Part shown: piece after piece, positions 1-64,000 of the stretch
Layout of the letters: each line of letters starts with the position of its first letter
Position numbering within the stretch: position 1 is the stretch's first letter
Assembly (NCBI GenBank): GCA_032158295.1
Contig: CM063257.1
Location: forward strand, 17,700,332 to 17,764,331
Source: Pycnopodia helianthoides
Lineage: Eukaryota > Echinodermata > Asteroidea > Forcipulatida > Asteriidae
DNA length: 64,000 bases
Reading direction: 5' to 3'
Made by a program: the position numbers and the translations under genes
Notes under the pieces: generated by a model
What the model was told of the DNA's origin: nothing
Databases searched by the model: none
The model's input: only the letters and a program-made list of their open reading frames with translations

Positions 1-769
1 ATTCCAATCGTGTCGATTTGCGTATCAAATTACTCGTCTTGTCATGAGGATTCCAAAAATGTACAGTTTGTTATACCTCCGAGGGCGCTATTTGAGGGCG
101 CTATATGGTCAAAAACGTTGAAAGGTCAACGCCCTTTTAACTCGCAGTCAAAACATTATCCGATTCTAATGATTTTAGTGTCTAATAATATGTTTTCTGA
201 CGTGGCAAATTCATCTAAGCAACTTTAAAAAGTAAAATTGGTTGCCATAACCTTGAAATTTCAAAATGGGATAACACACACGCTATACACATAATTGCAT
301 ACGATTTGCGATCCATGCTTGCAGCTGCAGCTCAAGCATGATAGCGTGTGTTATCTCGCTAGTTTGCGATCCAGTTGTTTAAAAATCATTGTTTTAAAAA
401 TGGAGTGTTTCAATTGTTTTGACAAACATTTAATAATTTCTTATCCATGGGTTTGGGGAAAAAATTGTTGTTTTTGGCTAATTTATGTTAACCTTTTAAG
501 CCATTTTGAAATTTCAAGTTATGGCAACCACTGTTAGTTTTAAAACTTGCTTAGGTGAATGTCAGAAAACACATTATTAGACACTAAAATCATTAGAATC
601 GGATAATGTATCTGTTGGTGAATTTGACTGCCAGTCAAAAGTGCGTTGACCTTTCGACGTTTTTGACCATAGCGCCCTCATTTAAGGTGGGAGGTATAAC
701 AAACTATACATTTTTGGAATCCTCATGACTAGACGTGTAATTTGATATGCAAATCGACACGATTGAAAT
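1..769. mobile_element. Long foldback (inverted-repeat) element
   Basis: The first ~290 bases reappear, inverted, in about 490-769. For example ATCGTGTCGATTTGC near base 8 pairs with GCAAATCGACACGAT near 749-763, and the inner part around 250-270 pairs with 500-520. The two arms surround a ~200-base centre without coding sign. The left end may extend past the window edge. Arms differ by scattered substitutions, so this is an ageing nonautonomous element. The short ORFs inside it are not credible genes. Confidence 0.8.
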
Positions 770-1060
770 ATTTTTCAATTTTGACCCCTGTGTGACCTTT
801 GTTGACCCCTCCCGGAAATGCCTGACATTTTTAAGGGGTAAGCCCAAGTCAAAATTGTTCGGTATGCATCAGGGAACACAAAAATACTTTCAAACCTTTG
901 TTCCCAGAATTTGGTCACGGGACCTACATGCTGGTCTCCTACTACATTTGTTTGAACTAGAGTGTGAATGACTACTATTTTCCAAAAAGAGGTTATTAAC
1001 CGTTTGTAAAAACGAAAGTATTGTAAAGGACAAGAACAACAAAAGGAGTGCTGTACTTAC

Positions 1061-1408
1061 TTGTTATTTTGTTGACCAAATCAGTACGGCCAAGTTCTCC
1101 AAACGCTTTCGTCAACCCGTCTGCAACTTCTTTTGGGTTCAACTGCTTGTTTGACCAAGTAAGGAGCATACGAAAGGTGCATCCTCTAAGGTCATTTCTG
1201 TAATCGTGTTCAAATGTTTCAATCTCTGCAGCACTAAAATCCAAAGTAGTGGCGAGGCGCTGCCAATCTTTCCCGATATTCGTAGCTAGGTCTCGTAATA
1301 TTTTCTCATCCACACCTGATGTATTGGATGATGTTGACTGATGTTTCGATGACTGTCTACTGTGAACTTCGTCTATGTTCCCTGCTTTTGCCGATGTGTG
1401 CGCATAAC
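1061..1408 (-). CDS. Exon of copy A: death domain 3
   Basis: The acceptor is TTTCAG at 1409-1414 and the donor is GTAAGT at 1055-1060, both read on the minus strand. The exon is 348 bp and opens in phase with its homologue at 9563-9895. After a Ser/His-rich lead it encodes a death domain with the typical core LRDLATNIGKDWQRLA, followed by the helix-3/4 region and a LGRTDLVNKIT end. Unlike copy B, the tryptophan of the DWQRLA motif is retained here, so this domain is better preserved than its paralogue even though the gene around it is damaged. Confidence 0.75.
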
Positions 1409-1559
1409 CTGAAAGGAGAATGGCAAGGAGAAGGAGTTTTATGTGCTAATTAACATGTGCATTGTCGGCAATGTCGGCAAATGTTTGCCGAATTTTAAAG
1501 AAAACATGACCTCGTCAATTTCTATGTGCTTATGTAATTATTATTTTCACCTTAATGTC

Positions 1560-2755
1560 GGTTGCTGCAAAGATCTACAACAGAGTGATCCTTGACAGAA
1601 AGACCTATCGTCGATCCTTACCTAAGAAACAACCAGGCAGGTTTTCGTGAAGGCCGTGGTTGCGTCGACCAAATTCACATCCTGTGAAGAGTCATGGAAG
1701 GTGCAGCAGCCAACAACTACCCCTGTACACAACCTTTGTAGACTTCCAAAAGGCCTTTGACTCCATCGACAGGAATCTCGTGTTTGCCATCCTTCGTCTC
1801 TATGGTGTACTAGAAGATATCGTGAAGGCCATCCGCATTCTGTATTATGTATCTTCGTTATTGTGACAGAGTACGTGCTAACAATCTCCATCAAAGACTC
1901 AGGTTTCACAACACATCCGAGGAGATCTAGTAGAGCGCCAGCTAAGATACTGAGCGACTTGGAATTCGCAGATGACATCGTACTCTGTGAATCAACCCTA
2001 GAGGGCGCGAGATCACAACTACTAGATGTCTCAGAAGCTGCCAGATCAGTCGGGCTTAAGATACACACTGGGAAAACAGAACTGATGACTACTCAACCAT
2101 GTACAAGCCCAACACTCAAAGGAGAAGTCATCAAACAATCGCAGACTTCAAATATTTGGGGTCAATGATGGCATCATCAGAGAGTGACATACGACCACGT
2201 AGATCTGTTGCATGGGGTGCTTTTTGGAAACTGAGAAGGATATGAAAGTCTTCTACCGTGACTCAAGAGCTAAAACTAAGTATCTTCAAGACAGCCTGCC
2301 TATACCTATTATACTGCTATTTGGCTGTGAGACATGGATCCTTACAAAGCACCTCGCTGCATATCTCAACAGCTATCACACAAACTGCCTCCGAATCATA
2401 CTTGGAATAAAACGTCCCGATAGGATTACCAACACCATATTGTACAACATCAGCCACCAAAGTGCATTAACTCAAACCATCCAAAAACGACAACTCAGAT
2501 GGGTTGGACACATCCTGCGAAAGCCTACCACTGAGCCACTCAACATCTATGCTCTCTACTCCCCATCGCATGGCCGGCGCAAACAATGTCGTCGGCGTCT
2601 ACTATACGCTGAGTACATCGGAAGATTAGTTTCACCGGATGTTCTGCTCTCCCCGCTTGAGATTCGGAGAATAGCACAAGACAGGAGAGAACGGGAAAAG
2701 CTTGTGTCCGCCTGCTGTGCAGCCGACTGATGATGATGATGATGATGATGCGCTT
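1560..2755 (+). mobile_element. RTE-like non-LTR retrotransposon fragment (broken RT and 3' end)
   Basis: Three plus-strand frames together spell a decayed reverse transcriptase. FVDFQKAFDSIDR (about 1738-1776) is the first palm motif. FADDIVLCES (about 1972-2001) is the catalytic ADD box. From 2212 to 2730 the C-terminal part includes GCETWILTKHL and RQLRWVGHIL, ending ...SACCAAD then stop. A short ATG/TGA microsatellite follows at 2730-2752, as is usual at RTE-type 3' ends. Frameshifts and stops separate the pieces and the endonuclease is missing, so it is a dead 5'-truncated copy. It sits where copy B has death domain 2. Confidence 0.8.
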
Positions 2756-3141
2756 ATTTTTATATGGCAAATCAAACAATGATTGACAGCTTTCTCACAC
2801 ATTGTTCTTTCTCTTGAATGTGAACATTTCTAGAAACATTTGATATTTGTCGTGTATAATATAAACTAACAAAAACGAAACTTTTAGATCCAAAACCGTT
2901 GATACATTTTTATTCAATCATTGTACCTGAATCATTTGAAATTGCAAGTCCTACCTTTAAAAGTACTCGAGTACCAGTACCAAGTAGTGAGTACTAGTAC
3001 CACATCACTGGTATAGTCCTTTTTTTATACATCGAGGTATGGAAGAAATGATGACATCATACAAGCTTTTACTACTTTTGCATTAAAAAATGGTACATTG
3101 CCTGAAACATTTCCTTTTATTTTAAAGTTTGATCAATTTCC
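2756..3141. other. Noncoding, intron of copy A
   Basis: A/T-rich sequence without coding sign. A small GTACT/AGTAC-rich patch lies at 2960-3005. Homology to copy B resumes near 3090. Confidence 0.5.
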
Positions 3142-3272
3142 ATGAATCCTGTTTGAGTTCAGAATCCACTTTGTCTCCATTGGAATGATGTTTACTGTCT
3201 GACTTTGGGTTTGTATTGGAAAGTTCGTATGATCTATCTTTTGAAGATTTATTCTTTCTTGCTTTGATGTGC
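3142..3272 (-). pseudogene. Copy A: two linker exons fused by deletion
   Basis: This stretch matches, on the minus strand, the start of copy B exon 11073-11005 joined directly to the end of exon 10589-10503. The ~415-bp intron and about 25 exon bases between them are missing. The acceptor (TTTTAG at 3273-3278) survives. The donor equivalent to AG|GTAAATT in copy B reads AT|GGAAATT, so no GT is present. Translation after the fusion leaves the frame used in copy B. Confidence 0.7.
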
Positions 3273-3879
3273 CTAAAAGAATAGATGGATAATAAATTAC
3301 AATGATGACTTCAGTATCATCAAAAAACGATTCACAAACTGTGTGTTAAAGGATCATCATCCTAACTGTCCTTACGCGTCCCGCCACACAAATTTGCATA
3401 ATCTGCATAAATCCAATATGGCTGCTAAATGTACAGATTTGAATGATTTGTTTAATATCTGTGCTGATTAAACATGGTGTATTGAAGTAGTGAAACAATA
3501 TTCTTAGGTTGTTTGACCTTCTAGTACCATTCTTAGTCTTTAAACTGTTTTTGGTTGAATGATTAATTTGAAGCTCTTATGTACAAACTTTGTGAATAAG
3601 GCTCCATACGGATAAACCAGAAGGTGCAAACTGTTCTTTAGGTAATCGTATAGGTCTCCCAAATGGATGCAATGCTGTTGCACTTGGTGATAATGATGGT
3701 GGTGAAAAAAAAATTGCACATGTCATTCTTAGTTTATTTGTTACTTTAAAAAGTCGAGGTTGAACGACAGTTGTTCAACCGACCGCCTTCTAACCGATTT
3801 TTTTTTCTCTCAAGAACAACGAATGTGTTCTTGCATTCGAAGTAAAAATTATGTTATTTATAAGCTACGAGAAACTCAT

Positions 3880-4011
3880 CAATATGCTGTTTTTTAGGTT
3901 GTGTTGCATCTGGGTCCGACACTGGTGACTTTCCGATTTGTTTGACCGAGCTTTTTGCTGTAGATCTCTTACGTTTGACCGACGTACGCTCAGCTGGGGC
4001 ACATTGTGGAA
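3880..4011 (-). pseudogene. Copy A basic linker exon with broken donor
   Basis: A 132-bp homologue of exon 11898-12029. The acceptor is intact (CCCAG). The donor reads ATGAGT where copy B has GTGAGT. Inside, one extra base and one missing base about 25 nt apart change eight residues (AKSSVKQIGKSP against AKARSNKSRKSP in copy B) and then restore the frame, so the exon still reads through. Confidence 0.75.
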
Positions 4012-4086
4012 CTGGGAACCATTAAATAGCAATAACAACAGGTTTCAAATCAAAAACAAAGAAAACAAAGAAACAGACAAATCCTA

Positions 4087-4567
4087 GGGGTGCACCCCAC
4101 CAAATAATTCCCATAGCACACAGTGCAAAATGCTAAATATTCAAAAATACACAAAAAATACTTGAAACTCTCACAGCTTTTAACTTGAAAAAGAAAATTA
4201 TTTATTGGCTCTTGAACTTTTATTCTCTGCTCAATTTTATATGGGGAGTCCCTGGGCCCGTCGAGTTATTCTCCTTCCGAGTAAAAACACCCCTACACAG
4301 GTGTAATTTTCAAAACGTCCGAGCATCAATCTTGAAAAATGTCCCTACACCTCTCAGCAAATAGGACCTTTTATTTCAGGGCCTATGTCAACCAAAATAC
4401 CTCAAGCTGGAAGTCAACAACCCCCAGGTCACAATTGGGCAACATTTTTACACTGATAACACTTTCTCGGGGGTCTCAAAATCTCTCTAATATAGAATAT
4501 TTTGAGGACCTACAAAAAATTAATGAGCTCGACGCTCTGTTTTCTCCTATTTGGTGGGGTGCACCCC
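4087..4567. mobile_element. TA-flanked MITE (481 bp), copy A only
   Basis: Inverted ends begin GGGGTGCACCCCACCAAATA and finish with the reverse complement. Both ends abut a TA (4085-4086 and 4568-4569), as for Tc1/mariner-type elements. Copy B has an uninterrupted site at about 12100-12106, so the insertion postdates the duplication or was lost cleanly. The first 12 bases of each end are themselves palindromic. Confidence 0.85.
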
Positions 4568-4727
4568 TAGGAACCTTAGGATACTGATGTTAATATTAAC
4601 ATTGTAGTTTAAAATGAACCTGTTATAATGTGTAAAGAGAGTGATACGTAATGCAATGTTTTCTACAGAGAGATAATAAAAACATGTTTTTATATCCAAA
4701 AACAAAATATCCAATCATTCTCATCAC

Positions 4728-4988
4728 CTGGTATCGTTGCAGCTGTATCTCGATGGCCTGTTTGAATCAATGCACTTCTCAACCATTCTCCCGCTTCTCT
4801 GTCATGAGATTGCTTCTTCCACCAAGTAACTAACATCTTAAAAGCCTGTTCTTCCGAGTTCTCATCGTGGCTTTCAAATTTGCCAATCTCTGCTGATGTG
4901 AAACGAAGTTTGGTTGCAAGTTGCTGCCAGTCTGTGCCGAGTTTTCCTGCTAAGTTTCGTAGGAGTGTCTCATCCAATGTTCTTCCAG
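4728..4988 (-). CDS. Exon of copy A: death domain 1
   Basis: 261 bp, identical in length to its copy B counterpart at 13137-13397, with acceptor TTTTAG and donor GTGATG. It encodes a whole death domain: LRNLAGKLGTDWQQLATKL, then FTSAEIGKFE, an acidic stretch, FKMLVTWWKKQ and a final amphipathic helix before GHRDTAATIP. Differences from copy B are mostly substitutions without a frame break. Confidence 0.8.
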
Positions 4989-5194
4989 CTAAAAGTACGA
5001 AATTATAATTCACTAACAGTCGTTTTCAATGGTATGAACTTTGCTTTATATGGAACATCGTGAACATTTTATGTCAACTTTATTAAGGTCTTCCATGTCG
5101 AAGACTCGAAGATCCCCTGGTCCGTAACGAATGAGCATGTTATCTCTGAACAAATATTTTACAAAACATTTTTTGTGATGAACAAAGAAAAATT

Positions 5195-5400
5195 GACAAG
5201 AGCGGGACTTGAACCTGCAATATCCCGATTAACTTGAAGGTGCTCTACCTTCTTTGTTCAGTTTGCCAGTCAGAAGCCAGTCAACCTGTAACTGCCGTAG
5301 CCAGGGATCACACCCAGGTTTACGATTCAACCTGGGAAGCGGCATCAAGCGATTTTATATTTCAAATCCTACGTCATTTTGCTTGCTTCTCGACAGCTAA
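5195..5400 (-). repeat. tRNA-derived SINE, shared by both copies
   Basis: On the minus strand it contains GGTAGAGCACCTTCAAG and the B-box-like GCAGGTTCAAGTCCCGC, as in the 3' two thirds of a tRNA. The same insertion lies at the same place in copy B (about 13583-13790), so it predates the duplication. Confidence 0.65.
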
Positions 5401-5797
5401 ACCACCTGCTAATATCTTCATAGTTTGATTGACTAAAAGTATTTTAATAAGAACATGAGTATTATCAATGAATGTACTCTTCCAAAGTCAAGGGGCACAT
5501 CTTCTTTTGCTTAATTTTTATTTCATTACTAAATGAGGTGGTGTGTGTGTGTGAATAAGGAATGGTTGTTACAAAAGAATGGGATACTGACTGACAGCTC
5601 TGCATTAAAACCATTCCAGTATAAGACTCCATCGTGGAAAACACTCTTTTTTTTAAACACACACAAAACAAACTCAGTTATAACTTGTTTCGCAAAATGA
5701 TCCACCTCAGCTGAACTGCGAGTCTGTTAGTATGTGAAATAAAAAAAAACTAGGTTTAATAAAATACAAATTTTGAGTTTTGCAAAACTTGACTCAC

Positions 5798-5894
5798 ATT
5801 TTGGAGCCCCTCCAAGCAATCCTGGTGCTAGTGATAGAGTAATATTCGTCTCCGGTTGAATGCCAAGATCAAGAAGAGTCAAAGCATCACACGA
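5798..5894 (-). CDS. Exon of copy A: ubiquitin-like domain, C-terminal half
   Basis: 97 bp with acceptor TACCCAG and donor GTGAGTC. It encodes SCDALTLLDLDIQPE then the last beta strand NITLSLAPGLLGGAP. This corresponds to the LSDYNIQKE...LRLRGG part of ubiquitin, including a Gly-Gly that is not terminal. Phase 1 joins it to the death-domain exon. Confidence 0.75.
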
Positions 5895-6412
5895 CTGGGT
5901 ACAAAAGAAGCCTTGACAGTTTACATTCTCGATTTACATTCCAATAAAGGTATACAGTAGTAAAGATCAACGAAGTAGAAGACGATTAACAACTCAATGT
6001 TCAACATTATAAAGACCGACGCCATTAAGCTTGATAGGAATTTAAATGAGGATGAAGAAGATATCACATATCTTGGGAAATTAACAAAATAGCGAAGATA
6101 AGCTAGACTAATTTCCAACACCAATCTTTGAAAAGAGTTTGGCCGAACACAAATCAACATGAAACAGTTATGGCTTTAATAGCAAAGCAGTCAGAGTGGA
6201 AAAGGAAAGTGAAGCAGACCAAAAACGAGGTAAAGAAGAACTGTGGAAATATAGAAAAAGCAAGGTGGATGAAAGACCTGAAATGAAGCCAGAAGAAATT
6301 CACAAGACACGGACAAAATGGAAATAGTGGGTGAAGGCCTGATAGGCGCAGCACAGCGGGAACAGACGAAGAAGAAGAACAACAGGGAGGAAGAAATGTA
6401 TAGAATGTCTAC

Positions 6413-6614
6413 CTTGAACTGATGTTCTCCTGTGTTCAGAGTTTGTAATGCAGGACGAATGCCCAACTTCCTGTAAATTATTTTTTTCAGACTGAAGATG
6501 GTTGTGTTATGATTGAGTCGTAGACAGAGGTTTTTAGGGTTGATGATGGGCGTCTTGATAAAGATCTGTATCATGTGATGATTTTCCTTACGTCTCTGGG
6601 GTGGGACTTTGTCT
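6413..6614 (-). CDS. Exon of copy A: ubiquitin-like domain, N-terminal half
   Basis: 202 bp. It encodes a short basic lead (QRRKENHH) and then MIQIFIKTPIINPKNLCLR, close to the first beta strands of ubiquitin (MQIFVKT), followed by TIFSLKKIIYRKLGIRP, which matches the alpha helix. It ends in phase 0 after HQFK, with donor GTAGAC. Confidence 0.8.
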
Positions 6615-6812
6615 CTGTAGAGGTCGGGAGTAGAATGTTATGTTTTTAATGTTACTATTTCAATTATGCCACCTTGTGTAAACAATGTGGAAACATCTTG
6701 ATCGTAATAAAAGGGCTCAAGAGCTAAACCAAAAATAGTTGCAAACTGAACTCTTTCTTTAAAAACTTTCTTTAAAATGTTTGAAAACTCTTCTAATTTT
6801 GACTCATGGTAC

Positions 6813-7079
6813 CTTTTTACTTGTACTCTGCATTGTTCTTGGTCCGATGATGAATCTGATGTGTTCGTCTCGGTGTACTGAAGCTGTCCGGATGGCCTTG
6901 TCTTATCTGCCAAAGCAGACTTGAAAGCCTCCTGCCTACTCTTTTTGATTTTGTCTTTCATCCCGAACGGTTTTGCCCGGGAATGGTCATAGTCGACCCC
7001 TAAGGTCTTCCGGTCTTCATCCCAGTGTTCCAGAGATGGCAGCGGCATCTTGGTGGTCATCAGCTTCGTGATGCAATCA
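6813..7079 (-). CDS. Exon of copy A: N-terminal segment of unknown fold
   Basis: 267 bp with acceptor TTGAG and donor GTACCA. It encodes DCITKLMTTKMPLPSLEHWD, LGVDYDHSRAKP, a lysine-rich stretch (KDKIKKSRQEAFKSALAD) and an acidic Ser/Asp tail. The sequence is well conserved with copy B (16252-16518) but I recognise no domain. The preceding exon was not located with confidence. Confidence 0.65.
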
Positions 7080-8126
7080 CTCAAGAAAATGAATTGCTTA
7101 GAATTACACAAGAAAGAAAAGTAAATGCATCATCAGTTTGTTTGCATTTTGAGCGATTTCTGTTTTGATTTTAACTATAGGTGACTGGTGAAACCACAAA
7201 CCCATGGCACTGTGGGGAAACTATTGGTGAAAGTTGTTTGCTTTTGATAATGATGTCATAAAAGTAATCAGAATCAGAAAATGAACTGTCTACACTGGTA
7301 CCCGGCCTGTTATGCACGGGCTTAACTTCGACGGGATGGTCTATAAGATCACCCCCCCCCCTCCCCACCCCATGTTGCCAAGTTGTTAAACAACAAACTA
7401 AAATTTACCTCAACAATTAAACAAGCAAAACTGAGAACCATGATCGTCTTCACTCAAAATAACATGCACCACACACTTCATTTCGTATGTGTTTATGTAT
7501 TTGCATGTTATAATTAACTGGCTGGGCGGATTAATACCAGAAAGTGTATGCAGTGCCCCTTATTTTCTTGTAATTCGATTGGCTGAAAGGTTGGTTTGTT
7601 TCTAAGTTCTAAACTAATGTAAAGGGACGGGAAATAGGCCATTCCTCTAATTGAAAAAGGACGAGCATTCACCAAAATACTAAAAGCAAAATCCACGTGA
7701 TGACGTTTACAAATTAAAATGATAATCCTCCTGCAACTAATTTATCCTTTACAAGAAACTAGCTGTACACAGTATAATTAGCACAGCATAGTCACTTATG
7801 TGAAGGGCAGAAGTTCAACACGAGGCTGGCTACAGACATACAAGTTTACAATTATTCCTTATTCAACTACATGTACATGTAGCCCTAAAAATTACAATAT
7901 TTCTCTGATAAAAGATAATTTAAAAACAAAAAATACTCACAGAGAGCTGTAGGACGTTATCCCTACAAAGTAAACGGTATTCGGAGCACCATGCTCCCTT
8001 CAAAATAGAGATAAATACACTTACAGAAAACAAATTTGCTCTGTCTTGCTCAAAGCTATAAAAGGAAAAGAGAGTCAGTCCAAAGGGCGCGCACCCAAAC
8101 TTAACTTCTTATAACAAAAACTAAGC
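7080..8126. other. Noncoding, upstream intron of copy A
   Basis: 7140-7370 and about 7505-7560 are homologous to 17725-18215 in copy B but carry indels and stops, so they are intronic. A C-rich run lies at 7350-7360. Nothing else is supported. Confidence 0.5.
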
Positions 8127-8505
8127 TTAAAGGCACAGTAAATGTTTGGTAATGACTCTGAAAATGAATGGCAATAAAAACTTACTCGGTAAGAAGTACA
8201 GCAGCCTTGGGTAGAATAATGAATTTTGAGAAACTTTTAACTTCGAAGTACTACAGTTATGAAAAATATATCACTTTTTATTCCCAAACATTTGAATCTG
8301 TTTACCCTTTTCAGACTGTGTATTCCTATGGGGAATATTCTTCCTGCGTGGAAATATTCGCTCCGGTTTTTCGGTGATATCTCAAAAAGCGAACACCTTT
8401 TGAAGTGAAATTTTCACAGGTTAGTTTTATTGTATGTACCTACATTTATAATAGGATTAACACAATCAGTAGGCTCCAATTACCAAACGTGTACTGTGCC
8501 TTTAA
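8127..8505. mobile_element. TTAA-type MITE (379 bp)
   Basis: The left end TTAAAGGCACAGTA...GTTTGGTAAT is repeated inverted at the right end (ATTACCAAAC...TACTGTGCCTTTAA) with about 27-bp arms. The internal AAAAACTTACTYGGTAA and the TTTCACAGGTT block recur in the copies at 20728-21092 and 23724-24091. Confidence 0.85.
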
Positions 8506-9562
8506 TACAAAGTTGTATCGGACACTTGAACAGTGTCATGAGATCGCACTTGGGAAACGTACAAATTTTGTACGTATCGTGTTCACTTTCATTGTCACTT
8601 TGTAATGACTCACCAAAGTTTCGCCACATGCCTCCATGTTGAATGGTAACACCGTAACATCTGTACAAAATTAAATAATAATAAGTACTTGTTAATTTCT
8701 CAAATTTACAATCTTTGTAAGCATGCTTTATCAAAACATCATCGAAAATTTGTGTTGATGAGAACTGTTTTGGTTTTCCACGAGGTCCTTCAAAAATTCT
8801 AATTACGAAAAATATTTTAGCTGAGTGAAAGAGAAAGAAGAAAAAGGCCTGTTGTCATAGTAGTGCAATTTTGTTTTTAATATTTTGCCATTTACGTTAT
8901 TGTAATATTTGTTTTTATTCAAGTTTGGTAAAATGATAAAAAAAAACGCTCTCCTCTCTTCTTTATTATACACCAGAACTGAAATTTTATCAACACATTT
9001 CCCCCGATAGAATTAGTTTTGAAGATTAGGCTTTAAAAAGCAAATGAAGTCGACAAAAATTTCAGGTACAGAAATATTTACAACCTCGTTGTTGGAATTA
9101 TAGGCCTAGGTTTTTTTTTTACAACAATATGCTTGAATGTGTATGTCAACGAAATTCTGTATTTCCGAAATTGGTGTTAACTGGGTTCTGACTACGGAAA
9201 AATGGTTTCCGGACAAGGACACTGTGTTTCTACCAAATAATAACAATACTTCAACATGATTCAGTTGAGTCATATCTCTTGTGTAGCTTTTTTTAAACGT
9301 ATTTTGACGTAATAATGTCAGCAAATTACATTATGATTTTGGAGCCAATCACAATTACCGATTTTAAACATTTTGAATTTGTTGAGATTTGCCGAATTGG
9401 TTGCTCAGGTAAAAACGGTAGTCAGTTATAGATCCGTTTCGTTTGAACTGGAGTGTGAGTTACTTCATTCTTTCCCCAAACGAGACCATTAACAGTTTGT
9501 AAATAATAAATGGAAGCAATGTTTATGATAACAATTCAACAAAAAGAGCGGAAAATACTTAC
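8506..9562. other. Noncoding between copies A and B
   Basis: A/T-rich DNA. The copy B homology block starts at about 9447, matching 948 onward in copy A. A 47-bp minus-strand segment at 8614-8660 has an acceptor and donor and a compatible phase but no other support. Nothing else is seen. Confidence 0.5.
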
Positions 9563-9895
9563 CTGTTATTTGTTTGACCATATCATTACTGCCGAGTTTT
9601 ACAAACGACTCCGTCAGCTCGTTGGCTCCCTTTTGGACCGTTTGATCTCTGGCCCAAGTGAAGAACATTTGAAGGGCTTGTTTGATATGATTGTATTCGA
9701 ATCGTTCAACAGGTGCAGCAATAAAACCCAATGAAGTGGCGAGTTGCTTCTGATGTCCTCCAGTGTTCTTAGCTAGGTCTCGTAACGTCCTCTCATCAAT
9801 ACCTAAGGAATCGGATGATGTTGACTGATGTTCTGATGACTGTCTACTGTGAACTTCACCCGTGTTCCCTTCTCTAGGCGATGTGTGTTCATAAC
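9563..9895 (-). CDS. Exon of copy B: death domain 3 (divergent)
   Basis: 333 bp, acceptor CGTTTAG and donor GTAAGT. A Ser/His-rich lead (HSRQSSEHQSTSSDSLG) precedes a death domain whose start (DERTLRDLAKNT) and end (LGSNDMVKQITG) are normal, but the DWQxLA core reads GGHQKQLA and helix 3 is altered. This suggests relaxed or changed selection. Confidence 0.75.
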
Positions 9896-12800
9896 CTAAA
9901 CGGAGAATGGCAACCAGAAGGAGTTTTATGAGCTAATTAACAATATCATCTGCCTGGTCAACAATTTATCCCTAGATTTAAGAACTGCATACTTAATTTA
10001 CGTCACCTAAATAGGAGGGTTTACCTGTTAAGGTTAATGCCAAATCAGTCCGGCCTATAGCGTTGCAGCAATATGTAAGAGTTCGTTTCCCTTGATCGTC
10101 GTTTGTGAATAGAATGTGCCAATCAACGAACATGGTAACTGCCTGTTGCTCCAAGTTGTCTCGGAATTGACGCTCGATTGAGTGTATATGTGATTGACAG
10201 AACCCCAAATAAGTCGCAAGTCGTTGCCAGTCCTTCCCAAGGGATACAGCCATCTTGTGCAAAAAAGTGTCACTCAGCGTGCCTTCAACTGCTGTAGAAT
10301 ATGAACGAAAATCGAGTTTGACATGACAAATTTTCTCAATCAGAAAAATGTATTATAAGCGAGAGGGATTATTATAATAAGTTAGTTTACTTTGAAATAC
10401 CAATTGGTCTATGGAGGAATATAACCATTTATACCATCTAGTTTTCCACAAGTACCACAAAACTGAAATATTTCCTTTGATTTTAAAGTTTGATCAATTT
10501 ACCTGAATCCTGTTTGATTTCAGAATCCACTTTGTCGCCATTGGAATGAGGTTTACTGTCTGACTTTGCAGTTGGACTCCCACGAAGAGCTGAATGAATA
10601 ATAGATTGATCAAACTTAATAAGCATAAATTCTTCAAAATGGGCATGCATATCTGCTTGGATTAATTAGCTGCTCAAAGAAAAATTGGACAATATCAGTT
10701 TGGGGAAAGATAATTCAGTCAAACTTTTATGTTTTAAAGAAACTTTAAACTATTATAAGTTTAATAATTAAGTCAAATATATGTAGGTGTTCAAAATTGG
10801 TTAAGTAGTCGACCAATACAATGAAAACTAAACAGGTTTTATACAAGATTTGAAGTACCACCGTTTTAAAGGAAATAGTTCAAATAATTTGCAATTCTTT
10901 TGACTCTATATTCATTAAAAGAAAAAGTCTCATAAGTTTGACGCTGCGCTGCCTTTCTTAAATGAAATTGATTGTTTAAATACAATTTATTGTGTTATCT
11001 TTACCGTGGGGTTGTATTTGAAAGTTCGTCTGGTCTCCCTTTTGAGGATTTACTCTTTCTTGCTTTGATGGGCCTAAAATAATAGATGAATAATACATTA
11101 CAATGATGAATTCAATATCATCAAAAAACGATTGACAAACTGTGTTACGCAGCGTCCCGCCACACAAATTTGCATAATCTGCATAAATCAAAAATGGCTG
11201 CCAAAAGTACAGATTATAAAGATTTTTTTAATATCTCTGCTGACTAAACATGGTGTATTGAAGTAGTTAAACAATATTCTTAGGTTGGTTGACCCGCTAG
11301 TACCATTCTTAGTCTTTAAACTGTTTTTGAGTGAACGATTTATTTGAATAATTTTATTTCTATAGTTGCCAAAGTTGTTTACTAAGTTATTGAAGCTCTT
11401 ATGTACAAACTATGTAAATAAGGCTTCAATCGTCTCGGATAAACCGGAAGTTGCAAACTGTTCTTTGGGTAATCCTAAAAGCATTATTGTTTAAAATTCC
11501 CCTATAGGTCTCCCAAATGGATGTAATGCTGTTGTACTTGGTGATAATGATGGTGGTGATATGACAGACTTCAAGAAAAAATAAGCCTGTAAGGTTTATG
11601 GGAAGGCAGACTTGACGTGTGTGGATATAATTTCTTCTTGATAAATAACAGCAGTAATCATAATGAAATAAATTGTGTTATGTTTGCCACTTCCTGAGCT
11701 GGGGTAAACCGAATCATAAAAAGTTGCACACACCATTTTTAGTTTATTTGTTACTTTATAAAGACGAGGTTGAACGACAGTTGTTCATCCGACTGCTTTT
11801 CACCGATTATTTTCTCTCAATAAAACAACGAACGTGTTCTTGCAGTTCATTTGAAGAAGAAAACAAATCTGTGATTTATAAGCCACGAGAAACTCACCAA
11901 TATGCTGTTTTTTAGGTTGTGTTGCATCTGGGTCCGACACTGGTGACTTTCTCGATTTGTTTGACCGAGCTTTTGCTGTAGATCTCTTACGTTTGACCGA
12001 CGTACGCTCAGCTGGGGCACTTTGTGGAACTGGGAACCATTAAATAGCAATAACAACAGGTTTCAAATCAAAAACAAAGAAAAAAAGAAACAGACAAACC
12101 CTAAGAACCTTAAGATACTAATGTTAATATTGATTACGCTGTATTCATGCCATCCGAATTACTACTTTTGCTAACGAACAAAAATCTTAAAATTCTCCTT
12201 TAAGCGATATTCAATCATAATTATGTTATACGATCACGGTATGCTCCATTACTCGTTACTGAAGCATTCCTTTCAAGACAAGAACAGATTAGCAAATTGA
12301 TGAATTGTTTTTATTCACAATGTTAAGTCATGTAATGTTATTTCGGCATGGTGTCAATTATTGGTAATAAAGCAAACCAAAAAACGAAGTACTCTTGTTG
12401 GTGCTTTGGCTGTGGTGCATTATCACAGTATGCGCGTTTTCAGAAAATTTAAACAAAAACAGGTTCATTTTTTCACTGCAAATTTTAAATTTTGAATATT
12501 TTTCGAATAAAATTCTCTTTATTAACCGAAATTGCTATCAAACAAGATTTTAAAGCAACAAATTTTTCGTTTACCAGTTTCTCTTCGAAATTGTGAAAAA
12601 TAATTGATTTGATAAATAAGTTTCATTTGGCAAGGCTAACAATTCCAATATCTATAAAATATAGTTATTAGTTAAAAATATATTTAAACAATTTATATAA
12701 ACACAAATACAGTTTCACAAGAAGACGATTTGTTATAGGAACGAAGGATCAACAAATCTACCACTCCTCTTTTCGGCTGGGTTTAAGGAGCAAAGGACAA

Positions 12801-14068
12801 ATATATCCCCTCACTTAATTTCGATATTATGATGCAATAATATTTTGGAGTTTAAAATGTGGCCAATTGTTTTGCTAACGAAAGGGTAAAAATTAAAAGA
12901 CCGTTAAAAATATTTTTTTAAATGCACCAAATTCTTATTTTGTTCTTGCAAAAACCAGCATAGTTTTAACATTTTAAAAAACAACTTAAAAAAACTTGTT
13001 ATATATATCAAAAAAAGTGAAAAAAATTAAACATTGAGTTTAAAATGAACCCGTTTAACATGCAATGTTTTCTACAGAGAGATTATAAAAATATGTTTTC
13101 ATAACCCCCCCCAAAATATCCAATCATTCTCATCACCTGGTATCGTTGCAGCTATATCTCGATGGTCTGTTTGAATAAATGCACTTCTCAACCATTCTCC
13201 CGCTTCTCTGTCATGAGATTGCTTCTTCCACCAAGAAACTAACATCTTAAAAGCCTGTTCTTCCGGGTTCTCATCGTGGCTTTCAAATCTGCCAATCTCT
13301 GCTGATGTGAAACGAAGTTTGGTTGCTAGTTGCTGCCAGTCTGTGCCGAGTTTTCCTGCTAAATTTCGTAGGAATGTCTCATCCACTGTTCTTCCAGCTA
13401 AAAGCGCGAAATTATAATTCACAAACAGTCGTTTGCAATGGTATGAACTTTGCTTTATATGGAATATCGTGAACATTTTATATCAACTTTATTAAGGTCT
13501 TCCATGTCGAGCATCCCAGAACGAGCATGTTATCTGTGACCAAATATATTTTAAAAAACATTTTTGTGATGAACAAAGAAACATTGATCAGAGCGGGACT
13601 TGAACCTGCGATAATCCGATTACCTTGAAGGTGCTCTACCTTCATTGTTCAGGTTGCGTAACTGCCGTAGCCAGGGATCACACCCAAGTTTACGATTTAA
13701 CCTGGGAAGCGGCAGCAAGCGATTTGATAATTCAAATCCTACGTCATTTTGCTTGCTTCTCGACAGCTAAACCACCTGAACTATCTTCACAGTTTGATTG
13801 ATTAAAAGTGTTTGATAAGAACATGAGTATTATCAATGAATGTACTCTTCCAAAGTCAAGGGGTATTCTTTTGCTTAATTCTTATTTCATTACAAAATGA
13901 GGTGGTGTGTGTGTGTGTGTGAGTTTGTAGTGACATTCAAACCGTGGACTTACAACAAAAGGGACAATAGGTCCACGTTTGCTATCACAAAGGAAAACAA
14001 TGAGGTCCACGTTTGTCAGGACAAAGAGTTGAACAAAGGAGGGTCCACGATTGCAGGTCATTACACAC

Positions 14069-14125
<57 letters not shown>

Positions 14126-16518
14126 TGTGTACACACAGAAGGGCATATGTGGGGTCCTGACAACAATGGAACAATGGACCCCACAAGGTCATTTCAATAG
14201 GAACAATTGGGCCCCACAAGGGAATTCTTCAGAAAAGGGAATAATAGAACAACAATAGCAGTACCCCACAAACCGGATCCGTAAGGATGTGTGTGTGTGT
14301 GTGTGTGTGTGTGAATAAGGAATGGTTGTTACAAAAGAATGGGATACTGACTGACTATTTAAGCTCTGCATTAAAACCATTCCTGTATAAGACTCCATCG
14401 TGGAAAACACTCTTTTTTTAAAAACACACACAAAACAAACTCAGTTATAACTTGTTTCGCAAAATGATCCACCTCAGCTGAACTGCGAGTCTGTAAGTAT
14501 GTGAAGAAAAAAAATAGGTTAATAAAATAAAAGTTTTGAGTTTTGTAAAACTTGACTCACGTTTTGGAGCCCCTCCAAGCAATCCTGGTGCTAGTGATAG
14601 AGTAATATTCGTCTCCGGTTGAATGTCAAGATCAAGAAGAGTCAAAGCATCACACGACTGGATACAAAAGAAGAAGAAAAGTTCATACAAGATTACGATA
14701 GAACTATTATTATTGAAACCTTGACAGTTTACATTCTCGATTTACATTCCAATAAAGGTAAACAGTAGTAAAGATCTATGAAGTAGAAGACGATTAACAA
14801 CTCAATGTTTAACATTATAAAGACCGACGCCATTAAGCTTGATAGAAATTTAAATGAGGATGTAGAAGATATCACATATCTTGGGAAATGAACAAAATAA
14901 CGAAGACAAGCTAGACTAATTTCCAACACCAATCCTTGAAAAGAGTGTTACAATTTGTTTGGCCAAAAACAATCAACATGACAGTTCAAAAACATCACAT
15001 TAAGAGCAAGGAATAAATTCAATACTGTAGGATATGGAGTTCGATTGTTTCAGAAAGAATACAATTAGCCACCTTTGCATGGCTTTTATAGCAAAGCAGT
15101 CAGAGTGGAAAAGGAAAGTGAAGCAGACCAAAAACGAGGTAAAGAAGAACTGTGGAAATATAGAAAAAGCAGGATGGATGAAAGACCTGAAATGAAGCCA
15201 GAAGAAATTCACAAGACACGGACAAAATGGAAACAGTGGGTGAAGGCCTGATAGGCGCAGCACAACGGGAACAGACTAAGAAGAAGAACAACAGGGAGGA
15301 AGAAATGTATAGAATGTCTACCTTGAACTGATGTTCTCCTGTGTTCAGAATTTGTAATGCAGGACGAATGCCCAACTTCCTGTGAATTATTTTTTTCAGA
15401 CTGAAGATAGTTGTGTTATGATTGAGTCGTAGACAGAGGTTTCTAGGGTTGATGATGGGCGTCTTGATAAAGATCTGTATCATGTGATGATTTTCCTTCC
15501 GTCTCTGGGATGGGGCTTCGTCTCTGTAGAGGTCAGGAGTAGAATGTAATATTTTTAATGTTACTATTTCAATTATGCCACCTTGTGTAAACAATGTGGA
15601 AACATCTTGATCGTAATAAAAAGGCTACAGAGCTATCCAAAAAATATTTTCAAACTGAACTCTTCCTTAAAAAAAACACTTTGAGTTTCTGTATCAGAGT
15701 TTTTTTCAGACGCAATAAGATTAACTTACTTTGTTATAACACTGAAGGAATCAGTCATGACGGCTTGGTTAACCCTGCGCTGCACTATGACCTTCAAAAG
15801 CGTTTATCCCCCCATCGCAAGGTCATCTGCAGTACGGTGTGAAATTGCGCATAACACTAATTTGGCTGCTCACAAACTCTTCTAACATGGTACCATTAGA
15901 CTCAGAATCGTTCATTCAATCCCAAGAAGAAGAAAAAAAAATCAAAAAAAGTGAAAATTCAATGTTTGTTTATTTTAAGTAGTAAACGGCGCCCAGATAA
16001 GAATGTCCCCACTGGACAACTAATTATTACTTAAAACAAATACCTCGTCTTCTTGCAAGTGGTGTGTGCTGCACACGTGTGGAGCATGCACTGAACATTG
16101 TATGAAAGTGCCATATATAGTATAGTCAGTTCCATTGACAAATTAGGAATCCGTGAATGGGTATCGTGGCTTTATTGGCCTCAGCCGCCTCTGACGGCAG
16201 AAGTTTCGTGAACTGATGGTTGAAATCTCTACTAATTTGGACTTACGGTACCTTTTTGCTTGTACTCTGCATTGTTCTTGTTCCAATGATGAATCTGGTA
16301 TGTTCGTCTCGGTGTACTGTAGCTGTCCCGATGGCTTTGTCCTATCTGCCAAAGCAGACTTGAAAGCCTCCTGCCTACTCTTCTTGATTTTGTTTTTCCT
16401 CTCGACCGGCTTTGCCCGGGAATGGTCATAGTCGACCCCTAAGGTATTCCGATCTTCATCCCACTGTTTCAGAGATGGCAGCGGCATCTTGGCGGTCATC
16501 AGCTTCGTGATGCAATCA
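9563..16518 (-). CDS. Copy B: ubiquitin-like plus triple death-domain protein (partial, nine exons)
   Basis: Minus-strand exons: 16518-16252, 15523-15322, 14657-14561, 13397-13137, 12029-11898, 11073-11005, 10589-10503, 10291-10025 and 9895-9563. All internal junctions are AG/GT and every phase matches, giving 571 consecutive residues. Order: unknown lysine-rich N segment (1-89), ubiquitin-like domain (about 103-188, starting MIQIFIKT and ending LLGGAP), death domain 1 (about 195-272), basic linker with an NLS-like KRKRSTAKARSNKSRK, Ser/Lys linker, death domain 2 (about 378-460, GKDWQRLATYL) and death domain 3 (about 493-571, lacking the usual Trp). Death domains form homotypic complexes in apoptosis and NF-kB signalling, and ubiquitin-like domains bind ubiquitin readers or enzymes; a signalling adaptor is inferred. 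First and last exons are not identified. Confidence 0.75.
10025..10291 (-). CDS. Exon of copy B: death domain 2
   Basis: 267 bp, acceptor TTCTACAG and donor GTAAAC. It encodes a complete death domain: LHKMAVSLGKDWQRLATYLG, QSHIHSIERQF, VTMFVDWHILF and a final helix with AIGRTDLALTLTG. Copy A has no counterpart. Confidence 0.8.
10503..10589 (-). CDS. Exon of copy B: Ser/Lys linker 2
   Basis: 87 bp, acceptor CATTCAG and donor GTAAAT, phase 1 to phase 1. It encodes a hydrophilic linker (LRGSPTAKSDSKPHSNGDKV...) without a fold. A damaged homologue lies in 3142-3272. Confidence 0.65.
11005..11073 (-). CDS. Exon of copy B: linker 1
   Basis: 69 bp, acceptor ATTTTAG and donor GTAAAG, phase 1 to phase 1. 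It encodes PSKQERVNPQKGDQTNF and a few more polar residues. Confidence 0.6.
11898..12029 (-). CDS. Exon of copy B: basic NLS-like linker
   Basis: 132 bp, acceptor TTCCCAG and donor GTGAGT. It encodes PQSAPAERTSVKRKRSTAKA and RSNKSRKSP, a dense Arg/Lys patch that could act as a nuclear localisation signal. The role is inferred from composition only. Confidence 0.7.
12130..13036. other. AT-rich insertion specific to copy B
   Basis: In copy A, GTTAATATTAACATTG runs straight on into GTTTAAAATGAACC. In copy B about 905 bp of very A/T-rich DNA separate these blocks. No inverted ends or coding sequence were recognised. Confidence 0.55.
13137..13397 (-). CDS. Exon of copy B: death domain 1
   Basis: 261 bp, acceptor GCTTTTAG and donor GTGATG. 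It encodes GRTVDETFLRNLAGKLG then TDWQQLATKLRFTSAEI, FKMLVSWWKKQ and a closing helix. This is the most canonical death domain of the gene and is joined in phase directly to the end of the ubiquitin-like domain. Confidence 0.85.
13583..13790 (-). repeat. tRNA-derived SINE (copy B ortholog)
   Basis: The same insertion as 5195-5400. The minus strand shows GGTAGAGCACCTTCAAGG and a B box GCAGGTTCAAGTCCCGC. A 27-bp block near the 5' side of copy A is missing here. Confidence 0.65.
13903..14313. repeat. Copy B insertion bounded by and containing (GT)n tracts
   Basis: Copy A has one short GT tract (5540-5553) at this point. Copy B has GT tracts at 13903-13922, 14069-14121 and 14288-14313 with unique sequence between them, including three GGTCCACG motifs. 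Slippage plus insertion between two GT tracts is the simplest reading. ORFs across it are artefacts of the dinucleotide repeat. Confidence 0.8.
14561..14657 (-). CDS. Exon of copy B: ubiquitin-like domain, C-terminal half
   Basis: 97 bp, phase 0 to phase 1. It carries LTLLDLDIQPETNITLSLAP and then GLLGGAPK. The glycine pair aligns with the C-terminal Gly-Gly of ubiquitin, but the chain continues into death domain 1, so it is an integral fold and is unlikely to be conjugated. Confidence 0.8.
15322..15523 (-). CDS. Exon of copy B: ubiquitin-like domain, N-terminal half
   Basis: 202 bp, acceptor CTCTACAG and donor GTAGAC. QRRKENHHMIQIFIKTP begins the beta-grasp, and SLKKIIHRKLGIRPALQ matches the helix and the following strand of ubiquitin. 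The first base completes the arginine codon left by the previous exon. Confidence 0.82.
16252..16518 (-). CDS. Exon of copy B: N-terminal segment of unknown fold
   Basis: 267 bp, acceptor TTGAG and donor GTACCG. It encodes DCITKLMTAKMPLPSLKQWD, LGVDYDHSRAKP and KNKIKKSRQEAFKSALAD with an acidic Ser-rich end. Both copies keep the frame, which argues for coding. No family was recognised. Confidence 0.7.
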
Positions 16519-16610
16519 CTCAAGAAAATGTATTGCTTAGAATTCTAACAAAAATAAATAAAAATTCATCATTACTTTGTTTGCATTTGGAGCGATTTCT
16601 GTTTGATTTA

Positions 16611-17725
16611 AAGGAACACGTTGCCTTCAAATCTCATAAAATTTTACTGTTTGGAGGTGTTCCTTATACTTATTAAGAGTTGTTCTTGCAATAAAACACC
16701 TTTAATGTGTTATAATTAGTAAATGGTAATTAAAAAAAAAAAACAAAAAAACATTGACCTCTGACCCCCGAGACATGTCCCGCGAAATGTATACGTTTTT
16801 CAAGCCGTCAATACGATCGTCGATGCAATAACAGTAACGGGTACCAGACCTTCTTACACCACACAAAGCATTGGTGTTACTAGGTTGGCCCCGCTAAAAT
16901 CATACATTGTACGAGAACCCTGTCTTCGCTTCGTCTACTGTACTGCAGCATGCAGGGGGAGGTCTATGGGTGGTATGGCCGCGGGGTTTTGCTGCTGCTG
17001 GTACATCACTGGACGCCCGGACGGACCGAGACGTGGGGACTTGCTACTTAATTATTTAACGTATGTGTTTTCTTTCTGTTTTCACTCATTTATTAACTGG
17101 ATATTATTGGAATACAATAAACAGATGGTAATCGTAACATTTTTAATAAAATAATTGCTCAGTCGTAGTTCAACATCTGCGACTGGAAATAAGACTAATA
17201 GAATTTGTCGCCATTTATGGGAGTCAAAATCTTGACTCTCATAAATGGCGGAGCGTTTTGTTTCGCGAAAAGTTATCAAAAGCGAAACATTTCTAAGGCA
17301 CGTTTGTGTGGATCATTATATTCTACTTTTTAAACATCTTTCATTATACATCAAACGCTTGTTATAGCCCAAAAGCGCCCAACAGCGCCCAACCCGAAGG
17401 CAAACGTTGTTGTTCCTGAAAATTCAAGTAATTATTTCTCTTTCACATGCTTTAAATTTCCTTAAATCACCTTGAAAAAAGAGACTATTTTGTTGGCTTC
17501 CGTGAATTTCACCATGATTTTAGGGAATGCTCTTCATCCAAGACTAGAGCTCTTCAATTGGTGAATAATGTTTTCAGCAGTACAGCTCAGTAAAAACAAT
17601 GTGAAACACTTAGGCTCTAGCTACTTAGAAAATAACTTCGTAAAAAACAAGGTGGAAAGGGGAAATTTACGATTTCAAGGAGAAACGTGGATTTTCACTC
17701 CATTTTCAAGACAAAGATTTTCATA
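16611..17725. mobile_element. Composite MITE insertion specific to copy B
   Basis: Homology with copy A stops at 16610 (A: ~7165) and resumes at about 17726. The insert begins TTAAAGGAACACGTTGCCTT, and the related inverted end CGAAGGCAAACGTTGTTGTT lies at about 17395-17414. The block at 17285-17350 (GTTTGTGTGGATCATTATAT...) is the inverse of 62695-62775, showing one dispersed family. The middle (16780-17060) is more G/C-rich and unrelated, possibly a nested insert. Confidence 0.65.
17209..17250. repeat. Perfect-type 19-bp hairpin
   Basis: CGCCATTTATGGGAGTCAA, a 4-base loop, then the inverse arm TTGACTCTCATAAATGGCG, with one G-T wobble. It sits in the middle of the MITE at 16611-17725 and is probably its palindromic centre. 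Confidence 0.9.
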
Positions 17726-18215
17726 GTGTAAGTGACTGGTGAAACCTCAAACCAATGGCACTATGGAGAATCTTGAAACACCAACTTGTGGCTCTCTTGT
17801 GCAGTGTCACAGTCTTGTTTCTACCAGTTTCCACTAATTGATAGGATTCTTATATATAAAGCTTTTGCTTCTGTTAATGTGGTATTAAAAGTAATCAGAG
17901 TCAGAACATGAACTACTTACTGGTCATCAGCATGTTTTGCACTGGCGTAAACCCGGAAGGGGTGACCCCTAAGATCACCCTAATATTTTGCCAAATGGTA
18001 AAAGAATTTGGCATAATATTTGAGTAATTCTTTTAAAAAAAGTTTAATCAAAAATGAGACCAAAGTGACTGACTTGTCTACATTAACATGCCCTATGTGC
18101 ACACTTTCATTCTGATGTTTTTCATGAAAATTAACTTACTGTGCTTAAAATGCGTATAAATTGTGGGGAAATATCAGGGTGGGTTGAAAGGAAGAACGTT
18201 CAGTGCCCATTATTT

Positions 18216-20409
18216 CTTTCGACAGGAGAAAAAAGTAGGAAGAAAAAAACACAAACAGATTTGCTTCCAAAGATAATTCAGAAAGGCTAAGAACGCAACA
18301 AAGAGTGTTGCAAACCTCAAAGAACTCCTCGCCCTTACACAGGCTGCACTGATGTTTACAGACAAGAGAGCAAAGTAAAGACTTAAACAAAACAACAATT
18401 AACAACAACAATAAGAAGAACAGCAACACACTTCAAGCTAATCTTGCTCCAAAAAATAAGCCAGAAGGCCAATAATGCACCTTAATCCCCCAACATTTCC
18501 GGGGCCCGTTTAAGGCTTCAAGATGCGTCTAGATGGGCTTCCGTGATTTTCGCCCTTTTTATTTGTTATTATTACTTTTTGTTTGTGTAGAAAAAAGCAA
18601 ATTTATAAAAGAGTTAAAACACGAACAGTTCAAACTTTATACCCCTGCTCAAAACAAAACAACACTGACAGATTCAGATACAAGGGAGCATCTTCATCTT
18701 CAACGGTTTTTTTTTGGGGGGGGGGTATTGAGCGGGCCCCACGACTTGGGCACTGACACTAGGTGACTGACATTTTTCCTTTTCATAAAAAAACTAAATT
18801 TTGAATAAATGACAAAATGTTAAAAGTACTTTTGCTCAAAAGATACCCCAGGCTCAGAATGCAATACAAGGTAGTGTCACTAGGGGCACTGGAGCGGGCT
18901 GCACGTGATATGACAACGCCCCCCCCCCCCTCCTCCTCCTTACGATACTCTGGATCCGAAACGGTAATATTTATATTGAATCGCATGACTGAAATTGTAA
19001 ACAATATTGCCAAATCACGGTCATATAGTTTTGCATGAATAGCACAGCAAAAAGTACAACGAACATTGTATGGTAAGGTGAGTTATTTTTTGGAAGTGTC
19101 TTTGACGTCACTCAAATGCCCGGGTTGAAATAAATAATACCGTTCTATTGCTCAAGATATATCCACAGAAAGGCTCAGAATACAGAAGAGTAGCGCATTG
19201 TCATTTACAAAAACAAATTTCCGGGTCACTGAAATGGGCTGTACGTGACATGAATATCCTCATAACAATATCAAGAACTCCAGACAAAATATGACTGCAT
19301 GAATGGCGCAGCAAAACTTACAACGAACAAATGTTACCAAAAAAAGGTGCGGTGCATTTCAATTGGATCAGAATGCAATACAGGGCATTGTCATACACAA
19401 AAAAAGGGGGAAAAAAACCAACTACTAGTCTAGGGCTGTTATTCACTGATAGATGGTATAATACACATTAACCATGGGGGTAAATAATGCTAAAGTTAAA
19501 CCGAGTAATCGAATACGAAAGCCCATCAGAGCCAACTTTTTTTGCAATTGTATGTTTTAACAAGATTTGCTAAAAATAGACAACCACAAAACAAGACTCG
19601 CCATTATAGACTTGCAAAGATGACTAAAATATACACTTGGGGCATATTAATGCTGAATAGGAACAGACCACATGAATCACGAGTTTTTTTATAGCTTGGT
19701 TGCTTATTGCATTGACAAAATAGTAACGCGTTTTAAAAAGTAGTCAATTATAAAATAATGCCTTAATCTCTCACACGAAATACTTCAAATGGGGTGGTGA
19801 GTCCTGTTTTTTGGGGGGTGGTAAACAGTTTGTTTGTATTTAATCCCGCAAGTATCAAATTGGGGTGGGTGGGGTGAGTCTGTTTAGTTTCAAAATACAC
19901 TTTTAGTACAAAGTTACGCCCACTATAGAGCATCAGTTTAATACACGGATCTTTGTAAATATTTTGTAAAATTCTTTAATAATTAATTCTAACATGTGCC
20001 TAACTCATAACAATAAAAACAAACACACGTACAGGTATCAAGTTTAAAGAGAGAGGGGGTGTTAGTTTCAATATACATATTTAGTATAAAGGTATACCAT
20101 TATACCCATACTCTACAGCAACAATTGAATACAGGAATTTTTGTAAATTATTTGTAAGATCCATGAACAAATATTTTGGAATGAATGAATGAATGGATGA
20201 ATTTTGTGCTTATTGGCTACACTCCTGAAGGTACACTTATTATTAAAGTACTTTTAGGACACTGTAAACTGGAACCCAGTTTATCAGGGGTAACAAAAAA
20301 CAATTGATTTGTTTCGAACAGTCTGATCACTAACTTACTTCATGCATGGAGGAAGAAGTAATTGCTACTTTACAGTGCACTTTCTTACATCATGTTCTGC
20401 ACTTCTGTT
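18216..20409. other. Gene-poor repeat-rich stretch
   Basis: No exon could be supported. CAGGCTCAGAATGCAATACA-like segments recur at about 18848, 19170 and 19366. A degenerate tandem pair is seen at about 19850-19985 and 20035-20165 (GTATCAA...GGGTG...TTAGT...TTTTGTAAAT). C and G runs lie at 18711-18726 and 18918-18930. The missing 5' exons of copy B may lie here. Confidence 0.5.
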
Positions 20410-20736
20410 TTAATCTTCGTTTAACTCTGTCTTGCGCCGAAACAATTGGCTTCGGCTGTACATACTCTCCTTGTTTGACACGCTCATTGTGACACGCTCA
20501 TTGTGACACCTTTGCTTGTTTACATGTTTGCGTGCCCAACGAACCAGCATGTTCTTGTACCTTTTTAGTGTTTTCGATTTAATCTGTTTTTCTGTCGCAT
20601 TTGTTTTCGCATTAATTGTGTTTGTACTGATTGCTGCATGGAGCTTATTCTTCAGTGTTTCATTCTCTCGGAGAACTTTGTCTTGTTTAAATTCTGAATA
20701 CAGAATCTTAAATGCCCAGTCATCGACATTGGACAC
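20410..20736 (-). CDS. Hypothetical charged ORF, doubtful
   Basis: An open stretch of 108 codons on the minus strand that begins within a MITE end and has no ATG at its first codon. It is rich in Lys, Asn and Glu, with a short helix-forming segment (KVLRENETLKNKL) and a basic patch (KRYKNMLVRWARKHVNKQR). An AG just upstream in the MITE end could act as a splice acceptor. No family was recognised, and it may be a chance ORF or a fragment of an unrelated element. Confidence 0.2.
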   Translation of the reverse strand: MSNVDDWAFKILYSEFKQDKVLRENETLKNKLHAAISTNTINAKTNATEKQIKSKTLKRYKNMLVRWARKHVNKQRCHNERVTMSVSNKESMYSRSQLFRRKTELNED

Positions 20737-21092
20737 TTTTGGTAATTACTCAAAATAATTGTTAGCATAAAAACTTACTTGGTAACGAGCAACGGAGAGC
20801 TGTTGATAGTATAAAACATTATGAGAAACGGCTCCCTCTGAAGTAATGTAGTTTTTGAGAAAGAGGTAATTTCTCACTCCAATAATAACAGACTTCAGCG
20901 AAGCCGTTTAGTATGCATCTGAAAGCACACAAAGTAATGCAACAATGTGTCTTTTCTTCCATTATTCTCTTGCAAATTCGATGGCAAATTGAGCCCAAAT
21001 TTTCACAGGTTTTCTATTTCATGCATATGTTGGGATACACCAAGTGAGAATACTGGTCTTCGACAATTACCAAACGTGTCCAGTGCCTTTAA
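20728..21092. mobile_element. TTAA-type MITE, left end eroded
   Basis: The right end reads AATTACCAAACGTGTCCAGT then GCCTTTAA. The left end is recognisable as ATTGGACACTTTTGGTAATT. The internal blocks (AAAAACTTACTTGGTAACGA, GAGAAACGGCTCCCTCTGAA) match the elements at 8127 and 23724. Confidence 0.8.
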
Positions 21093-21796
21093 CCATTTTG
21101 AAAACAGCTGTATCTAATTTTCCACCTCCAGAGGTTGTTTCATATATCCTCCAGAACCTCAATGTTTTTGTGTTTCCGTTATGGGTATCACGATAACTTC
21201 ACTCACCTTGTCATACGCGGTCAAAACTACAGTAGATACCGATTGAAATCACGCAGTCATAAATCTTGTGCACCTTCTCGCTGAATCAGCGTTAGATGAT
21301 AATTCTGACAACATTGAGTTTTATCATTCTTTAAAATCAGACGATTCTACCGTCGGTGTTGATCTCATCACGACCCACCAAGTTCACGATCACACATGAA
21401 GATCACCATCGCGGCCATTCTTCTTTCTTAAAATCATTCATGTCCTACGGACTTCAATGATTGTTCATTTAAGTTTGGGTAGTTATTTATCTGTATAAAT
21501 GATAAACTTTCACGGTCGTCCTTATGCTGTTCAGCTTCATTCGGGATCTTCCACCTTGGTCCAGTCGTTTCGCAATTCACTCGGTGCTAAGGTGTGGTCC
21601 GCAGTACCTTACAGTGCAAGTTTACATTACATTGGTAATCTAAAAGTTTGCTTCGTGGGCTTGTAGGCACATGACACGTCGTACCAGTGGAAACGTATCG
21701 TATACTGAAAATTATGCATATTGCACCACGTGACTGTTAAATAATGCATAACATTACCAATAACTCCCGGTCACGGTTTGTACGTTTATTTAGTAT

Positions 21797-21854
21797 TCGG
21801 GCGATAGCCCGAACAACTCATTGTTAGGTGTTCGGGGCAATAGCCCGAACAACT
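21797..21854. repeat. Twin short hairpins
   Basis: TTCGGGCGATAGCCCGAA at about 21797 and GTTCGGGGCAATAGCCCGAAC about 34 bases further each fold into a 7-bp stem, and each is followed by CAACTCATT. They lie at the edge of an otherwise featureless 0.6-kb segment and may mark a transposon end. Confidence 0.7.
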
Positions 21855-22551
21855 CATTATTATTGCTCGTTCTTCTCAGCCTCGTTTGTCCGCAAGCACA
21901 TGCATAGTTGCGAAGCTTGCATCAACTTGAAACTTTCATGCAGTAGATGATCAAGTAGTTGTGACGTCACGATGACCTAATGAAGTGTCGAATTACAGTC
22001 AATCAAGTTTATTGTTCAAAACATCATATTTTCTGAACTACAGAAGCTATTCTAACGATATTATAAAAAAAAAAAGTCTTCCGGTTGAAACCGGACGTTA
22101 ACTTGAAAAATATTCCCCAGCCTCTTTTTGAGCTCTCAACCAAAGTGATACAAAATTTGAAGATGGTTTCATAGGATGAATTTTCTTCTTAAATGGAAGC
22201 ATATTGAAACTAAGATCGATGACGTCATCATTACGTCACTGTGGAAAATAACCATCGGTCAAAATAAAAAATTATTTCGCTACCGCAGAAAATTTATATC
22301 AGATTTTTGTAAAAGTTAACTTTGTTTGGTTTATTTCCATTTGCACAACTTGAAACTACATTAAAAAAAACCAGTTATAATAGTATTAATAATGTAATAA
22401 TTAAGGTACAAATGGAGGTTACATCCAGAGAGGTATAACCCTCCTGTAGTGGAGTACCCAGACTGCTATTGGTTCAAAAATATACCAATTGCATGCGGAA
22501 ATGCATAATGAAAAAGACTAGAATTTAGGGTTTGTAGAAACAAACACTAGG

Positions 22552-23384
22552 TGATTTGGGTATCATTGGGGTCAGTGTTGTGTTATTGTGTCATGATTTG
22601 GGTATCATTGGGGTCAGTGTTGTGTTATTGTGTCATGATTTGGGTATCATTGGGGTCAGTGTTGTGTTATTGTGTCATGATTTGGGTATCATTGGGGTCA
22701 GTGTTGTGTTATTGTGTCATGATTTGGGTATCATTGGGATCAGTGTTGTTATTGTGTCATGATTTGGGTATCATTGGGGTCAGTGTTGTGTTATTGTGTC
22801 ATGATTTGGGTATCATTGGGGTCAATTTGTTTACTGTGTCATGATTTGGGTATCATTGGGTCAGTGTTATGTTATTGTGTCATGATTTGGGTATCATTGG
22901 GGTCATGTTGTGTTATTGTGTCATGATTTGGGCATCATTGGGGTCAGTGTTGTGTTTTGTTCATGATTTGGGTATCATTGGGTCAGTGTTGTGTTATTGT
23001 GTCAGATTGGGTATCATTGGGGTCAGTGTTGTGTTATTGTGTCATGATTTGGGTATCATTGGGGTCAGTGTTGTGTTACTGTGTCATGATTTGGGTATCA
23101 TTGGGGGTCAGTGTTGTGTTACTGTGTCACGATTTGGGTATCATTGGGGGTCAGTGTTGTGTTATTGTGTCATGATTTGGGTATCATTGGGGTCAGTGTT
23201 GTGTTATTGTGTCATGATTTGGGTATCATTGGGGTCAGTGTTGTGTTATTGTGTCATGATTTGGGTATCATTGGGGGTCAGTGTTGTGTTATTGTGTCAT
23301 GATTTGGGTATCATTGGGGTCAGTGTTGTGTTATTGTGTCATGATTTGGGTATCATTGGGGTCAGTGTTGTGTTATTGTGTCAA
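22552..23384. repeat. 42-bp minisatellite, about 20 copies
   Basis: The unit runs TGATTTGGGTATCATTGGGG, TCAGTGTTGTGTTATTGTGT, CA. Most copies are exact, with 1-4 base indels near 22740, 22830, 22960 and 23000. Because 42 is a multiple of three, overlapping ORFs persist through it, but these have no other coding support. Confidence 0.95.
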
Positions 23385-23723
23385 ATATTTAATTATATCG
23401 ATGAGAAATATACATGAGAACAGAAGATAGACGAAATCAAATGCAATACTTTATTTAAAACTTTTAATTTAATATATGATTTTAAAATATATATATATTA
23501 CTTTTAAAATAGAGCTGAATTCAGCTGCAATACATGTATTTATATTAAGGGGTAAATTATTATCACTTTATTTGATGTTTTACATAAATAACGCGCAAAC
23601 TAATAACAAACAAACAGTTGTCCTTCACACTTCGATTACAAGCCAGGCTTGACAAAGAGCAGCTCCGGTTACATTGACAAACTGCTACATAAAGTACTGT
23701 AGAAATAGATTTCATAACTTTCC

Positions 23724-24091
23724 TTAAGCAGGGTATAATGTACCTTGGTAATTAATCCCAAAAATAATAACCATAAAAACTTATTTGTTAATGAGAACTG
23801 CAGAGCTGTTGATAATATAAAACATTGTTAAAACAACCCCCTTTGAAGTAATGTAGTTTTAGAGAAAAAGGTAATTTTTCACCCCACAATTTGAATCTGA
23901 GAAAGGCTTTCTGAAAGCACACAATTCTATGCAACAAGGGTGTTTTTTCTTTCATTATTTCCTCTCAACTTTGATGACCAATTGAGACCCAATTTTCACA
24001 GGTTTGTTATTTAATGCATATTGGGATACATTGGTACATTAAGTGAGGATACTGGTCTTTGACAATTACCAAAAGTATACCCTGCCTTTAA
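23724..24091. mobile_element. TTAA-type MITE (368 bp)
   Basis: Ends TTAAGCAGGGTATA...TTGGTAATT and AATTACCAAAAGTATACCCT then GCCTTTAA are inverted repeats. The interior matches the elements at 8127 and 20728 (AAAACTTATTTGTTAATGAG, TTTTCACAGGTTTGTTATTT). Confidence 0.85.
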
Positions 24092-24558
24092 AGATATACA
24101 TAAATTATTTTTTAAATATAAATACATGTAAATAATTTTGAAAGCTTCAATTCTTTTATCAAGTTTGCTCTTAAACCATATTCGCCTGACTGATCCCAAA
24201 CACTTCCTGCCTAAGCGGAGCTCATGTAGTGCCTTGTTAAAACAAAATTACACACTGCCTTGCAAATAAACATAACCCAACAAAATGAATACTGTTGCAA
24301 AGAGCACACCATGGTCTTGTTTCCTGACTCATCTCTATTAGTGAGAGTACAAATAAAGCCACTAACTTCCAGCCTCGCTACCATAGGCAGGGCACCGTAT
24401 CGAAACCTCTCGTCACTAAAACCCCTAGACTGGAAGCACTGAAGAAAACAACGCTGATTGCCCAACCATACATGTACATGTAAGTGACTGCTCTTCATGC
24501 ACGCTTGTTAAAAACTTTCAATTGCTTCGTCCTTCGGATGGTTTGTAAACCCAGTCCA

Positions 24559-24617
24559 CTAATCGTTAGAAGAAGGGGCTTGCCCCTGTGTTTCTGACAT
24601 GTCTGATGGTTGAACTT
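24559..24617 (-). CDS. FICD: Candidate last exon of FICD
   Basis: A T-rich tract ending TTTTTTTAG precedes an open 59-bp segment encoding [18 protein letters not shown] and then TAG. Joined to exon 2 at 26676 it completes a lysine codon and gives a C-terminus of the length expected for FICD. The ~2-kb intron carries two foldback elements. Confidence 0.55.
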
Positions 24618-27600
24618 CTAAAAAAAACACACCATTAGACTACAGGTATTGTACAAACTCAATCTACCATGTTATACTGTTATACCGTATTACAGGACCA
24701 GGGGTCAATTTCACAAAACTCTTCCTAACTTAGGACTAGTCCTAGGCAATGCTAAGAGATAGGACTAGTCTTAAGTTATGACCAGTCAGTCATATCTCTT
24801 AGCATTGCCTAAGACTAGTCCTAAGATAGGAAGAGCTTTGTGAAATCGACCCAGAAATAGTGTCCCAAAACCAAAAATATTTCTCTCTTTTTGAAAATTT
24901 GCTTTACTTTTAGGAGGATGTTTGAAAATATGAAATGTGAACATTAGTAAATTTCTTTAAAAGATTTGTTTTGAAAAACACTTAACTACAGGTCTTTATT
25001 TAATTTGGGGGTTAATGCTAGAGACCTTCCCATTTCCTCAAAAATCCACTAAAGTACTGTACTTGGGAAATTAACATGTAAATATTTGGACTTGGAAAAT
25101 ATCTGTATGCTTGTTCAAAAATTACAAGTGTCTAATCAATATTATTAAAATGGTGTAAAGAGTCATTTTGGTTGATCCTCTTTCAGAGTGAAATTTGAAA
25201 CATGACATCAATTTTTGGATATAAAAAATAAATGGGTTTGTATACAGAGGAATTTTTGCACTTGAAAGTCAAAAGTTCAAACTCAATGTCGTCTTGATTG
25301 AATATCATCAATATTCAGGAATAAACTGAATGTAAAGACCACATATTTGAAATGTGACGACATCGACCATTTTAAGATTTTGACAAAAACTGCCCAAATG
25401 AAGAGAATCAAACTTAGCATTTAACAGTTTTAGTGTGAGGTTTACAGAGACTTGGTGTTGTTTTTAAAATTTTCATAAAGGCCTCTGTCTATTAGAAAAT
25501 TAGTCATAAAACTTAATTTGACCTTGGAGCCTCTCTTTAAAGATTGCGTACATTACAAAGACTATCATTAAAATGGAAATGATGAAACAGCACGGCTTTG
25601 AAAGTTCTGTCCTCCAAGAATTGATGCTTTCAATGTTAATTTGATACTTTTATACATAAAGGGGCTGTGTCTTCATGATCTAAGCAGGCATGTGGCAGTA
25701 CATGGACTTAAAGAACTCTCACCAAGTTACTGCATACATGTACACATGTAGTTAGCCTTGATATCAAGGCTGTGTAGACAAGTACTCTAGCTAAAACCAT
25801 AAAGCAAGGATACTAAAACCTCAGCCGCCGAATGCGATACAACCCCAGTCCCCCGACTGACTCTAAAAAAAATAGCACACCGCACCTCTCACCATGCACA
25901 CACACAGCGCCTGTACACAGCCCCACACACACACCGCTATTGTCCACACACTGCTATCGCCCACAATCCTAGCCCGTGAGCCGTCAGGCTCACAGCCTTG
26001 ACGATCTTGTACACTTCCGGGTCTTATGTGTTTCCTTGTTTTTCTTCGCAAATCCGTGGAAAATGGGGGGGTGAGTGGATATTCAAATACCATAACCGCA
26101 AGACCCGGAAGTGTACAAGATCGTCAAGGCTGTGAGCCTGACGGCTCACAGGCTAGGATTGTGGGCGATAACGGTGTGTGGAATAGAGGTTTGTGTGGGA
26201 CTGTGGAAACGAGCGTTTGTGTGCTTCCTTGGGTGTGAGAGCGTGCGGAACAGGAGTTGCATTGCATTCGGGCATCGCATTCGTACGGCTGTGGTTATTC
26301 ACATTTTTAGCTTTATAGTACATGTAAGCAAACTACATGTATTACACAGCCTTGCAATCAAGGCTACTGCATAGTAAGCACCCTCCCTAAGAATCATATA
26401 AGGGGGGGGGGGGCGTGCACAGTAACTGGGTGTACAATGTACAGCCACAGGCCTGCCTTGATCATGACAACATGGCCCCTTTTAAATAATATCTGTTTAA
26501 ATATTTATAAACCACAAAATGGCAGCCATGAAAATGGAAGCGGGCTTGAACAAGGAACTGGTTTATGTTTCTTACTTGGCCTTTATAATGTAGGAAGTCA
26601 TGTGCGATAAAATGAATGGGTTTGATGAATTTAGTACACAGGAATATTTTCCACTGTCCTGTAGCGTTCTCTTACTCTCTATTTCTGTGAGTCCATGGGA
26701 TTCACTTGTTAACCACAGTAAGACATCGAGCATGCTTTCTGTACATCGAGCAATAAAGCGTATAAATGGCCTGACATCACCGGCATTAGCTTGCTTAATA
26801 GTTTCATAATACTCATGTCTTTGAGTCACTTTGATTATTATTGGAGGATACCCAGCTCGCATTAGAATCAAGTTCATCAATAATCGAGAAGTTCTTCCGT
26901 TTCCGTCAAGAAAGGGGTGAATATAAACAAATTTGTAATGGGCAAGAGCTGCAAATTCCACAGAGTGCATTTCGTTTGTTTCTTCCGATGTTAACCACTG
27001 TACAAACTCTTGCAAGAGGACTTCCACTTCTGTTGGAGCAGGGGGTATGTGTGATCCCACAAATACTTGAGTCCTCCGGATTTGTCCCGCTTCGATCGGA
27101 TCAACATGGCCGAGTACACGCCGATGGATCTCAAGAATGTCCTGCACTGTGATGTCACCAAATTTATTCATGAGTGTGTTGTTGATGAATTGTAACGCAG
27201 AGCTCATCCCGATTATTTCATTGTGTTCTAAGATGCTCTTTCCTTGTACGGCCATACCCGTCTCCATAATACTCCTCATCTGTTCTAGAGATAAAGTGTT
27301 CCCCTCGATCGCCGTTGTGTGGTATATATGCTGGTAGAACATCTCCTGCTGGGCTCGATGTAACGCTCGACTGTGCGACGGAACGTCCAGAAACTCATTC
27401 CGCTTGGAGTCGATCTGATTCAATATCCTCTGATCGATTTCTTCAACGATTTCAGCTGTTCTTTTAAGATTGATGAGTGCTTTGCTGTGAGATGCGTTAT
27501 TCAATAATGCACACGTGTATAAATAATCCGCTTGCAGGATATCTTTCTCTTCTATGAACTCTCCGTACTCGTTGAGGGCGTCGGAGTGGTTTGGATCGAG

Positions 27601-28608
27601 AGCGAGGGCGTGCTGAAATAACTTGTGAGCTTTTTCATTTTTGCCGTTTACTTTGAAGATGATAGCCTGATGAAGAGCTGCCAAAACCTCACCTTTAATG
27701 TCTGCAAGAGAGAGAAAAAAAGAGAAGGAAACCTAATTGAGGTGGAGGTACGCAATATCTTTAACATTGTCAGGTCTTTGCATTTGGAAGTTTTCACATG
27801 TTCAAATTAAAAATTGCTTTAGAGCATGGTATGGCCAGTACCAGACTTAACAGTTTACAAAAACTGTATATGTGGTAAAACTGGATCCCCTGTGATGTGA
27901 CACACCAGCATTAGTCTTGATTGGTGACGTTCATTTTGTTATTAACAACCCAAACTGGACCCTTTTATTTTTTACCCTTAACAAAATATAAAACCAAGAA
28001 GTGAATAAAGCCGGGGAAACAGCTATACCCACTCACACTTAGTTTTGTTTTTACATGCAGAGTAATTAATTTCTTTAAATTCTTCACAAGCTAAAGAAAA
28101 TTCTTTACATGCTTCATCCATTTTTGCGCAAGATTACACCGTCGTTGCATCATAAATTTACGTTATTAGGCTTTCTATAAATTAATTAGCATGACTAGTG
28201 AAGTAAGTAAAGTAAAGTAGTCAGTGACAATTTTGACATTACAAACACTGAAAAAAAAACCGAGAATTCAAACGCTTTAAAATTCGTTAACAATATTTTT
28301 GACATGGCCCTACCTGGTCTGATCCTAGGTTTTTCTCTGACCGTGATCGGCCACTCTCTCATACCGTGGTAATCCATTCCAGGCCACCCATCCATCCCAA
28401 GCGCTTTGGTCACGGTCAACGATGAGAACTTGGAAACTGGTGAAGTTGAAACTGTCCCAACCTGACGAGAACTTCCCTCTAAAATAATCATGAATCTTGA
28501 CAAAACGGTGAAGAGACATCCCGCCACAACGCTGCCGAAAAGGAAGAACAAAATGGAGGACTTGAAGACTAAGTTGGAATTAACATCTGTTTTGGTTTTG
28601 GCTGACAT
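24559..28608 (-). CDS. FICD: FICD, protein adenylyltransferase (three predicted exons)
   Basis: Minus-strand CDS 28608-28314, 27701-26676 and 24617-24559, 459 residues (human FICD has 458). FICD AMPylates and deAMPylates the ER chaperone BiP. Seen here: a membrane anchor at about residues 19-43 ([15 protein letters not shown]), TPR repeats at about 105-175, the inhibitory helix TAIEGN with its glutamate at 231, and the Fic signature [12 protein letters not shown] with catalytic His360, so both activity and autoinhibition should be intact. Exons 1 and 2 join in phase 1. The last exon is inferred from a donor at 26675 (GTAAGA), an acceptor at 24618, matching phase and length. Without that splice the ORF runs on to a stop at 26572 with an atypical tail. 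The gene is head-to-head with DDX51. Confidence 0.9.
24707..24854. mobile_element. Foldback element in the predicted FICD intron 2
   Basis: The left arm starts GGGTCAATTTCACAAAACTC and the right arm ends with the inverse (GAGCTTTGTGAAATCGACCC). About 65 bp of each arm can pair, including several copies of GGACTAGTC. Confidence 0.88.
25745..26372. mobile_element. Nested inverted-repeat element
   Basis: Inner arms 25955-26024 and 26101-26170 are inverse with 69 of 70 positions equal. Outer arms (TTGATATCAAGGCTGTGTA at about 25759 and TACACAGCCTTGCAATCAAG at about 26342) also pair. Each inner arm contains its own hairpin GTGAGCCGTCAGGCTCAC. Confidence 0.85.
26676..27701 (-). CDS. FICD: FICD exon 2: TPR and Fic domains
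   Basis: Acceptor TCTTGCAG at 27702. It encodes residues 99-440: TPR region ([20 protein letters not shown]), linker helix, [11 protein letters not shown] inhibitory motif, [16 protein letters not shown], and the HPFLDGNGR active site followed by [13 protein letters not shown]. No frame break. Confidence 0.92.
28314..28608 (-). CDS. FICD: FICD exon 1: N-terminus and membrane anchor
   Basis: The start ATG at 28606-28608 lies in CAAAATG. A short basic cytosolic tail is followed by a single hydrophobic helix (type II anchor). Donor CAG|GTAGGG at 28313. Confidence 0.85.
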
Positions 28609-29057
28609 TTTGGAGGGTTAAATGTGGAAAATCTCAACATTTTTTCGCGAGAACGTAAATGATGGTGACTCTATTACACTGTAAAACGTAGTCTTGGTGC
28701 AAGACGTTTTTGTTGGCGCCCGCTATTGTTCAAGTGCGAGGCGCGGAGCGGGGAATCGCGATAGTTGAGTGATAATGAACAATAACGTCTTGAACCAAGA
28801 CTATGTAAAACGTAGCAGTTTGACGTGTTTCGTGTCTGTACTAAGTTACGTGTTTTTAATGTTATAGTAAGCAAGGAGCCAGTCTGTGCAGAAAGATCAT
28901 TTGGCCTTTTCTGATTGGTCAACCTTTTATTCAAGATGGCGGCCTCCATGTGAAGTGCACACGAGGACATCGTCGGTCGTGTTGGTGTTAAAACTACCTA
29001 GAGAGACAAGACCATATCGAGTATTGGATGAATGATACAAGTTAGACATACAACAAA
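28609..29057. promoter_or_regulatory. Candidate bidirectional promoter, FICD / DDX51
   Basis: Only 449 bp separate the divergent start codons. AAGATGGCGGC at 28933-28943 fits the YY1 consensus, common in TATA-less promoters of housekeeping genes, and lies 115 bp before the DDX51 ATG. A short inverted-repeat insertion occupies 28681-28815. No TATA box is evident. Confidence 0.6.
28681..28815. mobile_element. Small inverted-repeat insertion with flanking direct repeat
   Basis: AGTCTTGGTGCAAGACGTT (from 28690) pairs with AACGTCTTGAACCAAGACT (to about 28802), one mismatch. GTAAAACGTAG occurs on both sides (28681-28691 and 28805-28815) and may be a target duplication. Confidence 0.65.
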
Positions 29058-29080
29058 ATGGCTCTCTTTAGTACAAAGAG
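29058..29080 (+). CDS. DDX51: DDX51 exon 1
   Basis: ATGGCTCTCTTTAGTACAAA encodes MALFSTK, with a split arginine codon at donor AG|GTAAGT. MALF at the start matches my memory of vertebrate DDX51. It follows the candidate shared promoter. Confidence 0.8.
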
Positions 29081-32000
29081 GTAAGTTCAATCTCTCTGAG
29101 TAAACATCAGAATAATTTTCATTCGAAAAAAGGTTCTCCAGTACAGGATTTTACTATGTGTACTGTCATGATGACTGCGTGTACTCGAGTGTGTGCATGC
29201 AGTTGCAGTGTGTGTTGTGTGGTTTGGTTGTGTAAAAAATAGAATTAAACAAAAATGTATACATTGTTATTGTATTTGTACTTTTTTGTAGTAGAACACA
29301 TACAAATCAGAAACGCTATCAATCTCCTGATCTTGCCTTACCGCAATTTCGGACCTCATTTCCCTTTGCGTTGATAAAATAAAATAAATAAAATAATTCC
29401 AAGAAACACATCTTCAGCCTTTCAGAAAATGAAAAGGGTAGACCATGCTTAAACTTAAATTAAACCCAGCACTCGGCAGTAACCTCATGACCCGAGTGAT
29501 AGTGCTAGTGCTTGTAGTACTAGTGGTACCGGTAGTGGTAACGGATGGGGAGCTTTATACAAAAATTGACATCTCTACTGCGTCAATTTTTTTTCAAAAG
29601 GAGAACAGCACTGCTGTTACTGCAGTTACTAATAATCATGATAATACTGTTATGCGACACATTACACAGAACTCGATCGCAGAGTATGTCGTTTGTGAAG
29701 CAGGAGGTAGATGCATGGAGGTAGAAATACCAATGCCATTTGAGTTAGAACTGCAGAGTGCTGTGCTATTATTTGCGGCAAAACCATCCATTTCAAAAGG
29801 CCAGAAAAGATCCCCTTTATACATGTAATTGTATCCTTCCCTTGGCCACTGATGCAGCCCAAATTGGTGTGTTAATGATGGCATACATTCGCATACTCAA
29901 TAGTCCTACTCCTAGAATTATGAGGTTCGATCCGCTATCGTCTCCATGAACCTCATACTATATAGTATAGAATTTATCGCTTTCTAACAATTTTAAATTT
30001 GCGGACTGGATTTTCTGGATCCATGCAACGCTCAATGAGAGTACAAGGAACACGTAGAGCCTAATCTTGGCCAGATCCGGTTTCGAAAGAGAACTCCAGG
30101 TGCAGAAACGTGATTGGCAAAAAGTTTTGTATAGGATTTTGTACATGTACATGTAGCTCTATATGTGGTTCATGGGGACGATAGCGGATCGAACCTCATA
30201 ATTCTAGGAGTACTCTTAGAACTATGTATGAGGATCGTTCTGCTATCGTCTCCAAGAACGATAGCGGAACAAACCTCATAGTTCTAGGACTCTTGTAGGA
30301 CTAACATTCGTACATACATGTATGTACCAGATCATGAAACTTGATGATGGCTTGCTACTAAATTGTAGAGTATACCTGTCTGCTGGAGTTTGTTGTGAAA
30401 ACTCGCTAACTTTGTGGAAAACATTGAACTGATTTAAAAAGTTGTTTTTAACCCGTTTGAAGGCAGGAGCTTTAATGTAGAACTCATGATACACATATAG
30501 TCATTATCTTTGCCTTTCTTTCTGCATGTAGGTCTACATGGTTTGGTTCAGGAATATTTTGTGTTTTTGAATGTAAAAAATTGTCTTAACCACATCGTAC
30601 ACACTGGTCAGCTCAATGCCATGATGATATCCTAGGCTGGACGATGCTACATGTCCTAGAGGGGGTGTCAACCAACAGGGGTCAGTGATATGTTTAGGAG
30701 GGGGCAGGACAAAACTCTTACAGCCTCCTTTGTGTACAAAATCAGTTTGTCAATTGTCAATGGTAGATGAAACCAAATTATGAAACTACAGTATAAAAAT
30801 ATTGATGAAAAAGTGCAAAACAAATCCTCTTTTAAAGTGTATTCGATTTGCTGTAACACCATGTGTACATGTAATGTACATGTATATCTACATGTACTTT
30901 GCTGTGTAGATTTTGTTCTTTAGAGAACTTGTCTTGCTATTTGTTCTACTACCGCAGAGTTGATTTTCGGAACTCGGGAGACTTCTCAGTTCTGAAAAGA
31001 ACTGTCCTGCTTTTTAAGCACTACATGCACCTGGGCGTATGTGTAGGAAAATCGGCCGGGACTACTACTTTTGCTACTGCTAACTTCACTGCCGCGGAGT
31101 GAGTTCTTTTGGTCTCAACTTTAGCAAGACAAGTTCTCTAGAGAACAAAATCTACACAGCAAAGCAAACCGAATGTTTTGATACCTCACCATGCAATGCT
31201 TCAAAAACCATTTAAATCCTCTTAACCTAAGGACAAAACTTGTCAGCGTACATGTACATGTACAATGATATACCACAGGGGCATTGCAACCAAACAGGTC
31301 CCTCGCTGCAGGGTTAAAATGCATATTTTGCCTGGACACAAGTTATTTGTATTTGTATTTTACAGTTGTACCTTCTGCAGTGTCTACTCCCAATGGTTAC
31401 AGTGCAATGATACCTAGACATTTCCATTTTTTTCCCCTGTCATTCAGGTTTATGGTTGCTGATCAATCTCCAAGGTCATCCTCTAAAGCTATTCTGTTGA
31501 AGCTGCACGAAAAAGCCAAAGCAAGACAAAGACAAACTCTGGATCAACTATCAACGGACACCAGTAGCAGCAAAACCCCTACAAAATCTTCCCCGGAAGC
31601 TATTTTGGAGCAGACAGGAGAAACACCTACCAAACGGGGAGCCAGTGAAAGTACAAAGAAAAAGAAAACATCGGTTAAGAAGAAAAGTTTACCTCCAGAG
31701 ATCATCTTGAAAAAATTGCACGCAAAGGCAAAATATCGTGAAACTGTTATCAAATCTAGTGATGGAAGCAAAGAGATAAATCAAAATGAAGCACTCGAAC
31801 AGGAGCTTTCAAAGGGGACTAAAACTAGTAAGAATCAGACAACTGAGTTGGTCAGAACATCAGATACACCAACACAAAAACATACCCCAAAAGACAAACT
31901 CAAAAAGAAAACAAAAAAGCTGAGTTCTACTTCAAGCGGCGACTCGAAAAAAGGACTTCCTGACAAAAAGACAAAAAATATTGTACGAGAATTTGAAGAG

Positions 32001-35000
32001 AGTCCTATGAACTCTAGTAGTGGTAGAGCAGTGCCCACTACCAATAAGCACAAAATGACAGACAAAACTACCTCAAAGCCTCATAAACGGAATGCACTTC
32101 CATCTGATTCTAGAAGAGTAAAGAAAAGAAAAGTGGATCGGAGCTCTTCAGGTAACTCTGAGTCTCGATCATCAGAAGGAAGTGATGAAGATGAAATTTT
32201 ATCTTTAAAAAGTGGCTCTGTTGAGGACTTAAAGAAAGATGGCTCATCAGATGAAAACATTGAAGATAAAACCGTAAGCAACAACAAATGTGTCAACAAG
32301 AATGAAAAGAGTGATGTCACCATCCCAAATGAAGATGACGATAACCATGGCAACGTAGCTGAGGATTTAGAAATTGAAGTTGACATTGAGGAGGATAATG
32401 TCGCTGAGGTAGATGTAGGTCAGGGGTCAAAGTCTGCCATGTCTGATGATGCAGTCGATGAGGATGAGAATGAACATGAAACAGCAGAGGAGTTTACAAT
32501 TCTAGGAGGCAAGAAAAATAAGAAGAAACAAAAGGTAGGCCTACACAGTGTACAATAAATATATCAGCTCGTTTAAACATTATATTACTATACCTCGTAA
32601 TACATATATCAGCTTGCTTTTACCTCATACATATTCATGATCAAGAGCTGAATTCTCACTGGTCCATTCACCATCGTGTGCCAGATGCTATTTTTGCTGT
32701 TTACCAAGTGCTCCTGCCAGTATTCATGCATAGTTGACTGTCGCATGGTAACAGTCTACTAAGCATGCGCTTTCTGAAGCATTTGTTGAACTACCACTTA
32801 CACGTGGTTGTAGTATACACATAGGGTAAACTGGGGTAAAAACGCCCGTTTTTTAAGTTTTAGTTAAATATCTCAGAACTTCTTGGAGACACAGAGAAAT
32901 TAATGTGTGGTTTTATCCATTACATATCTCCTCTTTTGTGTGCAAATATAAAACTATAGTCACTATGTTGAAAAAGTGAAATTTTCCACCATTTTTGGAT
33001 GGAAGTTTGGCGGGCGTTTTTACCCGGGTCTCGGGGTAAAAACGCCCGCCCGCCCAGAGGTCGCTATATGACAGGTTTCTTTTGTAATGGAATCATATTT
33101 ATTAAATTAATTCAATATTGAGGGATACTACATTAACTGCAAACAACTTTTCAAACACAGTTGGTTCATTATAACTACAAACTCAATCATTTTAAACCGA
33201 TAACTTTATGTGGTATGTTGAAACATTAGCATTCATAATTCACGCATAATAAACTTGAACACTTATTTTATGTACCAACTTAGAAAGGTCTAAGGTTAAC
33301 TCCAGCAAGGCTTCATTGGTCTGAGGAAATCATCCCAGAAGCTCCTGGTGCTGATTTCACAAAGCACTAAGATTCATCTTAAGATGAGTTGTCAGTAATA
33401 CCACAGTGATTTTTAGTGTGACATCACACCTAGCTTAGCAAGTAAGATGTGCAATTAAGCTCGCGAATGTACATTGACGGTAAGAGAGAGATTTTGTCAC
33501 ATGACCGCAGTGGGATGACTATTGACTACACAACACACATAAACAGGAATAGGCCTACTGGTGTAACAGAAACAGTCAATTGGAAAGAGATGAGAGCACA
33601 CAGGACACCAAGAGATGAACAACGAAGAGGGTGACAAGGGGGGGGGGGGTAGAGGGAAGGAGCTGGTATGACCACAAGAGGTTGGAAACACAAAACACAA
33701 TACCAAAGGTGGGAAGGGGGTTAGTTAGTTAATGAGGCAGACTAAAAATGTGTATATCTGTGGGAATAAGGAGAAGGCAAAGACAAAAGGTTATTAGCCG
33801 TTTCTTTTTGGATGTTCAGACCAATGGGGTTGAATGATCTGGATGCACTTTATCCACAGTTTCTCCCTACTCAGGCGAACAGTTTCTCTGTTGTTACCTA
33901 GTGCCTTAATGCCCTGTGAAATCATGGCAGAAACAGTCCTATTCATGAAGTTATAATATTTAGGCCCAATCATTCAACATAATCTTTTAATGCCGTTTGC
34001 AGTGGTACTTAGCATGAAGGAAAGTTATTTGTGAAAAAAATCAAATACGTCACAATAAACTTTGCAAATTTTAATTGAACCTTAACCTAATTGATCAAAC
34101 CTGAATAAAAAAATATAAGAAATACACAGTTTTATATATAATAGGCTTCTAATAGTGAATATAAATTTAAAATATAGCTGTTAGTTACTAATATTGAGGT
34201 TTTTTTGAAGATTAATGAGGCTTTAATGGAGTTCGATGTTAAGGATGCTACTGGGCGTTTTTACCCCGAGGTACTTGATTTATCCTGGGGTAAAAACGCC
34301 CACTTACAAAACAATGTTAAGCAAATATTAAAATTGATTTTAATATTTTGATCATTTATTATTGTGCAGTTAACCCATCTTAACAAATATCAACTAAAAA
34401 ATAATAAAAAAATAAAACAATGTGCTGTTTTTATTTTATTTTAAGTGAAATACGTTAAACCTTCGACAGTCATTTTTCAAAACTTTTTTTTTCCGAATTT
34501 TTTTTAACAGCACCTATGCACCCTTAAAATATGTTAATGAGTTTAATTATTCTTTTCATGTTTTTTGCCATGCATAGTACCTATTAGAAATATATTTCAT
34601 TTAGTAATTCTATGTGTCTTTTTTTACTAGCAATGGAAACAAGTCAAGTGGGCGTTTTTACCCCATGGGCGTTTTTACCCCAGTTTACCCTATACATCGC
34701 TTGCTACATACACGTATGTAAAGTTTTTGCACTTTTCCGAAGTATGGGGTATACATTTTTGTAGTAAAACAATTATAACATGTTTCATTTCGGGTGAACA
34801 GTTGATAGTAGCATGTAGCTTCCCCTCAGTATTGGAAGTTGATAAACTAGTTCCTAAGGCGAAGTCCGGGGAACTAGTTTGCCTTTGAGCAAGGCCCTTG
34901 AGCAAGTGCCCTTGAGCAAGGCACTTAACCATAGTAAAAAATGTATGTAAAAAATGGGAAGGTAGTGCATTCTGCTCTACCAGCCAGGCTCCTAGTGGAT

Positions 35001-37204
35001 GATACCCATGCCTACATCCGTACGGACTGTGAAGGGGGTAACCCTGCTTCAGTCCCAGGTGTAGGTGGCAACATGCCCCTGGTGACAGTTGATTTGGGTG
35101 TACATCCCAAATTAGCCCTTGTCTTGAAGTGACCGTCTCATAACAAAATTAAAAATTTGAATGACGCTTCACTGCTATTGACTTTTGAACTTTGACCAGG
35201 TCACAAGAGTCCTTCCTGATTGGTTGGCACATCCAATGCTGATTGAACATGACCTTCAGAAGCACAGTATAGACGTTAACAAGATGAAACAACTGGACTC
35301 GCTGCTTGTGAAGAGACTACAAGATGGCGGCGTGATGCGTCTTTTCCCTGGTAAAAGATTTAGCTTACAAATATATTGCCTCAGGGTCAAAATTAATTTT
35401 TTAAAGCTATTTGTGCCAATTTGGATTGTAACTGTCCATGCAGGAATGACATTTCATTCAAAAGTTTACTGGTTTCTTTAACAAGAGACAGTCAACAGAC
35501 TTCAAATTTGATATTTATTGAGACTGATTTTTGCTTTGATTGCAGTGCAACGACACGTGATACCAGTGATTCTTGATTCAGTCAAACTAGGCATCCACAC
35601 CGGAGATGTAGGTTACCGACCGAGGGATTTATGTGTCTCAGCACCTACTGGTAGCGGCAAAACCCTGGCCTTTGCAATCCCTATAGTTCAGGTGAGCATG
35701 CTGTACCTTTAAAGGCATGGAAGGTAGGGTCATACTGAGATGATGACCCAGAAAACTATAGTGTAATTTCCATCCGAAAGCTTACTTGTTAATAAAGATG
35801 GTACTGGTAGTAAGCATCCTGTAAAATTATTTCGCCTGAAATGCCCCTGTTGATTAGAAGTCAATGAGAACATTTGAATTTGAGAAACTATTCACGCATA
35901 AAACAGTTCTCAGATTTCTGAGGGTTGGTAAATGCTGCGGCCAGAGATGTACATGTACATGTAGTTGGTACGTGTACCAGCTGGTACCCGCTGTCACCTC
36001 TCTAAACGTGGATGGATTTGATTATCTTGTGAAAATACTGTGACAGTTTTCTGCTTCTTTTTCTCGGCAAGTAGACACTGTATACAACTGAGACTTTGAC
36101 ATGTGACTTGTATTGTATCTTTCTTTATAATTTTGCCAATAATTCAGCATATATGTCATTTATACGTTGGGTCTAGTCTTTGTCAAAATATCAGTGTGTT
36201 TTAAGAAGCTTCGTTTCTTTTCTTTTTGGTGGACCCAGGCCCTTCTTCACAGAGTGGTACCCCGTATCCGAGCTCTGGTCGTCTTGCCAACCCGTGATCT
36301 GGCTCAACAGGTCAATAAAGTCTTCACTTCACTCTGCAAAGGGACCAGTCTAAAACCTGCTCTGGTTGGTGGGCTGAAAAAGTTTGGTCAGGAGCAAAGA
36401 ATGTTGGTTGAGACAAGGTAAGAAGGACTTGACCCAAGCCGTGCTCTGTACAAATGTGTAATGCTATTTCTTTTAAACTGTAAATTATGACATTTTTCTC
36501 TATTGGGCAGTCAGGTTGGCGTAGTGGTATCTTGCCTTGCCTTCCACCTCTGGGGACCCCAGTCCAAATAACACCGAGGCACTATGTGGATTGGGTTTTT
36601 CAGTCCCTGCCTGATTGCGTGGGTTGGAATATTTCTCTGGGAGTTTTCCTCCCACACCTAAAACTGAAACTTCTAAGGGTCTTTGGCTTCACAGCCAGAA
36701 TTAATAAATGAAATGAAATTGCAAGTAAAAATTCTAGGAACAATGGCTTCAGTCAAGGCATACATGTACATCTTTGTACAAAAGTTCAAACCTGACTTCA
36801 CAAAATTTATTTTGAATTTTTGAAAGAAAACTTTACCAGAGCGGGATTTGAACCTGTTACTTCCAGTGCTCTACCAACTGAGCTACATATAACTAGCCCC
36901 ATGCCCTACGTGTAGTTTAAATTGTTAACAACTTGAACTTTCTCAAATGTCATTTGTTGGTCACTCGGTGTGTTCTAACAAATGCAATAAGCATTATAAA
37001 TTTGTGCGAATCAAAAATTGGGCAGATTTAGTCTTCCCGGAACACTGCAGAACCATCTTTGCCTTCACAGGTTACTTCTTGGTGAAGAGAATCAATTGTA
37101 TTAATTCGAAATGTCTTGCTCAAGGACACAAGTGTCATGCCTGGAGTTCGAACCCACTCTCTGTTGAAAGTAGACACCTGTATTCAGACATGCAACGTTT
37201 TAGC

Positions 37205-37235
<31 letters not shown>

Positions 37236-40200
37236 GTAAATTGAAAACATAGCACAAATATTTGCTGTGCCTGTCACTTTCCTCAAACTGCAGTTACATG
37301 TCTGTATATTGGGCTGGTTTTAGTTGACTTTATATGACACTCGTGAGCATTCACCCTGGTCATCAGGCCCACATTGAATGCTATTATGAACAACCACTGT
37401 CTGCAGAACATACATGTACATAATGTGATGCGAGGCAATCTGCAGCCAACCATGCCAGAAACACCACTGGGGCAAACCCCTTACTGTTAGCAAGCTCTTT
37501 TACATGAATACTACATGAAACACCTGAACCATCTTTAGGTACTAACATAACAACAAAAGGATTTTGGTTAAGCATCGTGCACTTCAAAGCTGTAACACTA
37601 GTGATGTATTGCTAAGTATACATGTATTTAGCCTTTGCATGTATCAGTTATAATATTCTGTTGTAGTTTATATCATAAGGACAAATAATCTTGATTAAGT
37701 GCCCTGCTCAAGGTCGCTTAAACTGGGTGATGTTTTACATTTGGCCTTTACATGCACATACATGTACATGTATTAACACGTTGACTGCCGGTCATAAATT
37801 TGAAGGGGCGTTACCATTTGCCAAGCATCCCAGTCTGGTGCGCATGCGTGCATACCAAATAAGTACTTTTTTTTTGTCAACATGTTGTAGCATACAAATT
37901 TTAACGATGTGTGCTCACCACTGCCAGAAGCGTATACGTTGCGTTCTCAGTGATGCCAGTGTATTCAATTCACTATACAAAAGCCTTTCATTCTCTACGA
38001 GTATACTCGTAGTGGCAGAATCCGTTACACCTGTTACTACGAACATACTCGTAGGCGGCAGTCAACGTGTTAACAAGTTTTATGATATTTTATAAACATG
38101 TGTTCAATAGTAACGGAGAGACCCAGTGTGACATAGTAGTGGCTACCCCTGGCAGGCTTGTGGATCACATAAATAAGACTTGAGGCTTCTCGCTGCAACA
38201 TCTGAGATTTATGTTTTATGTTTGCCCTTTACATGCATATACACAAATTAACAAGTTTTATGATATTTTATAATAATTTGTTCAATAGTAACGGAGAGAC
38301 CCAGTGTGACATAGTAGTGGCTACCCCTGGCAGGCTTGTGGATCACATTAATAAGACTCGAGGCTTCTCGCTGCAACATCTGAGATTTCTGGTAAGGTGT
38401 AATAGCAACTGTCTAAGGCTTTGTCTGATATGGCGTTCAATGATTGTTACCATGGCAATCCAGCCACAACAGCAGCCACTAACTAATTTTTGAAGTTTTA
38501 CAGGTACCAATCCTCCAAAAAACAACTTTTTTTCCAAAATATGTATTCCTGTCAAAAGTCAAGGAGAAACCATTTGAATACCCCAAAATCACCATCTATT
38601 ATTTTGACTGCTACATTGTAAGCTTTTTTAACCACTTCAAGTCGGTATTCTGAAGAACAAAACTTGTGCCTACCCGTGGTATTATTTTTTGGAACATTTG
38701 GAGCTTCTTGAGTAACCGCTTTCCTCTTAAAATAGCATTTCCGCAATGAAACCCTGATTTTAAAAAGGAAAAACAACAAAGGTTCTCATAACTAGCACCA
38801 GGATCGGTGTCACAAGATTAGATTTCTGTGCATACATGTACCAGACATGCAGATGAGCTGCCCAGTTTTGAACTTTTTGAAGCCTAAGCGTTTTCTTTTG
38901 GTAGACCATTCAGAAGGCGCTACCCATGAACATTCTTACCATCGCACCAGGGGTTGGTATTGCCTAATCTTGGCTATGATACGCAGATTAAAGATTGCAG
39001 CCCGCCCGCAAAACTGAAGTAACATGGTCATGTGGTTGCCATTGCAGACATTGGGAAGCTGGGGTAATGAATGCATCGCCAATTTGTATAATCTCAAACA
39101 CAACAACATTTGTTTGAGTAAGTGCGTTATGTTTGTAACCAAGGCATCTTCTTGAAAACTATTCCAGTATAAGTCGCGAGAAGGTTTATCCACAATAATA
39201 AAAATAAAAATAAAGACATTTGTAAAGCGCCTAATGCAAAAGCCTCTAAGCGCATAAAGAGAACAATAAAATATACAATAAGTGAAAGAAACATTACAAG
39301 TAAGCAGATTACAAATAAGCACTTTCAAACAAAGGGTAAATCATTGAGGATAAGTTGCAGATATTCGTTTTTCAAAGTTAGATGTTTGCCCAGGAAAAAG
39401 CTCATAATCCCCAAGTTTGGTGACAGACTCACCACCTGACCACTGAGCAGTCCATGGTTTGGTAAACTGATTAGACACTTGGAAATGTTTACGTCTTGTG
39501 ACATGCCTGATTTGTTGCTTAAGGACGCTCTTTAGTCTACTTTTGTAACGTCAACGAAAGTATGTAACCTCGACCACCTACTGGGTCCCAGTGGATAATA
39601 ATGTCAAGGTCTGTGGTTTAGTCATCTTGTAAACAAATTGCCTGGTCTTGTTGCAATACTTTCCCCTCAAACTTATCCACAATATAATTGGACTGCTTGG
39701 GGATATCTTGCAAGTTGGTGGAGAAGTCTGTCTACAAGTTATCCTGGAATAGTTTTGAGAAGGTGTCAAATAGATCGTGAATCATGAGTATGTTATGAGT
39801 CTTTTTGTTAATGAATCAATGTGGCATTTATTGATTATAGGTTATTGACGAGGCTGATCGAATGATGGATCAGATATCTCAGGATTGGATTGCTCAAGTA
39901 GAGAAGTGTGCCTACAAGGATAGCAGAAGGCAAACCCCAGGACCAATAACTGTCTCCAGCTGCTCAAAGATTCAAATGCCAGTAAGTTATGAACTATATC
40001 ACGTTGCTTACAGAAACATGCCACAGTGACATTAAGGATTTCAGGATATTCTTAGCAGGCAAGATACCACAATGATAATATGAGAAGTTCAACACACGTG
40101 TATATATTGTTTGTTTTTACCCTTTCACCGATGTGTGTAAAGCACTGTATACTCAGTACTTCCCCAAGTTCTGTGAAAAAAATCCACATGCATATTACCA

Positions 40201-43200
40201 GTACTCGGGTGGGATTGAACCCAAGACCTTTGCCAATCTAGCGCAGATGTCTTACCAACTAGACCACCAATGGCTCGGGGAAGTGCTGAGTACTACAGTG
40301 CTTTACACACATCCGTGAAAGGGTAAAACAAAATACTATTCTTTATCCCCGGTGCAAATTTAACATCTATTAAATACATATGTACATGTAAATGGACTTG
40401 TACGGTCTAAGGGTCATACATGTACCACATGAGGCAATAAGAACCTTCACGGTAATATACGCCATCTTGTTTAAAGGGGCAGATTTGTTTATTTTGAAAA
40501 CGCGTTGCCATCTGCAACTTGGCGCTAGAACTTCTGACACCTTCCAGACGGTTTGAATGCCAAGTCCCACTCATGCGTACAGACGCTGCTGGTTGGCAAA
40601 CGCCATAGAGTTGTGCACAATTGGCAGACGCACAAACGCGTGTGCGTCATGTCACCATCAGTCCCATACAAAAAGGCGCGATGTTCACTCATTTTGCCAA
40701 CCAGTAGGGAGAGTGCGCACGCGCGATGTTCAATTTGCATATTTTATGGGAAGGGTCTATTACTTCTGCCTCTTCAACAAGAAGGCCAGTGTTACTGTGA
40801 AGGTACTTATTTACCATGTTTACAAGCAACCCGTTTCAAATTGGAAAAAGAAAGGCTATTCACATTACATTATCTCATAATCTTTTCTGGGACTGTAAGA
40901 TACTGATAGAAAAAGGCCTCTTTTGGAATTCAACTGTTCTTTTTGTTTCCTTCAAGTTGTCTGTTAAACCGCTAACCCGTTAACCTGTTAACCTGTTAAC
41001 CTGTTAGAGACCATTAAATTCTGTACAATCATCACCATACGCCCAGACACTGCTAATATTGTTGGAATTTTTTGCCCCGTTATTTTCTGGAAAAATGTCA
41101 AGAGTTTTATTAAGAAACAGAAACAGTTTTGTTTTGGAACTGTACATTCTATGTTAACAGAGGAATCATTGGAAAATGTCAATTAGGTCCGATACCTCTT
41201 CTTTGACTGTCTTGTTTTAGCAGAAGTATGTCAAATCTTGTGGCCGTTTGCGGCTGTTATGGTCTCTAAAAGGTTGAAACTGCCACGAGGTATGGCAATG
41301 CCTTTAGCTCTTTATTTTGTAAAGGTGTCACAAGATCCACAATGATTGGGACAATGCGAGATCGATGTGTTTGCGGGTACCCCAGTAGCTCTGATTGACT
41401 TATTGACGGATGACGTCGGATCTTCAAGGATTTTGTTTGCCTCTTGCTCCCATAGCATTGAGTCATCTCACCGCATCGCAATATTTTTTTTAAAGTCCCC
41501 TCTTGTAGACAAGCAGGAGGCTGTTTGAAATAATTGTCATGTAGCTCACAACTCTTTAAACAGATGCATCTATTCAAAAGGGACACTTTACACTCAATAT
41601 TGTGCAAGAAATCGTTTAAATATGTTACAATTTTGCTGTTGTTTTACCAATTCACAAACATCGAGCCCTTGGCCAAATTTGTGTCCAGATGGTTGAATCC
41701 AAGTCCAAGTCTGCATCGTCTCAAATGTGACTCAAGTCGGACTCTACAGTCAGAAGCACTGGTCATGTTTGTTTATGTTTATTTTGGGTTGTGTCACCGA
41801 GCTGTGATGGCTCTCTTAGGGTTATGTCCTGCATTGCTGTCCATAGCTCTGCTGTCTCTAGCCTTTTGTCAAGGCCTTCGTGTCTTGGAGCTGCGATGCC
41901 AAGCGACTGAAATGGGAGACCATGCACGCGAGTGGTGCAGCCACGAGGGCCTTTTTCCAACTTGTTTGCGGTTTCTTATGTGTTTCTTTATAATCTCGAC
42001 TTTTGCTACCCGAAACGGTTGCAAAAATCCAAACCAATGCATAACGCAGGTTTCATACTTCATGAATAATTCATTACAAAAACTGCAAACAAGTTGGAAA
42101 AGGCCTTCGTGGGTTCGCCACCCGGCTCGCGTGCGTGGTCTCTCGTTCCAGTCGCTCCACTGTTTACAAAGCTGTCCAAGCCTCGATGGCCTTGACAAAA
42201 GGCTATGCTGTCTCCAGTCCGGTGTCTTTCTTCAAAACATTCATGGTGGAGATTGTTGTAGTTTTCCAACGAGGTTTCTCCTCCTGCAGACATCACCCTC
42301 GGGCTTGTCCCTCCCATCTGGGTTTGGGGGCAGGTCGTCATGTGATCCTCTTAGATTGGTGTCTGCACCAAGAGAAGTAGGGACTCTAAACCTAGTGTTT
42401 TATTATACTCTTGCCATCATAGTTTTTCTCTTGCTAATATGGACTGTGGTCGCAGGTCCTGCAGCTAGGTTTTCAAATGAGTTTACACTGATAATTGCTT
42501 GTTGTTTCTTTTTCAGCTTCAGAAGTTACTGTTTTCTGCAACCCTATCTCAGAACCCAGAGAAATTGACCCAGCTCAACTTATTCCAGCCGCGTTTGATA
42601 ACATCAGTTGTGACTACGAAGAATAGAAGGAAACAGAAGCAGATTGCAGGGCAGGACTCCACAGAGGAACGAGGGGAGTTTGTTGGTAAATTCACTACTC
42701 CAGTTGGACTGACTGTAAGTCACTTTTGAGGTTCAGACGATGTAGAAACAAAAGTTTCTTTGAAATAGTTTTGCAGGGTTTGCCCTTAATTTTTTAAGTG
42801 ACTGGCCAGCAGGACCAGTTAGCTTGTCATTTCACTAGTCCGTCAGCTTTTTCACTTGTCCAAATGTCATATGAAATAGAGACGCTTTTCAACACTGAAC
42901 TAGTCAGCCGGACTACTTGGAGAGAATTCTGACTGGTTCTCAGGTGTTTTAACTAGCATTTGGCCAACGGACCACTGTTAAGGGAGAACGCTGTTTTGCT
43001 TAAAATACAAAATAAGAATTCAGAACAATTAGTTTTGATATCGCAAGTCCAAAACTTGATGTGAAAAAACATAATTTTTCTTCACTATTTTCTCATGAAT
43101 GCAATGACCGATTAAGCTTACTCTTTCACAGGTTTGTTATTTAATGTATGTTTTGTGTCAGACGAAGTGTGGATACTGGTCTTTTATAATAACCAATGTT

Positions 43201-46200
43201 GTATACATGCTTTAATTATTATGTTTTTCATCCATGACATGCATGAGCAGAAAAGATTTGAACAGTCATTATGATGTTTTTATCACATAATTTTCTGCAT
43301 ATTCATTTGTACATAATGTGCATAAAAATGCAATAAAAACAAGCATTGCAATGCAGAGTTAAGGCGAGCTGAGGCTAAACTGTCAGATTTGATTTCAACT
43401 TTTAAAGGGTCTTTGATGTTTCTATTGGAAAGGTAATTTATGAATGGGAATAAAAGAGTGGTGACTCAGTCTTAAACGCTGGTTTAAAACCATGCAGGGT
43501 CAAAGTCGTGCGATAAGGTGCTTTGGTCCTTTATCGATGTTTAAGATCTCGTCTCCACTCTGTAGTGGCTGAGCGGTTTAGTGTATCGGACTCAAGTTCT
43601 GGTGGCTCAGTCATTAAGGTGTGGGATCGAATCCCCGTCATGACACTTGTGTGTCCTTGAGTTATACACTTAGCTGTAATTGCTTCTCTTCACCCAGGGG
43701 TAAATGGGTACCTGTGAGGGCAGAGATGGTTCTTGTGATTGATTTAGCTTAGTGCGTTACATACTTGGCAGCACAGGCTGTACACTCCCCAGGGAGCTGA
43801 GATGGTATAAGGAATGAAATAATGGCCCAGTGACCAATAATGTTTGAAGTGCAACGATCATTCTTTGGAATTGTGCTATATAAGAGTCAATATTATTATT
43901 TTATTTGCTTATTGTTATGATTTTCAGGAGCGTTATATCCAATGCACTCCTGGTGAGAAGCCCTTAGTTATCCTTCATCTCATCAAGACCCTGAAGCCTT
44001 GTCAGATCCTGTGTTTCGCTAACACCCTGGAGTCCACACATCGCCTCTACCATCTCCTCAAGTTGATTGGAGGTGTAGAGGTTGCAGAGTTCTCGTCCAA
44101 TCAGACGGCAGGGCAAAGACGTCAGATCTTGAAGCAGTTCAAAGCTGGCAAGATAGAGCTGTGAGTAATCGGTAGAGTTAAACTTGCATTTGAGACCTTG
44201 AGACCACATTTTTTCCAACTTTGTATTTTTCATGTGATACCGCTCTTTTACTTCTCTGCCCGATTGTACACATATTGAAAAAAAGTGCACTGGGTTCTTT
44301 TACGTGCATTACACAACACACGGGACCTACGGCTTTATGTCCCATCCGAAGGACAAAGCAATAATGGTTAAGTGTCTTGCTTAAGGACACAAGTGTCACG
44401 ACCGGGACTCGAGTCCGGTGTTCTTATCCGCTCAGCTAATATGCTGCCAATCTGAATTCAGACTTTCTTATATATGATGAAAAAAACAATACAAATGTTC
44501 AGAAATAGTATTGTTTGATTTAATTCTCTGTTTTCAATATGCTTGTTGGAAGCTTTAACTCCAGAGCTTACCTAAGGTGGAAATGCCACCATTTCAACAT
44601 ACTTTATAAGATCTGGATCCAAGTTTCAGAAATTTGGGTCGGCAATGACTCTCACCCTATCATGGGAACAAGCACTTTTTTCTTTTTCTTTTCGTGTCAC
44701 TGAAGTGTGATGGTTATATGGCAGTTTCCCATTTCTTTACACAGTCCTTTGCGCGTTTTTATTGAACACTGCAAGGTCTTTTGAGCTGCAAGGGTTTGGT
44801 AGTAGAGGGCAGACAAGGCACTGTTTTCATCAGTAACAATTTATTCCCAAAGCAACTGTTCCATTATTCTCATGTTTAGATGCTCCCTTAACTAGAGCCT
44901 TCATTTACTTCATTGATGTAGGCCTGAAACTTTGTTATTGTACAGGCAAGGTAGTTTTCTTTAGCGAAGCTGCACTGTTTTATTAAAACAATGTAAGTCA
45001 ACTTTTTTACAATTTCCCTATAAATTGAGGGCAATATTTACAATTTTGAACCTTCAACATCAGGAAATGCTTTTTTTGGAAGAGATATTCTGTATGTCAG
45101 CCTAAAAAATACAAAGTTTTCAATTGAATTCACAAAAACAGTGTATGTACCACTTACATTTATTGCAAAAGCTGGAAATAAGGTCAAGTGGTGCATCTTT
45201 CGACATACAGTACTTTATAACAAATTAATCAACATGCAAACAGTTTTTGATTATTGTTATGCATCAGTTTGACAAGTTACGTTTTCCTGTAAATTGTCTT
45301 GGTGAAATGATTTTTCTTCAAAATTTTTGTTTAAAGTTTCTTCAATAATGTTCAAAAACTGAAGAAAAAGTGTAAACCCTTTCTTTTAGTGATCAGATAG
45401 GTAACAAAACAAATAAACTCACGATTCCGTAATTTCTAAATAAAAAGGCAGTTATTCAATCTGAAAGTCCATTTTTCTTGTAGTGTTTATAAAAAAAAAA
45501 ATTATGCATGATTTTACTGAAATGGGGACAAAAGGGCACCTCTATGAGGGATTGTCAATTAGTATTGGAACATTTCAAAGGGGCACCAAGGCAATGACCA
45601 GGGGCATGGAGGTAAGTGCCTCTACTGCCTTCAGGAAGTTTCAAGCCTGAGATGTACATGTAGTCTTCTTAACCTTTTAGCCACTGGACCGCCCAGCCAC
45701 CCAAAAGAAAAAATACACCGCAACATGGGTAGGAGGAAACGCTCACCAGCTTGTGTTTGGAGGGGGGGGGGGGAGTAACATCAAAATAAAACTAAATAGT
45801 CATAGGTACACGTCGACACAATGGCAATCGTTTGATCAGTTTTTTTTATTTTCGCCCTTCACAGTTATAAGTTGAATTGTAAAAAAAGGTACGCTAATTA
45901 TGATAAATTCTGTAGCTCTAATAACCAAAACCACGCTCATTTTTAACAACGTATTTTTTCTTTCTTCATGCTGATACTGTCGAAAACTAATGGTTAGCAA
46001 TTAATCAGTATGAGCAGTTGACGCCAGTTAACAGCCTTCAAAACTATTGTGTTCATTTTAACTTTATGAAAAATAACCTCCATGAAATTTAACGATAGCC
46101 GTTATTGTTTATTTCCCTTGGGACATGTCTCCTCCGAAATTGAAATAATGATGTTAATCAATGACAATTCTAACGAAAAGGACGAAAGTTGTACCTAAAT

Positions 46201-49200
46201 AATAAGCCTTGTGTATCTTTTAGAATATTTTAAACCATGATTCTAGTAATTCACTTAGAGAGTCTTGAAAACTAAAAAATGTTCAGCAAACTCGGGCGGT
46301 TCAGGGACTAAAGGGTTAAATGTATGTAACCATCCTTTCTATATTATTTAATCTTCAATTGTTGATTGTATTTTCAATGTTCTTACTTTAGGTTAATTTG
46401 TTCTGATGCAATGGCTCGTGGCATGGATATAGAGAATGCTAAATATGTCATATCATATGACATGCCTCCTTACATCAAAACCTATATACATCGTGTTGGT
46501 AGGACTGCTAGAGCTGGTAAGACCGGAACGGCTTATTCATTGCTACAACACTATGAGGTTAGTCATTAATTGCATTAGGCAAGGGTCTTTGTAGGCGCAT
46601 TTTAGGCAAACTAATTAACTTTTGAAACTTATGAGGTTTGCTGATCTTGCTTATTGCCATTGCCCCAATCAAAACAATCTGAATAGATTTGTGCAAAAAA
46701 TCTGGTTTTCATTGTTTTCACTAAAATGTGACCTCCCCCTTAATAGACCTTATACATTGACGTCATCACACTGCCATCTTAGAGGTAAAACAATGAAGAA
46801 ACAATGGAAAATGCACAACTGGTAGGCGCGGCGCAGAGGATGAGCCAATGAGCAAGCTTCTTTTGACCTCTAGCTGAGGGCGCCCTACTCAAATGACGTC
46901 ATGTGCATAAGGTCTATCAAGAAATACAAGCATTTCACAATACAGTTAGCCCTCTTGTCCAAAAAGTGGTCACTCCGGCAGCTTGGAACCTTTAAATGGC
47001 TGACAGCAATTCAATGTAAAAAGCATTTACCAGCCTCACAAACATTACCATCTTATTTGGTGAAAACAGAAAACAAACTCAAACATTTTGGGTGATTTGG
47101 CGGGTGCTGCGAGATGACTGAAAGTTCGTTGACCTTTTTCCATTAAATACTGTGAAAATGGCAGTCCTGGGTAAACAGCAGAGGGTGCATTGCGGGCCTG
47201 GAATTACACCGAAGCAATTGCTGCCCCCCTGTCTCCAATTTGGTGCCCCTTCAAAAGTTTCCCGTACACTTTAAGATTTTCCAATGGAAGTGCCCTTTGC
47301 AAAATGAAAATGGCCTTGCCCTCTCAAAGATTAAGTTCCAGGCATGCATTGTATTGTGAATCACTCAACTTCTGTGAACTCTCCCTTTAACGTTATGAAG
47401 GTTCCAAAGTTGCCAAAACGGGTAATGGCCTCACAATTTCAACCCTAGCAGAGTCTTTCTCAAAGGCTGAGCGCCTACACAAAACAGGGCTGAACCTTTT
47501 TGGAAAGTCCACAAGACCGCATGGCTTGTAGCTCAAAATGTTTTCTGGACTAGAACTATATATTTACAATATCTGAATGAAAATCAGAAGGAAAAAAAGG
47601 GTTTATTATGCATTAAAACTGTTTGATCAAGCACTAAGACAAAAAAAGAAAAGACTCATCTCATCTTTCTTCATGGGTATTAAGTAAACTTCATTACTCA
47701 TAAGAATTGAAAGGTACATATTAGACTCAAGTCAACAATTGAACATTATGTTTTTTTATTTAAGGCGAGTTACTGTTATTCAGACTTGTCTGATCACGAT
47801 TTTACTGTCCCAACACTAATATCACTGTCCTGGGGCCTGCAGTCCAGTTTACAGTTTGAGTCCTGATACAAAAAGACTCGAAGGTCAACAAAGGTCGAAA
47901 CAGCAGGCCATTCACAGTTTTTGCATTTTTGCCATTTTACTTGGTGGGCAGTTTGCCTCAGCTTATTTGTTAAAATTTGTTCCATGCAGGTTCCCAAGTT
48001 GTTAAAGATGCTGATGCATGCTGGGAAGACTAACATGATGAAACATGACATTGAAGATGATGAGATGGATTATCTGATAGAGTCATATGAGAAGGCATTG
48101 CAGAAACTACCAACCGTATTACGGGTAGGTCTAGTTTCATCTTGCTTTATTCTTACTCTTCTTAGTATGATATTTTCTTTGTAATAACTGAATAAGAACA
48201 AGAGACTAGCTCTGTGACCTGTAGGTCTGAAGATACAGTTTAATAGAGCTGCTTAAGCACAAACACTACCTCAGTGCAGAACAACTTTTCTTTCAGAATA
48301 ACCTTAACCTTATTCAATAAGTTTACCAGCCAAAATACCATATCACACATACTGTTGTTGACTGGTTTTTTCGCTTAGTTTTGCTCAGCAGAAAATTGGT
48401 AAGCAAAATTATCTGCTTAAGCAGCTCTATGAAATTAGGCCCTGTGTAGACGAGATGATGACAAATTGTCAGTTTGATCAAGATATGCGAGGAAAACCCT
48501 CAATTGGAAAAATCCACACCAAGTAGGGACTGAAAACGCATTCCATTTGCAAGGCTCTGGGCTAGAGTCGAATCCGGGTCCACAGAGGTGAAATGTACGA
48601 AAGAAACCACATGTATCTTGAGTCCTACATGTCACACTGATAGACGTTTTTGAGGGTCCCTTAGTTTCATTACCATAAAGACGTAACAATAATAATGAAG
48701 TTGAAACAATGAACAATGATTGCAGTCATTGGTTTATATGTTATCTTAGGAAGTCCATTTGAAAGCATTATTCATGAATACCTTGAACAGTTGATCCATT
48801 CTGATTGGTCGAGAGATCACGTGGCCACATTTAAACATGAGATATAAACATGGTGAGAATGTTTAACCTTGGCCTTAGAAAATTTAGTCAAAAGAGGATG
48901 AATTCTGCGGATCCCGCAAATTTAAGTGGCTACTTTAAGTAGGTAGGTGGCATATTTGGCTTTTGCAAGTTCAAAACTTGCGTCAAATGTTTGAAACTTT
49001 GAAAAGTTTGAAAGTTGCGCGAGGCTACTTAGCTCTCAACATGAATAGAAATTCAATGCAGAGTCAAAGGGAGCTGATGCTAACTGTCTGATTTGTTCTC
49101 AACTTTTAAAGGTTTTTTGATGTTTTTAAACCGAAAGGCATTGATGAATGGAAATACAATAGTGGTGACTCAGTCTGAAAGGCCCTTTACTTGTAGGGGT

Positions 49201-51236
49201 GTCAGCCCTAGTCATTAGGGCCCTTTACTTGTAGGGTGTCAGCCCCAGTCATTAGGGCCCTTTACTTGTAGGTGTGTCAGCCCCAGTCATTAGGGCCCTT
49301 TACTTGTAGTGGTGTCAGCCCCAGTCATTAGGGCCCTTTACTTGTAGGGTGTTAGCCCCAGTCATTAGGGCCCTTTACTTGTAGGGGTGTCAGCCCCAGT
49401 CATTAGGGCCCTTTACTTGTAGGGGTGTCAGCCCCAGTCATTAGGGCCCTTTACTTGTAGGGTGTCAGCCCCAGTCATTAGGGCCCTTTACTTGTAGTGA
49501 TGTCAGCCCCAGTCATTAGGGCCCTTTACTTGTAGGTGTGTCAGCCCCAGTCATTAGGGCCCTTTACTTGTAGGGTGTCAGCCCCAGTCATTAGGGCCCT
49601 TTACTTGTAGGGGTGTCAGCCCCAGTCATTAGGGCCCTTTACTTGTAGGGGTGTCAGCCCCAGTCATTAGGGCCATTTACTTGTAGGGTGTCAGCCCCAG
49701 TCATTAGGGCCCTTTACTTGTAGGCGTGTCAGCCCCAGTCATTAGGGCCCTTTACTTGTAGGCGTGTCAGCCCCACATGTAGGACCCTTTACTTGTAGGC
49801 GTGTCAGCCCCACTTGTAGGACCCTTTACTTGTAGGCTTGTCAGCCCCAGTCATTAGGGCCCTTTACTTGTAGGTTGTCAGCCCCAGTCATTAGGGCCCT
49901 TTACTTGTAGGGGTGTCAGCCCCAGTCATTAGGGCCCTTTACTTGTAGGCATGTCAGCCCCAGTCATTAGGGCCCTTTACTTGTAGGCATGTCAGCCCCA
50001 CTTTAGGGACCCTTTACTTGTAGGCTTGTCAGCCCCAGTCATTAGGGCCCTTTACTTGTAGGCATGTCAGCCCCACTTGTAGGACCCTTTACTTGTAGGC
50101 TTTACTTGTAGGCATGTCAGCCCCACTTGTAGGACCCTTTACTTGTAGGCATGTCAGCCCCAGTCATTAGGACCCTTTACTTGTAGGCATGTCAGCCCCA
50201 CTTGTAGGACCCTTTACTTGTAGGCTTGTCAGCCCCAGTCATTAGGGCCCTTTACTTGTAGGTGTGTCAGCCCCAGTCGTTAGGGCCCTTTACTTGTAGG
50301 CATGTCGGACCCAGTCGTTAGGGCCCTTTACTTGTAGGCGTGTCATCCCCAGTCGTTAGGGCCCTTTACTTGTAGGCGTGTCAGCCCCACTCGTTAGGGC
50401 CCTTTACTTGTAGGGGTGTCAGCCCCAGTCGTTAGGGCCCTTTACTTGTAGGCGTGTCAGCCCCAGTCGTTAGGGCCCTTTACTTGTAGGGGTGTCAGCC
50501 CCACTTGTAGGGCCCTTTACTTGTAGGCGTGTCGGCCCTAGTCGTTAGGGCCCTTTACTTGTAGGCGTGTCAGCCCCAGTCTTTATCCCAATGCTGGAAG
50601 GTTCCATTTGTTACTGGCACACCATCCAAAATGGTTTTCTGTGCATTTCCCAACAATTTTTACATATGAATGACTTCTTTACATGTTGCCTAAAATAATT
50701 GAGCTTTATTCTTCTTTGTTTAATTAACAATGTTTTAATTTGTGCCAAGAACAGATGGTTCCTTTTATCAGAGGGTTTGATCTGGGTAGGTCTGTATTTG
50801 AACTTGTATATTGCACTAAAAGTCATGTGACCGCAAAAAACATGTTTTGCCCTTAAAATAAATATACACAACTCTGGGACCTGACCCCCCCCCCCTGTCC
50901 TATACATGTAGATATTTGGAATTCTGCTATAAAGCAGAAATGAGCAGGATGCCAGTCACAAACTGTACTAGTGACATTGTAGTTTGGCTGGTAACCGTAT
51001 TCTGGTAAGCATAAATTTGTTGTGCTGAGTTACTTATTGTGCTTAAGCAGCTCTATGAAATTGGGCCCTTGCCTTAGACTCGGTCCTTTATCGCACGGCC
51101 ACAACCCTGTTGGCTTTAAGTGGTTGTTTAAGACCTCGTCTCCTACTCTTTTAATCCCTGGTTCATCAATTGTATTTAAAAAGAGACATTTGTGTTATTC
51201 TTTCTTTGACAGATGGAGAAGCAATATTCCATGTGA
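29058..51236 (+). CDS. DDX51: DDX51, ATP-dependent RNA helicase (twelve predicted exons)
   Basis: Exons: 29058-29080, 31448-32534, 35200-35350, 35546-35691, 36239-36417, 38289-38391, 39841-39981, 42517-42714, 43928-44160, 46392-46557, 47990-48124 and 51213-51236. All junctions are AG/GT, phases match, and 861 residues result. DDX51 (yeast Dbp6) is a nucleolar DEAD-box protein needed for 60S ribosome assembly and 28S rRNA 3' processing. Seen: the family start MALF, a long Lys/Ser/Glu-rich N-terminus (9-370, low complexity, longer than in human), WLAHP, Walker A APTGSGKT 453-460, TPGR in exon 6, DEAD 566-569, SAT 617-619 and HRVGRTAR 787-794. The final 7-residue exon is the least certain; stopping in exon 11 read-through at 48184 is the alternative. 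Confidence 0.93.
29908..30211. mobile_element. Inverted-repeat element in DDX51 intron 1
   Basis: Arms starting ACTCCTAGAATTATGAGGTT (29908-29953) recur inverted at 30164-30211 with about one mismatch. Further partial copies of the arm (GCTATCGTCTCCAAGAACGA) follow to about 30290. Confidence 0.85.
30897..31164. mobile_element. Inverted-repeat element in DDX51 intron 1
   Basis: CTTTGCTGTGTAGATTTTGT at 30897 pairs with ACAAAATCTACACAGCAAAG ending at 31164. The arms are about 43 bp. Each arm also holds a TAGAGAAC / GTTCTCTA half-palindrome. Confidence 0.88.
31448..32534 (+). CDS. DDX51: DDX51 exon 2: charged N-terminal region
   Basis: Acceptor CATTCAG. It opens with [20 protein letters not shown], contains two related blocks [14 protein letters not shown] and [14 protein letters not shown] about 85 residues apart, then Lys/Ser-rich and finally Asp/Glu-rich stretches, ending [16 protein letters not shown] at donor GTAGGC. 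The conserved ILGG motif precedes the helicase core. Confidence 0.9.
32824..34690. mobile_element. 1.87-kb TIR element with internal copies of its ends, DDX51 intron 2
   Basis: Ends GGGTAAACTGGGG + TAAAAACGCCC are perfect inverted repeats (24 bp) flanked by TA on both sides. The core GGGCGTTTTTACCC, or its inverse, recurs at about 33012-33049 and 34254-34302 as back-to-back palindromes. No transposase ORF is present. A foldback of another family is nested at about 33350-33445. Confidence 0.88.
34840..35115. repeat. SINE-like segment
   Basis: GAGCAAGGCCCTTGAGCAAG and GAGCAAGGCACTTAACCATA are the shared-core motifs of tRNA-derived SINEs seen elsewhere in this window (CTTGCTTAAGGACAC family). 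Downstream ORFs are not conserved-looking. Confidence 0.45.
35200..35350 (+). CDS. DDX51: DDX51 exon 3
   Basis: Acceptor TTGACCAG, donor GTAAAA. It encodes [20 protein letters not shown] to MRLFP, the conserved lead into the helicase Q-motif region. Confidence 0.9.
35546..35691 (+). CDS. DDX51: DDX51 exon 4: Walker A
   Basis: Acceptor GATTGCAG, donor GTGAGC. It encodes [27 protein letters not shown] and the following strand, which bind ATP phosphate. Confidence 0.95.
36239..36417 (+). CDS. DDX51: DDX51 exon 5: motif Ia
   Basis: Acceptor GACCCAG, donor GTAAGA. It encodes [16 protein letters not shown], the RNA-binding motif Ia (PTRDLA), and [15 protein letters not shown]. Confidence 0.95.
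36510..36720 (+). repeat. tRNA-derived SINE
   Basis: Starts TCAGGTTGGCGTAGTGGTAT, A-box like, and continues to GGGAGTTTTCCTCCCACACC and a short AATAAATGAAATGAAA tail. The inverse of the same unit is visible at about 48480-48600. Confidence 0.65.
36832..37235 (-). repeat. tRNA-like SINE pieces and poly-T tract
   Basis: The minus strand of 36835-36892 reads TAGCTCAGTTGGTAGAGCAC ... CAGGTTCAAATCCCGC, clear A and B boxes without a complete acceptor stem. 37100-37200 carries the CTTGCTCAAGGACACAAGTG core and GTTCGAACCC. A run of about 25 T follows at 37208-37235. Confidence 0.65.
37773..38073. mobile_element. TTAA-type MITE inside the duplicated DDX51 exon-6 unit
   Basis: TTAACACGTTGACTGCCGG at the left and GGCGGCAGTCAACGTGTTAA at the right are inverse, with TTAA at both edges. 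The other copy of the duplicated unit (at about 38241-38252) reads straight through TTAACAAG, giving an empty site. Confidence 0.88.
38111..38210 (+). pseudogene. DDX51: Dead partial duplicate of DDX51 exon 6
   Basis: Same sequence as 38289-38388, preceded by the same acceptor. The arginine codon CGA has become TGA (38181-38183), and the copy stops three bases before the exon end, so it has no GTAAGG donor. It abuts the next unit directly. Confidence 0.92.
38289..38391 (+). CDS. DDX51: DDX51 exon 6 (functional copy): motif Ib
   Basis: Acceptor TCAATAG, donor CTG|GTAAGG. It encodes [20 protein letters not shown] to LRFL. A truncated, nonsense-bearing duplicate lies just upstream. Confidence 0.93.
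39841..39981 (+). CDS. DDX51: DDX51 exon 7: DEAD box
   Basis: Acceptor TTATAG, donor GTAAGT. It encodes [16 protein letters not shown]; the Asp-Glu-Ala-Asp of motif II coordinates Mg and hydrolyses ATP. Confidence 0.95.
40115..40328. mobile_element. Foldback element enclosing a tRNA-like sequence
   Basis: TTTTACCCTTTCACCGATGT at the left and ACATCCGTGAAAGGGTAAAA at the right, with ~50-bp arms. The loop, read on the minus strand, holds GGTGGTCTAGTTGGTAAGAC and GGGTTCAATCCCACCC, like tRNA A and B boxes. Confidence 0.85.
41845..42214. mobile_element. Long-armed foldback in DDX51 intron 7
   Basis: Arms of about 130 bp: TTTTGTCAAGGCCTTCGTG ... CAACTTGTTTGCGGTTT (41845-41974) is the inverse of 42079-42214 with substitutions. 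The surrounding 344-codon open frame (41534-42568) is a by-product and runs through the exon 8 acceptor. Confidence 0.85.
42517..42714 (+). CDS. DDX51: DDX51 exon 8: motif III
   Basis: Acceptor TTTTTCAG, donor GTAAGT. It encodes [17 protein letters not shown] (SAT couples ATP hydrolysis to unwinding) and then a less conserved basic loop ending FTTPVGLT. Confidence 0.95.
42977..43215. mobile_element. Degenerate TTAA-type MITE
   Basis: The inner block CTCTTTCACAGGTTTGTTAT and GAAGTGTGGATACTGGTCTT match the 3' halves of the elements at 20728 and 23724. The ends are eroded. Confidence 0.55.
43355..43480. repeat. Dispersed ~125-bp repeat, also at 49050-49177
   Basis: CAATGCAGAGTTAAGGCGAG ... GAGTGGTGACTCAGTCT is repeated in DDX51 intron 11 just before the 38-bp minisatellite. 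Confidence 0.75.
43560..43915 (+). repeat. tRNA-derived SINE with core and 3' tail
   Basis: Head GTGGCTGAGCGGTTTAGTG and GTGGGATCGAATCCCC (A and B boxes of a Leu/Ser-type tRNA), core TTCACCCAGGGGTAAATGGG, and tail GTGCTATATAAGAGTCAAT followed by TATTATTATT. Confidence 0.75.
43928..44160 (+). CDS. DDX51: DDX51 exon 9: start of RecA-like domain 2
   Basis: Acceptor TTTTCAG, donor GTGAGT. It encodes [20 protein letters not shown] and the [20 protein letters not shown] block (motifs IV region). Confidence 0.95.
44285..44450 (-). repeat. tRNA-derived SINE, inverse orientation
   Basis: On the minus strand GCTGAGCGGATAAGAACACC and GGACTCGAGTCCCGG form the tRNA-like head. Then comes CACTTGTGTCCTTAAGCAAG and the ACGTAAAAGAACCCAGTGCA end. 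Confidence 0.7.
44451..46391. other. Noncoding, DDX51 intron 9
   Basis: A/T-rich, without recognised repeats apart from a G run at 45762-45773 and homopolymers. Confidence 0.5.
46392..46557 (+). CDS. DDX51: DDX51 exon 10: motifs V and VI
   Basis: Acceptor CTTTAG, donor GTTAGT. It encodes [20 protein letters not shown] and [13 protein letters not shown] with the arginine fingers. Confidence 0.95.
46743..46917. mobile_element. Short TIR element, DDX51 intron 10
   Basis: ATAGACCTTATACATTGACG at the left and CATGTGCATAAGGTCTAT at the right are inverse, with TGACGTCA at the inner edge of both ends. Confidence 0.8.
47990..48124 (+). CDS. DDX51: DDX51 exon 11
   Basis: Acceptor CATGCAG, donor CGG|GTAGGT. 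It encodes the C-terminal helices: [16 protein letters not shown] ... [14 protein letters not shown]. Confidence 0.9.
48243..48430. mobile_element. Foldback ending TAGAGCTGCTTAAGCA
   Basis: TAGAGCTGCTTAAGCA (from 48244) and TGCTTAAGCAGCTCTA (48414-48429) are inverse. A lone right end of the same family, GCTTAAGCAGCTCTATGAAA, lies at about 51042. Confidence 0.75.
49180..50582. repeat. 38-bp minisatellite in DDX51 intron 11, about 37 copies
   Basis: Unit GGGCCCTTTACTTGTAGGGG then TGTCAGCCCCAGTCATTA, 37-38 bp. Variants fall in blocks: GGGGTGTC early, GGCATGTC/ACTTGTAGGACC in the middle, and CAGTCGTTA late, showing local spread of variants. Confidence 0.95.
51213..51236 (+). CDS. DDX51: Candidate DDX51 exon 12 with stop
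   Basis: A pyrimidine-rich tract TTCTTTCTTTGACAG precedes ATG GAG AAG CAA TAT TCC ATG TGA, in phase with exon 11. It fits a short basic tail, but with only seven codons the support is mainly positional. The first downstream AATAAA noticed is at 52380-52385. Confidence 0.5.
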   Translation: MEKQYSM

Positions 51237-51310
51237 TGTATCGGGGAACAACCTGCAGTAGATCTGTTGAAGTGAAACTAAAATCAGATCTTGTCTGTTT
51301 AGTGAGATCT

Positions 51311-51560
51311 GGAGTCGATTTCATAATGAGCTAAGATTGATTTCAACTGTTTATCACTTCTAAGTGCCAAGCAAAGTGTGATGTCACAATACAAATCACT
51401 TTGGCAACGTAACAACCCATCTTAAAATGAATCTGAGTGCTTTGTGACATCAAGCCCCGGCGTCATGACCAGGGCAAATGTAAAGCGCATTGATACGTTA
51501 TTGTAAAATGCGCTATATAAGAACTAGTTATTAATTTTTATTATTATTGTTATTGTTATC
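51311..51560. mobile_element. Foldback (51311-51459) and SINE tail
   Basis: GTCGATTTCATAATGAGC and the inverse GTGCTTTGTGACATCAAGC bound a unit related to 33350-33445. 51475-51560 has the AAATGCGCTATATAAGAACT tail with TTATTATTGTTATTG. Confidence 0.65.
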
Positions 51561-52644
51561 ATGCCAGATCATATATTTAGACTCACCAATACACCAATGA
51601 CCTACAATATAATTGTACCATTCAAAACACTGGTTTACCGTTCAATGTTATATCATTACACTCCACATTGTTACCATTCATAACCATAAGGAGTCTGGTA
51701 CCCAAGTCACTTCGTACACAAAACATTATACCAAAGTCATTCAATTGCCGAATTTGGGTTTACTATAAGAAAAAGATTAAAACTTGGAAAATTAGTGACC
51801 GACATAAAGCTACCATTCGCATACAATTTGAACCCACCAAGACACCATTGACCTACAACATTGTGTATGGATTAAACGATCTTAACACCACTGCACCAGT
51901 ATATCATTGTATTTACCTCAACAAAAACACCATTCAGTAGTAACAAATGGTGAAATAGTTTGACGAATTAAAAACACCATTCAGTAGAATATGACCATTG
52001 GATACTCCATACAGATATCATTCATTACCAGTTGGTACCATTGTTAGTTTACCATCAAATACCATTGACTGTTTTATAAGGGTGATTATGCCACTGCCTG
52101 GTGGCATGTAATGTATATTAACCCTCCTTCTCTCAGTGACTCTTGGAAACATTTTCCAGTGAGTTGACCAACCATTTGAAACCATTCGACTGCCAAGGTT
52201 GTGTACCGTGGCACAACTGTGCACAGAACTAACTGTATACTGCATTAAATGCATTCCCTCATGGTACCATATTGCAGGCTGGCATAGCTTATCTATCATT
52301 CAAAACCACAGTGAATGGTGTTGAAAGGTCAGACAGCAAGATGGTTAAATAGGGAATGAGACTTGTGTTAAATTGTATTAATAAATACCTCTGAGAGTTT
52401 GTGCACTGTGATTGGTCGAACAATGTCATGCTGGGGTCTATTAGCATGTGATAAAAAGACCACCACTGTGAACTAGCAAATGTCCCTTAACAAGCATATT
52501 CTGTTAAATTATTGTTCTGTTAAAGTCACATAGGTATTTAACAAATGTATTTAAATTATGTTTTGTTAGACCTTTAAAAAAAAAATGTTGGTAAAAGATC
52601 TCATCATTGATTCATTTGTTAGATATAATTATTTATTTTTTCAT
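51561..52644. other. Noncoding between DDX51 and the satellite
   Basis: Many irregular ACCATTCA / ACCATTGA words (51617-52060), suggesting an old degraded short tandem repeat. A possible DDX51 polyadenylation signal AATAAA lies at 52380. No gene seen. Confidence 0.5.
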
Positions 52645-55600
52645 GAAATTGGGCTAAAATCTGATAAAATCACAAGGCTTAAGCCTTGCAATTTGGATGA
52701 AATTGGGCTAAAATCGGAAAAAATCACGAGACTTAAGCCTTGCAATTTGGACGAAATTGGGCTAAAATTGGATAAAATCACAAGGGTTAATCCTTGCAAT
52801 TTGGGCTAAAATCGGATAAAATCACAAGGCTTAGGCCTTGCAATTCGGATGAAATTGGGCTAAAATCGGATAAAATCACAAGGCTTAAGCCTTGCAATTT
52901 GGATGAAATTGGGCTAAAATCTGATAAAATCACAAGGGTTAAGCCTTGCAATTTGGGCTAAAATCGGATAAAATCACAAGGCTTAGGCCTTGCAATTCGG
53001 ATGAAATTGGGCTAAAATCGGATAAAATCACAAGGCTTAGGCCTTGCAATTCGGATGAAATTGGGCTAAAATCGGATAAAATCACAAGGCTTAGGCCTTG
53101 CAATTCGGATGAAATTGGGCTAAAATCGGATAAAATCACAAGGCTTAGGCCTTGCAATTTGGATGAAATTGGGCTAAAATCGGATAAAATCACAAGGCTT
53201 AAGCCTTGCAATTTGGACGCCATTGGGCTAAAGTTGGATAAAATCACAAGGGTTAAGCCTTGCAACTTTGATGAAATTGGGCTAAAATCGGATAAAATCA
53301 CAAGGCTTAAGCCTTGCAATTTGGATGAAATTGGGCTAAAATCGGATAAAATCACAAGGGTTAAGCCTTGCAATTTGGGCTAAAATCGGATAAAATCACA
53401 AGGCTTAGGCCTTGCAATTCGGATGAAATTGGGCTAAATTCGGATAAAATCACAAGGCCTTGCGATTCAGATGAAATTGGGCTAAAATCGGATAAAATCA
53501 CAAGGCTTAGGCCTTGCAATTTGGATGAAATTGGGCTAAAATTGGATAAATCACAAGGCTTAAGCCTTGAAATTTGGATGAAATTGGGCTAAAATTGGAT
53601 GAATCACAAGGCTTAAGCCTTGCAATTTGGATGAAATTGGGCTAAAGTTCGATAAAATCACAAGGGTTAAGCCTTGCAATTTGGATGAAATTGGGCTAAA
53701 ATCGGATAAAATCACAAGGCTCAAGCCTTGCAATTTGGATGAAATTGGGCTAAAATCGGATAAAATCACAAGGCTCAAGCATTGCATTTTCGATGAAATT
53801 GGGCTAAAATCGGATAAAATCACAAGTGTTAATCCTTGCAATTTGGATGAAATTGGGCTAAAATCGGATAAAATCACAAGGGTTAAGCCTTGCAATTTGG
53901 ATGAAATTGGGCTAAAATCGGATAAAATCACAAGGCTTAGGCCTTGCAATTCGGATGAAATTGGGCTAAAATCGGATAAAATCACAAGGCTTAAGCCTTG
54001 CAATTTTGATGAAATTGGGCTAAAATCGGATAAAATCACAAGGGTTAAGCCTTGCAATTTGGGCTAAAATCGGATAGAATCACAAGGCTTAGGCCTTGCA
54101 ATTCGGATGAAATTGGGCTAAAATCGGATAAAATCACAAGGCTTAGGCCTTGCAATTCGGATGAAATTGGGCTAAAATCTGATAAAATCACAAGTGTTAA
54201 GCCTTGCAATTTGGACGCCATTGGGCTAAAGTTGGATAAAATCACAAGGGTTAAGCCTTGCAACTTTGATGAAATTGGGCTAAAATCGGATAAAATCACA
54301 AGGCTCAAGCCTTGCAATTTGGATGAAATTGGGCTAAAGTTGGATAAAATCACAAGGGTTAAGCCTTGCAATTTGGGCTAAAATCGGATAAAATCACAAG
54401 GCTTAGGCCTTGCAATTCGGATGAAATTGGGCTAAAATCGGATAAAATCACAAGGCTTAGGCCTTGCAATTCGGATGAAATTGGGCTAAAATCGGATAAA
54501 ATCACAAGGCTTAGGCCTTGCAATTCGGATGAAATTGGGCTAAAATCTGATAAAATCACAGGTGTTAATCCTTGCAATTTGGCTGAAATTGGGCTAAAAT
54601 CGGATAAAATCACAAGGGTTAAGCATTGCAATTCGGATGAAATTGGGCTAAAATCGGATAAAATCACAAGGCTTAAGCATTGCAATTCGGATGAAATTGG
54701 GCTAAAATCGGATAAAATCACAAGGCTTAAGCCTTGCAATTTGGACGCCATTGGGCTAAAGTTGGATAAAATCACAAGGGTTAAGCCTTGCAACTTTGAT
54801 GAAATTGGGCTAAAATCGGATAAAATCACAAGGCTTAAGCCTTGCAATTTGGATGAAATTGGGATAAAATCGGATAAAATCACAAGGGTTAAGCCTTGCA
54901 ATTTGGGCTAAAATCGGATAAAATCACAAGGCTTAGGCCTTGCAATTCGGATGAAATTGGGCTAAATTCGGATAAAATCACAAGGCCTTGCGATTCAGAT
55001 GAAATTGGGCTAAAATCGGATAAAATCACAAGGCTTAAGCCTTGCAATTTGGATGAAATTGGGCTAAAATTGGATAAATCACAAGGCTTAAGCCTTGCAA
55101 TTTGGATGAAATTGGGCTAAAGTTCGATAAAATCACAAGGGTTAAGCCTTGCAATTTGGATGAAATTGGGCTAAAATCGGATAAAATCACAAGGCTCAAG
55201 CATTGCATTTTCGATGAAATTGGGCTAAAATCGGATAAAATCACAAGGCATTGCAATTGCAATTTCGATGAAATTGGGCTAAAATCGGATAAAATCACAA
55301 GTGTTAATCCTTGCAATTTGGATGAAATTGGGCTAAAATCGGATAAAATCACAAGGGTTAAGCCTTGCAATTTGGATGAAATTGGGCTAAAATCGGATAA
55401 AATCACAAGGCTTAGGCCTTGCAATTCGGATGAAATTGGGCTAAAATCGGCTAAAATCACAAGGCTTAAGCATTGCAATTTCGATGAAATTGGGCTAAAA
55501 TCGGATAAAATCACAAGGCTTAAGCCTTGCAATTTGGATGAAATTGGGCTAAAATCTGATAAAATCACAAGTGTTAAGCCTTGCAATTTGGACGCCATTG

Positions 55601-58600
55601 GGCTAAAGTTGGATAAAATCACAAGGGTTAAGCCTTGCAACTTTGATGAAATTGGGCTAAAATCGGATAAAATCACAAGGCTTAAGCATTGCAATTTCGA
55701 TGAAATTGGGCTAAAATTTGATAAAATCACAGGTGTTAATCCTTGCAATTTGGCTGAAATTGGGCTAAAATCGGATAAAATCACAAGGGTTAAGCATTGC
55801 AATTCGGATGAAATTGGGCTAAAATCGGATAAAATCACAAGGCTTAAGCATTGCAATTTGGATGAAATTGGGCTAAAATCGGATAAAATCACAAGGCTTA
55901 AGCCTTGCGATTCAGATGAAATTGGGCTAAAATCGGATAAAATCACAAGGCTTAAGCCTTGCAATTTGGATGAAATTGGGCTAAAATCTGATAAAATCAC
56001 AAGTGTTAAGCCTTGCAATTTGGACGCCATTGGGCTAAAGTTGGATAAAATCACAAGGGTTGTGCCTTGCAATTTGGATGAAATTGGGCTAAAATCGGAT
56101 AAAATCACAAGGCTTAAGCCTTGAAATTTGGATGAAATTGGGCTAAAATCGGATAAAATCACAAGGCTTAAGCATTGCAATTTCGATGAAATTGGGCTAA
56201 AATCGGATAAAATCACAAGGCTTAAGCCTTGCAATTTGGATGAAATTGGGCTAAAATCTGATAAAATCACAAGTGTTAAGCCTTGCAATTTGGACGCCAT
56301 TGGGCTAAAGTTGGATAAAATCACAAGGGTTAAGCCTTGCAACTTTGATGAAATTGGGCTAAAATCGGATAAAATCACAAGGCTCAAGCATTGCATTTTC
56401 GATAAAATTGGGCTAAAATCGGATAAAATCACAAGGCTTAAGCATTGCAATTTCGATGAAATTGGGCTAAAATTTGATAAAATCACAGGTGTTAATCCTT
56501 GCAATTTGGCTGAAATTGGGCAAAAATCGGATAAAATCACAAGGGTTAAGCATTGCAATTCGGATGAAATTGGGCTAAAATCGGATAAAATCACAAGGCT
56601 TAAGCATTGAAATTTGGATGAAATTGGGCTAAAATCGGATAAAATCACAAGGCTTAAGCCTTGCGATTCAGATGAAATTGGGCTAAAATCGGATAAAATC
56701 ACAAGGCTTAAGCCTTGCAATTTGGATGAAATTGGGCTAAAATCTGATAAAATCACAAGTGTTAAGCCTTGCAATTTGGACGCCATTGGGCTAAAGTTGG
56801 ATAAAATCACAAGGGTTGTGCCTTGCAATTTGGATGAAATTGGGCTAAAATCGGATAAAATCACAAGGCTTAAGCCTTGAAATTTGGATGAAATTGGGCT
56901 AAAATCGGATAAAATCACAAGGCTTAAGCATTGCAATTTCGATGAAATTGGGCTAAAATCGGATAAAATCACAAGGCTTAAGCCTTGCAATTTGGATGAA
57001 ATTGGGCTAAAATCTGATAAAATCACAAGTGTTAAGCCTTGCAATTTGGACGCCATTGGGCTAAAGTTGGATAAAATCACAAGGGTTAAGCCTTGCAACT
57101 TTGATGAAATTGGGCTAAAATCGGATAAAATCACAAGGCTCAAGCATTGCATTTTCGATAAAATTGGGCTAAAATCGGATAAAATCACAAGGCTTAAGCA
57201 TTGCAATTTCGATGAAATTGGGCTAAAATTTGATAAAATCACAGGTGTTAATCCTTGCAATTTGGCTGAAATTGGGCTAAAATCGGATAAAATCACAAGG
57301 GTTAAGCATTGCAATTCGGATGAAATTGGGCTAAAATCGGATAAAATCACAAGGCTTAAGCATTGCAATTTGGATGAAATTGGGCTAAAATCGGATAAAA
57401 TCACAAGGCTTAAGCCTTGCGATTCAGATGAAATTGGGCTAAAATCGGATAAAATCACAAGGCTTAAGCCTTGCAATTTGGATGAAATTGGGCTAAAATC
57501 TGATAAAATCACAAGTGTTAAGCCTTGCAATTGGACGCCATTGTGCTAAAGTTGGATAAAATCACAAGGGTTGTGCCTTGCAATTTGGATGAAATTGGGC
57601 TAAAATCGGATAAAATCACAAGGCTTAAGCCTTGAAATTTGGATGAAATTGGGCTAAAATCGGATAAAATCACAAGGCTTAAGCATTGCAATTTCGATGA
57701 AATTGGGCTAAAATCGGATAAAATCACAAGGCTTAAGCCTTGCAATTTGGATGAAATTGGGCTAAAATCTGATAAAATCACAAGTGTTAAGCCTTGCAAT
57801 TTGGACGCCATTGGGCTAAAGTTGGATAAAATCACAAGGGTTAAGCCTTGCAACTTTGATGAAATTGGGCTAAAATCGGATAAAATCACAAGGCTCAAGC
57901 ATTGCATTTTCGATAAAATTGGGCTAAAATCGGATAAAATCACAAGGCTTAAGCATTGCAATTTCGATGAAATTGGGCTAAAATTTGATAAAATCACAGG
58001 TGTTAATCCTTGCAATTTGGCTGAAATTGGGCAAAATCGGATAAAATCACAAGGGTTAAGCATTGCAATTCGGATGAAATTGGGCTAAAATCGGATAAAA
58101 TCACAAGGCTTAAGCATTGAAATTTGGATGAAATTGGGCTAAAATCGGATAAAATCACAAGGCTTAAGCCTTGCGATTCAGATGAAATTGGGCTAAAATC
58201 GGATAAAATCACAAGGCTTAAGCCTTGCAATTTGGATGAAATTGGGCTAAAATCTGATAAAATCACAAGTGTTAAGCCTTGCAATTTGGACGCCATTGGG
58301 CTAAAGTTGGATAAAATCACAAGGGTTGTGCCTTGCAATTTGGATGAAATTGGGCTAAAATCGGATAAAATCACAAGGCTTAAGCCTTGAAATTTGGATG
58401 AAATTGGGCTAAAATCGGATAAAATCACAAGGCTTAAGCATTGCAATTTCGATGAAATTGGGCTAAAATCGGATAAAATCACAAGGCTTAAGCCTTGCAA
58501 TTTGGATGAAATTGGGCTAAAATCTGATAAAATCACAAGTGTTAAGCCTTGCAATTTGGACGCCATTGGGCTAAAGTTGGATAAAATCACAAGGGTTAAG

Positions 58601-61600
58601 CCTTGCAACTTTGATGAAATTGGGCTAAAATCGGATAAAATCACAAGGCTCAAGCATTGCATTTTCCGATAAAATTGGGCTAAAATCGGATAAAATCACA
58701 AGGCTTAAGCATTGCAATTTCGATGAAATTGGGCTAAAATTTGATAAAATCACAGGTGTTAATCCTTGCAATTTGGCTGAAATTGGGCTAAAATCGGATA
58801 AAATCACAAGGGTTAAGCATTGCAATTCGGATGAAATTGGGCTAAAATCGGATAAAATCACAAGGCTTAAGCCTTGCGATTCAGATGAAATTGGGCTAAA
58901 ATCGGATAAAATCACAAGGCTTAAGCCTTGCAATTTGGATGAAATTGGGCTAAAATCTGATAAAATCACAAGTGTTAAGCCTTGCAATTTGGACGCCATT
59001 GGGCTAAAGTTGGATAAAATCACAAGGGTTGTGCCTTGCAATTTGGATGAAATTGGGCTAAAATCGGATAAAATCACAAGGCTTAAGCCTTGAAATTTGG
59101 ATGAAATTGGGCTAAAATCGGATAAAATCACAAGGCTTAAGCATTGCAATTTCGATGAAATTGGGCTAAAATCGGATAAAATCACAAGGCTTAAGCCTTG
59201 CAATTTGGATGAAATTGGGCTAAAATCTGATAAAATCACAAGTGTTAAGCCTTGCAATTTGGACGCCATTGGGCTAAAGTTGGATAAAATCACAAGGGTT
59301 AAGCCTTGCAACTTTGATGAAATTGGGCTAAAATCGGATAAAATCACAAGGCTCAAGCATTGCATTTTCGATAAAATTGGGCTAAAATCGGATAAAATCA
59401 CAAGGCTTAAGCATTGCAATTTCGATGAAATTGGGCTAAAATTTGATAAAATCACAGGTGTTAATCCTTGCAATTTGGCTGAAATTGGGCTAAAATCGGA
59501 TAAAATCACAAGGGTTAAGCATTGCAATTCGGATGAAATTGGGCTAAAATCGGATAAAATCACAAGGCTTAAGCCTTGCGATTCAGATGAAATTGGGCTA
59601 AAATCGGATAAAATCACAAGGCTTAAGCCTTGCAATTTGGATGAAATTGGGCTAAAGTTGGATAAAATCACAAGGGTTAAGCCTTGCAACTTTGATGAAA
59701 TTGGGCTAAAATCGGATAAAATCACAAGGCTCAAGCATTGCATTTTCGATAAAATTGGGCTAAAATCGGATAAAATCACAAGGCTTAAGCATTGCAATTT
59801 CGATGAAATTGGGCTAAAATTTGATAAAATCACAGGTGTTAATCCTTGCAATTTGGCTGAAATTGGGCAAAAATCGGATAAAATCACAAGGGTTAAGCAT
59901 TGCAATTCGGATGAAATTGGGCTAAAATCGGATAAAATCACAAGGCTTAAGCATTGAAATTTGGATGAAATTGGGCTAAAATCGGATAAAATCACAAGGC
60001 TTAAGCCTTGCGATTCAGATGAAATTGGGCTAAAATCGGATAAAATCACAAGGCTTAAGCCTTGCAATTTGGATGAAATTGGGCTAAAATCTGATAAAAT
60101 CACAAGTGTTAAGCCTTGCAATTTGGACGCCATTGGGCTAAAGTTGGATAAAATCACAAGGGTTGTGCCTTGCAATTTGGATGAAATTGGGCTAAAATCG
60201 GATAAAATCACAAGGCTTAAGCCTTGAAATTTGGATGAAATTGGGCTAAAATCGGATAAAATCACAAGGCTTAAGCGTTGCAATTTGATGAAATTGGGCT
60301 AAAATCGGATAAAATCACAAGGCTTAAGCCTTGCAATTTGGATGAAATTGGGCTAAAATCTGATAAAATCACAAGTGTTAAGCCTTGCAATTTGTGACAT
60401 TGGGCTAAAATTGGATAAAATCACAAGGGTTAAGCCTTGCAATTTGATGAAATTGGGAACTAAAATCGGATGATAAAATCACAAGGCTTAAGCTTGCAAT
60501 TTGGATGAAATTGGGCTAAAATCGGATAAAATCACAAGGCTTAAGCATTGCAATTGATGAAATTGGGCTAAAATTCGATAAAATCACAGGTGTTAAGCCT
60601 TGCAATTTGGCTGAAATTGGGCTAAAATCGGATAAAATCACAAGGTTAAGCATTGCATATTCGGATAAATTGGGCTAAAATCGGAAAAATCACAAGGCTT
60701 AAGCATTGAATTTGGATGAAATTGGTGCTAAAATCGGATAAATCACAAGGATTAAGCCTTGCATTCAGATAAATTGGGCTAAAAACGGATAAAATCAACA
60801 AGGTTAAGCCTTGCATTTGGATCGAAAATTGGGCTAAAATCGATATAAATCACAAGGTTAAGCCATTGCATTTGATCGAAATTGGGCTCAAAATTGGATA
60901 AAATCACAAGTTTTGCCATGCAATTTGGATGAATTGGGCTAAAATTGGATAAAATCATCAAGGCTTAAGCCTGAATTTTGGATGAAATTTGGTGCTAAAA
61001 TCGGATAAAATCACAATGGGGCTTAAGCCATTGCAATTTCGAAAATTGGGCTAAAATCGGATAAAATCAAAAGGCTAAGCCTTGCAATTTGGATGAAATT
61101 GGGCTAAAATTCGATAAAATCACAAGTTTAAGCCTTGCAATTTGGACGCCATTGGGCTAAATTGGATAAAATCACAAGGGTTAAGCCTTGCAATCATTGA
61201 TAAATTGGGCTAAAATCTGAATAAAATCACAAGCTCAAGCATGCATTTTCGTAAAATTTGGGCTAAAATCGGATAAATATCACAAGGCTTATGCATGCAA
61301 TTTCGATGAAATTGGGCTAAAATTTGGATAAAATACAGGTGTTATCCTTCAATTTGGCTGAAATTGGCTAAAATCGGATAAAATCACAAAAGGTTTAAGC
61401 ATTGCAATCGATAAATTGGCTAAAAACGGATAAAATCACAAAAGGCATTAAGCATTGCAATTTGGAATGAAATTGGGGTAAAATTTGGATAAAATCACAA
61501 GGGCATATAGCCCTTGCAAGATGAAATTGGGCTAAAATCGGATAAAAATCACAAGGCTTAAGCCTTGCAATTGGATGAAATTGGGCTAAAATCTGATAAA

Positions 61601-62152
61601 ATCACAAGTGTTAAGCCTATGTCAATTTGGACGCCAATGGCAAAGTTGATAAAATCACAAGGGTTAGTGCTTGCAATTTGGATGAAATTTGGGTCATAAA
61701 ATTCGGATAAAATCACAAGGCTTAAGCCTTGAAATTTAATTGAAATTGGGCTAAAATCGGATAAAATCACAAGGCTTAAGATGGCATTTGGACTGAAAAT
61801 TGGGCTTCGTATAAAATAAAGGGTTCTAAAAATCGGAATAAAATCACAAGCTTAAGCCATCAATTTGATGAAATTGGGCTAAAATCGTGATAAAATCACA
61901 AGGCTTGAAGCCTTGCAATTGGCGCCATGGCTAAAGTTGGAGCTAAAATCACACAAGGGTTAAGCCTTGCAATTTGGATGAAATTGGGCTAAAATCGTAT
62001 AAAATCACAAGGCTTTATGCATTGCATTTTTGATAAATTGGGCTAAAATCGATAAAACACAAGGTTAAGCACTTGCAATTTGGATGAATATTGGGCTAAA
62101 ATGGATAAAATCACAGTGTATAGCCTTGCATTGGCCTGAAATTGGGCTAAAT
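52645..62152. repeat. 54-bp satellite array, about 175 copies
   Basis: Monomer: ATTGGGCTAAAATCGGATAA, AATCACAAGGCTTAAGCCTT, GCAATTTGGATGAA. The centre CAAGGCTTAAGCCTTG is a 16-bp palindrome. Variants (GGCTTAGGCC, GGGTTAAGCC, GTGTTAATCC, AAGCATTGC, GACGCCATTGGG) recur in fixed order. GACGCCATTGGG alternates at about 270 and 486 bp from 56.0 to 58.6 kb, giving a 14-monomer higher-order period near 756 bp, with 13-monomer versions at about 55.59-56.29 and 58.56-59.26 kb. The length is divisible by three and stops are rare, so long frames exist on both strands without other coding evidence. Confidence 0.97.
60390..62152. repeat. Indel-rich distal part of the satellite
   Basis: From about 60390 almost every monomer carries one or more short insertions or deletions (for example GGGAACTAAAATCGGATGAT at about 60456), while 52.6-60.3 kb differs mainly by substitutions. 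Either an unhomogenised array edge or poorly corrected sequence. Confidence 0.85.
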
Positions 62153-62208
62153 GTATTTCTATGACTTTACATCACTAAATTACGTAAAAGGGAAACTGGT
62201 ATGCTCCT

Positions 62209-62592
62209 TTAAAGGAACATTACAGAATTGGTATTTGTAAAATATACTTTTGATCACAGATTTACATAAAACTTACACAGTCTAATGATGATGATAGTAG
62301 AAAACATCCCTTGAAATATTTCTGTCTAAAATGCCATATTTGAGGAGAAATGAATAAACTAATTTTCCGATTGGAGTTTCGCTCAGTGAGCGTTTTATTC
62401 ATTTGTTGAACCTACATGATTTCATGCATATGTGTAATCGGTTTTTCACTATTTTCTCGTGACCCAGATGGCCGATCGATCTCAAACTTCTAGAGGTTTG
62501 TCAGTTTATGTATATGGTTGATTGCATATGGTTGATTACACTGCCAGCAACTACTTTGTCAGCAAAAAACCAATTCTGTAATGTTCCTTTAA
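62209..62592. mobile_element. TTAA-type MITE (384 bp), perfect 23-bp ends
   Basis: TTAAAGGAACATTACAGAAT + TGG at the left is exactly inverted at the right. The interior shares CACTATTTTCTCGTGACC- and AGAGGTTTGTCAGTTTATG-like blocks with the other TTAA elements here. Confidence 0.92.
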
Positions 62593-62635
62593 CATTTTAC
62601 TTGTCAAACAACAGTTGCAGAGCTATTGGGAAACC

Positions 62636-62810
62636 TTAAAGGGACACGTTGCTTTGGATGGGCGATTTGGACTATATGAAAAGAGTTTGAAAGCGTTCAT
62701 TATAAAATGAATATGGTTAGAAAAGTGTTTTAAAAATAAAATATAATTATCCACACAGATATGCCATGAAATGTTGTGCTTTTCATTTTACTTCGTGAAC
62801 TAACACATTT
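62636..62810. mobile_element. Half of a TTAA MITE
   Basis: Starts TTAAAGGGACACGTTGCTTT, the same end as 16611. 62695-62775 is the inverse of 17285-17350. No matching right end is seen. Confidence 0.65.
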
Positions 62811-63090
62811 CAGCCCGAACTTGGCCCAATCGGCGCTCTATAATCTTTGGACTTAATCAAGGTTTGACTGATAACACCTCCAAACTAACCATTGGAGTTA
62901 ATGGTGGTATAATGAAGTAACTGTCAATAGTGGACTTTAATATTTGTTTTGAACACGCAGCTGTATTTTATCAGGTGACCAGGTTTATTTCTACCTGTGC
63001 GTACTTCAGTAGTACATACTTTAGATTCAACGCCACTATACTAAGATTTACAACTTGCTAGACGGACTGCATTATTGAAGACCAGAGACA

Positions 63091-63183
63091 ATGGCATCCA
63101 CTACCCTTTTTAGATTCGTTATAGCTGCTGTGATTGCAAGCCTGTATCTTGCCAATGCACAAAAGATTCAGTTCACACCATGT
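63091..63183 (+). CDS. First exon of a secreted protein, NPC2-like start
   Basis: ATG at 63091 in ACAATGG opens a frame encoding a signal peptide (MASTTLFRFVIAAVIASLYL, cleavage likely after ANA) followed by QKIQFTPCG, where a GTAAGT donor at 63184 splits the glycine codon. A short mature start of the form xxFxxCG followed by a splice resembles NPC2/ML-domain sterol-binding proteins, but only eight mature residues are visible. The second exon is not in the remaining 0.8 kb. The read-through frame to 63297 is intronic. Family assignment is weak; a secreted product is fairly safe. Confidence 0.5.
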
Positions 63184-64000
63184 GGTAAGTTCATCTGTGT
63201 CTTTGGTCTATGTTCAACTAACGTAGTGCTCATTGAATGTGTTTCAACTATACCGAGTTATTTTGGGGGCGTGGTCCAGTCACTGTTCCCGGGGTAGGAT
63301 GAAATCTTAACGTAGGGGCACACTGCAATCAAAAGAGACGAACCATCGAGCGCATTATTTACTGCTTCTTGTTTCAGCAGTAGGACAATAAGGCTGTATT
63401 GTGACAAATCTTCTCATTAGTGAGGTGTTCACTGCAAGTAGAGAGGTAGACTGCTTTACGTGTGATGGACAGGGTAAACTGTGGGCCAGTCTTACCAACA
63501 GTAAACTTTGAATCATCTAAGAACACTTCACCTGTAAGGTCACCATTAATTTAGATTTTAGGCACACCCTGGACATTGCTGTTTAGAACGCATACAGTCT
63601 AGGTACAAAGGGCAAGGACGTATCTTTCTCGTTTTTAAAAACACTCACAGGAAATCCTTTTTACGACAGGTAGGTGGTGGGATTTTACCTTTGATGATAA
63701 AAGCAGTGGATTCTGCATACCGACTGTAGTATGTGAAAGATAATTGGCTATAAGGCCATCGCAGATTTATCCTGAAAAAAAATATATAGGTAGAATGAAT
63801 AACAAGCAACGACAGGCATTTTGAAAATTGTGAAAATCGCTTGTTATTCGACACATAATTTTATAAATTCCAGTCTGTCCTATAGCCAAACATTTTTCTC
63901 ATGACATAGGTACACCGACAGTGTGCTGAAATCTACGCTTGTATCATCAAAGGCACAAAAAATCCCTAATATATTTCCCATAGCTGCCCAACTATTTCAA
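63184..64000. other. Noncoding, presumed first intron
   Basis: No exon with good splice sites and no recognised repeat. Confidence 0.5.

Follow-up and report, generated by a model that had tools for sequence, protein, structure and literature searches.

A ubiquitin-like domain ahead of three death domains in a sea star: probable N-terminal half of a lineage-specific NLR class

Introduction

Signalling by NLRs normally goes through a death-fold domain and nothing else; the ubiquitin on their complexes is put there by separate enzymes. Receptors that join a death domain (DD) to NACHT and LRR are termed NLRD in excerpts of PMC12909245, where a figure legend also lists UBQ among the bona fide NLR domain architectures of the sponge Dysidea avara. 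Lineage-specific expansions of TRADD-N with ubiquitin (Ub) or Ub-ligase domains are described as immune in marine invertebrates in excerpts of PMC8195603, which do not contain the combination of a ubiquitin-like domain (Ubl) with DD, NACHT and LRR. The receptors NLRP1 and CARD8 sense proteases (PMC7857732 and PMC10249858, both in part). No description of a Ubl-DD-NACHT-LRR class was found in the non-subscription literature, as far as the excerpts of PMC8195603, PMC12909245, PMC11508797, PMC13133943 and PMC7159879 extend, and PMC2575513 gave no match for ubiquitin terms.

Here we describe a locus of the sea star Pycnopodia helianthoides contained in a window of 64,000 nucleotides, the whole stretch of DNA that was analysed. 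The window holds two tandem copies, A and B. Copy A almost certainly belongs to a Ubl-DD-NACHT-LRR family and is probably the N-terminal half of a lineage-specific NLR class composed of a basic N segment, a Ubl, one to three death domains, NACHT and LRR. An earlier note made from the window alone proposed a Ubl fused to three death domains and missed the NLR membership, because the nearest NACHT-LRR exon starts about 0.7 kb outside the window.

Exon organization of copy A

Copy A consists of nine minus-strand exons, 16499-9563, which join in frame into 566 aa with zero stops and encode, in this order, a basic N segment, a Ubl ending in LLGG and three death domains. The exons, with a tenth beyond them, are:

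E1, 16252..16499, minus strand: 82 aa with the start ATG; N segment, basic and conserved (PSLKQWDEDR...RAKPVERKNKIKKSRQ)
E2, 15322..15523, minus strand: basic stretch, then Ubl part 1 (MIQIFIKT...GIRPALQ...HQFK)
E3, 14561..14657, minus strand: Ubl part 2, terminus GLLGGAPK
E4, 13137..13397, minus strand: death domain 1, phase 1-1 exon (Pfam Death 3.6e-10)
E5, 11898..12029, minus strand: basic linker (KRKRSTAKARSNKSRK)
E6, 11005..11073, minus strand: linker exon, phase 1-1
E7, 10503..10589, minus strand: linker exon, phase 1-1
E8, 10025..10291, minus strand: death domain 2 (Pfam Death 2.6e-11); C4 paralogue 93% identical
E9, 9563..9895, minus strand: death domain 3 (Pfam Death 0.002 when scored singly)
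E10, 8536..8660, minus strand: truncated 5' piece of a NACHT exon (...EACGETLVSHYKVTMKVNT), followed by 13 codons of unrelated sequence before a stop

The nine phase-matched exons put forward in the earlier note were confirmed as a minus-strand chain, open over 566 aa and with its splice sites in place; one junction and the extent were revised. The donor of E1 was corrected to the weak AG/GTACCG, of which AG/GTAC is kept in 12 of the 12 copies examined. Another donor five bases on, CC/GTAAGT, used with an AGAG acceptor, is in frame and looks better, yet it was rejected, since the junction reads AKRDEA or ARRDEA in homologous proteins and 2 of the 12 copies lack the second GT. The end assigned at 9563 did not hold, as a GTAAGT donor is found there and the model continues into the in-phase tenth exon (acceptor TTGTACAG, phase 1). 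E10 is identical to the intact NACHT exon L009 described below in 80 of 94 columns, the likeness breaking off at GAACAC, and the NACHT exon remnant of copy A comprises about 27 codons before the stop. At the other end, E1 is 78% identical to residues 1-79 of the homologous protein P0001 and 76% to 2-83. Two one-base indels that compensate each other separate E5 of copy A from that of copy B, whose reading the copy on contig C4 shares here. By eye, the minus strand shows an AATAAA around position 8431, a motif that AT-rich DNA often contains by chance. Neither Rfam nor tRNA scans of the whole window gave a match.

Death domains and ubiquitin-like domain

The three death domains claimed earlier stand: Pfam Death (PF00531) matches the joined 566 aa at 3e-25 in three stretches. 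Taken singly against the cut-off of 22.6 bits, E4 (40.3) and E8 (43.9) score above and E9 (18.6) below; E9 matches our own DD profile at 3.6e-32, this profile containing E9 as one of its eight rows. For the Ubl of the window copy, the two exons alone reach 0.00045 and 20.4 bits with Pfam Ubiquitin (PF00240), under the curated cut-off of 25.4. Among homologous proteins, P0001 (26.7 bits) and P0003 (29.7) pass this value and P0002 (21.1) does not. Compared by phmmer with PDB sequences, the Ubl matches nine-ubiquitin chains at 5e-30 (a sum over repeats), di-ubiquitins at about 4e-7 to 1e-6 and single wild-type ubiquitin at about 0.009. PDB matches outside the Ubl are the death domains of PIDD, CRADD, RIPK1 and THOC1.

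The beta-grasp and helical bundles expected by the earlier note are predicted at different confidence, in structure models that represent homologous proteins and not copy A of the window as one protein. The AlphaFold model of P0001 contains two confident death domains (blocks 59-96) and a third of moderate confidence (about 50-78), and its Ubl region follows the order beta-beta-alpha-beta-beta-beta at low confidence. The order of Ubl elements is correct in the models of two relatives, with pLDDT of about 33-67. The top Foldseek matches are ubiquitin and death domains (TM 0.77 for the TNFR1 DD); single ubiquitins match the Ubl with TM of about 0.47-0.58 and a best E of 0.0023, no match reaching E 0.001.

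Copy B and the neighbouring NACHT-LRR exon

The second copy of the window is arranged as follows:

Copy B, 1061..7060, minus strand: tandem partial copy, upstream neighbour of the NACHT-LRR exon
E1' 7060-6813, E2' 6614-6413, E3' 5894-5798 and E4' 4988-4728, minus strand: exons of copy B
E5' ~4011-3880, minus strand: donor lost, runs on to a stop
Fused E6/E7 remnant ~3272-3145 and DD exon 1408-1061, minus strand: remainder of copy B

Copy B keeps its own ATG and open E1'-E4'. The nearest NACHT-LRR exon (L009) runs from C15:17699661 down with an open frame of 1419 aa, in which Pfam places NACHT at 7e-20 and LRR_8 at 6.7e-36; the NACHT stretch, C15:17698541-17699638, is 65% identical and lies on the strand of the window copies. 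LRR was found in all four NACHT exons scanned (L009, L010, L017 and L022). Within the window, tblastn with three queries (E<=20, best 30 matches) gave the 19-residue E10 piece as the only sensible NACHT match, and the matches of the LRR part of P0004, an Amphiura filiformis protein, landed in a 54-bp satellite. Judged as an NLR, copy A possesses the N-terminal death-fold effector and lacks both NACHT and LRR; the NACHT is present in the family and in the neighbouring exon, 0.7 kb beyond the edge of the window.

Distribution of the family

Both Ubl exons lie upstream and on the same strand at 10 of the 13 NACHT loci fetched from this genome, a count that leaves out a fourteenth, C4:17.653 Mb. 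At C18:4.147 Mb, a partial N segment is present and the Ubl was not found in the DNA fetched, and at two NACHT loci on C6 neither N segment nor Ubl was found in the stretches fetched.

Three protein searches were conducted, the first over 311-990 aa (E up to 1, the best 7996 candidates by shared words being scored), the second over 516-1643 aa (4413 candidates) and the third with a four-row profile (capped at 7997 candidates); the first two need shared 5-residue words, and more distant Ubl-NLRs could escape searches of this kind. The Ubl and death-domain combination occurs in at least three protein clusters among the matches listed, two of them named Asterias, which agrees with the rarity suspected in the earlier note; to judge by these sequences, the combination is rare. 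Asterias rubens LOC117302377 (P0001, 939 aa) and P0003 unite Ubl, Death and NACHT within one protein. A Ubl placed directly ahead of a DD tandem, the arrangement that had been singled out, is encoded in an echinoderm, and the search of other proteomes for the same order led to Asterias proteins with N segment, Ubl and death domains as the nearest named ones.

Selection and conservation

Pooled pairwise dN/dS among paralogues, in which pairs are non-independent, broken-frame copies are included and gene conversion may shape the values, is 0.32 for the N segment (10 copies), 0.43 and 0.30 for the Ubl exons E2 and E3 (12 copies each), 0.55 for DD1 (10 copies) and 0.48 for NACHT (11 copies). Copies covering <85% of a part, DD1 matches of <50% identity and stop codons were left out.

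E1-E8 of copy A align end to end and without gaps (8/8) with a paralogous locus on contig C4, where their AG and GT splice sites are present. Over E1-E9 the dN/dS of this comparison is 0.58, with a synonymous excess (p = 0.0018). Indels amount to 4.2 per kb in exons against 16.7 per kb in non-exon DNA (p = 6e-5) and mismatches to 0.072 against 0.116; this comparison with the intervening DNA led us to reject chance ORFs. dN is well under dS in E1, E2, E4 and E8, and exceeds it in E5 (0.41 versus 0.28). The C4 counterpart has a stop within E9 and has lost the E9 donor. Between copies A and B, dN/dS over E1-E4 and E9 is 0.81.

Possible products of copy A

The sequence establishes the predicted exon chain, the family to which it belongs, an intact NACHT-LRR exon 0.7 kb out and the NACHT loss of copy A. 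It is likely that copy A is transcribed with its exons joined. We reject a DD scaffold standing alone as the ground state of the family, its relatives being NLRs. Following NLR mechanism in general, the LRR would keep the full receptor off and do the sensing, the NACHT ATPase would oligomerise it, and the death domains, once clustered, would seed a DD complex together with DD adaptors acting downstream. The Ubl, carried into the same cluster, would work at the effector end as a docking module that stays in place, not as a free modifier, by means of a surface unlike that of ubiquitin. Copy A might end at the truncated NACHT exon and yield N segment-Ubl-DD3, a receptor-less product of adaptor or regulator type, which would enter the complex through DD contacts, or its exons might be spliced on to the last DD of copy B and the NACHT-LRR exon. 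The chances that it yields a NACHT-less product rather than such a composite transcript are about even. Counting against our explanation, copy A is without NACHT and might be a decaying remnant, its Ubl is under the Pfam cut-off, Ubl pLDDT is low and no Ubl was found at 3 of 13 NACHT loci.

That A and B form one transcription unit, encoding a complete receptor with additional death domains, is a serious contender, if somewhat short of an even chance. E1 to E8 or E9 would then skip E10 and the first exons of B, and continue into the DD exon of B and the NACHT-LRR exon. Exons from E4 onward are all phase 1-1, and any of them may therefore be skipped; the C4 locus is built alike, with a second copy devoid of the N-segment start and a NACHT-LRR exon open for 1631 aa, and E5' of copy B, without donor, reads into a stop. 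This scheme sits poorly with the ATG and open E1'-E4' retained by copy B in the window, and with the truncated terminal exon of copy A, which has its own stop and the AATAAA at about 8431. Copy A could also be a pseudogene, a relic of tandem duplication and NACHT loss from which no protein is made. The NACHT gone after about 27 codons, the A versus B dN/dS of 0.81, the disturbed frame of E5 and the C4 counterpart with its E9 stop and missing donor would fit such decay, but we consider it unlikely: 566 codons are open across nine exons whose splice sites are present, indels are four times rarer in exons than outside and dN is well under dS against C4 in E1, E2, E4 and E8.

The LLGG motif and the role of the Ubl

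LLGG is present in all 12 Ubl exons examined, precisely where the Ubl gives way to the first DD, and AP follows it in all 11 copies with an intact frame at this site. Among the copies, 4 of the 6 LLGGAP codons show synonymous changes and none a replacement; P0001-P0003 all carry LLGGAP. The diglycine is internal, with AP next, and would therefore become C-terminal only if the chain were cut. The Ile44 surface patch of ubiquitin is used by many ubiquitin readers and, together with Arg72 and Arg74, by many hydrolases. In the sea-star Ubls this patch is changed (Ile44 to Asn, Tyr or His, Val70 to Ser or Thr), Arg72 and Arg74 are absent and two residues are added ahead of GG. Loss of the patch is evidence against a plain ubiquitin mimic. 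A non-conjugated docking domain is a plausible role for the Ubl, at slightly less than an even chance, and, as the earlier note supposed, the Ubl-DD fusion could possibly link ubiquitin signalling to a DD scaffold.

LLGG might instead be kept because a hydrolase cuts after the Ubl, which seems rather improbable to us. Ubiquitin-ribosomal and FUBI-S30 fusions set a precedent for modifier release, LXGG is the cleavage motif of coronavirus papain-like proteases and FIIND is the autocleaving domain of NLRP1/CARD8. Either a host enzyme would free an N segment-Ubl-GG modifier, or a cut by a pathogen de-ubiquitinase would trip the receptor as a protease does at the NLRP1/CARD8 tripwire. The constancy of LLGG and AP and their exact position between Ubl and first DD speak for cleavage, as would the Pfam FIIND matches above the cut-off of 25.8 in 2 of 4 NACHT-LRR exons (27.7 and 44.2 bits). 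We read these matches, which fall in the LRR part of L009 and L010, as noise from the repeats because their scores sum short LRR-repeat matches (best stretch 23 residues, none passing alone). The loss of Arg72, Arg74 and the Ile44 patch and the two residues added ahead of GG argue against cleavage; so does dN/dS of 0.3-0.5 across the whole Ubl, most residues of which are conserved, and LLGG may therefore be a mere part of the fold or linker. More speculative still, and a long shot, the Ubl with LLGG-AP would be an integrated bait: pathogen or host de-ubiquitinases and Ubl-proteases would cut after LLGG and thereby switch the DD-NACHT-LRR receptor. Just as remote is the accompanying proposal that the switch is the cut itself or the release of the N segment-Ubl-GG modifier. 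Were the Ubl a bait, the NLR would sense attack on the ubiquitin system and the NACHT-less copies would be dedicated baits or modifier precursors.

Comparison with known systems

A Ubl-DD-NACHT-LRR class, unusual in its combination of domains, may connect innate immune sensing with the biology of ubiquitin. With a Ubl at the effector end and a diglycine constant among the paralogues examined, it makes the role of a fused Ubl in inflammasome-like assembly directly testable, and it would again illustrate the freedom of marine deuterostomes in rebuilding NLRs. Even with the Ubl as a plain docking module, copy A illustrates the origin of NACHT-less side products.

The TRADD-N expansions, as far as excerpts of their description go, likewise acquire ubiquitin-system domains, although TRADD-N is not the DD found here. 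The Dysidea avara architecture with NACHT-LRR and UBQ may resemble the sea-star family, to judge by the UBQ named in its figure legend. The NLRD-type P0004 of Amphiura filiformis matches Death, NACHT and LRR in order, the LRR score being under the cut-off, and shares with the sea-star family an N-terminal death-fold effector; it has no Ubl match and is 24% identical over 37% of P0001. The sea-star family differs from NLRD by its extra N segment and Ubl and, in many cases, by having several death domains. Closest are Asterias rubens LOC117302377 (uncharacterized protein isoform X3) and an uncharacterized protein of Asterias amurensis, which belong to the same family as copy A. Both share with it the N segment, the Ubl with LLGGAP and death domains, P0001 also having the NACHT; copy A differs from the Asterias proteins by its lost NACHT, its three DDs and its linker.

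Exon chain and product

The gene under study (copy A) is followed on the same strand by a tenth exon and by a partial tandem copy (copy B):

16499-9563, minus strand: copy A, exons E1-E9
8660-8536, minus strand: E10 of copy A, phase-1 acceptor, start of a NACHT exon
7060-1061, minus strand: copy B

The nine phase-matched exons described in the earlier note are borne out, as they join in phase into 566 codons without a stop. Their start phases are 0, 2, 0 and then 1 from E4 onward; all exons from E4 are thus symmetrical (phase 1-1), and their gain, loss or skipping leaves the frame unharmed. All 12 copies examined retain the E1 donor (AG/GTACCG), and homologous proteins have AKRDEA or ARRDEA spanning this junction. 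The product comprises, in order, a basic N segment of 82 residues, a short basic stretch, a ubiquitin-like domain (Ubl; MIQIFIKT...GIRPALQ...LLGGAPK), a death domain (DD1), a linker, DD2 and DD3. The three death domains and basic linker that had been claimed also hold, with Pfam Death matching three stretches (3e-25) and the basic DD1-DD2 linker spanning three exons. The proposed Ubl stood in part: Pfam ubiquitin matched the Ubl exons alone (0.00045) but under its curated cut-off, which two of three relatives exceeded.

Tandem copies

Copies A and B are a tandem duplication, blastn pieces of ~72-95% identity covering 3877 of 6937 bases of A and 3810 of 6000 bases of B. Copy B is without the DD2 exon; its E5' has lost the donor and reads on to a stop, and its E6 and E7 are fused, out of frame and end in a stop. 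E10 of copy A is identical to the intact NACHT exon outside the window in 80 of 94 alignment columns until the match breaks off at GAACAC, with a stop 13 codons past the break. The same tandem recurs at 22.45-22.47 Mb of contig C4, where a single NACHT-LRR exon is preceded by an A-like and a B-like copy.

Two repeat-like stretches were noted by eye. Fragments resembling a disrupted reverse transcriptase (FVDFQKAFDSID, FADDIVL) lie at ~1580-2750, plus strand, at the missing DD2 site of copy B, and an intronic stretch at 13560-13800, which has a similar counterpart in copy B, looks like a tRNA-derived repeat. ARAGORN found no tRNA in the window.

Family order and relatives

A search of the species' own genome (479 Mb) with the Asterias rubens protein gave at least 61 matches, including at least 12 N segment places and at least 14 NACHT loci at 65% identity or more; all three counts are lower bounds. 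The fetched DNA contained three further N segment places, of which two are partial. The window occupies 17700332-17764331 of contig C15. One NACHT exon, likewise on the minus strand, starts at C15:17699661, ~0.7 kb below window base 1; it runs for 1419 codons without a stop and encodes NACHT (7e-20) and many LRRs. Its upstream neighbour, 1.7 kb off, is the last DD exon of copy B, ending at 1061 with donor GTAAGT. Within the stretches fetched, both Ubl exons lie upstream on the same strand at 10 of 13 NACHT loci, with one to three death domains after each Ubl, and were not matched at the remaining three; LRRs are present in all four loci scanned. The family order is thus N segment-Ubl-DD-NACHT-LRR. 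In the NACHT-LRR exon just outside the window (L009 5102-9358, minus strand), similar repeats in the LRR portion stand exactly 52 aa apart, one motif being marked 14 times; this ladder indicates that repeats in the sensing end have expanded recently.

With the 566-aa model as query against 5.8 billion proteins (E up to 1; ~8000 candidates scored, shared short words required), the matches listed formed three clusters, two of them containing NACHT.

Protein clusters matched
Cluster 1: Asterias rubens LOC117302377 isoform X3, 939 aa, nine member sequences
Cluster 2: Asterias amurensis protein
Cluster 3: unnamed protein, 441 aa

A profile search, similarly scored (~8000 candidates, shared short words required), listed the same three clusters plus a brittle-star Death-NACHT protein that has an LRR match but no Ubl. 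The search for the same order in other proteomes, suggested earlier, was answered by three clusters, two of them from Asterias, and not by the brittle-star protein. A further search with the N-terminal 265 residues of the A. rubens protein recovered that protein alone (shared short words required).

Conservation and fold of the Ubl

Pooled over own-genome paralogues, the N segment has a dN/dS of 0.32, the two Ubl exons have 0.43 and 0.30, DD1 has 0.55 and NACHT has 0.48. All 12 Ubl exons examined contain LLGG, and all 11 with an intact frame there contain AP; the LLGGAP codons show synonymous changes at the two Gly, Ala and Pro and no replacements. In one copy (L020), a base is lost just past GG, as judged by eye. 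Compared with ubiquitin, Ile44 is replaced by Asn, Tyr or His and Val70 by Ser or Thr, and two extra residues precede LLGG. In structure predictions of relatives, AlphaFold placed beta-grasp elements in order in two proteins, but at pLDDT about 33-67, and gave two confident death domains and a moderate third in the A. rubens protein. For the first model, the best Foldseek matches were ubiquitin and death domains, none below E 0.001, single ubiquitins having TM-scores of 0.47-0.58 (by target) and the TNFR1 death domain one of 0.77.

Selection or decay of copy A

Copy A and its C4 counterpart align without gaps in eight of eight exons E1-E8, whose splice sites (AG and GT) are conserved. Over E1-E9, dN/dS is 0.58 (synonymous changes 48.2/366.7 sites, replacement 101.8/1292.3; p = 0.0018). 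Exons carry 7 indels in 1685 aligned bases against 60 in 3583 for introns and flanks (p = 6e-5), and mismatches of 0.072 against 0.116 (p = 6e-7). The N-terminal exon chain has thus been held by selection. Counting against constraint are the dN/dS of 0.81 between copies A and B, the stop and absent donor in E9 of the C4 copy, and E5, where dN exceeds dS between A and C4 owing to a short stretch translated in a different frame. Copy A may now be weakly constrained.

How the receptor may work

NLRs in general are auto-inhibited by their LRRs, oligomerise through NACHT and cluster their effector domains. By extension, the receptor would cluster its death domains, recruit DD adaptors and carry a Ubl array on the periphery of the complex. 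The Ubl most likely acts as a fixed docking module; a cut behind LLGG is the rival reading. Two of four NACHT-LRR exons score above the Pfam cut-off for FIIND, the domain through which NLRP1 and CARD8 cleave themselves; as these matches are short and scattered within LRR repeats, they were set aside and no reading is built on them. Copy A would serve either as a partner in such complexes that lacks NACHT or as a 5' module within a composite receptor; its all-symmetrical exons are compatible with both.

Other features of the window

26572-27732, minus strand: long open frame with a Fic domain (Pfam Fic 1e-24) and TPR matches, most like the AMPylase FICD/HYPE
52643-61806: satellite, 54-bp unit, 171 copies
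22552-23383: minisatellite, 42-bp unit
49181-50585: minisatellite, 38-bp unit
20413-20745, minus strand: weak match to a local death-domain profile (E 0.009)

The satellite is open over long stretches on both strands (up to 836 aa) because 54 is a multiple of three, and its LRR matches are false, arising from the 18-residue period. The stretch at 20413-20745 had no Pfam match at E 0.01, and its death-domain match is probably due to chance.

Comparison with known systems

In the literature searched, as far as its text was accessible, neither a Ubl-DD-NACHT-LRR class nor its diglycine is described. DD-NACHT-LRR receptors are already known; UBQ is among the domains of the NLR architectures in a sponge survey (PMC12909245), and marine TRADD-N expansions have been reported to include Ub domains (PMC8195603).
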